In this document: piece after piece, positions 1-64,000 of the stretch | How the letters are laid out: every line of letters starts with the position of its first letter | Position numbering within the stretch: the first letter of the stretch is position 1 | Assembly: GCA_001574975.1 (NCBI GenBank) | Contig: KQ965751.1 | Location: 331,805 to 395,804, forward strand | From: Gonapodya prolifera JEL478 | Lineage: Eukaryota; Monoblepharomycota; Monoblepharidomycetes; Monoblepharidales; Gonapodyaceae | Length of the DNA: 64,000 nt | Reading direction: 5' to 3' | The notes under the pieces: generated by a model | Told to the model about the DNA's origin: nothing | The model's database searches: none | The model's input: the letters and a program-made list of their open reading frames with translations, nothing else | Program-made: the position numbers and the translations under genes

Positions 1-2711
1 CTGGCACGACAGGAGTCCCACCGCCGCTTCCTTCAATTTCCGAGCCGGCCAGCGAGCCTCGCGAGCGATGCGATGGGGTCTTTCCGGCGCCCATCTGGAC
101 AAGCGGCACGCCACTGGGGCTGTACACAAGCGACGCGGTAGAGGTGTCGTCTTCGGACATTCCGCCCCGCATCGGCGTCGCGTGGGGCGAGCCGTCCCGT
201 CCCGGACTTGTTGGTGCAGCGCCGTACCCGCCAGGCCCGCGCGGCGGCGATCCGGGAATGGGCGCCGGGGCGTAGTAGTCATACAGGGCAGGGTCGGGCT
301 TTGTGATTGTTGGGGAGGGAAGTTTGGCCATCTCAGGAGGGAATTTAGCACCGGGTGAAGGGACGGTTTTGCTCGCGGTGGAGCGCGGCGAGCGAGGGTT
401 GTTGTTGTCTTCGTCGTCTGAGTCGTCGTCGTTGTCTTCTGACTTGCGCTGTGGGAGAACAGGCGGTGCGGGGGAAGGGGGAAAGTTTGGGTCAGAAGAC
501 GAGAGTAGCGCAGTGGCGGCGCACATACCTTGCGCGCCCGCACAAACACCACGGCCGCTGCGACAATCCCCACCGCCACACCCACACCAACCGCAATCCC
601 GACCACCGCCGGAATCGAAACACCCTGGTATACCCACCAACTACGTTAGTACCCTCTTCACAGACACCCCACACCTCACCCGTCAACTCACCCCACCACC
701 ACCCCCAACATTCGTCTGGGCCACCGCCGTAGCCGTCGGCTTCCCCGCTGTCTTTCCACCGCCGTTTCCTAGGATGACATCGACCTTCTCGACGCACCGA
801 CTCCCCGCGGGCGTGTTCTTCCCCGACACGGACGTGTTGACGGCCTGCAGTTCCTTGAAGATGAGGTCGGCGTACGAGGATGTGGGCAAGTTGGAGCAGG
901 GGATGTTGAGTTTGTCCAGGGAGACGTCGCGCAGGAAGATGGCGCCGAAGGTTGGGGTGGTGCGGACTGCGGGGGGAGGAACGGTGTGAGTGTGTGGAGG
1001 GGGAGGATGTTGTGAAGGGTTTGAGAAGATGGTACTTACGTGCTTGAATGAAGTTGTTGGTGTAGAAAGCCGTCACGTTCACGAAATCGCCTGCCTACAC
1101 ACAGAACCATCTTCGCGTCAGTCCCATCCCACCCTTCCCCGGCCCCGCCCCCCACCAAACCCACATTCCCCCCCACGACCCCTTCATACCCCCACCCCAC
1201 ATTGGGCAACTCCACTCCAAATTGCATCTTGTCCACCCCGCCAGCCCAATTACTCCACGCGTTCACGGCCGCGAAAAATGCGTCCGAGCCACCGGCCCAG
1301 GAACATGTGGTGTTGATGAAGGAGAGGACCATGTAGTCGATGAGGGTTGCGTTGGTGCCGAGCAGGGTCGAGCTGGAGGGGCCGAAGAAGGGCGAGGGGA
1401 AGGTGCAGCTGACGGTTGCTGGTGTGGGGTGTGCGTGAAGGGTGGTGGTGGTGAGGTAGGAAAGGAGGGCAACGGGCGCAGAAAACGCGGGGACCAAGAA
1501 CGGAACTCACCCGAAATAGACATATAGGTCGGCAACCCATAATAATCCGCCGGGCTGCTCACATTCCTCCAGGGGCTCGTATAATTCGCCAGGCCCGTCC
1601 CCGCGGGCACGTCCGCAACAACCTCGCCCGTCCCGTTCGCGGTCCACACTGTCCCGTTGTACACGATGGCGGTTCCGTTGAGCACGGCCGTGGCGTTTAC
1701 AGATGGTGTGGTGGGCGCGAGGGGGTCAATACCGTTCATGAGCGTGCGGAGGGTGGATACAAAGTTCGTATAGGCCGGGGCGGATTCGGTGGGGCTGCGA
1801 TTTGGTGTGATAGTAAGCGTCGTACTCACAATGGAACACCTTGACTTGACTCCTTCCCCCCCGCCCACCACTCACTTAACAACCTGCACATCCAACCCAT
1901 TCAACACCGCATCGTCGAACGGCCGCGGCGCGCCCTGGATCGTCCGGTCAAAGAACATGGAGTAGATCTGGTACGCAGACCGGTTGCCGTCGCTTGGTGT
2001 GAGCAGGTCCGCGGGTTTGGAGGCTGTGGTGGGTGGTGTGTGAGTTTGGTATTCCGCTCCAAGTGGATCGTTCGCCTCCGGCGGAATCCTCGGTCGGCGC
2101 TATCGCGCCTAGGCCTCGATGAGGGCCTCGGTCGGCGCTTATCGGCGCTTAGGCCTCGAAGTCCTCGATGCGCTCGCGGGTCAACTCACCCAACTGCAAC
2201 ACCACTCTGACCCCAACCCTCTGACACGCCTTAATATCCTTGCCAATCTGCGGACAATACAACAGCGTATACCCATTCGTCTTGCTCTCGTAACCCGTAT
2301 ACGCCTGGGCGCCCGAGAACGAGCAGTGGTTCGAAAAGTCGATTCCGGGCGCGTTCTTTGTGGAGAAGTGGGAAAAGATGCCCTGGATGTAGATTGTGGA
2401 GTATTTTTGGAGTTGGCAGACGGCGGCCAGTGTCGCTTCGGATTGGGCCGTGTCGAGTTGGGCGATGGTGTTTTGGCCCCAGTAGCCGACCATCTGCGTG
2501 GCGGTGAGGGTTGGGGTAACGTGGAGAGTGGGGCAGGAAGGTGAGGTGGGTGTGGATGGAGAGGCTGGGAGAAGCGAGTGCTCACTTGGAAAGGAGTTCC
2601 CTTATTGATGGTGTCTGGCGGTATTCGCGCATGGACGGGGGCAGCGACGAAAAGGAGTGCCATGAGGGAGAGCACAAGAAGCGAGAGAGTGTTTTTCTGC
2701 GTTGTTGGCAT
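1..2711 (-). CDS. GH18 chitinase-like type I membrane protein (pseudoenzyme), 3' end cut by window
   Basis: Seen: the first exon starts at ATG 2711 and encodes a signal peptide. Exon 2 (2493-2190) opens with MVGYWGQN, the start of class III GH18 chitinases. Exons 3 (2023-1876), 4 (1794-1511) and 5 (from 1418) continue the barrel, with many N-x-S/T sites. The block RPFDDAV is followed by NGLDVQVV where active GH18 enzymes have DGxDxDxE, so the catalytic Glu and a supporting Asp are missing. A transmembrane helix lies near 540-640. The exon from about 461 to the window edge encodes an acidic, Ser/Pro-rich cytoplasmic tail that runs off the window. Inference: a cell-surface chitin- or glycan-binding receptor-like protein, not an enzyme. 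Paralogous to the gene at 3419-6517, with matching intron positions for the first exons. The donor near 1180 is uncertain. Confidence 0.82.
2088..2163. repeat. 38-bp tandem duplication inside an intron
   Basis: Two imperfect 38-base units start at 2088 and 2126. Both contain CCTCGGTCGGCGCT and AGGCCTCGA. They lie in intron 2 (2189-2024) of the first GH18-like gene, so they do not affect its protein. Confidence 0.8.
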
Positions 2712-3418
2712 CGTGATGGGACGGGCGAAAGGGGAGACGCAAAGAAACCCAACCCGCGGGAAGGGACGGGAATGGAGCAATAACAGGCACCCATCGGCGC
2801 CATTCGAGTATTGAAGTAACAACACAAAGATTAAGCACAAATAGAAATGGGTCAGTCTCTTTGGCGTGCCCGATATGGAACCAAAAACGCACCGAGTCAC
2901 TCCCCCGTCGGCTTGCACATCCCATCGCCACCGCCACTCCGCCCATCGCTGCTGCCCCGCGTCTTCCCATCACTGTCTCCCGCGTGTGGCGCACTCTCCG
3001 CTGACTCTCCATGCGTGCGCCCGCTTTTTGGTTTGCAAGGGAAAGGGTGAGGACTGGCGTGGCGCATCGTCGGGTAAACCTCTGGCAAACTTGCACCCTC
3101 ACGCAGGTGGCGAAGACAATAATTTCAATTCTTTTGTACTCTACAAAATCTTTGTATTTACTGCACATACTCTCTGCGACCGAGAAATCAGACCAAGCAG
3201 ACCGCTTCCCGGGCTCACACATTCGCCATTGCGAATACATACGCAGCATCGTTGCAAATCTTCGAATTCAAAACGCTCTCTCTCAATGTGCCCTTTTCCC
3301 AAATGTTCGCAAACTATGCTGCATGGTGTGCAAATCTAACCTCGCTATTTTCATTAAAATCCAAGTACCTCCCACCTTGCCCAACCACCAACCACCAACC
3401 ACAACGCCGAACCCATCA
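2712..3418. other. Intergenic: upstream of one GH18-like gene, downstream of the other
   Basis: This stretch separates the start of the first GH18-like gene (2711, minus) from the stop of the second (3419, minus). It should hold the promoter of the first and the 3' UTR of the second. I see no coding signal, repeat or RNA gene in it. Confidence 0.6.
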
Positions 3419-6400
3419 TCACCTCCCCCCCTGCGCAGCCCTCCTCCGCTCCTCCATCGCCTTCATCAACGCCGCCTGAACTCCCCCTCCCCCACCTCCT
3501 CCAGCACCCGCACCGGGACTCGCTGGTGCTCCTGCACCTCCCACCATTGCGGCAGCACTCCCCTGTGTATTTGTCGACGCAAGCGACGCTAACGTCGTCT
3601 GACTACCCGACACAGGCACTGCTCCTGTTCCTGAGACTCGGACGGGCGACGGCGGTGCAACTGAAGAAAGGTTACCCGCCGCCACACCGGTACCGACTTT
3701 CTGATACACGTATCCCCTGGTCGTTTTCCGGCCCCTGTCCTCATCCTGTCCCATTGCTTGCGCTTGCGCCTGTGCCTTCCTCTGCACTTTCGCAACACCA
3801 ACACTCCCCCGTCCCACCAACGGCGCATCCTCCCCACTCCCGCCACTCGCCGCACTCGACGGCGGCCTCACTGTGGCCGCGAACCCCAAATCCGCCACCA
3901 CGACCGGAACAGGCATCGCCAGCACAGGCGGCTCGGCCATACGCGTCGTCGAGACCATCCCCACAGGGCCGCCCGCGTCACTCGTCAACGGTATCGAGGG
4001 CGACCGCGCAATCGCACCCCCAAGCACGGGGGAGGACGTCGACGTGCGTCCCAACGAAGGCGCCCCCGGGGACCCGACGCGGGCCGGGGGTGTGGCCGCG
4101 AGCGGGTACGGCGATTGCCGAGTCAGCGTGGACGTGGACGCGGACGCGGCGCCGGCTGTGGGTGTTTTTTTGAGTGGGAATGTGGGTGTTCCCGCGGGGG
4201 AGGGCGGGTTGGTGGAGGGAAGCGATGAGGGGTCTACGAGGGCGCGCATCTCGGTCATGCTGCCCAGGGATCCGGACGGGTCGGGGCCGCGGTCGCGTTT
4301 GGATCGCTTCTTGGACGGTTTTGAAGGTGCGGGGGCCGGTTTCGCGTCGCCGTTGGTGGACCCTGCGTCGGAGTCGTCGTCTTTTGTGCGGGCCTGGTGG
4401 GTTGGTCGGCGCGGCGCGTCAGCAACGATGTTGCCAAGCCGGTGGAAGAGAGAAAGCAAGGGCACTCACATAAACGGACCGGTAGGTCACGAACGCCGCC
4501 CCCCCAATCACCGCCACACCCGCAAGTCCTCCGACCGCAATCCCCGCAATAGCGCCCGTGGTCAACCCACCCCCCGACGTCGCAGCCGGTGTCGCAACGG
4601 GGCTCACAGGCCCCGCCGGCCGGCCCGTCCCGTTGCCCCTGCCCTGCACCACGATACTGTCCTTCCACACGCACTGCTTCCCCACGGGCGTGTTCGTCCC
4701 GTCGGCGGTCGTGTTGAAGGATGTGAGGTCGGTGTAGAGGAGGTCGACGTACCGCGATGTGACGAGGGTGGAAGGGGCGGTGCAGGGGAGGTTGAGTTGG
4801 TCGAAGGAGGAGTCGTATAGGGAGACGGCGGTGAATTTGGATACGGTGCGCAGGCGGGGGATGAGGGAGGCGGAGTAGAAGAAGGTGGTGTTGATGAATG
4901 TGTTGGGCTGGGATGGTACGGTGGGAGGTGGAAGAGGCATTATCAACGGGCGTCCGGTGTGGCAATTGTGTAACTAAACGTATCAGCTCACATCCGACTC
5001 CGTAAACGCCTCATACCCCCAACCCATATTGGGCAACTGCGCCGCAAACTCCAACTTATCCACGCCCGCAACCCAGTTGCTCCAACTCTGCAGGTTCGCC
5101 CAGAATCCGTCCTGGTTCGCCCACGTGCAGTTGGCGCCGTGGCGGTATGATACGAGCAGGTAGTCGAATTTTGTGGGGACCACGGAGAGGAGCGTATTGT
5201 TGGAGGGGCCCAGGATGGGGTCGGGGAGGTCGCACCCGGTGAGGGTTGCTTGGGGGGTCGGTGCGGTGGTGCGGTGAGCGTGCTACGACTGCGAGACTAG
5301 CGATGCGATATCGCAAACTCACCAGACAATGTAAACGTCGTCGGCAGCCTATAATAATCCACCGGATTCGACACATTGGTCCACGGCGTGGTCTGCGGCG
5401 TCCAACCTGTGATGTTCCCCGTCACGACTTGCCCACCTCTTCCCACCGTCGCGTTTCCGGCAGCAGTGCCGTTGGTGCCGTTGGTGCCAGAGGGGGTGGC
5501 GATCCAGGCGGTTCCATTGAATACGGCGGGGATGCCTGTGTTTCATGGAGGCCGTGGTATGGTTGGTTCAAGTGGTGGGAAAAAAGGGTACAACGGACTA
5601 ACCTGATACGTTCGCAGCGGTCCCAGACAAGGGAGGTGGGTCCTGTCGGTTGAACAGCGCTCGAAGCGTGTTCACAAATGCGCGGTATCCGTCCTGGGAC
5701 TCAGTGATACTGATGGCCAACAACGACCATTGAAGCATTAGCATGTGCGGCTAATGGAATCACTGGCCGATATAAACTCACTTGAGCTGCATGTCGAGCC
5801 CATCAAACACTGCATCGTCAAAGGGGCGCGGGTCTCCCGGAACGGTACGGTCGAAGAACATGGAGTATATTTGGTACGCTGACCGGTTTCCGTCGGATTC
5901 CGAGAGCAGGGTGACCGTTTTCGGGGCTGGAAGGGTCCATTGCATCGGTGGCCCATTCACAAACAGGCATCACAAGCTCCACTCACAAAGCGTCAACACA
6001 ACCCTCCTCCCGACTCTCTGGCACGCCTTGATATCCTTGGCGATATCGGAGCAATGCAAAAGAGTGTAACCGTTGGTCTTTGTCTCGTACCCGGGGTACG
6101 CGAACGCCCCGCCAAACGAGCAGTGGGAGCTGAAATCCATCGATGGCGCTCCCTTGGTCGCGAAGTGGTCCAGGAGGTACCCGACGTGGATGGTGGCATA
6201 GGGAGTCAGCTGGCATGTTGATGCGAGGGTGCCTTCCACTTTGGAAGTGTCGAGCGAGGCCACGCGGTTCTGCCCCCAGAAGCCGATGAGCTGGGCGGGA
6301 GGGAAGGTACGATTGCGGGAGGGGAGAAGAAGGGGAAGCGTGATGAGATGGGGCCTGATGGGCCTTGGAAGACAAGGGGGTTTCCACCAACCTGGTACGG

Positions 6401-6517
6401 TGACCGGGGGTTTGTGATGTCCGTTGGCAGAAGACCCAGCGAGAGCTCTGCCAGGAGAGCTACGCAGAGGACGTGGACTGTCCAGGTGCGAAACGGGGGC
6501 GAACTGTTTCTGGCCAT
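3419..6517 (-). CDS. GH18 chitinase-like type I membrane protein (pseudoenzyme), complete
   Basis: Eight exons close in frame to 854 aa: 6517-6392, 6290-5987, 5926-5782, 5709-5603, 5535-5323, 5248-4992, 4907-4470 and 4393-3419. Residues 1-30 form a signal peptide. Residues 43 to about 430 match yeast-type class III GH18 chitinases (LIGFWGQN; YSMFFDRT; RPFDDAVFDG; LPNMGWGYE). The catalytic DGxDxDxE reads DGLDMQLN at residues 185-192, with the last codon split by an intron; the third Asp is Gln and the catalytic Glu is Asn. A transmembrane helix lies near residues 500-530. A tail of about 325 residues, rich in Ser/Thr/Pro/Ala, follows. Family knowledge: that Glu is the proton donor, so hydrolysis is unlikely. 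Inference: a glycan-binding sensor or wall anchor. An upstream in-frame ATG also exists, but 6517 sits directly before the signal peptide. Confidence 0.88.
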
Positions 6518-7001
6518 GAGTGCATGAAGGAGTGCGAAGCCTTCTGACGTCCTGCGCCACGCGGGTGGGGAAAAGCTGTGCATGTGGTTTTTTGACAATG
6601 CGGCAAATGACGTTTTTATTTCACCGGCATCCTAACTCACTCGATATCTTTATTTATTGTGGACGGCCGAAATCGATATATTGGGACGTGTCGGTTTTGT
6701 TTTGGGAAGTCGACGGCCAAGCATTCCCGGCACCTCCGACCTACTTCATGCCATTTACGGAAGCCAAGAATGTGAACAAATCAAAGACACTTCAGCATGA
6801 TCCCAGCGCGTAACCTGCTACCAAATCGAGGTTCATCCAATCGAGGTGATCGAAAGCTCGACCGATCATCGCTCTTTCTTAGTTTCATGCAAATCTTGGA
6901 GACGAATAAAAAGGACGTGCAGAACCACACATAAAATGACCATTACTTGATGACAATCACAGCTGCTGGAAAGGCCTATTCGATCGGTCCACTCGGTCCA
7001 C
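6518..7001. other. Intergenic region, no gene seen
   Basis: This lies between the start of the second GH18-like gene and the stop of the MFS transporter gene, both on the minus strand. It presumably carries the GH18-like promoter. No coding, repeat or RNA signal was recognised. Confidence 0.55.
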
Positions 7002-8686
7002 TCATCGCATACCCACCCAACACACCGCCATCGCCACATTCAGCGCCAAACATATGGGCGCAATCGTCCACACGCCCGCCGACTGCGCGAGCAGGCCCAC
7101 AACCCAGGGCACGAACGCCCCGCCGACGTTCCCTCCCGCCACTACAAGGGCAAGACTCGCACTCATCAGGTGGTCCAGTTTATGATTTGTGATCTCGTCC
7201 GCCACGACGGCGATAGCCGTGGGGAAAAGGGGGCCTTGCCCCAACCCGGCGAGGAGAAGCCCGAGGCCGTTCACCGGGATGCTGTTGAACGCCCACACGA
7301 GTGCGATCCCGATGAGACTCATGACCATGTACAGGTATGGGGAGCGGTACTGTCCCAGGCGGTGCGTGAGCGGGACGAACAATATACGGGAGATGACGAG
7401 CCCGGACCAGAACAGGGAGACGAGGGGCCCGAGGGTGGAGAGGGGAGCGGGGCGGTAGGCGGAGAGGAAGGTGAATATCTGGTTGAGGGGGTTGGGCCAG
7501 GTGAGTGGTAGGGGGCGCGAGGGGGATACGGAGGGGACTTACCCATTGCCCGATAGATACTTCGCATCCAACATACACAAAGAGAAATACTGTGCCGACC
7601 CAGACGTGTCGTTTTCGGATCGCAGAAAGGTATTTTTGGGATGATGAAAGCTCCACAAGGACTTGACTGGCAGGTGAGTCCGAGGACTCCTTGGACTTAG
7701 CCGTCTCGACGGGCTCCGCGTCTTCCAAAGGGATGGCATCAGATTGCACGTCGGAGGCGCCTTTCGTCTCCACACTTTCAGCTGCAGGTACGTGATCATC
7801 CAACAGCGTGACGGAAGTTGCGCTGCCACTCCCTTCTGTGCGACCTGACTCAGAATCCGCTAGCTTCTTTCGTCCCCAAGGGGTCAGATACGCCCCAGCA
7901 ACGAACAGGCCAATATACGTCCCTATCCCAATCCACACAATATACGCCGCCCTCCACGTATGCAAGTACGACACGTCTGGCGGACACGAATCCCCCGGCG
8001 TTCCAGCCTCCCCTTGGCCTACATTACACCCTCCCGCGATCAGTATGCTCGTTACGACAGGTGGGCCAATGAGCCCCCCGACCCCGAAAAAGGCGTGGGT
8101 GTAGTTGAGCACGACAGTCGAGAGTGGAGCGGGGAAGAGGAGGGAGACGGTGTTGATTCCGTTGTCGATGAAGCAGAGGGAGAAGCCGAGGAGGATAAAC
8201 GTGGGGAGGGCGACGCCGAAGGGGGTGGGAGAGGCGAGGAGGCAGTATGCTGGAAGATGGGAGGGGGACCGTCAGTGTGACGTTTTTGGGGTTTCGTTCG
8301 GGCTCCTCACCTGCCATCGTCGAGGCAATCCCGTAACACACAGCCCCCACCACCCCCAATCTATCTGCAAACCATCCTTGCAGGAACGAGCTTATCACGA
8401 ATCCCGCACTCGACATGATGTACACAAGAGATGCCAGCCCTTCGGAGACGCCATGGGTGTTCCGGAAGAAGGGCAGGACGATACCGAACCCGGAGTCGTT
8501 AATTCCCAGCACGAGGGCGACTTGGAAGACGCCTGGAGGAGGGAAACGACGGAAAGGTGGGAGGCGGAGTGGTCGATCGCGCTGATAGGAAGGGGAACGG
8601 AACGGGAGCCGAAAGTGCTCACCAAGGATTTGGAGGACTGTCCGTAAGCCTCCTGTACGGACTTGGTTCCAGGATTCTGCCCACAT
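7002..8686 (-). CDS. Major facilitator superfamily transporter (FHS/BSC6-like), intact
   Basis: Four exons (8686-8623, 8532-8311, 8249-7543, 7478-7002) close in frame to 489 aa. The chain is strongly hydrophobic, with about twelve membrane segments: 6 before and 6 after a long acidic Ser/Glu-rich cytoplasmic loop (about residues 210-290). Motifs include GWFADRLGVVGA (the loop 2-3 signature position) and GQGPLFPTAIAV in the second half. The layout resembles fungal FHS or 'bypass of stop codon 6'-type MFS carriers, whose substrates are mostly unknown. The start is the only ATG in frame with the first exon. A decayed tandem copy lies directly upstream at 8940-10607. Confidence 0.85.
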
Positions 8687-8939
8687 CGCGGCGGGAGGGC
8701 AAGGGCAGTCTCGTCACGGAGGATGGCGACAACCGTACTTGATTTCACATTTAGCCGGTTTTGCCGGAGCCACATAATGACCATAAAATTTTTGGGGTGT
8801 TGAGAACGCGGATAGCTCCTTTTTAATTTCTTGTGTGTCTTGGTGACGAATGACAAGTAGGTGATGAATGACATGTAAATGTTTGTTATTTAATGACAAT
8901 TCTGTACTGCTGCTGGAAAGGCCTATTCAACCTATAAAT

Positions 8940-10607
8940 TCATCTCATTCCCACCCAACAAACCGCCATTGACACATCAACGCCAGGCATATGGGCGCAA
9001 TTGCCCACACACCAGCCGACTGTGCGAGCAAGCCCAACAATCCAAGGGACAAACGCGTCTCCAACGTTCCCTCCAGCCACTACAAGCGCTAAACTCGCAG
9101 CCATCAAGTGGTTCGACTTTTTTTTGGAAATCTCGCTCGGCACAATGGTGATGGCAGTCGGATAAAGGGGACCTTGCCCAAGCCCTGCCAGAAGAAGTCC
9201 CAGCGCGTTCACCGGACTGTTGGTAAAGGCCCACACGAGTGCGATGCCCAGGAGGCTCATGGCCATGTATAAATAGGCAGTGCGGTATTGACCCAGGCGA
9301 AGAGTGAGGGGAACAAAGAGGATACGGGAGATAACAAGGCCGGACCAGAAGAGGGATACGAGAGGACCAACGGTGAAGAGCGGCAAGGGCCGATACGCAG
9401 AGAGAAATGTGAAGATCTGGTCGCGGTGGAATCGTGAGAAAATGATAAGTTCAGGAGAGTGACTCATATTGGGGCACTTACCCATTCCCAATCGACACTT
9501 CACATCCCACGTACACGAAAAGAAATATTGTGCCAACCCAGACGTGTCGCTTGAGGATTGAGGCTAGGTATTCTTGCGAAGAGGAATTCTCCACAACGAC
9601 CTGACTGGAAGGGTGTCCGGAGATTCTTTGGATGTTGCCGCCATTTTGGCAGTTCGCTTTACATCTCCCAACGCGACGGTATCAAGTTGGACGTCAGAGA
9701 CGTCTTTTGCCTCAAAACTTCCGCCTGTGGGAACGTGACCATCCAGCAGGGGGAGGAGGTTGCGCTTCCACTCACATCTGCGGGAACTGATTCAGAGTCC
9801 GCCAATTTCTTCCGGCCCCAAGGGGTCAGGTATGCTCCAACGACGAACAGAAAAATATACGTCCCTATCCCAATCCAGACGATGTATGCAGCCCTCCACG
9901 TATGCAAGTACGACACATCAGGTGGGCAGGAGTCCCCCGGTGTTCCAGCCTCTCCCGCTTGGCCCACATTACAGCCTCCAGCGATCAATAAGCTCGTTAC
10001 AGCAGAAGGGCCGATGAGGTCTCCGACTCCAAAGAGGGCATGCGTATAGTTGAGAACGGCCGTGAAGAGGGGAACCGGAAAGAAGAGGGACGTGGTATTG
10101 ATTCCGTTGTCGATGAAGCACAGGGAGAAGCCCAGAAGGACGAAGGTGGGTAGAGCAACGGCGAAGGGTATTGGAGAAGCGAGCAGACAGTAGGCTGGCC
10201 AATGAGACGTGAAAATTTGGGGGTTTTGTGAGGTTGCCGCAGTTCTTTCCTCACCTCCCATTATGGATCCGATCTCGTAGCACACGGCGCCAACTACACC
10301 AAGTCTATCTGTAAACCATCCTTGTAGGAACGAACTTATGATAAAGCCGGCGCTCGACATGACGTAAACAAGTGAGGGAGGCCCTGTGATACGCCGTGAG
10401 TGTTGCGGAAGAAGGGAAGCACGATACCGAACCCGGAATCGCTGATTCCTACTACGAGAGCGACCTGGAAGACTCCTGGTGCGGGAAATGGCGGAAGGTG
10501 GAGCGGACGATCGCGCAGAAGAACAGGAATGCGAAGCACTCACCGATGATTTGGAGGACAGTCCGCAATCCGCCCGTTCGGACTTGTTTCCATGATTCTG
10601 CCCACAT
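8940..10607 (-). pseudogene. Decayed tandem copy of the MFS transporter
   Basis: This has the same exon layout as the gene at 7002-8686, starting with MWAESWKQVRTGG at 10607 and ending with the same CWVGMR terminus at 8940. Compared with the intact copy I count single-base indels near 10380 (exon 2), near 9770 and 9610 (loop in exon 3), and a plus-one/minus-one pair near 9035-8975 (last exon). No single frame crosses the gene. Splice sites are mostly kept. It is best read as a duplicated gene losing function. Clustered sequencing errors are the alternative, but the neighbouring copy has none. Confidence 0.8.
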
Positions 10608-10934
10608 TGCGGCAGGTGTTCGGAAATCTTATCCATGGGCTTGGACGTCGTCCACGGTTCTTCCTTTGGCGGTTTTGCCGGAGCCCTCCGCTCCTCCGAC
10701 CTGCTTCGACGCAGTCACGTGTTCTGCTTCGCTATTTCCATTTCCAGTCTATGAAGTCTTTTCGTGCTTTCCTGCGCCAGGTTGTCTGCTCAGGCGTTGC
10801 CGCTTTGCCACCGTCAATGGGCAGACTCGTCTTCGCCAACGAACATTCTTCACCGGACGTGGATTTAAACCTTCTCGGGGTCACTGTGAAATACCATTCC
10901 AATCTTGCACCGCAAGATCCCGCCTGTTCTTCCA

Positions 10935-12271
10935 ATGGCCGCACCAACGCTCCATCCCAGCATCACCCGAGTCGATTGCCCGAACTTCTTCCAACCTGAT
11001 CCGGACCCGACCAGCTACTCATTCGCGGACTACACCGCAGCCCCGTTCCCAAAGCATGGTATTCTCTCCCATGCCGGATGGATGCTCTATACTCCCGCTA
11101 TGACGCTCATGTTTGGGCTCAGTGAGTGCATCCGGCGCAACCCATTGGATCGATCGAACGCTGACCCGATTGCTCACTCACACCAGCATTCCGCTACCTC
11201 GAATCATCCATCCGCCGCCACCCAACCTACCGCGCCCTATCCCCCTCCAAACTCCACTCCGCCGCCCTCCACCTCTCCAACATCATCTTCTACACGCTCG
11301 CGCTCGCCGTGCACACGTACACGCTCTGGCCCGACTTCTTCCCTTACTATTTCACACAGGGCGAGTCATACTTTGTTTTTCGAAATCCGGGCAAGGCGTG
11401 GGGACTCATGTTTGGTGGTGCTACGTATATGGCGACGTTGTTGTGGGATGTTTCGGCTCGACAAGGTGAGACTGGACGGTATGAGGGACACGTCCTCTCG
11501 CTTCAAACGTTGTTCGTTCCCTTTACGCAGGAATCGACGCGTCGATGGTCATTCACCACATCGGCAGCATGGCCGTCATATCCATGATCGCTGAGACTGG
11601 ATGGGGGCTTGAATACGGAGTAGCCGCCGGTAAGCTTCAGCGCTTACGTTCACACAACTCAAGCCTACCTGACTTCGATTCGTCACGCTGGTCACTGCGC
11701 AGGCTACGTCACTTTCATCGAACAACCCATCGACCTCGCCTTCCTCCTCTACGCACTTCGACACCCCCTAACCCTCCCCATCATGCAATTCGCCACCCCT
11801 TATTTCGTCATGATCAAGCTCCTCGGTGGATTTATGCTCGCCGTGATCCTCTACCGCCAATGGACAGCCATGCCCGTCGTGGCGCGCGTGCTTTACTTGG
11901 CAGTCCTGGCGGGGACAGCGGCTGCACAAGTTCATACCGCGGTCGTGTTGGCGGGGATGTGTAAGAGGATCGAGGAGAGGGGGATCAGTGGGATGACGAG
12001 CGAGAAGTCATTGGCGAGGATTCCGGAAGAGGATGTGCTTATGCCCATGAGCGTGACGGGCAGTTTGACTCCGGCTCCGGGTCACGCAAACGGTGGGGCG
12101 CACAAGCAGATACTTTTACCCTCGAGGATTGTGGTGAAGGCGAAACCGCATCGCCGGGCTGTTCTCATCGATACGTCGTCCTCGTCAATGCTTCTGTACG
12201 ACCAGGACTCTCCTACGACGGCCGTTAGTGAGAGTACTGCGATTTTTTTCGAGGCGAAGAAGGTTGAGTGA
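10935..12271 (+). CDS. Multipass membrane protein, TLC-domain-like
   Basis: Four exons (10935-11121, 11187-11465, 11531-11629, 11703-12271) close in frame to 377 aa. There are about seven hydrophobic segments. A His pair sits inside one of them (MVIHHIGSM), followed by an acidic/Pro segment and more helices, which resembles TLC-domain proteins (TRAM/LAG1/CLN8 and the TMEM56 group) involved in lipid handling in the ER or plasma membrane. The last 120 residues are a soluble Ser/Thr-rich tail. Convergent with the O-methyltransferase gene. The TLC assignment rests on topology and the His pair only; another multipass family is possible. Confidence 0.62.
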
Positions 12272-12575
12272 GGTAGTCGCGCGGTGGAGCAGAGTAACAG
12301 AAGTCCTTGTCGAGCAGCTGTTAATTGTGCGCTCCTTTTTGATCATGATACCCATGATATAGGCAGAAAATATGAATGAAGTAAGAACTTGTATAAAACC
12401 ATCGAACTTCATTCAAGAGCGCAGGGGGGGTTTAAATCGTTGGTCTTGAACTCATTGCATTGAAGCAGTTCACTTGGTGCATTTCACACACACACACACA
12501 TACATTTGAATTGGAAGGGTGGCGTTACATTTTTATGATGATTCTTATCGGACCAGCCGTGGGACGTGGAAGCGG
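12272..12575. other. Convergent intergenic spacer
   Basis: This is the 3' spacer between the TLC-like gene (plus) and the O-methyltransferase gene (minus). It holds a short CA run at about 12486-12500 and nothing else recognisable. Confidence 0.6.
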
Positions 12576-13574
12576 TCAAGCAACCACTTTGCTCACAGTA
12601 ACCCAATCCTTGTCATTAGTATACTCCACCGTAGACTCATGGACCGTCGTCTCGTACCGCGGTGAATTTCGGACGTGGGCGAGGAAGTCGGGCGCTCCCG
12701 GGTTAAGGATGTTGTCTGGAGGAGAGGAGTGTGATTTGTACCATGGACTGGTGGTTCAGCATGAGCAAGGGGCAAAGAGCGACACGACACTCACCGCCGA
12801 TAACGACACTGCCGGAATGAAGCAAGCCATGCTCCTCCAGTAGCTTGATGGAGGGTAGGTAAAGTTGCTTCCAACAGTCGATGAAAACGGCGTCGAACCT
12901 GACACGAGTGGAATCACCCCATGGCATGGCCATCTCCGTCAATCCGACACATAATTGAGCACCTCAACCTTGCTCTCACCCGTTAGGGAACCGTTCTTTC
13001 AGCGTTGGGATGATCTTGAGACAATCTCCAACCAAGAACTCCACGGTGGACTGTCCCGTGGGTGAAACCAGTCCAGCGATGGTCGCGATTTGCTTCGCGA
13101 CGGCGGTGGTTGTCTCGTTGATGTCGAGCGAGAGGAGAAGCGGCTTTGGGTCTTTGCAATGTCGCAAATATCGCGTCATAAATTCTCGGTCGTGATGGGG
13201 TCTCCACGCGACAACTCACCTCCACCGCCCAATTCCTTCCACGTTGCGACCATTTCCGACCCAATCACCGTGGCAGAGTACCCGATGTACGTGCCGAGCT
13301 CGAGCAGCGTCCGCGGCTTGTGTTCTCGAATTGCTTGTCGCACAAAAACGGCTTTTGCGTCGCCCAGGGACATGTGCCAGTGGTTGTCCCAGCCGACTAC
13401 GTGATAGCAAAGAAAATGATTAACAATCGCTCGTCCGTTGTGCGTGATGCCGAGCTCGAACTCACGTTTGTCCATCACGTCAACCACGCTCTGCGCATCG
13501 CCCGGCGTGGCCTGCAGCTTGACCTTTTCCAGGATGACTTCGTGGACGGGGCGCTTCGTTGTGTCCGTGGCCAT
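12576..13574 (-). CDS. Catechol O-methyltransferase-like, SAM-dependent
   Basis: Exons 13574-13466, 13396-13220, 13184-12980, about 12933-12750, and a last one ending at 12576. Seen: LLELGTYIGYSA (SAM-binding glycine motif), an acidic residue after LSLDI, GDCLKIIP, DAVFIDCWKQLYLP and DNILNPGAPDFLAHVR. The last two match the metal/catechol-binding segments of animal COMT: the Mg-ligating Asp, the catalytic Lys and the Asp-Asn pair are present, while the His after the first Asp is Cys. The length is close to soluble COMT. The enzyme would methylate a catechol hydroxyl using S-adenosylmethionine. The junction between exons 3 and 4 (12980/12933) does not keep frame with canonical sites, so it is unresolved. 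Confidence 0.82.
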
Positions 13575-13759
13575 TTGGTGCGGGGGAGGAGTCGGCCGAG
13601 TTGGGTAATGACCTCAGCAGGGGCGGGGGGGTGTCAGTGGACCCGATTTCCTTCTCTTCCGCTTTACTTTGCGACCCGTATTGTCTCCACTCTTCTCCGA
13701 TTCCTCTGTCGCTGTGCAAAACGAGAAGGATATTCTCAAGAATCGCTGCGGTCTGTCAC

Positions 13760-16415
13760 GGTAACACAGAATATGGACTATGAGGCGGGGAATCAGATTG
13801 GTTCGGATATGTTGTGCTCAGTGTCGATGATTGCGAGAACGGTGAGTAATCCGCCTCGATGTCGTGTTACGATGGAACTAACCCCTCATGGACTTTATTA
13901 ACTTTTCCCCTGAAAAGTATGCACACTCCTCGGCTCCACACTCCTCGGCTTCACGCTCGCCACGGACGGCATTTGCTACTGGAAAAACACACTCGACAAC
14001 CAGGGTATGACATACTCGGTGAGCCTTTCATCGTGTGTCGTACTTTCCTGGTCGTTTGCCGTTTGGTACAGCTCACGTGCCAATTGCCAATTGCCGATTC
14101 CCAATTCCATTGCTTGGTCGTAGTGCTATCCCCAGCAGCGCAAGACCAATGCACCACCGTCTGTACCTACCTCTCAACCTGCGTAGTCAATGCCATGTTC
14201 GACGGTGGATGTAATCTCAATGTACGTGAATATCTTCTGTCTTCCGACTGGTGAATGGCGGCCTCCAGAGCTCAAACTCACATGAGAAATGACACCACCA
14301 GTCCGCTGCACAGAACGCCGTGACGGACTCGACGTGGACTGCGTACGCGCGCGGACGAGCGGCGGTAACGCCTCCTCCTCCTCGTGAGTCTTTGGCTGGA
14401 ATGATGAAGCAGGCTTGGCGAAGTGCTGATTGTTTCGTTCGTTTCGCGGAAGCGCCGATACAATCAGCTCCCCCGCCACCTTCACCTCCCTGCCACTTCC
14501 GCCACCTCCTTCAATCCAGCAACCTCTCGCACCATCTCCACCACCACCACCTCCGCCTTCCTCACCTTCCACGATTCCCACGACTCCCACACCTTCAAAT
14601 TCACCTTCTACACCAACTCAACTTCCCCGTCTTCTCGCCACCCACTCCATCTCCACTCACCACTTCCTTACCGCCACAACCCTCATTCGACCCTATCGCA
14701 CCCGCACCTGCCGCATCGCAGCCTGTACTATCTCGGCCACAACCGACGGCAGGAGGACCCGCCCCGCACCCCCTCCTGCTCTCAATGTTTTTAATACCGT
14801 TCAGATCGTGTCTGCTACCGTGAGCGGCACGTCTGTCACATCGGCGGTGGTAGTATCGATGTCTACGGTAACGGGGGCGAGTGGCACTCTTGCTACGACG
14901 ACACCCACGGCGGCGGCCGCGGCGAACGCTGCTGCGACGGCGCCGGCGACGGAGACGGCGACGGGGACGGGGACAGGAAGTGACGGTGGCGGATCGCCTA
15001 CGAACGAAGGGTTGATCGCTGGCGGTGCGTTTTCTTTGATGTCGTCATTCCACGCAAAGTTCTCAAAGTGTGGTGATGACATCCGTTCCTTCCCACGGGC
15101 AGTCGCAGTCGGCATCGGCGGCCTCATCCTCATCATCGTCATTGTCGTCGGCGCCGTCTTGTACACCCAAAGACGTTCCCCGCCGCCGGACCGTCTCGGC
15201 ACCGGCTCGTCTTTTGAAAGGTAGCACCCGGTCACGAGCTCCAGTCGGTTCGTGGGATCTGCCTAGTCCCAAATATCGCCCTTGATGAATGGACCGGAAA
15301 TGGAGCGGGCGACTGGATCTGGGGCAACTTCTCTGCTCGGTAGCACTGGAAGTGATTATGAGCAGTGCGAATGCCGCTATAAGTGGGTCCAACCAAATCG
15401 TCTATAGGAGTCGCGGGGTTGGTGACAAAGTAAGTTCGCAAGCGGTGGACTGTATTTATGATGACGTGGTGATCTAATTACGATTATGGGGGGGTACGCA
15501 ATCGCCAATCAACCGCACGTAAGTTCCACATTTCAATACTTCCCATCACTCCTTACTACAACCCACAACCCACATGATACTGAACGCAGATCGCACTTCC
15601 AGTGGCTCTTCATCCTCGTCGCCGGCCTGTCGACCGGCGCTGGCATGGCCGGATCCCTCGACGCGACCGACGTCGCCTTTGATGGGCCGGGTGCTATTGC
15701 GATACGGACGTACCGTCCCGCGTCGGATGATGAGTGTGAGTGTCGGTTTTGAACAGTTTGTCTCGACGCGGCGTGCGACGTGCTGACGACGGACGACCTC
15801 TCCTCTAGTGTCAATCCAAACTGGCCAATTCGTGCAGATTATCAAGGTCTCCGTGATGGGTGAGCGAACGGAAAGGTCAGACTGATACATTTCCCTGACC
15901 TGGCGTGGACCTTTCGTCAATAGTGTCGGCTTGGCCTGTCGCCTCTCCGATCCCGATCCACACAATTCTCAGAACTTCGATACCGCAAAAACACGGCATC
16001 TTCCCCCTGGACGTGCTGAGACTCACCGACCTAGTCACGTCGGAAGTCTCCTCGATGGGCCTGCAACCTCCACTTTCCAGTCTACGCACGGCGTCTCGAC
16101 ACGCGTACACGCCGGGTGGCCAATCGGCGAAAACTTAGCGCCGCTCTTGTATGGACCTCGCGGGATGCGGAGTGATACCGCGATTGTGAACGTACGTCAA
16201 CCCTGCTATTTTTGCGATGAGTGCATTTTGGCAAACATCCGCCTCTGTTCGCATTTCGTAGCCCTCGTCAGACGTGCGTGGTCCTTTGTCCGTCACGTCA
16301 AGCAGCTTGACGTCGTCGACGTCCACGTCCCCGACATCGTCAACGTTGGGTGTCGGTGGCTCCTCGGTTCTAGATGTGCAGAGAGTGGACGAGACGAGGA
16401 GACCTGCGGGTGATG
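13760..16415 (+). pseudogene. Decayed SH3-tailed membrane protein, family copy A
   Basis: Homologous exon by exon to the intact gene at 20748-23687. Seen: TQNMDYEAGNQIG, the PAN-like exon, the Pro-rich stalk, the ...NTVQIVSATV block, a transmembrane helix before LYTQRR, and the SH3 start IAIRTYRPASDDELSIQTG. Lesions: one base missing after NQIG near 13802; the first ectodomain exon lacks one Cys (STLLG for STCVG) and about 40 following residues; the Cys-rich module is absent; the SH3 exon ends early without the DGW core; an extra base sits in the A-run near 15990; and the family stop is lost, so the frame runs on past 16415. No clear start ATG or signal peptide was found. Confidence 0.75.
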
Positions 16416-17645
16416 AGAATGCAGTCTCAACTATTTCATTTCTATTTGAGTGTTGTTTCGTGATCTATGTCGTAACAAAAACTTACACTGTACGTTGTGC
16501 AAGAGTTGGACAAGTTATATATGCTTATGCTTTTTGAGGGGAAAATGCAATTCGAATTACGTATATTGTAGACACCTACATCATGTCACATGTGCACATT
16601 TGCGCAAGGACGTACGGTGTGCTGCTCAAGTCGACTTCATACCTTTTCCGCAAAGCAACTACGTTCTTGCATCGCCCAAGCTACCATGTTGCCCACAATC
16701 CTGTCATGTCTCGTGGTGCAAACTGAAACAGCGAATCCCGAAATAACGAGTACGCATAACGTGGTCTTCAACCACTGAATGGGACGCAGCGCCCGAAATC
16801 CAATGAGAGGTGATATCATTCGTAGAAAATATCCGATTTCGTGTTGTGAACGTCAGTCGAAGCGTGAGTTGACAGTGTTGGACTTGCGAGAAGAGAGACC
16901 AAAGTGGCAAGATTGCGGAAGAATATTCGACACGTTTCGACAAAAGGGAGATTCACATCCAAATACACAGTGCCTGCGATAACCCGAATCGAAGAGGTTT
17001 ACTTGCAAAAGCGTTCTCGTTCACTCCGTGCCAGGAAGGGGTCCTTGCAGGAATAGTGGGTTTATGTAACACGCTTCAACCCTCAAAATAGATGAGGACG
17101 TAGTGTGTAGTTGGTACCTTCGTACTATGTAGCTAGCTACAAAGCATAATGGTGTGGTTCCTTATGTTTACCACCCTGGGGATTCGAAATTAAAACCACA
17201 CTTAACCCATCTCAAATGATCACGAAGGAAAAATATCTGGGGAACAGGCGCTTTGCAGTCACCACCCATGGTATGGTTTTCGGCTGCTTACCAAACGTGG
17301 ATACGGAAAATATTTTTCCTGTGAACCCGCGTGGTTATCTAAACAGTCGTCACTCCCTGCAGCAAAGGGGATCACACCGAACTGAAAAGCCAACCTTGTG
17401 TGCCATTTGCTTTTGTTTGGTAACATGGCGGGGTTTCTTATCACCTATTCACGACTCCACAACCGTCCACTCTTGAAAGCTTTCAACCACATAGCTAGGA
17501 CCAACCGCGCAAATTGCGTTGCAGCCGAAAATACGACGACCCACGTCCAGTTCGTCCAAAGGCGGGTGCCCTCAGCAGAAAAAACTGTAAAGTGGTCTTG
17601 ATCGATGCAACAAAAATGGAATCAAGTTAGCATGCATACTTAGCT
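16416..17645. other. Gene-free stretch with a relic coding segment
   Basis: No intact gene. About 16860-17060 is similar to 20250-20490 on the same strand (shared phrases include CCGAATCGAAGAG). Read on the minus strand, both encode a related peptide around PLRFGL / ALRFGL, so they look like two copies of one dead exon. The rest is unassigned. Confidence 0.55.
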
Positions 17646-19352
17646 TCAACCCAACGGCGTCAGACCTGCCAGAGCTCCAATAACGGGGCCTGCCATGAAC
17701 AGGCCCGGCGCATACCACGAGTAAGTCCTTCAAACATCATTGGCTAATTAGCGGAGTGCGGTGTACCGGAACGAAAATTGACCACCAACATGGCGAACTT
17801 CGTTGCCGCATTCCTTGAAAAACGAAGAGAGATCGTAGAAAGGTACGCTTACCGTGGGTGCGTGGTATCATCCACGCAAGCCATCACATACTTGGTCCCA
17901 TACACGTCCACCATAATCGTTTGCGTCAAAACGAGCTGCGGGCCGGTAGCGAGGCCAATGACACACAATGTGATAGCGAGAAGAGGTGGCGTGTGCGAGA
18001 GAACGTCTGTACAGCGAAAGATATTGTTGGTGAAAAATGATGCTTCGAAACATAAAGCGAAGAACACCAACAGAGTGGAACATAGCTCAGGCACGAGAAA
18101 AAGACTTAAAAATTCGAGTGAAGGAGTTAAAGCGTCGGCAGCAGTGTGCTGAGAGCCGGATTTTGAATGAACTCACTGACAATCCAGAGCATTTTGTATT
18201 GCCCGACGTGCTTCATTGCCACCCCAGCAAACAACTGACCCACAAGGAAAAACACATTCAGGAGCAAGAGATACGTGGCTCCATTTAGGGATGTAACCTC
18301 TCCCCCAGCGTCCTGAACTTGTTGCGGAATAAATAGATAAGGCGCAGTGTACATGGCCGGTCCAAAAAGCTCATCATCGCAAGCTTCCAGTAGTTGGCAC
18401 TCCGGAATAGAGAGAAATCAAACGTAGGAGCTTGAGCCTTGCTTCCTTGCTGAGCAAGTGCCGAGTGCCATTCTGGCGGTCGTCTCATTTTGACTGCCAG
18501 TCCGGTGAAAAAGAGCACGGCACCGCCGAAAAGCCCAAGAGCACGCCATGCAGTGTGCCAGCCGAAGCGCTCCACAATTGAGCGACGGGGCTGATGACTA
18601 TCCCACCGCCGCCCATTCCTGGATTGATATATACGTTGTAAGAGGCTGGATGTACTGTCAAGAGTGCATGGAGCGGACACGGCACTCACCAGAAAGGCCA
18701 AGAGCGGTTGTAAGCCCCAGCTTCTCCTTAAACCATTGCGATGGAATTCCAACCGCCGGCACGACACTGCAGGAGTACCCAAGACCCGACACCACAGACC
18801 CCCAAAGAGGAGCCACACCCTGTCCGATCCCGCAAACGACGCTACCGTCTGTCCAACGAGAACAAGGAGGGATCCGGCGCACATCACTATGCATTACCCG
18901 AAGTAATCACCGAGGGCGCCCGTGAGGGGAGCGAACAGGTCCACGCATGTCGACATCACTGTTGTAACAAGGGCGAGAGACGTGTTCGCCCCGGGAAATG
19001 TCGCGTTCGTGGTGAAAAATTCGGTGAAAATCCCGAAAGAGTTGATCATTCCCACTCCCCAAAAGTAAGCTGGTGCATTATGTAGTCAGGCAAGTGGGCG
19101 GGAGGAGGAGAAGGAAAATAACTCATTTAACGAACCCGAAAACAACGCAACACTGACCCAGCCATAGCCGCCTTCCGGGAAGGATTGAAGTGGTCCTGCA
19201 GGCTCACACGGGTCGCTTTCCGCGGCGAGGTCGGTGAGGGATCGGTCCCACAGCTCCTCTCGCGGAAGGTCTTGCAACGGAGTCCCATCCTGCCCTTCTG
19301 ACGGACTGGGCTTGGCCGGGGCATCGCCGTTCGCGCACCCCAGAGTCGCCAT
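17646..19352 (-). pseudogene. Decayed monocarboxylate-transporter-like MFS gene
   Basis: Starts at ATG 19352 with an acidic N-terminus and PEGGYGWVSV, the signature opening of SLC16/MCH-type carriers. It continues through AYFWGVGMINSFG, DLFAPLTGALGD, GIVISPVAQL, LFMAGPVIGALAGLTP and stops at 17646. Introns are recognisable (for example after ALGLSG near 18685). Lesions: an in-frame TAA right after GALGDYFG near 18900, and frame breaks consistent with single missing bases near 18835, 18570 and 18365. The family moves monocarboxylates such as lactate or pyruvate across membranes; this copy cannot make a full carrier as written. Confidence 0.75.
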
Positions 19353-19824
19353 GTTCCGCGCTGCACCGCAATGCAGAAGCGCTCTGCTTTGATTCCGATA
19401 GTGGAAAGATCCTTGCCGTGGCGCCAGATGGCACAGCAACACGACACCCAACAGGAGCCGGGGACAGAGAATAAGTTTTGTGTACTTGAGATTGCTCAAA
19501 AGTAACAAATTGGTAAATATCATGAGAGTTGTCGCGTGCTGACAAGTCGATCACGCGTTTCCGCAAGTCGCCCACAAGTCGCCCACCCCGCACTGCACAC
19601 CCTGCGATGCACACGTTGCAATCAACCCCATTGACTCTAAATTTACGAGCAGGCTGCGGAGCTGGGGGTCTCTCCCGCTCCCTGACTTTGTGATGGTCAA
19701 TTACTTTCCTGACCATGTCAGTTCGGCGTGGTGCGACGACGCAGGGGAGCATTCTTTGTGGATGAGGTGTTCTACCGATCACACGTTTTCGCGGCCGACA
19801 TTGCGGAGTGCGGACAGGACGCAT

Positions 19825-19840
19825 GGGGGGGGGGGGGGGG
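19825..19840. repeat. Poly-G tract (G16)
   Basis: An uninterrupted run of 16 G. A C19 run follows 320 bases later, so the two are complementary on one strand. Confidence 0.85.
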
Positions 19841-20160
19841 CAGACACCCTGCAACCTGATGAGCTGTACAGTTTTTAACTCGACGGTAGTCTCAGATGTA
19901 TAACCAAGTGTAAGATGAAGCTACACAATCAAATCCTTTCTGCAAGTTCTAATTCAAGCACCAGACAAGGCGGCGCGAATTCCACATATCGCTCGCTACA
20001 AGGCAAAGCCTTAACAATTTTATTTTGTTTCCTTCTCATGTGTGCTCAATACAGATGTGATAAAACAATGCCACACCTCGCCCACGGAGGGTGAGAGTCG
20101 CGAGTTGACTTTCCTACGATTCTACTCCGTCAAATTCCACACGGCAACTCCATTCTTGTA

Positions 20161-20179
20161 CCCCCCCCCCCCCCCCCCC
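20161..20179. repeat. Poly-C tract (C19, followed by G4)
   Basis: An uninterrupted run of 19 C followed directly by four G. It lies upstream of the intact SH3 membrane protein gene and faces the G16 tract at 19825-19840. Confidence 0.85.
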
Positions 20180-20249
20180 GGGGCAACAATAATGACTGTA
20201 TATCTTGTCATTTCTCGACTCTCGTCGTGAAAACGCCTTCTAGTTGCGA

Positions 20250-20490
20250 GATGCAAGCAACGTGTGTTGTGAGGAGAGAGGACCAAAGAGCCAAGAGTGC
20301 GGGAAAATGGAGATCGGCGCTCCGGGTACAGTGAGATCAAGATTCATCTCGGCAATATTTTCAGCCACGATCTGATGCAAGGGCCACATCCACATCGCCT
20401 GCAATAATCCGAATCGAAGAGCTTTACTGAATGGAATGTTGTCTTTCACTCGGTGCCACGAAGGGATCGTTGCAGGAAACTGGGTTCCAA
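20250..20490 (-). pseudogene. Relic coding segment, second copy of the one at 16860-17060
   Basis: Similar in sequence to about 16860-17060. On the minus strand it reads through a longer open stretch (20707-20240) containing ALRFGLLQAMWMWPLHQ. I do not recognise the family. The two copies bracket the decayed monocarboxylate-transporter-like gene. Confidence 0.4.
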
Positions 20491-20747
20491 ACTCTGAAGT
20501 CCTCTGAGCGTTACGGATGGCATTTTGCACACGTTGGATTCGAACCGGCAAAAGCAATTGAAGATTTGAGTTCCATTGCGTGAGGATGAGGAGATGCGGA
20601 GTTGCGTACATATATGGACCCTTTTCACTTTTCGGTAATATATTGGGCCCCTTTGTGGCTGCGGTCAACCGCGCTGAGAACTGTTTCTCTCTCCCCACAG
20701 TCAACAAACAGGGGCCATCCGCGATTCACACACGCGGGAAACTTGCG

Positions 20748-23687
20748 ATGACGACACGTCGCGGTGGTGCACGGTCCCCGGGGTGTGCATCCGTTGCGCT
20801 GCTCGTCTTTGCCACACTGGCAACTCTTGGCGCGGCCCAGTACACGTCCACGCAGAATCTGGACTACGCAAAAGGAAATCAGATTGGAGTAAACTACGTC
20901 ACGCTTAACATCGGAGACTGTGAGAACAGTGAGTGCTGCCCTTCTGTCGTTTCTCCCTACGAAACAGAACCCACGTGCCTAAACCCCTTTACCCAACACG
21001 TGACACAGTCTGCACTCTGCTCGGATCCACCTGCGTCGGGTTCACCCTGGCGACGGACGGACTCTGCTACTTCAAGAACACCCTCGCCAATCAGGTCGCC
21101 ACAACCGGCGTCACCGCATACTTCAAGTCCGGAAACCCATCCGCGCCTTCCTTGCCAAGCTATGGCTACACCACGCAGGCGTCCACGAATTACCAGGGAA
21201 ATGACGTCGTCGGTGTGTCCTCCATCGTGTGTCCTCCATCTTCCTCGCCGTTTCGGTGTCTGACGTTTGACGCCTCGCGTGGATCACCGGATCGGACCTG
21301 GTGTCAGTGTTCAACCCAGCAACCCAAGACCAATGCAGCGCTGTCTGCAGCTATCTTTCAAGCTGCCTTGTCTACGAGATGGTAAACGGCGGATGTAATC
21401 TCAAGGTATGTGAAAGTCTTCTGAGGGCGGCATTGCAGAAAGAGCTCTTGTACTCACGTCTTGCCAAATAACAGTCGGCAACAGTCAACCCTCTTATGGA
21501 CTCGGCGTGGACGGCCTACGTTCGTGGGAACCCTCCTCCTCCTCCTCGTGAGTCCTCACTTGTCAATTGACAATGAAACAAGCAGGTTTCGCGATCGTGA
21601 AATCCAATCACACCATCGTGCTGTCCCAGCCCCATCCCCACCACCGCCGCCTCCCCCACCTCCCCCGCCTTCCCCACCGGCATCCACACCTCCCCCACCC
21701 GCCGGCACACCGCCGCCGCCGCCGCCATCTGCGTCGGTCGCGTACGGCGGAGCGTGTACGGCTAGTGGGCAGTGTGTGGGGGGGTTGAGTTGTGTTGCTC
21801 GTGAGTGATTGACCGGTCTGGTTCTCTTCGGCAATCCTCCACCGCACTAGCCAACCAACGCTTCTTACTCCTCACCCGATCTTTCTCCCGCCACAAAGAA
21901 CTCTGCACATGCCCCACCACGCAACAACTCTGCACCAACTCCGCCTCCACATGCTGTACCATCACATCAGGCGGAGTATTGCAACCTTCGCCTCCGCCTC
22001 CAACGAGCGAAGGAACGGGGACGGGAGCAAGATCCGCCCCTGCTCCTGCGCCAACCGCCCAAAGCACGATCCAGATTGTTTACGTGACCGTGAACGGCAC
22101 GGCAGCATCGACACAGTCGGCCGTGGTGGTGACGGCGGCGGGAAAAGATACGTCAAGCGGCGTAGGCGATGGAGGTGCGGCTGTTGCGACGACGTCTGCA
22201 AGTGCAGGTGGCGGTGGAGCTGCCCTGACGAGTACGGGGACGGGAGGAAGTGGATCTTCGTCGACGAATGTCGGGTTGATCGCTGGCAGTACGTTTTTCT
22301 TTCCTTTCGTCGCTTTCGCCGCGTGTCACCGCCTGTCGCCAAATATTGACAATATTCACCCCCCGCCGCCCCTTCCCTCCCACCCCTCCACGCCCCCGCC
22401 ACGACTGCTGACGTACAGTCGCAGGCGGGATAGGCGGCCTCCTCATTATCGCGATCCTGGTCGTCATCGGCGTCTTATACACCCAGCGACATTCTCGCGC
22501 ACGTGCGCCCGCACAACCACCCTTGTCCTCGTCTCGTCCTTTACTTGCAAGTCACACCTCCACCTCCAGCTCTGCATCCGCGCCAAGCCACGCATCAGCC
22601 TCGGGCTCGATATCCTCCGTCTCCCAGAGATCCCCGCTGCTGGACCAAGACAAGGAGCGGTCCACCGGGTCGAGAGCGTCGTCTCTTCCGCCGGCGGGGC
22701 CTGGAAGCGGTGCAGTGGCGGCGGCGCAGATGATGATGATGAGGAGCACGACTGCGACGATCGGGTCTGGTGGAGTCGGTGCGCATGTGAGTTGTGTTTC
22801 CGTTTCGCAATCGGTCGCTCCTTTAGAGCGTACCACGACCAACCGCGATTCGCACGTCCAGTGGTTCTTTGTCCGTGTCGCAGGCTTGAGCGGTAATTCC
22901 CTGGACTCGAACAACGTTCACTTTGATGGGCCGTCGATCATTGCGATTCATCCGTATTACCCTTCTTCGGAGGATGAGAGTGAGTAGCGAGGAGATTCAT
23001 ACGATTTTATCGGCGTTTTCGTCAAGCCGCAATACCGTCTTCCCCTTCTGCCCAGTACCCATCCACCCTGGCGAATTCGTACAAATCACCATAGTATTTC
23101 CCGACGGATGGGCCGTTGGAAGGGTGAGAGACCGTCCCGGATCCGGCGTCAGCCCGGGTCTTTTCGTCGCCCGTGGCATCAGCTTGCTGACCACAAAACA
23201 ATACATACACCTAGAACCTCGACACCGGAGCACACGGGATCTTCCCCCTCGACGTTCTGCGACTCGCCGACCTCATTCCCACCAGCTCGTCGCACATCTC
23301 ATCGGGGCTCGTGCTCCCCCCCATGTCCAGTCTTCGTACGGCGTCTCGATACGCGCCGACGACAACGAGTCAATCCTGGAAAATGTCAGCGGCGCTGTCG
23401 TATGGTTCTGGGTCGCGTGGGCAGCGGAGTGATAGCACGATGGTGAAGGTGCGTGACCATTGTTTCGGTCGTGACTCATGACGTGTGCTGCACCATGTGC
23501 TAATAACTCCTCGGCTTACGTTGTTTAGTCTCCGTACTCGGGTGTGCTTGGCCCGTTGTCCAAGCCTGGCAGTTTGGCGACGTCGGTGTCGCCAATATCA
23601 TCAACGTTAGGTGTTGATGGATCCTCCGCTCTGGACGTGCGGGCAGCCGAAGAGAAGAGGAGACATGGGGGTGAAGACAATGTCTGA
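20748..23687 (+). CDS. Type I membrane protein with PAN-like and Cys-rich ectodomain and cytoplasmic SH3, intact
   Basis: Eleven exons (20748-20928, 21009-21212, 21308-21405, 21475-21547, 21630-21800, 21899-22288, 22419-22786, 22862-22979, 23056-23123, 23215-23448, 23529-23687) sum to 2,064 bases, 687 aa. In order: signal peptide (1-30); YTSTQNLDYAKGNQ block; PAN/apple-like segment with CTLLGSTCVGF...CYFKN; a second Cys cluster (QCSAVCSYLSSC); a Pro-rich hinge; a Cys-rich module (GGACTASGQC...TCC); a Ser/Thr/Gly-rich stalk; a transmembrane helix near 376-398 (GGLLIIAILVVIGVLYTQR); a basic/Ser-rich linker; and an SH3 domain near 520-575 (AIHPYYPSSEDE, HPGEFVQI, PDGWAVGR, GIFPLDVL). SH3 domains bind Pro-rich ligands, so this looks like a surface sensor or adhesin coupled to cytoskeletal or signalling partners (inference). 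Three damaged paralogues are in the window. Confidence 0.88.
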
Positions 23688-24009
23688 ACAATTTCATTTC
23701 GTTTTTTGCGTTGTTCGTGATCTACGCCGCTTCAGCATAAATACCATGGGGGAGGTCGATTACGTATTACAACAGTATATTTCCCTCCCATCACCAATTC
23801 ATTCAATAAGTAGCTCAGCTCTCAAATACTGGAAGCACCTTGTGGGAAATACATACACACAAATGGGTGATAAACTTTGTTGTGTGGTTGGCGATTCTTA
23901 TAACATGGCTGCGGGCTGGTCCTTGGTGGAAGCCGCCGCCCTGAGAACTGTTTTTCTCCGCAGTCAAGGATCTAATCGCCCTGCCATTCTCGCACGGTGG
24001 CCACGCTCG

Positions 24010-26118
24010 ATGGTGAGAGAGCGCCGTGCCGCCCGGTCGCTGGTTGGGTTGACTTCGCTCTGGTTGCCGCCTTCCTGCCCATAATCCAAGGGATTGGAGA
24101 GGCACAGCACACATCCACACAAAATCTGGAATATGCCAAGGGATATAGAACTGGATACAGCGCTCAACTACTGAGTGTGAAAGATTGCCAAAACAGTGAG
24201 TGCTCCTTCTCGACTTCTCGCGATACATTCGGAGAACATTCCGATTCCCAAAAAGTGTGCACTCTTCTCGGTCCCATTTGCGTGGGCTTCACGCTGACAG
24301 CAGACGGATTCTGCTATTTCAAGAATACCCCTGTGTATCAAGTCGCTGCACCCAACGGCATATTTGAAATCTGGAGACCCCTCTTTGCCAACTCTGGCAA
24401 GCTACGCGTACACAATGCGCGCATACGTCAATTACCAGGGATTTGACATCGTCGGTAAGCCCTTGAGTGTAGCATATCGTCCTGGTTTCGGTGCTGAGGT
24501 GTTTAGGTGTTAGCGCTTCACCCAGGCGCGACTCAAGATCAATGCATTGCAATTTGCAATTATATTAAAAGTTGCGCAATCTACGAGATGGTAAACGGTA
24601 GCTGCAATATGAACGTATGTTGACTTTTCTCTGGGTGGCCGGTTTTGTAAGAGACTCCAATTATTCACAACGGGACATCAGTCGGCAGCAGCAAATGCCC
24701 TGTCAGACTCAGAGTGGACTGCTTACATTCGCAGATCTGTTGTCGCAACTACTCTTCGTGATTCTATCGCATGAATCAATCGGTTTTGGTCTTGGAGAAA
24801 CGATCTGATACTTCCTCAGCCCCCACTCCATCCACTGCCACCATACCAACACAGCTCTCGCCCTCATTGATTGCATATAGCGGCGCTTGCAACTCCACCT
24901 CGCAGTGCGCTGAAATATGAAGTTGCGTTTCTCGTGAGTGGTAACCAATTCCATTCTCCAATTCTCCACCACAAACACTCCTTTTGTGCCAAACTGGAAT
25001 AACATTACAAGAGCTTTGTGGGTGTCCTCCCAGTCAGCAGCTCTGCGCTGAATCTGCAACAACATGTTGCGACCTCGCAAGTACCGCATCAGTAGCATAA
25101 CAGTCGCAATCAACGTCCGAAGGATTCACCCCTCCTCCTCCTCCTCCTCCTGTCCTAAACACTGGCTTGATTGCGGGAAGTAGGTTCTTGTAATGGTGCC
25201 GAAATCGTTGCGCTCCCTTCATTAACATTCATTCCTTGCCCTGGACAGTTGCAGGATCCGTAGGAGGACCCCTTCTTATCGCCAACATTGCCGGAATTGG
25301 CGTTTTGTACAGCCAGAGGTGGGTGCCGCCTCCTCCGCGCCTTCTTGATAGACACCAGTCCAGAAGGGGGAATTCCTCGCGATCCTCCGAAAAGTCTCCC
25401 TCGCTGGCAAAAGGGATCAAGCGTGCAACGGAAATATCTGAAACCTCTGGGATATCAAGTAGTGCAGATACGACGATTGGGTCCCGCGCTCTTGTCCTGG
25501 GACAACTTGATGAAGTAAGTTCCAAGCGGGTGAATGCATTTCGACCAAATTGACGATGTGGCGTTTGCAATCAGTGTCACGTGAGTTTCGCGACTATATA
25601 CGACATCTGCTTATTTGTTCTTGGATAGGGGCTAACCTCAAAAGTTCTTAGAATCTTGATGTGGGAACTTACGGCATCTTCCCTCTGGACGTTCTGACCT
25701 TAATGCAATGAATTCTGTCATCCTTTCAGTACCAGTGCTCCCACCCCTATCAAGTCTCCGTACAGCATCTCGATTGTATGGGCCAAGCCAATCAAAATCA
25801 TCAACGGTCCTTGAGCCTTATTCGTGGGTGCAAGGGAGTGACAGTACGATTGTAAAAGTAAGTGAAAACTTTCTTTGGGTGACAGGTGCACGATTATACA
25901 TATACGACTCCTCAGCTCATATTTTATAGCCTCCGTTTGCAGACGTGCGCGGCCCATTGTCCGGCAAGTCAGGAAGCGTCGGCACATCGATCGTCACATC
26001 AGACAACCTGTCGTTGCTGCCCTCATCTTCAACTTTGGGTGTCGCTGGCACCTCCATTCTGGGTGTACAGAAAGTCGAAGAGGCGAAGAAACCTGGGGGT
26101 GAAGTCGAGGATATCTGA
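24010..26118 (+). pseudogene. Decayed SH3-tailed membrane protein, family copy C
   Basis: Starts at ATG 24010, but the signal peptide frame breaks near 24080 before HTSTQNLEYAKG. The PAN-like exon (CTLLGPICVGF...CYFKN) shifts frame near 24360. The Cys-rich module has a TGA in GACNSTSQCAEI* near 24917 and a TAA further on. Most of the Ser/Thr stalk is missing. The transmembrane exon (AGIGVLYSQR) survives near 25310. The front half of the SH3 domain is gone; only YGIFPLDVL near 25670 and the C-terminal region remain, ending in a stop at 26118. Clearly a dead copy. Confidence 0.78.
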
Positions 26119-26386
26119 ACAATTCCATTGATATTTATGTTAGTCATGATCTACGTCGCGGCCAAATATCATACTGTGCCTTGAGGGTAATCAAACAATT
26201 CTAATACGCTTGTGAAAGGGAGCGTGTAACTCGAAATTACGAATATTGCTTCTCCAAGTGTACAAACGTCTACGACAAAATTGACTTTTGATAACAATTA
26301 TAACCACTTATTCGCACTAATAACAAGATATAAAAGGGTAAAAATCGCCACGGCACTGCAGCTACGAGCTACATCACCATTTCCCA

Positions 26387-28050
26387 TCACCGGCCACGTG
26401 ATGGCCGCATGTCGCGCATATTCATTGACGCGTCCGCGTTATTGAGGGGCATGTACTGCTCTTCCGCACCATAGTACTGATTCGGATACGCAGCAGGCCT
26501 TCCTTGTACCATGCTATCGAACTTGGGCGCCGTGGGTCGGGGATCTTTTCAGGAGCCGACTTTTCGGCAGGTTTGGGGGCTGCAGGCTACGGGGATGAAG
26601 AAACGTCATACTATAGCCAGTACGCTTGCACTCATAACGTTGTGACTTACGGGAGCCCACTCGTACACTGCACGGAAGATATTGACGATCAAGCATCCGC
26701 CAATGACCACGATGGCGACTATTGAGCATACGGAGACAGAGATGAGGGCGGAAATCAATCAAACATGGGTATGTCAGCGGATTTAGGGTCAGCGGTATGA
26801 ACTTACAGAAGATGGTCGCCATATCCATCTGCGTTCCAATCGGCGGGGTGTTGGGAGCAGCGTTACGAATGTTCGGCATTGCGAAGAGAAGGGCAGCGCC
26901 GAGAGCTAGGGTGTTGGAAACAATTTCTCCGAGACCTTGCTCTCGGTCTCTCGACGGGAGCAAACTCACCAACAAATGGCACCTCAAGTTTTCGTCCCTT
27001 GTATCTGATATTCGTGGACACGAGCCCGTACGCCAGGGTAAGACCCCACATGATAGCTCCCGTGACAAGAGAGAAGAACTTTGTCGTAACACTCCTTCCC
27101 ACTGTCAAGGTCACTCCGTACGCGAACAGGCCATCCGCTTCGTTCTCGAGCTGACCAACGTCAGCATTCGCGTAGTAGCTCCCAACTAAACCGAAGAAAT
27201 TGAGCCCCAGCGGGATTGTCTTGGCCGTGGCACTGTTGAATGGGCCGTCGACGGCAAAAACGACAAATTGTGCCTCGTATGTATCGAAGGGGTACGACGA
27301 TGGATCCCTGTCGCCGCTAACGACAACGTCGGTGGAGGGAAGGAGGGACGTGACGTCAAACTTTTTGACGAGGTCGCCGGCGATGAGCGTGACGTTGCCG
27401 AGGTTGCCAAAGTACTTTCCGAGAGCGTTGATCTGGCACGACATGCATATGCGCATCCCATAAAAGATTCGCGATTCGTGGAAGAACCTCAGTTTGTTTG
27501 TTCATGCACCAAGGAGCTCCCAGGCGTACCTACCCCGAATCGGTACGTAATTTTTCCTGACTGTGTATCGATGTTGCTGAAGCTCGCGGAGATACCGAGC
27601 CCGTCGGCATATTCGAAAAGTTGGCCCTGGATGGGCTGAGTGCCATTTGCGCTCTGGCAAGCTCCATTAACGTAGCAATCTTGTTGTGCCTTCTTGAGTT
27701 GAACGGCTGCGAGAGAAGTGAAACGGGGTTCAGTGACGAAATGCAATAAAACGGCGCCTGAAGCCCCAAGGTTCATTACGCACAATATTTTTGGTATGCC
27801 CAGTTGGTGATACCGACGATGGCGCCCAAGATTACTCTGCAATAGTGCAATCAAAAGGGTGAATGAGAAAAGTGGAGGTCGCAGACCTGCAGCGATCGCG
27901 GCAAAAGACCAACTTCAGCGGCCTCCGCGGCATCCACGCTTCCTGTACGTCGCACGGATACTGAGCGATCCTGCCCTGCGACCTTTCTTCGAGTACTCAC
28001 AAAAGCACAAGCGGCAGAATCCGTCTCCACACGGGTATGCTAACTGCCAT
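26387..28050 (-). CDS. DUF4436 family membrane protein
   Basis: Model: exons 28050-28001, 27836-27784, 27706-27534, 27432-26970, 26905-26807, 26718-26651 and a last one from about 26586 or later. It starts with a short cytoplasmic N-terminus and a transmembrane helix (LVILGAIVGITNW), then an extracytoplasmic domain with DPSSYPFDTYEAQFVVFA and PLGLNFFG. RSVTTKFFSLVTGAIMWGL, more membrane helices and a tail follow. These blocks are typical of fungal DUF4436 proteins, whose function is unknown. The upstream exons keep frame through 302 codons. The last exon does not: the tail that best resembles a real end (stop at 26387) needs a one-base shift near 26540. Confidence 0.72.
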
Positions 28051-28454
28051 CGTTTCGATTTATCGATGGACGTTCGCGGGTATCAGTTGAATGCTGTGGA
28101 AACGCGACGATCTGAAAGAAACAATCCAGCCGGTTTTAGCAGGAACGGTTCTGGCCGTACGCCGCTAAAGATCGACCACGGGCATGACAGATTTGCCTGG
28201 TGAGCTAGGAATTGGGCTGGACCAAAAGGAATTCGACGAAGCCGATGCGGCGGAACGAAGGGGGAAACGCGACGAAGGCGACAAAGTGGGTGCGGGCTTT
28301 GGACTGAGTGAGGTAGCCGGTCGAACCTCCGCCAACGCCACATCCCAAGACCGCGGCCGTCTCCTGTTGCCCCCCATCGTCTGCAACCATTTCCTTCGTG
28401 TTTCTCCAGAGGATCCAAACGCCCCCGCACTTTCGCTCATGTTGGATACGCTTG

Positions 28455-30735
28455 ATGAAGAGAGCGCGAGGTGGCGCCCTGTCCGCTAGCTGGACTGCCA
28501 TCCGCGCAACTGTGACCTTTGTCTCCAGTTTCTCGGAGCACAGTACACCTCCACCCCAAATCTGGACTAGGCCAAGGGGAACCAACTCGGATACAATGTC
28601 CAAACGCTGAGCATTGGTGATTGCCAAAACAGTGAGTGCTCCTTCTCTTCTGGCGATCGAGGCACCACATGAACTTTCAAATTTTCGATTCCTCAAAAAG
28701 TATGCACCCTTCTCGGTTCCACTTGCGTCGCATTCACACTGGCAACAGACGGATTCTGCTATTTCAAAAATTCCCTTGCCAATCAAGTCACCGCAACCGG
28801 TGTCAATGCGTATTTCAAATCTGGAAACCCTCCTGCGTCATCTGTAGCAAGCCACTCATACACAATGCAGGCCTCTGTGAACTACGGAGGGAATGGCATC
28901 GTTGGTGAGTCCTCGCGTGTGCGGTATATCTTCGCGGTCGTTCGAAACTGTCATGTGTTGCTGCTAGTGCTAAACCCACCGACACAAGACCAATGCAGTA
29001 CTGTTTGCAATTACCTTTCGAATTGCGCAGTCTACGAGATTGTAAACGGCGACTGTAATCTGAAGGCATGAAATCGTTTACTGAGTGACAAATGGTACAG
29101 AGCCCAACAACTCACGGGATAACAATTCCGCGAACCCCACATCGGACTCCGCATGGACTGCTTACGTTCGCGGAGCCGTTCTTGCAACTCCCCCTCGTGA
29201 GTCTATCTCACAAATGAAACATTTTTCGTGAAATGTAATCACACTGGTTTTTGTCATCCAGTGCCTCCACAACCTCCCCCGCCTACTTCCCCACCCTCCT
29301 CTCCGCCACCTACCACCGTATCGCCGCAACCGTCATCCCCATCGGTTGTGTATGGCGGCGCTTGCACCTCTACCGCTCAACGCACTGGCGCACTAAGCTG
29401 TGTTTCTCGTGAGTTGTTACCCATTCTCTTATGAAATCATCCACGACAAACAATCGTTCCGCCTCCCACACTTACATAACATCACAAAAACTCTGCGGGT
29501 GCCATTCCAGCCAGCAGCTTTGCACCGGATCCACAACTACGTGCTGTGATATGGCAGCCGGCGCCGCATCAACAACCACAGGTAATGCACCTCCTCCTCC
29601 TCCAAACGTCCTAAACACCGTTCAGATTGTTTGTGTGACCGTGAATGGCACTTCGGTCACGTCAGCTGCAATGGTGCCTCTGGGAACGGGATCGAGCGGC
29701 TCTCTCGCACCAACTGGTGATGCGCCAGGGAACGACAATGGTGCAACCTCCACAAACATTGGCTTGATCGCCGGTGGTATGTTCGTTTTGAGTCCTTATG
29801 TCGGCGGTCGTGACTTATAGCAACGTTCCTTCCTTATCGTCGACAGTTGCAGGAGGTGTTGGAGGCCTTCTTCTTATCGTCATCATTATCATTGGCGCCG
29901 TTTTGTACAACCAAAGGCGGGCGCCGCCACCACAACGCCTTGGCTCCTCACTTGACATGAGTCACCCAATAGGCTCAAAACGTTTCTTACAAGGATCCAT
30001 CAAGATGTCCCCCTCCCTTGCAACAGAGATGGCACTCTCCACTTCATCTATAGCCTCCTCCGGGAAAATTTCAAGCAGTGCAAATGCAACAATTGGGTCC
30101 GGTCAAGTCTCTGGGAGTCACACTCTCACCTTGACTCCGTTTATGTTTTCTTCGACGATGTCCCATCCATCATCGCCATTCATCCATTCTACCCTTCCTC
30201 AGACGATGAGAGTGAGCATAATGGTTCATAGAACTTCATTTTCGTGACGTCTTACTAAACCCTTCCCCTACAGTGACTATCCACCCTGGTCAATTCGTGC
30301 TAATCACCACAGTTTACCGCGACGGCTGTTGCGTTGGTACGGTGAGTGATGTTTCGCGGTCCGAGTCACGGTGTTCACCGCTGCTCGGTGTCTCATTCAC
30401 ATCAAAAGCACCTCATTCCGGAAATACAAATGTACCAGTCAAGCGAATATAGTGCAAATACTACTACTCATACCCTACTCGTCCCTGAGGCGACTCCGTC
30501 CTCGTCTGGAGATGTTGCCGGTTCGGATGGTTGGCACGAAAGGAAGGGGGTTCCGCACGACCCCTTCGTTATTGCTGTTGAGGTTCCCTCGCAGGAGCGA
30601 TCGGATGCTTTCACTGCCGTTTGGACGCCCCGCCAGCCCCGAATCGCGGGGTGTTGGGCGGGACTACGCTTTTTCAAAATACGCTCACCTCCGCGACCGT
30701 TTATCCACCGCTGCGCACAGCTCCACCTCTAATAT
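28455..30735 (+). pseudogene. Decayed SH3-tailed membrane protein, family copy D
   Basis: A basic signal-peptide-like start (ATG 28455, MKRARGGAL) shifts frame before QYTSTPNLD, where a TAG replaces the Tyr codon found in the intact copy (near 28570). The PAN-like exon is well kept (CTLLGSTCVAF...CYFKN). The donor after CNLK is GC instead of GT (29067), the acceptors before the next exon and before the Cys-rich exon have lost AG, and one module Cys is Arg. The stalk, the transmembrane helix (GGLLLIVIIIIGAVLY) and SH3 pieces (IAIHPFYPSSDDE) follow, but the SH3 Trp is Cys (RDGCCVG). The tail after 30340 is unclear. Confidence 0.78.
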
Positions 30736-31022
30736 ATTGTAGCAAAATCACGCAACCTGAATCTCGGTGAATCGCGTGATGCGGATGGCAGAAACCCGTT
30801 GCGAAGAACGCCATCTGATCATCACCACCTGATGGGTGGTCTGGCCATCCATCATGATCCTTTTGAGCTTCTCGGTGGAGGAACGGCTCTCAATTTTCAT
30901 TGGCGGCGAATCTTTTCAATGGTGTTGCAAATATGTGCGAAATGTTCAAATATTCATATGGAACAAATGGTTTGGGGTGAGACCAAAAACAACGGTTTTA
31001 GGCAGGAGAAAGATTGTAAGCA
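30736..31022. other. Intergenic, nothing recognised
   Basis: An AT-rich spacer between the end of the decayed SH3 copy D and the stop of the protease gene. No coding, repeat or RNA signal was recognised. Confidence 0.5.
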
Positions 31023-32365
31023 TTAGACTGTCACAATTATCATAACGAACAATAATGTCCCCGAGACAAGTACCATTGACCATTTCGCAGCGTTGACACC
31101 TTTTGTGGGGGCAATATATTATACTCAGCTGGCGATAAGTTTTCAGCAGACACCAAAATCTTACCAAAATTTGGTCTTGCTGCTTGAGTGGGGAAGTTGT
31201 TTATTGCAGCTGGGGTAGTACTCGCCGTCCGAACTGTGGAAGTCGACCTAGATGGCGCCACGGAAGTTGTTGGCACGGTAGACCACACAAGACCATGTTG
31301 TCGAATTCCCTGAATCGGTGCCCGGCCGTTGTTAATGTTTGCCACTGTGCTCGTGATCCATGACCTGAAGCTGCTGACTCGCATTATAACGGTGGGACCA
31401 GTGCCGCACGCGACGTTGCCCAAGGACGTCACACCCCAGAGCTCGCTGTTTCCTGTGAGGTGTGGGCCGCCAGAGTCACCCTGGCAAACTGTCGTGGCGG
31501 CACCGGGTACGTAGGACGGGTCGCCATAAACGCACCCAATTCGGGACCAGGTTTCGGGGGGCAATGAAAGGGAATATAAACATTTGGTGTTGTCGATGAC
31601 GTTGAGCGATACCAGCTGAAGGGACTGTGCAGGCACGGGGCCAGTATATGGGTTCTGGCTTCCATATGGATTGATCAGACCCCATCCCAACGCCAAACTC
31701 CTTGCACCAACAGGTGGAGCATTTTGATTTGCATTGAGGGTAGCAGGCGTGAGCTGCATCATGCTCCCAAGGAGTGGTGGGACTCTCAACACCCAGAGCG
31801 CTATGTCGTAGGCAAGCTGGAGATTCTGGCCGGCATTCGGGTTTGGCTTGAAGATCTGGTCCACCGTGAACAGTACGCATGTGTCCTGAGCGCCGCAGTC
31901 CGCGAGACGTGTGCCGAGTCCAACAGCTGCCTGTGCGTAGCCGTTAAACTGCTCGCTACAATGCGCGGCCGTCAGAATGATGGGGACGGGGGATACTTGG
32001 ACGAGTGACCCAGTACAGGAACTCTGGCCTTGCAATAGGAGGGCAACGTAGGGGTAGAAGGCGACATTTGCGTCGCCGCCCCCGACTATGACTTCGAGTA
32101 GAAACCCCGAACATAACATATATAAAGGATGGAGTGAGATTTTCCCCGGAGCATCCCAAGCATGGATCGCCACAGACTCACAGCTTGTTGCGTTGACCGC
32201 GCTGTTTCCAGATGCTTCCGCGGTGTCATTGAGGGCATTCGTTGCGTTGTAACCTGTGGGGCAGTTCCTCGCCACCGGCCCAACTGTGCAGTTTGCCGTG
32301 CCCGCGAGCACCGGCCACGCACACATCGCCAAGAGGACAATTGCGACGAGACACGCGCGGGGCAT
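31023..32365 (-). CDS. Secreted, membrane- or GPI-anchored trypsin-like serine protease
   Basis: Three exons (32365-32182, 32091-31165, 31099-31023) close in frame to 395 aa. A signal peptide (AIVLLAMCAWPVLAG) is followed by a short Cys-containing propeptide. The mature start FIVGGGDA is created by the first splice, as in S1 peptidases. The catalytic triad is visible: His in ILTAAHC, Asp in YDIALWVL, Ser in CQGDSGGP. A Ser/Thr-rich tail follows. Splicing out the second intron adds a 77-base exon encoding a short hydrophobic C-terminus (GTLLFVMIIVTV), typical of a GPI-anchor signal or tail anchor; without this splice the frame ends in a polar tail at 31040. An upstream in-frame ATG exists 33 bases before the chosen one. 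Confidence 0.85.
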
Positions 32366-33133
32366 CGAATGTTTTGAAGAGAGTCCCTGACGACACATGT
32401 CAAGGATAGCGCCACAAATCGACAGGTAGTATTCTGCCTCCGCATCAGCGAAGTATCTCCGCACCTGCTTCCAGAAACAAAATGAATAGGGAAGATTAGA
32501 ATGTCTCATTTTATTTTCTATTATTTTACGAAGGGTGCATCTGCTTCGACAAGACACTCATCCCATGCAGGGTTGTCATGATCCTAGGTGCATTGGATTC
32601 GAGCCCACTTCATCAGGTTTTACGGTCCCGACTGAACTAATATGTGCTGTCTCGCTCCGTTCGATCAAGTCGGCCGGTGATATGTGATGGAGATCGTGTA
32701 GCAGCCTCGTTTCACTTGAGCGCTGGGACTTGGCGTTGAAGTTGCTACACCGGGGGAATGTCTGCCCAGGTGCTTCTCGCCCAGTTGGGATAATCATGGA
32801 TGTTGCTAACTTCTGAAGCGGCGTGGTGACGCGGAGTGCGGGGGCCGTGGCGAGCAACTACGGTTGTATGTGACGCCAGAAGTTATGCTGGAAGCAGCGG
32901 TTGTGCAGTCGTTGGTGAGCAATTGAAATGAAGGGTTTTGGTGGCCGGCTGTGGTCAGCGGCTTCCTCCGAACCGATTCGTAGAAGCACCATTTTTCACC
33001 TGCCAAGCCAGACCGAAGTTCCTTTTATATTCTATACGCGCGCAAATTAAAACGTTGCGTTTTCAAAACGAAGCCGAAAGAAAAAGCACAACCTAGCCCG
33101 AGCCCATCCCCCTTACCCCGCACACCAGGTTCA
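32366..33133. other. Gene-free stretch before the hAT element
   Basis: Upstream region of the protease gene followed by sequence with no gene recognised. The hAT left end should lie in its right part, but I cannot identify an inverted repeat there. Confidence 0.45.
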
Positions 33134-35890
33134 ATGGATACAACTCTATTGAGACCCCGATTCCCTCCCGATGTTGATGTCAACCTTGAGGATACACCAA
33201 TGGACTCCACCAAAGGAAGTGGACGCAAGGGATCAATGGGCGCAATATGGAAACACTTTGATTCAGTTCCAGGCCCTGGGAAGAAGAAGATGGCAGAGTG
33301 CAAGATATGCAAGTGAGTGAGGCATCTGGGCATTCTCATTCTGCTCTATTCTGGACCAATCCACAGGTCACGACTGAGCACCATCGACGGTAACACTTCC
33401 ACAAAGTGGAAGCATCTCAACGGGCGGCACCGAATCTGCCGGGCTGGGATGGAGCCTATGCAGCTCCGTATCTCAAGATGCATTTGCCCCCATTATTGGG
33501 GCGGATGCAGCTCAAAGATGGGGAAGGGTGAATTTTATTGCATTGCTTTATCCATTACATTAATTGTTGGTGCATTTTTAGGGTGGTTTACATCAAGCCC
33601 GATTTTGGGAGGGGCTGCTCAGATGGATTGTGTGTGATGACCAATCCTTCCAAGTTGTTGAGAACCCCCATTTCTGCAACCTCCTCTCCAGCATCAACTC
33701 GCGCGCCATCCCCCCCTCTGCAGACACAATCAGGGAGGATGTGGACCAACAATTTGAGGACGAATCGTCCTGATTAAGGACTGAGTTGGAGGTGAGTGGC
33801 GTTTTGAGTTTAGTTTATTTGTTTTTGTCGTCGATTGCTAATACTACGTATAGGAGAACAAGTCCCGGGTGTTGCTCACCCTGGATGGATGGACTTTGCC
33901 AAACGGACACCCCTTTGTCAGCATCACTGTGCACTGGATTGATGCGCAATGGATTCTTCAAGGAGTCCTTCTTGACTTTGAGAGTCTAGAAGGATCACAC
34001 ACTGGAGAGCGGCTTGCAGAGGCGTTGATGGATGCAATGGACAGGATGGGGGTCTCGTCGAAGGTGAGTGATTTTAGTATATTTTTGACATCACGATGCA
34101 ATCTAATGTGGCTTTAGTTCCTCGGTATTACCACTGATGGCGCCGCCAACAACAAGGCAATGGTGCAGGCCTTGCTAAAGGCTTGCACCAAGAAGGACCT
34201 CAAGTTCGCAATGGAGAACCACATCATATGCGTTGCCCACGCCATCAATAATGCAGCACAAGCAGCAATCAAAACATTTGGTGGTGGGTCTACATGGGAA
34301 TCAGCAAATGGGGACTTGGATGGAGTGGATATGGCAGGGGTTGGTGCGATTGCGAAGGTAAGTGATTTGACTGTGTTTTATTGCATGTACGCTCTACTAA
34401 ATACATTTTGCAGTTGCGAGGTCTCGTGAATGCAATCCGAGCTGCACTGCAGCGCTGCCAACAACTTGCAGGATACTGTGATGTCAAGGGGATTCCTCAC
34501 CTGGAATTAATTTGGGACATGCGGATACAATGGAATTCAACCTATGCAATGGTAGAAAGGGCATTAAAATTGAAAGAGGTGAGTTTGGTTTTGGGGTGGT
34601 TGTTTAATGAGCATTTGAGCCTGACCACAGCCTCCTTTTCTTCAACGTGAACACATTGAATCAACTGGTCCCAGGCCCTCAAGAGCATTGTCAGTGCGGA
34701 TGCGGGACTCATGTGATTCAGGATCTTGGAGGATGAGTGGGAACTGCTGAGCGATGTGGTGGACCTACTCAAGGTGAGTTGCGTGATCAGTCCAGAGTCT
34801 CTTTTTGGTTGATTACTACTTTTTACCACTTGTTTTTATTCTTTTATAGCCTTTCGCAACCGCGACCAACCATGTTTCCACCGCCAAGCAACCAACATTG
34901 GGGTCTGTCATCCCCATCTTCAACTTCCTAATGGACAAGCTGGAATCGTTCACCAATAACTCAACGCAGGAAGCAAGGGACGCAGCATTTGGGAAGCTGC
35001 AGGATTTCTACGCAGCTCGGGACAGTGCATCCTACGTGGTTGGAATGGGTAAGTGCATAATTGCATGTTTTTTTGAATTTAGGCATTGATTGCTGTAGTC
35101 AATGTCAGAAACTGTTAGTACTAACATTGGTTGTTGTTTTATATTAGTGCTGGACCCCCGTATCAAGATGTTGTACTTCAAGAGGCACAAGTGGGAGGAG
35201 GAGTGGGTGGAGCGGGCGACAAACCAGGTCACAGATGTATTCCGTGAGTATTTGGGAGAGGGAGGGGCATTGGAAGAGGAAGGGAGGGGGCAGCAGGATG
35301 AAACAATGGAACTGGAGGACGAGTTCCTCCAGCATATGATGGACAGTGGGACCACATAGACGAGGGTTGGTGACAGCAACGAGCTGTCCCAATACCTTTC
35401 GGAGGGAGTGCAGCCTTTCATGGTGGATCCCTTGGAGTGGTGGAAGGTGAGTGATGCTGTTTTGGTTCTTGACTTTGTTCTATCGCACCAACACATCACT
35501 ATAGATAAATGCGCCTTGCTACCCGAGCCTTGCTCAGGTAGCACGGGACTACCTCACCATCCTGGGATCAAGTGTGGCAGTGGAATGGGAGTTTTCAGGA
35601 GGCGGGGAGTTGGTGGCAAAGAGGAGGGGTACAATGAGTGCGGAGACAATTAGGATAGTAATGTGTTTAAGATCGTGGTGTAATAGAAAATTGTGAAGTT
35701 TGAATTTATTATTTGAAATAATAATACAATAAAACCAAGCCAAGTCTGAGTCCGAGCTGGGCCATTGAGTCCGAGTCTGAGTCCGAGCTGAGCTGGACAA
35801 TTCCAAGTTCGAGTCCAAGCCAGACCAGGCTCTGTCAGTCAGAGCCAAGCCAAGCCACCTTTGTACCCGGCTCGGCTCAATGAGTCAGAA
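33134..35890 (+). mobile_element. Decayed hAT-superfamily DNA transposon
   Basis: Exon-like blocks read left to right as a hAT transposase. A BED zinc finger lies at 33134-33430 (IWKHFDSVPG, ECKICK, KWKHLNGRH). The RNase H-like core follows (LTLDGWTLPNG, GITTDGAANNKAM, CVAHAINNAAQ, WNSTYAMVERAL). The C-terminal dimerisation region is at about 35390-35660 (LEWWKINAPCYPSLAQVARDYL). Introns with GTGAGT/GTAAGT donors separate them. In-frame stops near 34715 and 35357 show decay. Repeated GAGTCCGAG-type motifs at 35740-35830 look like a subterminal transposase-binding array. A right end near 35885-35900 is likely; no matching left inverted repeat was found. Confidence 0.7.
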
Positions 35891-35905
35891 CACTAGCCCA
35901 CTCCC

Positions 35906-37846
35906 ATGCTCACATCCATGGTGGGCGCAAGATATGTCTACATCTCTGAAACAGTGGAGGGATCCAAAGTAAATGAGGTGGCGTTTAAGCAACTGTGCAG
36001 ACAGGACACCATGACATATTGTGCCTTGCACCAAGAGAAGAAGGAATTTGACCCAGAATTCAAACTATTCCTTGTATGCAACAATCCACTGCGTTTTAAT
36101 GGCGCAGACTACGCCATGAAGAGACAATTGCATGTAATTCCTTTCATAAGTACATTCAAGGAGAGTGACTGTGACAGCTCAAACCATGAGTACCCCATTG
36201 ACAACACACTCTTGGATTGTGTGGAAGAGTGGAAATAGGGAGTTTGCGCACCCAGTAAAATTTCCTGTAGAAATTTCCTCTAGCCCCAGAGGAAAATTTA
36301 CTGTAGAAACAGTTTGCGCATAAAATAAATGTACTGTAGGACTTTCTGAGAATACCGATGGGAAAAGTCACCAACTTACTTTGGTGTCACTTCAGACATA
36401 ACGCCCGACACTGCCATGTGTTTTATCTTTCTTCTCAATCACAGGATGGCGGGTTGGATGTCAATGGTCTTCATCGGCAGCCAAACTCAATCGCAACAAC
36501 AAAGTTTCATTAAATGCAGCATATTATAGCTATTACAGAAGAATATGATGCTAGACTACTAATTTTGGATGGTGTTCTGGTGTTGGTGGAGGGTTTCGAG
36601 TGGCGATGGAAGGAACCACCACCACCACCAACAACACAGGAGCTTTGGACTGTATAAAATTCATATGTACACACGAGCAATGCAATCCTCTGTGAAATTC
36701 AGGGCGATAAAGGCAGATTTCATGCGGGATGAACTCACCAATTCAATATTGTTCTCTCATCCGAAATAGGCCTCCCCGGAGCGCTCCACAGCATCAGAGT
36801 AAATCCATGGACCAATGAAGAGAGTTGACGCCGTTTTAAGTGCAAGCAGTGCTGGGAACGGGAGAACGGGGTCTCTAAGTTGGTGACAACTTAGAGGGAC
36901 GCCACCGAGAGGAGAAATTTTCGGATCCTGATGATTCTAGCAGGAACCAGTCGCCTTGAACCAACGTTTGGCGCTCTTAAATTTTCGTGATGTTTGATGG
37001 TCATACTGTTGAAAAAATGGACGAGGAAATGCACTTTCCTCTGGGCCAGGGCTCGAGGATAATTTCACCGTCTAATTTTCCTGTAGGCTGCGCCACTGAG
37101 GCTCTACGGTAAAGTTTACAGGAAAAAAGTGCGGTGCGCAAACTCCCTAATATGCTATGATGGGATTCCTTCTAGAAAGCTACAAGGTGTACCTCCAGCA
37201 AGGTTTGCGAGATGAGCCTTGCTCAATGCGCCTTCTTACATGCCAGTATATTGTTGATAATGATCCAATTGAAAGGTTTGTCTTGGAGTGTTTGGAAAGT
37301 GTAGAGGACCAGCAAATCGGAATTAAGTCTGAAGACATCAGATGCCTGTTCTTATTGTGGGCTCAGGAAATAGGTGTCACAACTCCCCTTTCCACAAAGG
37401 GGGAGATATTGAACACTCTGGACAAAAAGTTACTCAAAAGGAGGGACAGAAAGTTTCTGCCAAAGAATTCTCAGGTAGCTCTGAGTGGATACAAGGGTTG
37501 GGTCATTAAAGAATGCTGGAGCCTGGAGGGCACGGATAGAAGGATAAATTTAACACTGCTCCTCAGACAGAAAAAAATGATAATACTAAATTGCTACAAC
37601 TTACAAACATTTGTAGAGCAGGCTATAAGCAAAACCATTTCACCTGCAACGTTGTGGAGGGAGCCGGGCGAGGGTGGTAGCGTGGGTGCAGGGGCACGTG
37701 GAGGGCGAGCAAGATATAGGTGGAGCAGGGGCAGAGCAGAGCAAGAGAGCCGAGAGGTCAAAGCAAATGACCTGGGAAGCGAGCAAGACGAGCGGAGCAA
37801 GAGCAGAGCGGAGCAAGAGACGAGTGTACGAAGACTAGCTTATTGA
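35906..37846 (+). pseudogene. D5-like viral helicase-primase fragment, locus 1, split by an insertion
   Basis: Two open blocks, 35906-36236 and 37152-37846, belong to one protein. The first has the C-terminal half of an SF3/D5-type helicase domain: a conserved acidic SE motif, and a CNNPLRFNGAD sensor-1-like motif followed by a motif ending in HVIPF. The second continues with the winged C-terminal region (FLLESYKVYL, ERFVLECLE, GYKGW). The Walker A half and the primase domain are absent. Removing the 912-base insert with one copy of its 3-bp duplication makes the two blocks continuous. The family is typical of nucleocytoplasmic large DNA viruses and related elements, so this is probably an endogenous viral remnant. 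The last 80 codons are low-complexity Arg/Glu/Ser-rich. Confidence 0.72.
36237..37148. mobile_element. 912-bp non-autonomous inverted-repeat transposon in locus 1
   Basis: Perfect 14-bp terminal inverted repeats AGGGAGTTTGCGCA and TGCGCAAACTCCCT sit at the two ends. A 3-bp direct repeat AAT flanks it (36234-36236 and 37149-37151). Subterminal TTTCCTGTAG-type motifs occur near both ends. No transposase is seen inside. Its size, the 3-bp duplication and the G-rich terminus are compatible with a PIF/Harbinger-type MITE, but the superfamily is inference. Confidence 0.85.
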
Positions 37847-38100
37847 TGAAGAACTACAGCATTTATAAATCGGTTAAATCTAGCTTTACGCTAGGCCACA
37901 AATGGATTCGGAGTGTGGCCTGTTTGTCGGTGGCCATGCCCATAGGTCACGTGACCAGTCCACGCCCGAGCCCCCCCCACAACGTCACGAATTTCAGACT
38001 GAGTTGCATGCGCATGCATCAGAAAGTCCACCAATGTCTGAGCAAATGAATGAGACGGTGCTGTTTGGAAAGCATGTGCAACATTTTCTCACACCCTCAC
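37847..38100. other. Spacer after D5 locus 1
   Basis: Short AT-rich sequence between the D5-like fragment and the foldback repeat block. Nothing recognised. Confidence 0.4.
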
Positions 38101-38870
38101 CAATTGAAAAAAAAGTCTGCAACTCAGACTGCTTGAGACCAAAAGTGAGACCATGAAAGAGACCTACGGTTTCAGTGTTGATTGCTCCCCAATGTCCGCA
38201 AGCGGCACAGACTCCCAGACCATAGTGACCATGCTTTTTGAAAGAGTGTCCAATATTTCATCACTCCCCTTATCAACTCAAAAAAAGTGTTTAAATTTGA
38301 ATGCAACTCAGACTGTTTGAGACTAAAAGTGAGACCATGAAAGAGACCTACTTTTAAGTGTGAAGTGCTCCCCAGTGTTTGCAAGAGGCACAGATTCCCA
38401 GACCATTGAGACCATGCTTGTTGAAAAAGTGTCCAATATTTCTTCACCCACCTGCACCAATCTGAAGCACCTCAGACTGGTTGAGATCATGAAAGAGACC
38501 CTTTCAAGAGGACTGCACTCAAAGTGCAAAGCGCCCCAACTTCAGAGGGTGAAGAGATTCACAGAACCATAGAAAGTCACTTTTTTTTTTTGGAAAGTGA
38601 GACTCATTGGAGTCAAAGAAAACTGGCACTTTGATTTTTTGTTTTTTGTGTGTGTGGGGGGTGAGGGTATGGTATGTTGGACACTTTTGCCCAAAAGCAT
38701 GGTCTCTATGGTCTGGGAATCTAAGCCATCTCGGATGGATGGGGCATCTTAACACGTCTTTTCTTATGGTCTCACTCATGGTCTCAACTGGTCTGAGATG
38801 CATTCCCCCACATTTTCTTTAGGGGGAGTAGAAGTTGGACACTTTGCCAAAAAGCATGATCTCTAATTCT
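38101..38870. repeat. Foldback-type repeat block with direct and inverted copies
   Basis: Direct copies of a module around CTCAGACTG...GAGACCATGAAAGAGACC occur at about 38126, 38302 and 38466. A second module around CAGACCAT...GACCATGCTT...AAAGTGTCCAATATTTC occurs at about 38214 and 38398. The reverse complements of both appear at about 38670-38870 (TTGGACACTTT...AGCATGGTCTC, ATGGTCTCA...CTGGTCTGAGATGCAT). The block can therefore fold on itself. A related fragment lies at 44128-44372. Confidence 0.75.
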
Positions 38871-39047
38871 GCTCTCCTACAGCCTCTCGGGTAACATTAC
38901 GACAACTCCACACCTATTTTTTACACAACCCTGGACCAACCATTATTTTACTTAATAGTCTATTTACTTATTATTTTGATAAGTAAATTAATAAGCTAAA
39001 TAAACTATATCTAAAATATATGAGAGAATGCTATGAAGTCAGAGGGG

Positions 39048-39460
39048 GTGAGAAAAAAAGCAAGAGCTTCCAATTGAAGTTCAATTGTCTCAGCGAGCGT
39101 AACCACGCGCTCTTCGATGTCGCCTATTCTTTCTTTTAGAACTTCATGACCAGGAGATGAGCTGTTGCCTATGGACGGGTAATCAAGTTCATCGTCGCTG
39201 CTGTCACTTGTGTATATGTCTTTGAGGGCTGTTAATGCATTGTTTGAAGAAGGGCGTGTCCTTGCCCAACGAAGTTAGCTTCGGCAGGGTGACAAAAGAT
39301 TCCAACTTGGACAGGCGATTTTCAATTTCTTCAAAACGTTGATCAAATTGACGAGCGAGAACCGCTGTGCACTCGAGAACAAGCATTTTGCCCAAAATTC
39401 TCTGCATGCAACCCGAGTGAGGACATAAACTTGTTGGAATTCGGAATACTTTATTTATAA
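39048..39460 (-). pseudogene. Small coiled-coil protein, possibly frameshifted
   Basis: Two minus-strand frames join into one plausible product: an N-terminal heptad-rich stretch (ARQFDQRFEEIENRLSKLES) from about 39400, then after a one-base shift near 39240 an acidic linker (TSDSSDDELDYPS) and a second helical stretch (KERIGDIEERVVTLAE) to about 39050. I do not recognise a family. It follows the Cys/His-rich gene on the same strand. Confidence 0.35.
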
Positions 39461-39502
39461 CAACAATTGTGGCTATGCAACATGACTTTAAAAAAATAAT
39501 TA

Positions 39503-40403
39503 TCACAGTTTAAGGTCCGTGATAAGTTTCTGAATCTCCTCCGCCGTGACTTCAAATGGCCGATTCTCGCCCTGATCATCAAACCACAGTTGAGCCCGCT
39601 TCGCAGATTTCTTAATCTCGCCACAAATGCGCCCCGTCTCCTTACGAGAAAGCTTCTCATCCCCATTGTTTGCATTAAGGAGGTAGCTCGTTAAATCGGC
39701 ATCCCGGCTTTGGTGACCAGTGGCACGGTCATCCAGGAAACCATAGACGCCTCGGCCTTTGAGCTGATTGACGGACTTTCTCGTCAGGCTCAGGTTTTCA
39801 TCGACATTCACCACCTCTTCACGGAGAAGGTCAACAATCTGGTTGTGATCATCCTTCCCTAGATCCGCACGTGCCACGACATGAGCAAAGCACTGCTTCT
39901 CGAAGATATGGTCAAGCTCATAGGCCGACACGTCCCCGACCAAGTCAATTGGTATGGCAGTCAGGGTAAAAGGATCCATGAGGGTGTGGTCTGACTGAAG
40001 CTGGTGAATGAATGTACTTCGAAGGTAATCTTTCCCAAAAGTGTTTGGATCAACGCGAACGATCCTCGGGTGTGCTTTGCGCAACAGTACTTATAATTGT
40101 TCTTCGGTCGCTTGTAGCACTGTCTGTCACCAACGACCCCAAGGCATTTGATGTAGTGGTACTGGCAGCGTCCATCGTTGTCCAGTCCTTTCTGTTCGCA
40201 ACATATCTTCCCATTCTGCGGATGACTCCGCAGAATGGACGCTCTTGCCATTCATGGCGCCCGCAATATCCATTCTTTAAGTATCCGTGGACACCGCAGC
40301 GACCATTATCAATTTTAACACCATTGCACCTCGGTAACTGTGTGTGGTGGGCAGAAGAAGCGCATCGAAAGTTTTTTTGCCGAGTCGTGGGAATGAGAAA
40401 CAT
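39503..40403 (-). pseudogene. Cys/His-rich repeat protein with a DH-containing C-terminal domain, frameshifted
   Basis: Read from 40403 downward, the sequence has repeated units of the type C-x(n)-G-RC-x2-H and YC-x2-H: PRCNGVKIDNGRCGVHG, NGYCGRHEW, DGRCQYHYIKC, KYCCAKH. Each could bind zinc. The frame changes near 40215 and again near 40085, so three frames are needed. The last frame (to 39503) carries AYELDHIFEKQCFAH, which resembles an HNH-type 'DH' segment, then a helical region. Function unknown; a DNA-binding nuclease-like protein is one possibility. Confidence 0.45.
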
Positions 40404-41143
40404 GGAATCGGAGACATCTGCTCACGTCGTAGTAGCCCATTTTCTCAACTGACAAGTTGCGAACGTAGATGCTATGGGGGAGCGGGTCCAAAACCCGAAG
40501 CAGGTCTCAAATGGGGGATGGCGGCCTGACGTGGGGGAGACAGTTATCGGGTAAATGGATACACCCGATCAGTAATCTATTCTTCATTTTTTTTGTTGAA
40601 CCACCCACTTTGGAATTTGCAAGCCTAACCCAAGGAATGGAAGTGGCATTCAACGCAGACTCCACGTTTGATTTGTCGAGAGTGTTTAGTTCCCAGTTTA
40701 CTGAGATGTAAACTGTTCCATAGCTGTTTTCATATCCCGCAACCAAAATCCTGGTGCCAACGACATATGTACTGTGCGCAAATCTGTCATTGTAGTCTCC
40801 GCCCGCCACGGTACCATTGCGCACATTCTCCCCAATTATGGTCACTACCGAAGTCAAAGTTTGGTAAAGCGACGGGGCCTCGTCAGTGGTCGTTATTTTG
40901 CAATTTTGGGCAGCCTGCGGAGCGCTCAAGGGACTGTTCGATTCTTGGCGCTCATTGATGTGGGTCGAACGCCGGTTGCCGAGGGTTGCTTATGACGGAG
41001 GACGAGTGTTGTCCGAGGAGGGGCGGACGAGTGGTGTGCGGGGAGGGACTGCGCTTGTTTGAAACTTCTGTGCACTGCCACTACAAGAAGATAAGTAAAT
41101 ACAGAACAATTGACCGAGCTCGAGGTCAAACACCCGTCCAGCT
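40404..41143. other. Weakly coding stretch
   Basis: A minus-strand frame from about 40929 to 40507 (VVTIIGENVRNG, YENSYGTVYISVNWEL) looks protein-like but has no ATG at its head and no family I recognise. It could be an exon of a lost gene. Nothing else is seen. Confidence 0.3.
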
Positions 41144-42016
41144 TTAGTCCTCACATTCCGAGGTCTCACAATATTCTCCAACCATTTCTAAAACCTCGTG
41201 GAGCCCGTCTTTCTTCGCCTCCGCAAGCGCCTTTGTTCTATGCCGTGATGGGGCATCCGGGTCCGCCCCACGCTCCAAGAGAAACTNNNNNNNNNNNNNN
41301 NNNNNNNNNNNNNNNNNNNNNNNNNNNNNNNNNNNNNNNNNNNNNNNNNNNNNNNNNNNNNNNNNNNNNNNNNNNNNNNNNNNNNNNNNNNNNNNNNNNN
41401 NNNNNNNNNNNNNNNNNNNNNNNNNNNNNNNNNNNNNNNNNNNNNNNNNNNNNNNNNNNNNNNNNNNNNNNNNNNNNNNNNNNNNNNNNNNNNNNNNNNN
41501 NNNNNNNNNNNNNNNNNNNNNNNNNNNNNNNNNNNNNNNNNNNNNNNNNNNNNNNNNNNNNNNNNNNNNNNNNNNNNNNNNNNNNNNNNNNNNNNNNNNN
41601 NNNNNNNNNNNNNNNNNNNNNNNNNNNNNTCGCGCACCCCACGCCAGCAGACATCTCACAACACCTGCGCTCCCAACCTCGGCCGCAGCCAACAGCGCAG
41701 TGCTTCCTTCTCCCCAATTTGGCGATTTCGCAATAGCATTCACGTCGAAACCGGGAACCCGCGACAGAAGCTTGCATATGGCCTCGACGACCAGGTACTG
41801 CGCTTGCCCGGACTCAGTCCTTGACGCTTCTCGCACCAGCGTATTGGCACACGATCGGTAGTGCGCGAATGCCCGAACGGCAATACTGTCCGGCGCGCCG
41901 AGGATCTCGACAATGTGGCGGTTGAGTGCTCCCGTCGGCAATCCAAGACGCGAGGAGAGGTACTGTCCGATGCAGAGGAGGATTTCCGGCGGCAGATCGG
42001 TGAGATTGGAAGGCAT
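41144..42016 (-). CDS. F-box and ankyrin-repeat protein, interrupted by an assembly gap
   Basis: Starts at ATG 42016 with an F-box-like opening (LTDLPPEILLCIGQYLSSR). It then has ankyrin-type helices (GEGSTALLAAAEVGSAGVVRCLLAWGA) and, after the gap, another ankyrin unit (FLLERGADPDAPSR) and a Cys/Glu-rich end at 41144. Both flanks of the gap are in the same frame at the stated gap length. F-box proteins recruit substrates to SCF ubiquitin ligases through repeats such as ankyrin. The number of repeats cannot be known from this assembly. Confidence 0.75.
   Translation of the reverse strand: MPSNLTDLPPEILLCIGQYLSSRLGLPTGALNRHIVEILGAPDSIAVRAFAHYRSCANTLVREASRTESGQAQYLVVEAICKLLSRVPGFDVNAIAKSPNWGEGSTALLAAAEVGSAGVVRCLLAWGARXXXXXXXXXXXXXXXXXXXXXXXXXXXXXXXXXXXXXXXXXXXXXXXXXXXXXXXXXXXXXXXXXXXXXXXXXXXXXXXXXXXXXXXXXXXXXXXXXXXXXXXXXXXXXXXXXXXFLLERGADPDAPSRHRTKALAEAKKDGLHEVLEMVGEYCETSECED
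41287..41629. other. Assembly gap (343 N)
   Basis: A run of N inside the ankyrin-repeat region of the F-box gene. Collapsed similar repeats would explain its position. Confidence 0.95.
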
Positions 42017-42311
42017 GAAAGGGACGCACGGGGTTACAATCGTTTTATGATCAATGAGACAACGGATTGCCGTGGCCTTAGTGAGTGGCCTTGGTGAGTG
42101 GCCTTAGTGAGTCTTCCGCTTCGCATCTCCAATCAGTTCCTTCAAACGACAGGCTCGCAATTGATTATTTATCCCTGACTAGTCCTGTCGATAAAAAGAA
42201 GGATGGAAGGAGGAAAGCAATGGTGTTTTTCAAAGTTCGTATAACTCTTACACAACAACAAAGCAATGCCAAATGCATGCCCAACGACGACAAAACATCA
42301 GCAGAAGAAAA

Positions 42312-44089
42312 TCACGCAGCCTGAGAAAGGCAGATTTTGTTCCCATCTGGTTCGCAACACTCTGCACTCCATCCGACTGCAAATTAATTTGGCACTGTGC
42401 TTCTACTGAAGCACGAAGTGGCTCACTCAAAAATTCACTTGTTTCACTGATAAGACTCTTGGATTAACAACCTTTCCACCCTTCTCCACCATCTTCTTCT
42501 CCCACGCGGACACGTCAGGCACCCAAAGGAACAGACGCTGCTGAACGCTCTCTGACGCTGTCGTTTTCCTGGTACCCTTTTTCGAATCGTCGGCAGGGGC
42601 AGGTATCAGACCACCTCCAAGTCCGTCCACAGTGAGGTTCGATCCTTTACGTCAAAATTGTATGAGCTATGAATGCTATCATGAACGCTCCAATGGCAAC
42701 AGTCCTCGAACTCACGCTTATCCGTCTGCGACCCGTTCCACATCCAATACTTATACTTCTCATCGCTCCCCGGCATATCCATCTCCCCAAAGGACCGCCC
42801 AAACAGGTCCCCATAGAAGGACCGAAACCGGGCATCATCCTTGGATGGAATCTCAATATGGTACATGGGCGCGCCGTCACCGGGTCCGGTCTTGCTCCAC
42901 TTGGTGCGGGATTTGGGAGTTCCATACTGAGAAAAGAAGGTTTCAGCACATCAAGAGGATTGAAGATAATCCCAAACAACGTGGACTCACCTCGTACAGA
43001 TAGTGGGCATTACCTTCAGTATCTTCAAATAGAAGTTCTTTCCCACCACCCGGATCACCCTTGATCTGAAATATGCGACAAGAAATGAACCTCGCGAACC
43101 ACAATCACCGCGTCCGCCATGAAGCACATCAAATTACCGTGTCTTTGTTTCCAACCTTCTTCCCCCCCGCTTTCACAACCTTTGCACTTGCTACGTCAAT
43201 GTCTTCAACTGCAAGGTAGCACTTGACATCCGGCGCAATGGTCTTGCTGGGGGGAACTTTGTAGAATCCACCAGGCAGGAGCAGGTGGCCTGTTTGATGT
43301 TTGTTTCATACCTCGTATTACTGTAAACGAACAGCAATGACGCAAAGCAAACAACGCTCTCACCGGTCTTCTTATCATTGCTATTTGGTGAGAAGAGTGC
43401 GTAGCTCTCGCACCACGGTGTGACAGTCCATCCAAACACGTCAGTGTAGAACTTGGACGCGCGTTCAACATCCTTCATCATAATCATCAACAGTCAATAT
43501 ATCGTCACTTCTCAAGCAGTTATTCCATTTCACGCTCCACTCACCCTTACAGGAATGTCCCATTGACAAACAAAACTGAACCTGTGCTTGGCCAGCTCAG
43601 GCACGCCGTCGTCAACTGGTTTCGCACCACCGTCCTCCTCAGCAGTTTTGGCTTTGGCCTTCTTGGCGCTCTGCTCTTGTTCGGGTCCATCATCATCAGC
43701 CTCATGATACCGTTTGCACAAAGACTGAAGATGCTTCGCAAACTGCGCAAAGTAATAGTCTTCCCAGCCTTTGATGAACTGATCCCTTCATCATTTCGGG
43801 AACACCCGATTTCACAAGCAGCACTGACGCGCCTTTGCGGTTGCCCTTGTGGTAGTCGGTAAACGTGAGGACGCAGACAGCGGGAGTGTGGAAGTCCGCG
43901 GGCCAGTCGATGGACTTCCATGTAAATGCTTGTTGGGTTTCAATGGGACGGTTGAGAAGAAGGTCAAACAGAGTTATGGCACGCAAACAAAATTGAGCAG
44001 CATGCCTTCTGAGGAGATTTGGAGGCTCCACCGCAACAACTTCGCCTCCTTGGCGCGATCACCCTGAGGAGCACCTTGGGCGGGGTCAT
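42312..44089 (-). pseudogene. SRPBCC (AHSA1-like) domain joined to two VOC/glyoxalase-like domains, probably frameshifted
   Basis: From 44089 downward: an AHSA1/SRPBCC C-terminal half (WKSIDWPADFHTPAVCVLTF; SGVPE), then after a frame break near 43790 KGWEDYYFAQFAKHLQSL and a Lys/Ala/Glu linker. A first VOC domain follows (HRFSFVCQWDIPV | DVERASKFYTDVFGWTV; GHLLLPGGF), then a second (MYHIEIPSKDDARFRSFYGDLFG; LFLWVPDVSAWEKKMVEKGG) ending near a CCEPDGNKICL block with stop at 42312. Several introns are visible. VOC domains bind metals in glyoxalase, extradiol dioxygenase and resistance proteins; SRPBCC domains bind hydrophobic ligands. The N-terminal half of the SRPBCC domain is missing or scrambled. 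It may be a damaged gene or two adjacent genes. Confidence 0.5.
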
Positions 44090-44127
44090 GGAGTAGAGCT
44101 GTTACAAAGTAACCAGGACTGGCGGGC

Positions 44128-44372
44128 GCAGCTCTGTCTCTTGTATGGTCTCATTCATGGTCTCAACTGGTCTGAGATGCATTCCTCTACATTTTATTTA
44201 GGAGGAGAAGAAGTTGGACACTTTGTAAAAAGCATGGTCTCTATGATCTGGGAATCTGAGCCACCTTGGACATTGGTGGAACTGCTTTATGGTTCAATAG
44301 CAGGTTTCTTCATGGTTTCACTTTTGGTCTCTCTCAAACAGTCTGAGATGCATTCCATTTAGATTTTTTCAG
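44128..44372. repeat. Fragment of the foldback repeat
   Basis: Carries the same modules as 38670-38870 (GGTCTCAACTGGTCTGAGAT, GTTGGACACTTT, AGCATGGTCTCTATG) plus a further unit ending CAGTCTGAGATGCATTCC. It lies directly beside the left end of the chromovirus. Confidence 0.7.
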
Positions 44373-44394
44373 CAATGATATAACATCACCCTTC

Positions 44395-44628
44395 TGTGGT
44401 AGAACTGATACTTGATCAGCCTCCTAGGGTTATCCAAAGGGTAGCAGCGGGACTAGAGAGGATTGGACAGAGAGAGAGATGGTAGTATGTGAGATAGATG
44501 TGTATTGGTCTAGCTAAATGAGGCTCCTGAACATATTAATAGTGGTGCCTGAAGCTACCTTTATGCCCCATCCTACCCAAAGACTTCAGTAGTTCCTACT
44601 AACCCCTTCGAGTGTTAGTTCCACTACA
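44395..44628 (-). repeat. Chromovirus 3' LTR
   Basis: 234 bases beginning TGTGGTAGAACTGATAC and ending CCACTACA on the plus strand; near-copy of 52868-53107. It is the 3' LTR because the genes read on the minus strand. Confidence 0.9.
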
Positions 44629-44640
44629 CCTCCCCTCCTT
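44629..44640 (-). other. Polypurine tract of the chromovirus
   Basis: On the minus strand the purine run AAGGAGGGGAGG directly abuts the 3' LTR, the usual primer site for plus-strand DNA synthesis in LTR retrotransposons. Confidence 0.75.
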
Positions 44641-44929
44641 ATGGAAGGCTGGTGTCCGCACCAGGAGTATGTTCAGACCATGTACACCCCGACATGCAAA
44701 ACCCATTGGGAAAAAAGCATTGTCGGTTGGACTGCAAACTTGTACAGGCACGGTTTGACAGCCCTCATAGGAGAAACCCTTGGAGTAAAAACTCCCGTCA
44801 CAAGTAGATCCTTTTCGGGACACCAATCTGTAAGAGTAAAGGTGGACCATAATAATGAAACGTGAAGTGGCTGAGAGAGGTCGCCCCTTCCTGTAAAGAG
44901 GTGTCCCCACCAAAACAGAATTAATTCTT

Positions 44930-46435
44930 GTTCCAGGCCACATGAGCACTTTTCCGAGACGCTTTGCGTTCTGAGGAAGTGACTGGAGGTCTCGGAGCTT
45001 GAGGCTTTTTAACTTTCCCTGGAAAGTTCAGTCGCTCATACTCCTTGATCATAGCTTTACCTTGGATATCGTAGGCAAATGTCCATTCAGGATCATCATA
45101 GCCTCGAAATTTTACAAGGTACTGCGTGTTCTTGCTGTGACCACGTTTTGCCCAAATGTGTTCCATTTCGTACTGTGGTCTACCATCAGCATGTGAACCA
45201 ATAGGGGAAACAAGGGCGTCCTCCTTGGCACATCCCGCAGGAGACGACCAGTCCTCTTCAAGAGATGAAGCGGTCACTGCCAGTGCAGTTTGTGCATCCA
45301 GCGGCAGAATGTACGCTGGCTCCTTTCAAAGGCGAGTCACGAGCAAGAGCTGGTTGCCCAGTGCGAACATGCACAAGACGGTAGGTGACGGGCGTAACTT
45401 GTTCTGTAACGGTGTAAGGGCCAGCCCAGTATGAAGCAAACTTGGTACTGTCCCCTTTGCAATGAGCTTCCTTAACGTAAAGCATCACCGTACCGCCAAT
45501 AACAAATGTAACGTCTTGTTGATGACGGTCGAAAGCTTCCTTGCGTTTCGCCGCAGACGTCTTCATACGCTCACGGACCTGTTCATACAACTCAGCCAAT
45601 AACTCTGTAAAAGGTAATTTATCACCATTGTGAAGTGACAACTGCTGCTCAACACCGGCGATTACGTCTGTTGGTAGTTGAGGCTCTGTACCAGTGGCAA
45701 GTAAAAATGGAGCGTAGCCGGTGGTAGAGTGCACGTGAGAATTGAGCGCAAACTGAATGGGCTGTACAAAAAGGTCCCAATTTGTTTGGTCTTCATTGTT
45801 GACGTACATGTACAGAGATTGGACAATGGGCTTCATTATCCTCTCAGCGTACGGGTTCCCTTGTGGGTGACCCGGTGATGAGAAAGTATGACAAAACCGA
45901 AGCTTCTTGCCGAGGTGTTCCAAAACCTTGGTAGCAAAGGCGTTATCACTGTGGAGTCTCTTGAAGACACCCCAGTGATAAACCCATTCATTGAGTAAAG
46001 CATACGCGGTTGTTGCCGCAGAGGTGTCAGCTACTGGAATGAGCTCGACCCAGCAGGTAAACAAATCAACCACTACCAAGATGTACGAGAGTCCACCAGC
46101 TGTGGTGTGGAAAGGTCCGACGTGGTCGATTGCAGCGTCGTCCCATGGCTGAGAGACCAAGAAGTCGTAGGGAATAAGCTTGCCGTGGTGCTTCAGTTGC
46201 AGTGGTTTCCGGCTTTGGCAAGAGATGCATTGCCCGACGTAGTAGTGTATGTCTTGAGCCATGCAGTACCAATAAAACTTGGGCGACATAGCCGCAATCA
46301 TTGACGTCGCTCCAGGGTGTGCAGCAGTAAGATCTTTGTGGTACATCCATAAGATCTCTGTCCGCTTGGACATTGGCACAACCACTGGTAGGTCACCCTT
46401 GAGCTGCTTCAGCAGCACTCAAGATGCATCCGTAG
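44930..46435 (-). pseudogene. Chromovirus integrase with C-terminal chromodomain
   Basis: Integrase block (about 46418-45258): an HHCC zinc-binding start (YHKDLTAAHPG; CISCQ), then DHVGPFHTTAGG, HSDNAFAT and GHPQGNPYAERIMKP carrying the catalytic D, D and E. After a frame break near 45270 comes the chromodomain (about 45180-45000; YEMEHIWAKRG, YLVKFRGYDDPEWTF), which directs integration to modified chromatin. A TGA separates the block from the upstream RNase H frame near 46422. Confidence 0.85.
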
Positions 46436-47315
46436 CTTTGGCAGGTTCTCTAGAGCAAAATGCAGACCAAACAAGAAGACCGTTGTGAATTTGCATGCCC
46501 TTTGAGCAACGGACATACTCTTTCCACTCCGGGGAGGAGAGTAACTCTTCCTCCACCTTGTTTTCGAGGACCATGAAAATCTGCAATAGCTCAGGGTCAT
46601 TCCTTTGAGATGTGCAAAATGAATCGCGGTACTCTTCATCATCCCAAGAAGCACCAGAGAAGGCGGTAACCGTGGATGGTTTTGGCGTGGTGCGCTCTTG
46701 GAGGTGGCACTTGTGGGCGTTGAGGGAATTGACCCATGCAGGGATTTTATCCTCTGGCGCGGCATTGTTTTCTCCATTGCCGGCAGTGGGGATGTCAAAA
46801 GAGACATTTAGATTGTCTTGCTGTGGGTTCTTGAGGCGTGAGAGAGCGGCGACTTGAGCCTGAGTAGGGCCGGGTTTGTAGACAGGTGTATAGGCGCACT
46901 TAGACATTCGGATCGCCCAACGTGCCACTTTGCCAGTACTCAAGGGGTTTTGCAGCCACTTGAGAGATTTGTGATCGGTGTGAAGTTTGAACAGCGCTCC
47001 TAAGAGGTAGTGCCAAAAGAATTCACAACCCCACAGGGTGGCAAAAGCCTCTCGCTTGTGAGTATCCCAGTGTTGCTGAGTGGGAGTGAACTTCTTGGAA
47101 CCATACCCCACAGGATAAGGTTTACCACAATTGTCCATCTGCTCCAGCACAGCGCCAGCAACGATACTGGAAGCATCTGTCTTTAAAACAAAAGGACGAT
47201 TGTAATCGACTTGTTGAAGTACACGCCCCAGTTTGGTAAGCATTGTCTTGAAAGTCGTGAAGGCCTTCAAAGGAGTACCACCCGAACAATCAACCTTCAT
47301 GCCTTTAACAGTCAT
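46419..47315 (-). pseudogene. Chromovirus RNase H region
   Basis: RNase H motifs are visible: FVLKTDASSIVAGAVLEQ, THKREAFATLWGCEFFWHYL and TDHKSLKWL. The frame ends at 46419 with a TGA just before the integrase block. Confidence 0.85.
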
Positions 47316-47360
47316 GTCAGATAGCAGGGCAGCAATCTCCGCAAATCAAGGAATGAAATG

Positions 47361-48265
47361 TCAATAGTATCTGGAGAGACCCAAGAAGTGTTGCAATTCC
47401 TTGAGATCTCGTGGTGGGTTAAGGTTCGCCACCGCGTTAACCTTTTTGGGGTCCATCTTGATGTTTCTGTCAGAAGTAAGTACGTGACCCAAATATGGTG
47501 TCTCGTGTTGACAGAAGTTGCATTTTTGAGCATGGAGCTTGAGGTTGGCCTTGCACAGTCTTTCGAAGATCTGCTCGAGGTGTGCAAGATGTTCTTCAAA
47601 GGAGGCGGAAAAGACAAGGATGTCGTCAAGGTATACAAGGCAAGATACCCAATTCATGCCCCGAACAACGCGATCCATGAGGCGTTGGAAAGTTGCTGGT
47701 GCATTTGTAAGCCCGAAATGTCACACTGACATCCACTAATGTGGAGTATATAGTGTAGTATGAGTGTTGGGTATTAGCTGCTGTGCCGCTACTGTGGCCG
47801 CGGGTTTAGATGTGCACACCTGCAGGACGTGCCCTAAGTTTGGCATCACGTTCCTGCAGGTGAGTTCTATGCACATCACATCTTGCTATGTACATCTGAT
47901 CATATATACACGTTCCTGCAGTTTACAGGCTCATGCAGCTCACCTAGGTTGTGTAGCACAAAAGGCATTCAAACGAACTCGAAGAGGCCTTCATGCGTAG
48001 CAAAGGCCGTTTTAGGACTGTCCTTTTCAGCAATTTCAATGTTCCAATAGCCCGAAGTGATGTCAAGCGCCGTGTAATACTTGGCGTCTTTTGTTGTGTT
48101 GATGAGGTCATTGATACGTGGGAGAGGGTACTGGTCGCGTTTTGTTATAGCATTCAGTGTGCGATAGTCAATACAGAAGCGGAGTTTCCCGTCCTTCTTG
48201 GGGACCATCACCACTGGTGCCCACCATGGTGACATTCTTCGTTGGATGATTCCATCCTTGAGCAT
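47361..48265 (-). pseudogene. Chromovirus reverse transcriptase, split by a 242-bp insertion
   Basis: The first part (48265-47969) has KKDGKLRFCIDYRTLNAIT and YPLPRINDL. The second (about 47718-47361) has FGLTNAPATFQRLMDRV and the catalytic YLDD (VYLDDILVFSA). Between them lies the insertion at 47719-47960, preceded by a TGA at an expected Arg codon. Confidence 0.88.
47719..47960. mobile_element. 242-bp insertion inside the reverse transcriptase
   Basis: On the minus strand it begins TGTGCTACACA and ends GTGTGACA, and it is flanked on both sides by TTT (plus strand AAA at 47716-47718 and 47961-47963). Inside are repeated GCAGGAACGTG / CCTGCAGG motifs. It has no coding capacity. It could be a small non-autonomous element or a solo LTR; the type is not resolved. 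Confidence 0.6.
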
Positions 48266-48633
48266 CTTCTTGCAATGTTCACCAATGGAGTTGGAGTCAC
48301 GCTTGCCCGAACAAAAGCAAGGGACCGAAATGGGTCTAGCATCGCCTGTATTGATCTCATGCTGAACACCTTGAGCAATGCCAGGTATGTCCCCAACACT
48401 GAAGATGTCTTTATTGCGTATGAGGAATGCTTGTAGACGGCCTACTTGCTCGTCAGTGAGTATGGTGTTGAGAGGTCAAGGCCATCGATGTCGTCACAGG
48501 CAGTACCCAAGGTAGGGTTGGCCATAGCCGTCATAAGGATTCCCTGGCGATCAAACTCCAAGACAGGCTCTGCGTCTTTGGGTCTGGCCTGTAAGACAAA
48601 AGTCTCGTACTCAGTATCGTCAATTTTGGTGCA

Positions 48634-49300
48634 TCAGGCTATTCTTGTTCCCTTGGGGATGATAACCGGACGGTCTGACCAGTTCTCGATTCCGACCGCG
48701 ACAACTCCGTCTTTGACATGGCAGAATGAGTTAGGCACGGACAGGTTATCCCTTGCTGTAAGGATAGGATTGGCCAGAATACAGACGTTTGCCCCTTCTA
48801 GTTTCTTGTGGACATGGTGTTCGAGTGGGGTGACGGTTGTGAGGGTTCCCAGGCCAGCCGGGAGTAACATCTCCTTTGTGGTGACCATAGTGAACATTTC
48901 AGCCGTTGTTCGCACTGTGCGTCGGACTGCGGCTAAGGTCATTGGGGGTGTGTACTGGTGGTACTGGATCTGGGCGTTCTTGCAGAGGGGAAAGCAAATA
49001 GTCATCTTACACATGTCAAGAATAGCACCGCTTCTTTGTAGATAGCCTGTGCCCAAGATCACGTTGTAAGGAAGACTGTCGATGATGTTGAAAGTCACTG
49101 TACAGTGACCAAACCCGTTGATGTCAATGGGCATTATGACGCGGCCCGTGGGTTGCATGGTACTACTGTTACCAATGGTGATGTTAAGTCGTTTGTCGGT
49201 CATCATACAAGGGTACTCGGGGTTGCCATGCACAAAGCAATGGTAAGTCTCGTAGCTCACGCACTCGACATTGGCACCAGTGTCGGGTAGGCCCTCAACA
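48634..49300 (-). pseudogene. Chromovirus aspartic protease region
   Basis: The active-site motif LPDTGANVECV is followed by GFGHCTVTFNIIDSLPYNVILGTGYLQ, matching retroviral-type aspartic proteases with the second conserved ILG segment. A TGA near 49300 separates it from the linker frame 49755-49306. Confidence 0.8.
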
Positions 49301-50797
49301 ATGGCTCAATCGAGGTCAGGAAACCTGGAAAGGTGCACACAAACTTTGCATGCAACGTGGTCCACGTAGAGGTTGGGGTCAGCACCGTAGTCAGTGTTCT
49401 CGATGACAACCGGTTTGTGTGACTCAGATGCTTCAATGTTCATCTCAAGTGGTTCCGGCTGGGCGCAGGGCACGGCAGGGTGGTTGCAGTATCTAGTGTG
49501 CTTAATAACATTGCGCTTTTGTCTGGCGTTGACAGGGCGTTTTGCAGGAGGTTTGGTCCCATCTTCATCAGATGAGTCCGACTGGGTTTGTTTTTTTGGC
49601 AAGTATTTCTTGTAGTACGCAAGGAGGTAATCAAGATCAGAGACCTTATCAGGTTCTCTGTCACCCTGTGGCTCTGAAGCCCCACCAGGCATAGACGGTA
49701 CCACCAGTTGGGCACGCTGTTGCGCTGATGGTGGATTGGGCTGTGAGGAGGCCACTTCCCCGGATATGCTTGGGTATGTGCTTGGCTCAACGCATTGTGT
49801 TGAGGAGCTCCTGGAGGACAGGCAGGGATCCGCTTCGACTGTCGGGCTGGGTGAGAGGCGACAGAAGGGAAACCGTTAGACTTAGACGCCATGCATGAAG
49901 CGAAAGCATAGTTTGGAACGTGCGCAGCAAGGGGGAAAAAGCAGTCGCTGGTCCCCGAGGGGTCCATTTGCCTGCAAAAGCCCAGTGGCTGAGTCCCTGA
50001 AGGGTCCGACAGACGCTGGTGGGAGGCCAACCAAGGTGATTACACAGTCATTTTAGCCCAACAACTCTCGTGATGCTCTTTATACCACCTGGGTTTTCCC
50101 CAGTGCCACTGTATTGCAAGTGTTCACATCATGTGACAACAGTCAGTCACAACCCTGTTTGGCGGTTGTCGTGAGCAACGTGAACGTTAGTCCTGTTAAC
50201 GTGGGCAGGGTGACTGGGCAACAATTCCTCCATCAAGGTTTCCACGTGGGGCACACCTGCAGAGTGTACAGCTGCGTGACGGTGCAATGAGTGGTACACA
50301 TCACAAAACAAAGCAAAAATCTTGTGGTGTGCGCCGTAAGCGTGGTGCAGTGGGATAAACAAATAGAGCATGTTTTAAACTATGCTCAACGCGAAGGGGA
50401 GGCCTTGCTCTCATGTGCGGGACTGGCAAATACACCGCGACCGGTGCCCCGGATTGGTGCCGTTGCCCGCCTTATGCGCGCGACGCCCTTTCCCAACACG
50501 GCTCGAGTCGACTTACAGCGCATAGGCCAGCATTGCTCGCGTTTCCTTGTCAGCGTGGGAGTGCACAGCAAGGGCCCTTCAATCCACCCATTAGGTGTGG
50601 GACGGTACCATATCGAATGGCTTTTCAGTCTAGCTTTATTGTAACCCAAGTAACTAAACACACTGTACAAGAGTTGCTAAGCGTACTCTAAGTAAGAAGG
50701 GTGCTTGTGCTACCCTGCAGTGTAATGCCCAAAGTGCCGTGTACCTCCGTACGGTCGTTGCCCTGGCAACAACCACCCAGTGTGCCAATTGTCCTAC

Positions 50798-52365
50798 TCA
50801 TTTCCTATAGAAAGGTCCGTTCCTGTCATCACGCCTGTTGTCAGGGTCACAACTACCCTGGTAGTCACGATCACCCTGACGGTCATGACGCTTGCCCTCT
50901 GCTGTGAGAGCCTTGATCCCTGCCGCAGTGTAGCCACTGTACTTGCAGCTCCGCACGGTGTGGTTGTCCAATCCACAGCGCTTGCAGCCTTGGCAACGGG
51001 GAGAGGGGGAACGTCGGTGAGAAGATCCACCCCTGTTGCAGTTGTTGTAATCACAGAAGTGAGAATGATTTCCACATGGGGGCAACCGGTCGCAGTCCCA
51101 AGGGCGGTAGTCCTGCTTCCGGTTGTTGTTGTTGCTGTTGCCCTTTAACTTCTTGCCATTCATTTGGCCACCCTCATCATTAGGAGCAGCATGCTTCATT
51201 GGCGGTGCAGGTGGGGTCTCGGCATCGATGACATGCACGTGTGCCGCAGGTGCTGGGGGAGTTGAGGCTGTAGTCAAGGCTATGGCTGGGGTAGGCGCTG
51301 GCGCCAGTGGCTCGGCCTTCCCGCCAGGCTTAGAGGCGAGCTTCTTCTGGGGCGTCATGTGCCTCGCGCAAGCAGTGAGCTGCTCGATATCCTCAATGAA
51401 GTTGAAGTGGAGTTGCTGGGCGTGGTCCTCCACCTGGATCCATTGCTCAGGCGTGAGTGCGTCACAAAAGCGGTTGATGGCCGTACTATTGATGAGGGCC
51501 TGGTTGGGGTGAGGCTGGTGGAGAGACGCGGGGTTGAGGTGGGTGTAGAAGTTGCGTGCGTTGGTGAGGCAGTCCCATGCGAAAGTCTCAGCAGAGACAG
51601 CCTGTCCAGTAGCGTCGACGTTCCAATACCCGGACATTGCACAATGGCGCATCTTGTCAAGGTAGTGGGGGGAGGCGTGGACGGCGATGACGAACTGAAA
51701 CTTTTGCTTGGCTGTGCAAGGGGGAATCGGCCACTGCGAGGTGTTGGGGTACAGATGTACCGGGCAGGGGCACTGCAAGGGGTCCTTAGTGGTAAGCCAC
51801 CCCAGGAGGTCTTTGCAGGTGACCATCTTGATGATGACCCTTGTGATGGCGGCATTGTTGGCGTGCTCCGCCTTGGCGTTCATTATGATACGCTTGGCAC
51901 TGCCCAGTACGTTTGACGGGTCAAGCTTTTCAGTGCAATGGTTCTCGAAGTGGATGTTGGGTTTCTTGTCGTCGTCCAAGAAGCCGTCAGCAACTGCGAC
52001 TGGATGGACAACCAACTCTTCAGGTTGAAGAGGTAGGATGATGGACTGTGGTGGCAGCGGCAATAGCGTCGGAGGGGTTTGCCGGAGGCCGCTGACGCGA
52101 GATTGCACAGCGGGAGGGGTATCCAGATTGATTTCCATTGAGTCCACACTCCTAGTGAGGTCTGAGATGCGCCACTCCTTCTTCTTGCTGCGAATGTCAG
52201 AGCGGGGTGATGTGGACGCACTCACGCATTGGGGTGAGGTTGCGGGAGTTGCTGGGCAGCCAAACTTGAAGCAGCAGGGGGATTCACTGCGGGGGAAGGG
52301 GTGTCTGGCAGGAGGGAGTCGAAGGACGCGTTGGTAGGGTCTCCGTTGTTTGACATTGTGAGTGA
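50798..52365 (-). pseudogene. Chromovirus Gag with zinc knuckle
   Basis: The start MSNNGDPTNASFDSL at about 52355 is in a different frame from the main body. The body runs to 50798 and includes a capsid-like region and, near the end, a CCHC zinc knuckle (CQGCKRCGLDNHTVRSC) followed by a basic Arg/Asp-rich tail. A frameshift near 52220 breaks the protein. Confidence 0.75.
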
Positions 52366-52867
52366 TGTGCGGCAAGATTTGATGGAGCAATGAGAGGAGA
52401 GAGAGTTGATGATTGGCAGCAAGGACGAGTTTCCAGGGCTCAATGGTGGGTACAAAGCAAGAGAGAGAGCAATGGGTCCCGGAGAGACTTGAGGAATGAG
52501 TAATGGAGCGAGATTGATGAGTTGGTGGCTTGGAGTTTTACAGTGAGGAGCGATGCGGGTAAACTGTAGATCCGCGATTGTGCCGAGTGGTCGCGATCGG
52601 TGAGCGCTAGGGCTAGTGAGAAGCTCAGAGACGGTTAGAGCACAATTGAATAAGTGTGAATAGCGATCGGTGTGTAGGAATGATGTGGGGGGGAAGTGAC
52701 AATGTACGATGTGATGAGGATTGAACTCAACCGTTAAGCATCCCATACGCAACGATGCTACAATCCCCAGCGCTGCAACGTCCCTTGCTGGTCTCCGAAT
52801 CTCCAGAATGGTCCGTGGCAGACAGGATCCAAGATTGATGAGTCGGGTCCTGGTCGTCCCCCCAAAA

Positions 52868-53107
52868 TGTCGTAGAACTGATACTTGATCAGCCTCCTAG
52901 GGTTATCCAAAGGATAAGTAGCAGTGCCGGACTAGAGAGGATCAGACAGAGAGAGAGATGGTAGTATGTGAGATAGATGTGTATTGGTCTAGCTAGATGA
53001 GGCTCCTGAACATATTAATAGTGGTGCCTGAAGCTACCTCTATGCCCCATCCTACCCAAAGGCTTCAGTAGTTCCTACTAACCCCTTTGAGTGTTAGTTC
53101 CACTACA
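52868..53107 (-). repeat. Chromovirus 5' LTR
   Basis: 240 bases starting TGTCGTAGAACTG and ending CACTACA on the plus strand, near-identical to 44395-44628. Transcription of the element would start here and run leftward. Confidence 0.9.
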
Positions 53108-53459
53108 CTTCAGGTGACAGTGTGCGATACAAGATCACAATCACACAACGTAGTCAGTTGGATAACGTGTCTCACCTGTCACAGAGTATGGGCGATTCTA
53201 CCTTGGTGATGGATACAGTATGAAATGGGGCCAGTACACCTATTGCGCGGAAGCACGGAATAGTGCAGGCATGTCTCCTATTCACAATGTGCCAGACGTG
53301 TCTGTACGTCAGACAAATGTTGCTAGAACAGTGGAGGAGAGTTCCAAATACGAAAATGAGCAGTCTTGTTAATTTTATGGTATGCAAAGACACGCTCCAC
53401 ATGCACAATATGGCATGGCGTGACTCATAGTGCTGGAAGGAAGTCTAAAATAAAATTGT
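53108..53459. other. Spacer between chromovirus and D5 locus 2
   Basis: No gene or repeat recognised. Begins with the CTTC target-site copy of the chromovirus. Confidence 0.5.
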
Positions 53460-56187
53460 TTGCATTTCCAAACAAAGCCAAAACGCAGAGATTTTTCCTT
53501 GCACATATTCCAAATGCACTTCTTTGTCTGTTACAAGGGCCTCACCAAAAAGGGGGAACCTCCCATAGAGCTCTCATGGTCACTGGCAGAGTTTGAAGAA
53601 CACCACACTTTGTACCCACATCTTTTTGGGAATTAGTGGGCAGTGGCACTCCCTTGGACAGCATCAAGCCATACTTTGACTTCGATATCAGGTGGAACCC
53701 CACCAAGCATCCAACATCTACTTCAAGGACCCCTACAAACGTAGAGAGGCAGGAAATCTACACATGGTTCAAGCGTCAAGTTCTTTGCGTTTGCGGCTCT
53801 CTTCCCGACTGCGCAAGGCTCATTTATGCATACAGAGAGCCTGCACTGCTTGCAAACGGCGACACCAAGATTTCATATTGTGTTTGGATAAACGGCACCC
53901 TCACATTGTGCAAGGCTCTCTCCGTTCTCAAAGATGATATTGCGGACTTCAGCAACGCCCCTGAGTGCATTCGCTTGACAACACACAAAAAGTCTTCGTG
54001 TGCATTCAACGTCTCTGTTTACGAAGGGAGCACGCTAAATCTTCCAACAAAGACAACTGACATGGATGATGACTGCCTCCTCATACCAGAACCTGGAGTT
54101 CCATTATGTGACTTTCTGGCAACAAACATTGATCCGTCTTGGCCTGTCATCGTGATACAGGAAAACAGCCTCCAGTGAGCAACAAGGTGCACCGGTGAGA
54201 GAGCTTGCATGCACACCAAGGCAACACTGCACTGGAAAGTCACACAATACCACCACTTCTCATGGAGCACTTGAATGCAAATGGATTCTACCACAAAAAG
54301 GCACACAAAATTCTCTACTACAACGAATCAAAGACATTTGCAGTTCAGACTGGTGAAAAGTACTGCGCTTTTGCCAAGCGCGAACATGTTTCCAATTATC
54401 AGTACCTGACAATCTCAAGCACTGGTCAGGTGACTCGAAAATGCCACGACAAAGAGTGCAAAGGAAAGACTTGGTCAATGATTCCGCTTGCTCCAGAGGT
54501 ACTACAAGAGCTTATGAGTACAGTTGAGGTTGACGTGGATCCTGAGGTCGTGTCACTAGCAAAACGGGAAGCAAGCTTGAACGTGTGCAAAGTCTTTGCC
54601 GGCAACAAAGGAATGGACATCCAGCATGTCAAGGAGAGCAGAATGCTGAAAGGTCAAATGCAGAAGTTCTTTGGAAAAATTTGCTGTCCAGTTTGTGGAA
54701 GTATTGCCATCGCCTACACAACAATTGAGGACTGGTACATATTATGCACAGGGTGTGGCGAACGACTACCAGGACGTTCAATGTCACATTTCGAGATCAA
54801 GAAACAATTTACAAATCTCGCAGAGCTCTTTGCACATAGCTGAAATGCAAAAATCAACAACATGAGTGTTAAACTTGCTGACGTTTTGTCATTGGATGGC
54901 TGCTTTAGTGAGCATTACAAAATATTCCCAGATCCAGAATTGAACAGAATTGTGTACAAGGTCATTGATGGATCTGGTCATCCAGCAGATCTATTTTGTT
55001 ATATTGAGCGGAATCAGCTGCGTGTCACAAAGAATAGTGAATGGTGGGAGTATACAGGACATCAATGGGCAAAGGTCTTCTCCAAAAACTTGAGTGAGTT
55101 TTACTGCAGAAATGTACTCCAATCCTCACTTGAGACAGCTTGGGCATTCTACAAGGATCTGGCAACAACAGGCAATAATGACATTGAGCTGAGAAAGAAG
55201 CAAGTCAAAAAGATCGTATCTGTACTCTCACGCATTATTCATAAGGAACTACCTACGATTGCTCTCTTTCAGCAAATTGACCAAGAATTCGAATTGAAGA
55301 TAGACAGCAAGCGGCATCTCCTCGGCTTTGACAATGGTGTGTATGATTTTCCGTGCAGTGCTTCAGAGCAGGAAACCCAGATGACTATGTCAGTATGACT
55401 GTCGGCTATGATTGGTGAGACACCATGGACCCCAAGTTCAACAAAAAAGTTTCATTTTTTTTTGAGGAGATACAGCCCGATAGAGAGCAACAAGCATACC
55501 TCTTTACTTATCTTGCAATAATGGTGCACGGAAGCAAAAAGGATGAGATTTTCACCATTTTCAGTGGCGGGACTCACAATGGAAAAAGTGCTATTGCAGA
55601 CCTTATGAAGGAAATGCTGGGTGAATACTGTCTCATGGTGGACTCGAAGATGGCAACTGCAGAATGACCATCACTTGGATCACCGCAACCCGACCTCATT
55701 GAGCTGGTGGGAAAGCGGGCTATTTTCATCAGCAAGCCACAGAAATTGGGAAAGAACCAGTCAACACTGAGATTGAACAGCACATTCATCAAGCATATCA
55801 CTGGGAACAACACAATTTCAGCCTGGGCATTGTATTCGAATGACATCTTGCACTTCAAGCCTCATTTGAAGCTGACAATCATGTGCAATACCATACCAAC
55901 CATGGACGCAGACAACAATGCACTGTGGGTGCAAAGTCGTATTATTGACTTCCCAGTTACGTTCACAGACAATCCAACAAAACCAAACAAGAAGCTTATC
56001 AACCGAAATCTGAAGGACGAGCTTGTCACCTGGCGCCTGTCCCTTGTCAAAGCCCTTATTCAAGTTAACCTCAAGGTGTACGCCAAGCATGGATTGGTTC
56101 CAACAAAAGCCGTCTTAGCAAAAACGAGACAAGTATGAGAGGAGACTGACCCGTGGTTGCGGTTCTGGGTGGAGTGCATAGAACCAG

Positions 56188-58967
56188 CAAAGAAATTTTT
56201 GAGCAAGTTACTCGCTCATTTTAAGGCAACTTGTACTTGCTCGGACCTTTGGTGCTGCCAACTCGCGAGTTGCGAGTTGACGGCTTTTGCAACTTGCAAC
56301 TCGCTTGGCTGAATTCGGCTAAATCACCGCTCTTCATTGAACAATGCGTTTTTGTTCAGCTCAATAGCATTAAAACTATCTAAACCGTACATGAAATATC
56401 TGTATAATTTTGCTTCCACTTTTTCAACAAAGTTAGATTTCTAATCATCTCCACCCCCAACCTACACCTCCTGTCCCCTATCACCTCCTTGGATGCAAAG
56501 AAGATCCGTTCCGATTCTGCACTACTCCCTGGAACTCCCATTATTGTGCGTGCAATCTGTTGGAGTCCCGGAAGGTCATTCCGCAACCTCCAATACTCAA
56601 GCACATCCTGGTCCTTCCCTTGCCGTGGTTCCTCCAGGTACTGCTCCATCTCTCCCTGTGTGTTCCCTTTGCCCAAGAATTCCATTTCCAAGCCGTCGTC
56701 CAAGAAGGCGGGGTTCCCCTGAGGTGTTACGAGTGCACCCGATGATGCAACACGATCAAGCTCACCTTGGAGGAGTTCCCTTGCCTGCCCAATGAGCTCC
56801 TGCTCCCAGTTCTCTTCCGCCATCCATCCGAGCTTGAGCGATGGGTGGAGGACTGACGATGGGTGAAAATCAAGGAGTTAATACCGAAATCAACTTCCCC
56901 CTTGCCTGACCGAACTCACCAACAGAGAGCATATAAAGCCGCAAATCGTCCGTTTTTCCGTAGTACGTCTGGAGTTTGCTCAGAATGATACTCTGCGTAT
57001 CCTCCAAACATTGTTCCCTGCCAAAGTCTGCGTCCTCAAGTCTATCCATCACCAAGTTGAAGACTGGGACCACCATATAGAGGGTTGGGATCTTGGCAGC
57101 CTCAACTTTCTTTAGGGCAAAGGCAAGGGGCTTCAACGTGCATTAGATTCCTTCTCAACTGAGCAGTAGAGGGAACATTCACCATCAGAAGCACCTTCAT
57201 GTGCTTCAAGTATTCCCAATCCACATCCGTCAGTTTCCACTTCCATAACGCCTTCTCCTTTGTAACAAGCTTGTTGATTTCAATGCAGTCCACAAGTGCC
57301 CAAACGATTGCGTTGTAGTCAGAGCGCCATCTTGTTTCGACTGGAGCAACCAGTTCCCATGAATGCTTCAAGGGGTTGGTAAATTGAGCAGCGTACTTCT
57401 CGCGGAGTTGAGTGGTATGTTGAATCCTGAAAATGATGCAGTAGAGCTGCAATCAGAGTGAAAAAGTAGTGATAGAATGTGATAGAAGAATGTGGGAAAC
57501 ATCGGAAACTCACCTTTTCCACTGGTCCTTGTCCCGATTCCATTGCCTCCACCATGCTCTCTTCATTGATAGTCGGAATTTGGAGGTTGGCAAGGCCGGC
57601 CTTCACCGCAATGTTCAAAATATGCGGAAGGCATTGCACATGTGAATCGATGGCGTCAAAGTCCTTGTTGATCCCGTCCATGTCCGCCATCGCACGCATC
57701 ATGGTGTTGTTGTTGCTCCCATTGTCGGTGGTGACAGAAAGTAGCTGTTTGTGGAACGATTGTGAAATTGAAAAACAGCTAATTCGCGAATTGATTCCAC
57801 TTACCTTATGAAATACTCCAAGCCTCCTCAATGAGTCCGCAACATGGCCTGCAATTTGTTCTCCGGTATGTTGCCCCTTGACATGAATGAAATCAAGCAG
57901 GATGGACTTGAGTGTCCAATCCTGCCCAATCCAATGACCCGTCACAGCCGCAAAAGAAAACCTGGAATCCCAAGAGGTCCACATGTCCGTTGTAATTGAT
58001 AGCCTTTCACAGTCAGTCTGTGCAAAAATTCAGTTGAAAAACTGAGAGCAGGACCACATCCAACACTTACCTTCAAGAGCTCTCCGAAATGACACCCTCC
58101 ACCCTTGCCATCTCCCGTGGGATGTCAAAACGAATCATCTCAATGCTAATTTCAGGTGGATTGTGGTGGAGAACTGCAAGAACCTGCCGGAACCATGGAT
58201 TCTCCACCTTGGAGATGGGCTGGTTTGAGCAAGCCACCCAGTTTAGAAGGCGGCTCGCAGCCGGTCCACGTCAACACTCTAATGTAGTGTGTCATTAGTA
58301 TGTAAAAAGAACAAGCAGACCACTCACTTTGTTTCGCTTCCGCTTCAACTTCAACGTGTCCTCAAGTGTTGGTTGGCGGATCATCTCCGGTTTCAGCTCT
58401 GCAAGCACCCTCTCATCCTTGATTGAGTTGGCGTGGTATCGTTTGACGTGGATTTGGAGAGTTGTCATCGATTTCTGGTTGGTCATATCGTATCTGGGTT
58501 TGGCCAGTCACGCACCCACACCCAAACCAAAACGCAAGGCCTTCAAAATTAAACACTCACATTGCTCCATTGAATCCATTTTTCCCCTTCTCCAAACAAA
58601 TTGCGCGGGTTTGCTTGCCTTTCGCCTGTTTCTTGAAGTGGTCATCCCGGAACACCCAAGAGGCCGGCCGACGGGTGCTGACACGTGGCTTGCAGTCCCT
58701 CCAGCCGTCTGCATCGATTGTATCCGAGAGTTCTGAATTGGAGACGTTGATGGCGGGGGATGGGGCCTCAGACATGTTTGTATGGGTGTATATTATTTAG
58801 GCCACAATATTAGTTACAAAAAAAGAGTGCGAGTTGACAAGTTAACTCGCGAGTTGAAAACGATCAACTTGCAACTCGCTATTTTTAAAAACCAACCAAC
58901 TCAATTTGCTTCGAGCGAGTTGAGCGAGTTTTTGAGCGAGTTTTTAACTCGCTCAAAAATTTCTTTG
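56188..58967 (-). mobile_element. hAT-superfamily transposon, 2,780 bp, with inverted repeats and target duplication
   Basis: Terminal inverted repeats CAAAGAAATTTTTGAGC (56188-56204) and its reverse complement (58951-58967) are perfect over 17 bases. An 8-bp target duplication flanks it: AGAACCAG (56180-56187) and AGAACCGG (58968-58975), one mismatch. Both ends carry an array of AACTCGC/GCGAGTT and AACTTGC motifs (56205-56310 and 58825-58950), a likely transposase-binding region. It encodes its own transposase on the minus strand. An 8-bp duplication is the hAT hallmark. Confidence 0.9.
56380..58775 (-). CDS. hAT transposase, nearly intact
   Basis: Exons read from ATG 58775: a BED-like zinc-finger region (DDHFKKQAKGKQ; LQIHVKRYH), then VEGVISESS, SITTDMWTSWDSRFSFAAVTGHW, LLSVTTDNGSNNNTM, CLPHILNIAVKAGL, WELVAPVETRWRSDYNAI, and the dimerisation domain (VLEYWRLRNDLPGLQQIARTIMGVPGSSAES, quoted in part) ending at 56380. 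Catalytic acidic residues sit in the TTDMW and TTDNG segments. Introns have GTGAG-type donors. One junction near 58080 does not keep frame in my reading, which may be a mis-set splice or a real break. Confidence 0.78.
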
Positions 58968-59936
58968 AGAACCGGCGCATGATTGCAACCTATATTTCAG
59001 TACCATCACAACTACGTACAATGCTTGGGCGCGTCTGAAAGGATACCATGGAAGTATGGCTTCAAGAGGAATCAGAGCCAAGCTCGAGAATATGCACTTG
59101 CGTGTGGGGCGTCTCAGAGAAAAGAAAAATCCCAATTTACAACACGGAGTATATGGTCATAGATTGACAAAGGATGCTCGAGAGATACTAAACGTCCCAC
59201 AGACTCAAAACCTCAAAGCGGCAGAAACCGTAACATCACTTGCGACAAGGTTACATGGAATGATCGATGCCAATTTGGCATGGCATATCATCTGCAAGTT
59301 TCAGATTGAGGATGGCGACAAGCAGCTCCCACGGCTACTGGACAGTAGTGAAGTGAGGGTCCTATGTGGAAACATTTCTGAAACAATACTGGCCAACGCT
59401 CTCTGCCCAAATGAGCACAAAAGTTGGAAGACATCTTTGGAACTGCAAAATGACGTCTCTCAAGACGAAAAGGATTCAGGCGTGGCATACTTCACACCTC
59501 GAACGTCAGACATACAAAAGGCTGTTGAATTCATAATAGAATCTACTAGAGTCTCTACTTGGATCAGACCAAGGGACAATTTCACGTTAACAGTTGACGA
59601 AAAGTTTTATTGTGGTGAAGTCACTGGGAGAGTGGACTTTTGGGCAATGCGAGATGGGCACGTCTTTATTTTGGAGTGCAAGTTCTCGTCATCTGACATA
59701 CCCGTGGGTGGGAGTCACTACTGGCAACTTTTGTTGTACTATATTTGGGGTTGCCGTATGCAAGGGGCATCCAAGTGCACAATTGTCTTTTGTAATGTGA
59801 GAACTGGAATGGTTCTTGTTGGTACATTCAACTTGAATGCATTCCAGCTGTAATAATATAATACACTTTATATTTTCCTTGCCATCTGACAACCAGCGGC
59901 ACGGAGCCACTTCCTCACACTGAAAGTATTTACCCC

Positions 59937-60509
59937 ATGGGACCTGACTGCGCCACATTTCCGATGGACGAACGAAAAGAACCCACGGCTTTCACGGATT
60001 CGAGCCACGCCAGTGTATTTGGCCCCGCTCCCATTCAGCCATATGTGACGCTCAAAATAATCAAGTGGAATGCACGAACAACGACTAACATTGTTCAAGA
60101 GTTTTGCGTCTTCCTCACTGAATCGAAACGACTGCACATTCCAAGTGTACTGCAGTCATTGGGTATTAAGGAGCTCTATATGATTGCACCAGACAACGCC
60201 AGGGAGAAAACGCTGATTCCATTTCACCAAGATGGCTTACCATTTCCAACATTTAGCTCTGCACAAGTACTGTTCATATCAGGTCCAGCTGTTGAAAGTA
60301 AGTTAAAAAGGTTATCTTGGTGCGTAAATATTGAACGCACATACTTGCCACCAGCCCCGCCACGGGAAGTTGCGTTCAATAATGCCACCAAGGATGGCGT
60401 AATGAGCGATTTCGGAATTTCGTATGGCAGTCCTCTGGATAACACGCCAATCACTGATTATGAAGTCCCATCAAGTCTAAGTGCGTTTGGTCTACCATCA
60501 TACTCCTGA
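59937..60509 (+). CDS. Hypothetical protein of unknown family
   Basis: A 190-codon open frame from ATG 59937 to 60509. It contains VTLKIIKWN, ESKRLHIPSVLQSLGIKELYMIAP and a Pro-rich stretch (YLPPAPPREV). A GTAAGT-like site near 60299 could be a donor. No domain is recognised. It lies between the nuclease end of D5 locus 2 and the REase-like gene, on the same strand; it could be an N-terminal part of the latter. Weak support. Confidence 0.35.
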   Translation: MGPDCATFPMDERKEPTAFTDSSHASVFGPAPIQPYVTLKIIKWNARTTTNIVQEFCVFLTESKRLHIPSVLQSLGIKELYMIAPDNAREKTLIPFHQDGLPFPTFSSAQVLFISGPAVESKLKRLSWCVNIERTYLPPAPPREVAFNNATKDGVMSDFGISYGSPLDNTPITDYEVPSSLSAFGLPSYS

Positions 60510-60584
60510 GTGGTCTTAACATGCCAACCAACTCTTAGTTTCCTATTTAAACTTGTTGAGCAGATTTCATACTTTAAGGTCCGA

Positions 60585-61224
60585 GAATTCCCGACGTCCA
60601 ATCATCCAGTGGTATATTTTGACTGCGTTGGCAAACGTTGAAGAATTGCACAACCTGAGGATTGACGAAGAGGCAACACTTAGCTGTGTGTTGCCGGCAA
60701 CTCAGGGAAGAACTTCCGTGAGGTAGTTTGGTCAGGCTGATTTTGCTATTGGTCATAAAAAGAAAGATGACAGGTGCGTCACTTCTTCTTTGCATGAGGA
60801 AGATGTATTTCAATCATGCTTTTTTTGTTGCAGGCTTCTGGAGGATACGCTCTTAGTCATTGTAGAGGCAAAAAAGCAGGGTACCTATACAATTGCTGAG
60901 CCACAACTTCTTGCAGAAGTTGCTACCTGTCAGGAAAGAAGGCTTAGAAAGGGCTATCAAGGCACTGTGTATGGGATTATAACAGATGGAGAAATGTGGA
61001 TATTTGTATCTATTGACAACCAGAAACGAATGCATTGGAGTGAACATATCAGTGTGACAATATTGGGGAACATGCAGGAAGCCGCAATCAAGAAAGTATA
61101 TGGGATCCTTGTGAAGATTTTGTCGGAAGCAGTGTCTGGCAGCCCACGCGCATCACTGGTTGGAGAGAATCTGCTTTTCAACAAATTAGCAAAAGAGCTT
61201 AGTGATAACAATGGTGACAAATAA
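60585..61224 (+). pseudogene. Restriction-endonuclease-like (PD-(D/E)XK) protein, one in-frame stop
   Basis: The frame from about 60585 reads SENSRRPIIQWYILTALANV and continues to GRTSVR, TAG (near 60727), then FGQADFAIGHKKK. An intron (about 60773-60833, GTGCGT...GCAG) joins to LLEDTLLVIVEAKKQGTY, AEPQLLAEVATCQ and GYQGTVYGIITDGEMWIFVSI, ending at 61224. Asp in QADF with ExK in VIVEAK forms a PD-(D/E)XK active site. This layout resembles nuclease domains found in large expanded fungal families, including Crinkler-type effectors. That link is inference; no Crinkler N-terminus is visible. The single TAG suggests recent inactivation. Confidence 0.6.
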
Positions 61225-61534
61225 ATCGGGTTTGGGCATTCCAATGCGTACCTTCTACGAGGGGTTACATACAGTTTACATGCATTATTCAAGTTCCTGT
61301 TTAGCTTGTTTTGATACTGCGAGAGATCTCCTCCAATGTCAATCTCAGTCCCCATATGTAATCTCTTGGCCGAGTTGTACTCGTGAAAAGTAACTTCACG
61401 TGCCACTGTAACCCTGGGTGGAGATCGAACACATCATGACTATCGTAAACGGTTCCGCGCCGCACAACGAATTGCACAGTGGAATATAAAAAGCGACAAG
61501 CGCCAAACAAATTCCAGAGCAAATCCAAACCCAA

Positions 61535-62104
61535 ATGAGCAAAGCGATTGGTGGAATGTTTCAGCGTGGTCTGATGCTCGAGAAAGATTTGAAGATGAAT
61601 GAGGCGATCACGAGCTTCATGCTTGCAGCAAGTCGCATGGACAAAGAAAGCATGTACAAACTTGGAACACTGCTTGAATTGGGTGAGCATGTGCCACTTG
61701 ACTACTCGCATGCGAGAACGTGGTACATCCTTGCGGCACGAGGAACTGGAGACGAGCCACACGTTAGAGCGCAATACAAACTTGGTTATTTCTATGAGTT
61801 TGGGCTTGGTGGGGAGAGTAACATGGATAAAGCACGAAAACTGTATAAGCTTGCCTCCGAGAAATTTAATGCAGACGCGCAGTACAAAGCTGCATACTTC
61901 CTTGAGCACGGAATAGGTTGCGAGAGAAACATGGCCGAAGCGCGCAAATATTACACACTTGCAGCCAATCAGAATCACAGCGAATCGCAATATGAGCTGG
62001 GGCGGCTCTCCCTTGAATGCGACAAAGACCCATTAATGGCTGAATTCTACTGGACATGGGTCGCAAACAACGGACTTCTCGATGTGTTAGAAAAGAATAG
62101 ATGA
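61535..62104 (+). CDS. Sel1-repeat protein
   Basis: A single 189-aa open frame. It contains Sel1-type (TPR-like) repeats: ESMYKLGTLLELGEHVPLDY, AQYKLGYFYEFGLGG..NMDKARKLYKLAS, AQYKAAYFLEHGIGCERNMAEARKYYTLAA and SQYELGRLSLE. Each unit has the A/G-x-Y-x-L-G...A-x-x-x-Y/W pattern and forms a helix pair. Such proteins act as adaptor scaffolds. No signal peptide, so probably cytosolic. Confidence 0.85.
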   Translation: MSKAIGGMFQRGLMLEKDLKMNEAITSFMLAASRMDKESMYKLGTLLELGEHVPLDYSHARTWYILAARGTGDEPHVRAQYKLGYFYEFGLGGESNMDKARKLYKLASEKFNADAQYKAAYFLEHGIGCERNMAEARKYYTLAANQNHSESQYELGRLSLECDKDPLMAEFYWTWVANNGLLDVLEKNR

Positions 62105-62203
62105 TAGTTTATTAAGGTTGCACGTTAAACTTTCCAAAAAAATGTACTCAGCCAAATGTATCACAGATAAAATAAAAGTAAACGGATTCAAATGTACAGA
62201 GAT

Positions 62204-63043
62204 CTACAGCACCTCTATCATTTTCTTTGGCGCCCAGGAGTCGAGAGTCATCAAGAACCCACACTTTCGCGCCAAAAGGTGATGTCTGTACACGCTCCCC
62301 ACCAAATCACAATCGACTGATTCGACAATGTTCTTGACGTCCCGAGGGCGTGCATGATTGATGTCCATGTGCCAAATCCTACCAAGAATTGGAGTGCCTT
62401 GGAACCGTTCGACCGCGGTGAACACAAGTTCCTCAATGTCCGCCGCACCCCAGACTTCCTTCTCGCCAGGACCCGGTTTTTTGTAGTAAAGATGGATGTT
62501 TCGCGCCACAAGTGCCACCTGCATCGGAAGTCCTCGCCCAACCATGTTTGCTTCATTAGTGAGTCCGAGTTTGTTGTTCGCGAGAATAGAAGCGCGCGAG
62601 ATGTGACGAGTCGGTTTCTGGGGGGGAGGTAAACAGCTTACGCGAGACAATTCGCGCTCCGACGCCACATAAGGAGGTTCATCGTCGGCGTCGTTTGACG
62701 TGGGGATGGAAACGCGGATAGAAAGATGGGGAACAGAACTGCGATTTCCCAAACGACGTTTTGGGGAGAGAATGTTGAAGCCAGGCAAGTCGGAGGGAGC
62801 TGGTATGACGCCAAGTGCATCGACGAAAGTAATGTGGCATACGACGGGAACGCGTCCAAGAGGGTTGAGATCGCACTCGAGAACATCGCGGAGTTTTCTG
62901 CAGACCAAGCGCACGTTCACATATCTGTCATACTAGCGAACATGCGCCAGAACGCAAGACCAAATCTCCACAGGAAGGTCAGGGCATCTTCTTGCGAGGC
63001 GTTTTCGTGGCGGCTCGACGCTTTTTGCGCTTCTGGGGCGCAT
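62204..63043 (-). pseudogene. F-box protein with one in-frame TAG
   Basis: From ATG 63043 the frame reads a basic N-terminus (PPRKRLARRC) then PDLPVEIWSCVLAHVR, a TAG at 62935-62933, and YDRYVNVRLVCRKLRDVL, which together form an F-box. The frame then stays open to 62204 (SIRVSIPTSNDADDEP; NIVESVDCDLVGSVYRH). The stretch at 62645-62622 resembles a 24-base intron but is a multiple of three and reads through. F-box proteins bind Skp1 in SCF ubiquitin ligases. Translation could restart at the Met at 62920, losing half the F-box. One base change explains the stop. Confidence 0.65.
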
Positions 63044-63200
63044 GTTATAAGCTTTCTTCGATTGTGACTGAAGAAAGGGAGGATAGGAATTGAAGATGAA
63101 AAGAGAACGCGGCGTGAATTCACCTTTGGTGGCACCACTGAAGTTGTAGTTCGGTCCCTTTTTCTGGTAGTCATCCCCCCAGCATCAATAGTCTGCTGCG

Positions 63201-63572
63201 ATGGTTCGCTCCTCGCTACTTTCACCAACGATGGCAATTGCTTCAATGGCGGCGTATGGCGCAACGCCGGTTTCGTATGGTGGGGCTGAACTCGTCCGAT
63301 TTCCGAAACACTCGGGCATTTGGTTCGATCGGCGGGATTTCTGGGCGGTGCGGGTCCAGGCGGAATCCATGGAGGGCGAGCGGCGGCGCACGCTGCCATC
63401 GGTAAGTTTTGAAGTGGAAGTTGCCTTTTTTTCCAGCACTCATAGGACTGGAGACAAGCGGATAAAGCTGGAATAACCCGACTGCACCATTTTCCGATTT
63501 TGAACGCCTTCCGCCATTGTAGAGAGATGTGTCACATTTCCTGTTCGCCGAGATCAGTATGAATACCTCAAG
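63201..63572 (+). CDS. Hypothetical protein, two-exon model
   Basis: ATG 63201 opens a frame that reaches a GTAAGT donor at 63402 in phase 0. A TAG acceptor at 63521-63522 joins to a further open stretch (DVSHFLFAEISMN) up to a GTACGC donor at 63573. The end is not found: the next acceptor gives only a 22-base intron. Divergent from the F-box gene, with a spacer of about 160 bases that would serve both promoters. No family recognised. Confidence 0.35.
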
Positions 63573-63594
63573 GTACGCTGCACTAACCATGCAG

Positions 63595-64000
63595 TACTAA
63601 TGAATGATATGCTACCTGAATAAGAAGATACTGGAAATAGCCCCGGTATCTGACCATAAAAGTTTGTGACTTGGAATCTCATTTGGTGCTTGTTGACTGA
63701 ATTCTACGAAATATGCGCGAGACGACTGCCCAATGCTATAGTAGTTGTGCCAAGCAATGTGGATCTCCAACCGCGCCATGACGGGTCCAGAAGATGACAC
63801 ATGGATTTAGGGTTGCATCGGCTTGATTTTGAGTTCGTGTGGTAGTTCCACCTTGTGGGCAATGTGCTTGGAAGAAATTACCTTTTCAATGTTGCGCCGA
63901 GTGTCAATAGAGAGGTTGCGCAGCACATTTTATTTTCACAATTGTAATTTGGAAAATGAAATTCAAGCCCGCACCTTGCGCCAGCCCAGCACACACAAAT
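63595..64000. other. Window end, nothing assigned
   Basis: A minus-strand open stretch at 63800-63612 (ATG at 63800, also one at 63779) may be a first or last exon of a gene beyond the window, but no motif supports it. Confidence 0.3.

What the first reader, a model, noticed from the sequence alone, without database searches (positions are those of the whole stretch)
53460..59853. Primase-helicase-nuclease fusion in an endogenous D5-like element
The D5-like C-terminal region runs without a stop into a PD-(D/E)XK nuclease domain (GRVDFW...ECKF) in one frame, 59056-59853. Together with the upstream AEP-type primase, zinc ribbon and SF3 helicase, this suggests one large replication protein combining priming, unwinding and cleavage. 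I am not aware that this fusion is standard for D5-like proteins of large DNA viruses.
Basis: partly seen in the sequence, partly recalled or inferred. Interest (0 to 1): 0.8.

Follow-up and report, generated by a model that had tools for sequence, protein, structure and literature searches.

The report
Broken viral replication gene with nuclease
A fungal chromosome holds the decayed remains of a large-DNA-virus-like replication gene whose pieces look like a primase, a helicase, a DNA-binding domain and a nuclease in one row; a jumping gene later landed in the middle and the rest has rotted, so it is a fossil that hints at an unusual viral replication protein in fungi.

Summary
Window 53454-59853 (+) carries, in order, a primase-like piece, a zinc-finger-like piece, D5_N, an SF3 helicase (Walker A kept), a short helix-turn-helix-like domain and a Cas4/RecB-type PD-(D/E)XK nuclease. 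It is not an intact fusion: four in-frame TGA stops, three frame changes (two possibly introns) and a complete 2,780-bp hAT transposon (56188-58967) between helicase and nuclease break it. Siblings without the transposon support an original fusion: in C102 one frame runs from the helicase into the first half of the helix-turn-helix; decayed C26 keeps helicase, helix-turn-helix and nuclease start in the same order. The helicase is well supported, the nuclease moderately, the primase only plausibly. The host is a fungus whose genome also holds open frames for nucleocytovirus capsid protein, VLTF3 and D5; none was recognised beside this copy. Low CpG suggests decay by 5-methylcytosine deamination; methylation was not measured. 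The same helicase lineage carries a different primase (Prim-Pol) in C102, so the primase end may be exchangeable. New variant of a known kind.

The parts
53454..53633 (+). N0: start of the primase-like domain, in another frame than the next piece
   Evidence: 35 aa match at 37% (E 1.7e-6) to the start of the C167 relative
53597..54175 (+). P1: primase-like (archaeo-eukaryotic primase palm?) piece, 193 aa
   Evidence: 40% identity, E 2e-32, to a 486-aa open frame in C167 whose next frame is an SF3 helicase; no family match; fold model poor
54199..54840 (+). P2: zinc-finger / UL52-like linker piece, 214 aa; ends at a TGA
   Evidence: Herpes_UL52 E 0.0087, below cut-off; 37% and 33% identity to the two C102 D5 genes, 30% to C41, 71% over 69 aa to C67
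54844..55395 (+). P3: D5_N domain piece, 184 aa
   Evidence: PF08706 1.6e-5, above cut-off
55419..55664 (+). P4: SF3 helicase, Walker A piece (NGKS), 82 aa; TGA on both sides
   Evidence: PHROG 1156 5.7e-13; 54-66% identity to four sibling pieces
55668..56135 (+). P5: SF3 helicase, second half, 156 aa; TGA after it
   Evidence: PHROG 1156 5.7e-15; profile A2 matches vaccinia D5 at 8.5e-6
56139..56187 (+). P5b: end of the helicase up to the transposon, including the left 8-bp target-site copy 56180-56187
   Evidence: matches siblings in C91, C102 and C26 (the query ran on to 56309, so part of it and of the longer matches is transposon DNA); sequence
56188..58967 (-). hAT transposon inserted in the gene; transposase on the - strand, spread over several frames (introns or damage)
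   Evidence: Dimer_Tnp_hAT 7.5e-13; 23-nt terminal inverted repeats 96% complementary; five other full or near-full-length copies at 88-95%; flanking 8 bp match at 7 of 8
58969..59220 (+). helix-turn-helix-like C-terminal domain of the D5 gene (residues about 7-81 of the 294-aa frame; the name is my reading, no family match)
   Evidence: 51% identity over 75 aa to the end of a C102 D5 gene, where a stop lies inside it; also at the ends of two other C102 frames
59221..59853 (+). PD-(D/E)XK (Cas4/RecB-like) nuclease domain, same open frame as the helix-turn-helix; D223, E236, K238, Q253, Y257
   Evidence: PDDEXK_1 0.01, Cas4 0.0096, motif found in 1 of 214 frames

Best explanation
A decayed, virus-derived replication gene of the D5 kind. 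In its active past it most likely made one chain: a primase domain laying primers, a zinc finger, a ring-forming SF3 helicase (D5_N plus AAA+ core) unwinding the fork, a small helix-turn-helix-like DNA-binding domain, and a Cas4/RecB-type nuclease that trimmed or cut ends during replication, recombination or resolution. Shown: the order of pieces, the helicase identity, helicase running into the helix-turn-helix in a sibling frame, helix-turn-helix and nuclease in one frame in the window, and the transposon between them. Inferred: primase and nuclease activity, DNA binding, and the biochemical roles. After endogenisation the copy was probably methylated, lost CpGs, gained stops and frame changes, and was split by a hAT element. 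Nothing seen suggests that the host uses it.
For: Helicase. Third-position bias against three siblings (99 of 174, 87 of 135 and 119 of 195 differences at codon position 3) shows a long life under selection before decay. Nuclease. Fusion: C102 frame L015:8912-9457 runs from helicase into the first half of the helix-turn-helix; C26 keeps helicase, helix-turn-helix and nuclease start within 1.2 kb with no transposon, in decayed frames; window frame 58969-59850 holds helix-turn-helix and nuclease; the frames on both sides of the transposon are in phase by arithmetic on its length plus 8 bp. Viral setting in the same genome: C41 D5 with P11 minor capsid protein and VLTF3 within about 14 kb; MCP in C176 and C52. 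Decay: CpG o/e 0.51 in the primase-helicase stretch against 0.87-1.21 in 118 overlapping host windows; CpG in a sibling facing TG/CA here 18, 10 and 20 times against 2, 4 and 0 the other way (C102, C91, C26; partly the same signal as the low CpG).
Against: No single intact frame with all domains was found. In C102 a stop lies inside the helix-turn-helix and no nuclease match follows it, so the nuclease is not general to the lineage. Primase not recognised by any library or fold search, and a profile comparison with the C181 D5 N-terminus failed. Nuclease matches are below cut-offs, the whole frame has no Pfam match, and the fold models are poor (pLDDT about 41). No viral hallmark recognised beside this copy. 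CpG is also low in the gypsy and hAT DNA nearby (0.69, 0.70), and broken C26 has normal CpG (1.01).
Confidence: 0.72

Rival explanations
1. Two neighbouring genes: a D5 primase-helicase ending after the helicase, and a separate small gene with its own helix-turn-helix and nuclease, never one chain.
For: No intact fused frame was found. The helix-turn-helix-like module also ends two other frames in C102, so it is mobile. The nuclease frame has its own ATG at 59056.
Against: In C102 the first half of the module lies in the same open frame as the helicase end. In the window it shares a frame with the nuclease, and the frames on both sides of the transposon are in phase. C26 shows the same order.
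Confidence: 0.18
2. The source was a smaller mobile replicon (polinton-like virus or plasmid-like element with an AEP-SF3 replicase) rather than a nucleocytovirus. This concerns the origin and can hold together with the domain order above.
For: AEP-SF3 fusions are known in polinton-like viruses (passages of PMC11071308, PMC12220804). No capsid or VLTF3 gene recognised beside this copy. D5 genes occur in tandem in C102 with other proteins sharing the C-terminal module. The helicase pieces resemble phage primases.
Against: The same genome holds nucleocytovirus-type MCP, and VLTF3 and P11 near a D5 gene. No terminal repeats of an element around the window copy in 50000-62000.
Confidence: 0.25
3. 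The nuclease half was kept by the host as a small functional gene after the rest decayed.
For: It is the longest unbroken frame of the gene (294 aa), with all motif residues present.
Against: At the lesion rate of the helicase half about two lesions would be expected in 882 bases; none has a chance near 0.10 (my arithmetic), so the open frame is no evidence of selection. The 156-bp C22 relative shows no third-position bias (5 of 17 differences at third positions). CpG o/e is low (0.68).
Confidence: 0.07

Closest known systems
Poxvirus D5 / nucleocytovirus D5-type primase-helicase
   Same: D5_N plus SF3 helicase behind a probable primase domain; profile match to vaccinia D5 and D5_N; the C41 sibling matches ASFV C962R at 7e-7
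   Different: Helix-turn-helix-like domain and PD-(D/E)XK nuclease follow the helicase; the gene is broken; the primase part is not recognisable by profile
Phage/plasmid P4-family primases (TIGR01613, PHROG 1156)
   Same: Helicase pieces match at up to 4.7e-10 and 5.7e-15
   Different: Fungal chromosome; different N-terminus; nuclease at the C-terminus
Mriyavirus helicase proteins and PDDEXK endonuclease (PMC11253617, passages read)
   Same: AEP-SF3 helicase proteins, and a changed motif-2 histidine in some primases, as in P1 and C167 (by eye); a PDDEXK nuclease in most mriyaviruses
   Different: In the passages seen the mriyavirus PDDEXK endonuclease is described as a protein of its own; HUH endonuclease not looked for here
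Giant-virus endogenous region of Rhizophagus irregularis and NCLDV genes in Gonapodya and Allomyces (PMC10640383, PMC5294986; passages read)
   Same: Nucleocytovirus genes in fungal genomes; a D5 in Allomyces
   Different: The R. irregularis region lacks MCP and D5; neither paper was seen to mention a D5-nuclease fusion in the passages read
Cas4/RecB-type PD-(D/E)XK nucleases
   Same: D, ExK and QxxxY arrangement (motif recalled); weak Cas4 and PDDEXK_1 matches
   Different: Scores below curated cut-offs; attached to a D5 helicase

Membership tests
D5-type SF3 primase-helicase | D5_N domain | tested here: met
   PF08706 25.6 bits against cut-off 22.4
D5-type SF3 primase-helicase | SF3 helicase core with Walker A | tested here: met
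   NGKS present; N, G and K invariant in five pieces; matches
D5-type SF3 primase-helicase | N-terminal primase (AEP) domain | tested here: inconclusive
   Relative in C167 precedes another SF3 helicase; no library or fold match
D5-type SF3 primase-helicase | one continuous coding frame | tested here: not met
   Stops, frame changes and transposon
PD-(D/E)XK nuclease, Cas4/RecB type | D...(D/E)xK...QxxxY motif | tested here: met
   Present; 1 of 214 window frames, 2 of 20,000 shuffles; the pattern was written after seeing the sequence
PD-(D/E)XK nuclease, Cas4/RecB type | profile score above curated cut-off | tested here: not met
   16.2 bits against 22; 15.8 against 65; no Pfam family for the whole frame
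PD-(D/E)XK nuclease, Cas4/RecB type | fold | tested here: inconclusive
   Model pLDDT 40.5; strand-strand-helix-strand-strand order at residues 222-288; Foldseek uninformative
Endogenous Nucleocytoviricota element | hallmark genes (MCP, VLTF3, A32, P11) in the same island | tested here: not met
   None recognised in the frames scanned around the window copy (18 of 29 frames listed); D5, P11 and VLTF3 lie together at C41; PF04665 (A32) gave no match in the genome, which does not show absence
hAT transposon (the insert) | hAT dimerisation domain, terminal inverted repeats, 8-bp target duplication, several copies | tested here: met
   (7 of 8 bases)
Polinton-like virus | terminal inverted repeats and capsid genes around an AEP-SF3 gene | tested here: not met
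   The inverted repeats listed for 50000-62000 are the hAT ends and short pairs of 14-21 nt that I read as chance; no capsid match among frames scanned nearby
Mriyavirus | HUH endonuclease | not tested
   Not searched for

The most novel reading that the evidence does not exclude
A lineage of large DNA viruses of fungi replicated with a single-chain primase-helicase-DNA-binding-nuclease protein, in which the primase end is exchangeable: the same helicase lineage carries a Prim-Pol primase in C102 and a different primase-like domain here. The nuclease would be physically tied to the replicative helicase.
Probability: 0.33. Interest if true: 0.65.

Novelty: new variant of a known kind. Interest (0 to 1): 0.45.

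Why it matters
DNA viruses of fungi are known mainly from genomic traces; PMC10640383 states that no double-stranded DNA virus infecting fungi is known (abstract passage). This genome holds several kinds of D5 gene, capsid and late-transcription-factor genes in open frames, and other copies in decay, so it offers a series of what such viruses carried. A helicase tied to a Cas4/RecB-like nuclease would suggest coupling of replication with end processing or recombination. The CpG loss suggests that methylation may have helped to silence and erode the copy, as discussed for other eukaryotes (PMC12344493; passages of that paper report no support for a viral origin of methylated gene clusters in the fungi it examined).

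Tried and rejected
Viral relatives: six scans of viral contigs with the nuclease frame, P5, the C41 D5, A1, A3 and the C41 VLTF3 gave only three loci, at 32-35% over residues 5-70 of P4, which I read by eye as phage contigs from their other frames (output partly cut) and dropped. The nuclease frame found no relative in genome contigs, phages or plasmids or among PDB sequences. These scans reach close relatives only.

Fold models of P1 and of the nuclease frame were poor and the Foldseek lists were meaningless. Not used as evidence, except that strand and helix order is mentioned.

Repeat-induced point mutation (RIP) as the cause of decay: rejected for this stretch, since TpA/ApT is 0.50 and (CpA+TpG)/(ApC+GpT) is 1.52, opposite to the RIP pattern as I recall it.

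TGA stops as proof of CpG decay: only mild (4 of 4 here); siblings also carry TAG (C91, C26 and C22), so I lean on CpG counts instead. C26 has CpG o/e 1.01 although broken, which does not fit a single story.

Naming the host species: the size (47.6 Mb, 207 contigs) is near what I recall for Gonapodya prolifera, but no test was made.

Claims about print rest on searches only; papers were seen as search listings and as passages, none in full.

Full report
What is there. Window 53454-59853 (contig C21 of a 47.6 Mb genome) contains a row of open pieces on the + strand: N0 53454-53633, P1 53597-54175, P2 54199-54840, P3 54844-55395, P4 55419-55664, P5 55668-56135, P5b from 56139, and a 294-aa frame 58969-59850. 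P3 is D5_N (1.6e-5). P4 and P5 are SF3 helicase of the phage/D5 kind (5.7e-13 and 5.7e-15; P4-family primase C-terminus, 5.4e-6 and 4.7e-10, below that model's cut-off), and a five-row profile of P5 and sibling pieces matches vaccinia D5 in the PDB at 8.5e-6. P2 has a sub-threshold Herpes_UL52 match (0.0087).

The nuclease. The whole 294-aa frame has no Pfam family at E up to 1. In NCBIfam its residues 217-273 give Cas4 at 0.0096, and the domain alone (59335-59850) gives PDDEXK_1 at 0.01. Each is the only family reported there and each is below its cut-off; PHROGs gives only a family of unknown function (0.019). The frame holds D223, E236-x-K238 and Q253-xxx-Y257. A pattern for this arrangement (motif recalled, pattern written after seeing the sequence) hits 1 of 214 window frames of at least 100 aa and 2 of 20,000 shuffles. 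The fold model is poor.

The primase. P1 has no family match. Its one relative in the genome is a 486-aa frame in C167 (40%, 2e-32), followed there by an SF3 helicase in another frame (DUF5906 3.8e-13). By eye, both carry a D-x-D strand motif, a second motif without the usual histidine, and a third motif acidic in C167 but not in the window; a changed second-motif histidine also occurs in some mriyavirus primases (PMC11253617 passage). These motif names are recalled. A profile comparison with the N-terminal part of the C181 D5 failed. I call it a probable primase.

The transposon. 56188-58967 has 23-nt terminal inverted repeats (96%) and a hAT dimerisation domain (7.5e-13), and is flanked by 8 bp matching at 7 of 8 (chance 0.0004 for fixed ends and equal bases). 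Of 37 matches in the genome (a lower bound), one is the window copy and five others run end to end or nearly so at 88-95% identity. It is therefore an independent element that split the gene.

Was it one gene? In C102 one open frame (L015:8912-9457) runs from the helicase end into the first half of the helix-turn-helix-like domain; a stop then lies inside that domain, and no nuclease match follows it. In C26 the order helicase, helix-turn-helix, nuclease start is kept in 1.2 kb without a transposon, in decayed frames: the match to residues 7-145 is 34% with a poor middle, good at both ends, and 62 bp at 84% at the nuclease start. In the window the helix-turn-helix and nuclease share a frame, and the frames either side of the transposon are in phase when its length plus 8 bp is counted. 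C22 carries a 156-bp nuclease stretch (88%) after a D5 of another lineage. The nuclease part beyond residue 145 gave no other match in the genome at E up to 0.001. 'Helix-turn-helix-like' is my reading; no library named the domain.

How broken. In-frame TGA stops lie at 54841, 55416, 55665 and 56136. Frame changes lie between N0 and P1, P1 and P2, and P3 and P4; the first two could be introns. CpG o/e is 0.51 for 53454-56179, while 118 overlapping windows of the same length in 1-32000 range from 0.87 to 1.21. Where siblings C102, C91 and C26 have CpG, the window has TG or CA 18, 10 and 20 times; the reverse occurs 2, 4 and 0 times (partly the same signal as the low CpG). Against the decayed C67 copy the counts are 12 and 8. 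Other copies differ in CpG o/e: C67 0.61, C91 0.66, C22 0.73, C41 0.87, C26 1.01, C167 1.02, C102 1.07-1.09. The nearby gypsy and hAT DNA is low too (0.69, 0.70). A DNMT1-like methyltransferase fragment is present in C14. Methylation itself was not measured.

Selection. Differences from C102, C91 and C26 in the helicase pile up at codon third positions (99/174, 87/135, 119/195), so these lineages separated while the gene was working. Against C67 it is 61/143 (an alignment with 33 gap positions), and in the C22 nuclease stretch there is no bias (5 of 17), consistent with later neutral decay.

Relatives in the genome. D5_N has 10 matches. C41 has a 993-aa open frame with Prim-Pol, D5_N and DUF5906, near a P11 minor-capsid frame (4.7e-7) and a VLTF3 frame about 9 kb beyond it. 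C102 has D5 genes in tandem, one with a Prim-Pol N-terminus. Since P2 onward matches C102 while P1 does not at E up to 0.01, the primase end has apparently been exchanged within one helicase lineage; because P1 and P2 lie in different frames, P1 could instead be the remnant of another gene. MCP frames of 411 and 407 aa lie in C176 and C52; in the PDB the first is closest to PBCV-1-type capsid proteins, the second to the capsid protein of entry 8rbs and then to those. VLTF3 has 7 matches; A32 gave none. At least 52 Zn2Cys6 domains mark the host as a fungus (that the domain is mainly fungal is recalled).

What the host made of it. No sign of use was seen. The surviving nuclease frame is not surprising: seven lesions in 2,734 bases predict about two in 882, so none has a probability near 0.10 (my arithmetic).

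Compared with print. D5, DNA polymerase and other nucleocytovirus genes were reported in Allomyces, Gonapodya and Rhizophagus (PMC5294986, PMC10640383; passages). AEP-SF3 fusions are known in nucleocytoviruses and polinton-like viruses (passages). My searches showed no D5-nuclease fusion in the listings and passages seen, but the library is partial and no paper was read in full.

Noticed in passing
L016:3943-4146 and 6672-6872 (C102): The D5 helix-turn-helix-like domain also sits at the C-terminal end of two other long frames (296 and 664 aa) downstream of the tandem D5 genes; a shared, apparently mobile module.
   Followed up: partly
window 62204-62920 (-) and L030:5730-6566 (C22): A 238-aa frame is 95% identical (702 bp at 97%) to one in C22, where it directly abuts the nuclease fragment; 15 matches genome-wide (itself included), among them C167 and C117, which also hold virus-like genes.
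   Followed up: partly
window 60727-61221 (+): Frame with no second copy found, with an EAKK stretch reminiscent of Crinkler-type nuclease domains (by eye, recalled); no Pfam match.
   Followed up: partly
window 61490-62101 (+): Sel1-repeat gene (3.4e-28) just beyond the broken gene; CpG near normal (0.95).
   Followed up: no
contigs C176, C181, C195 (19-34 kb): Short contigs with open frames for MCP, a 975-aa D5 of another type, and VLTF3 plus a neighbour that looks VLTF2-like by eye; could be integrated or separate viral DNA.
   Followed up: no
window about 34001-40000 and 44001-62000: Long runs of low CpG (o/e about 0.5-0.8) covering gypsy parts, the viral gene and the hAT element, against about 1.0 in 1-32000.
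   Followed up: partly
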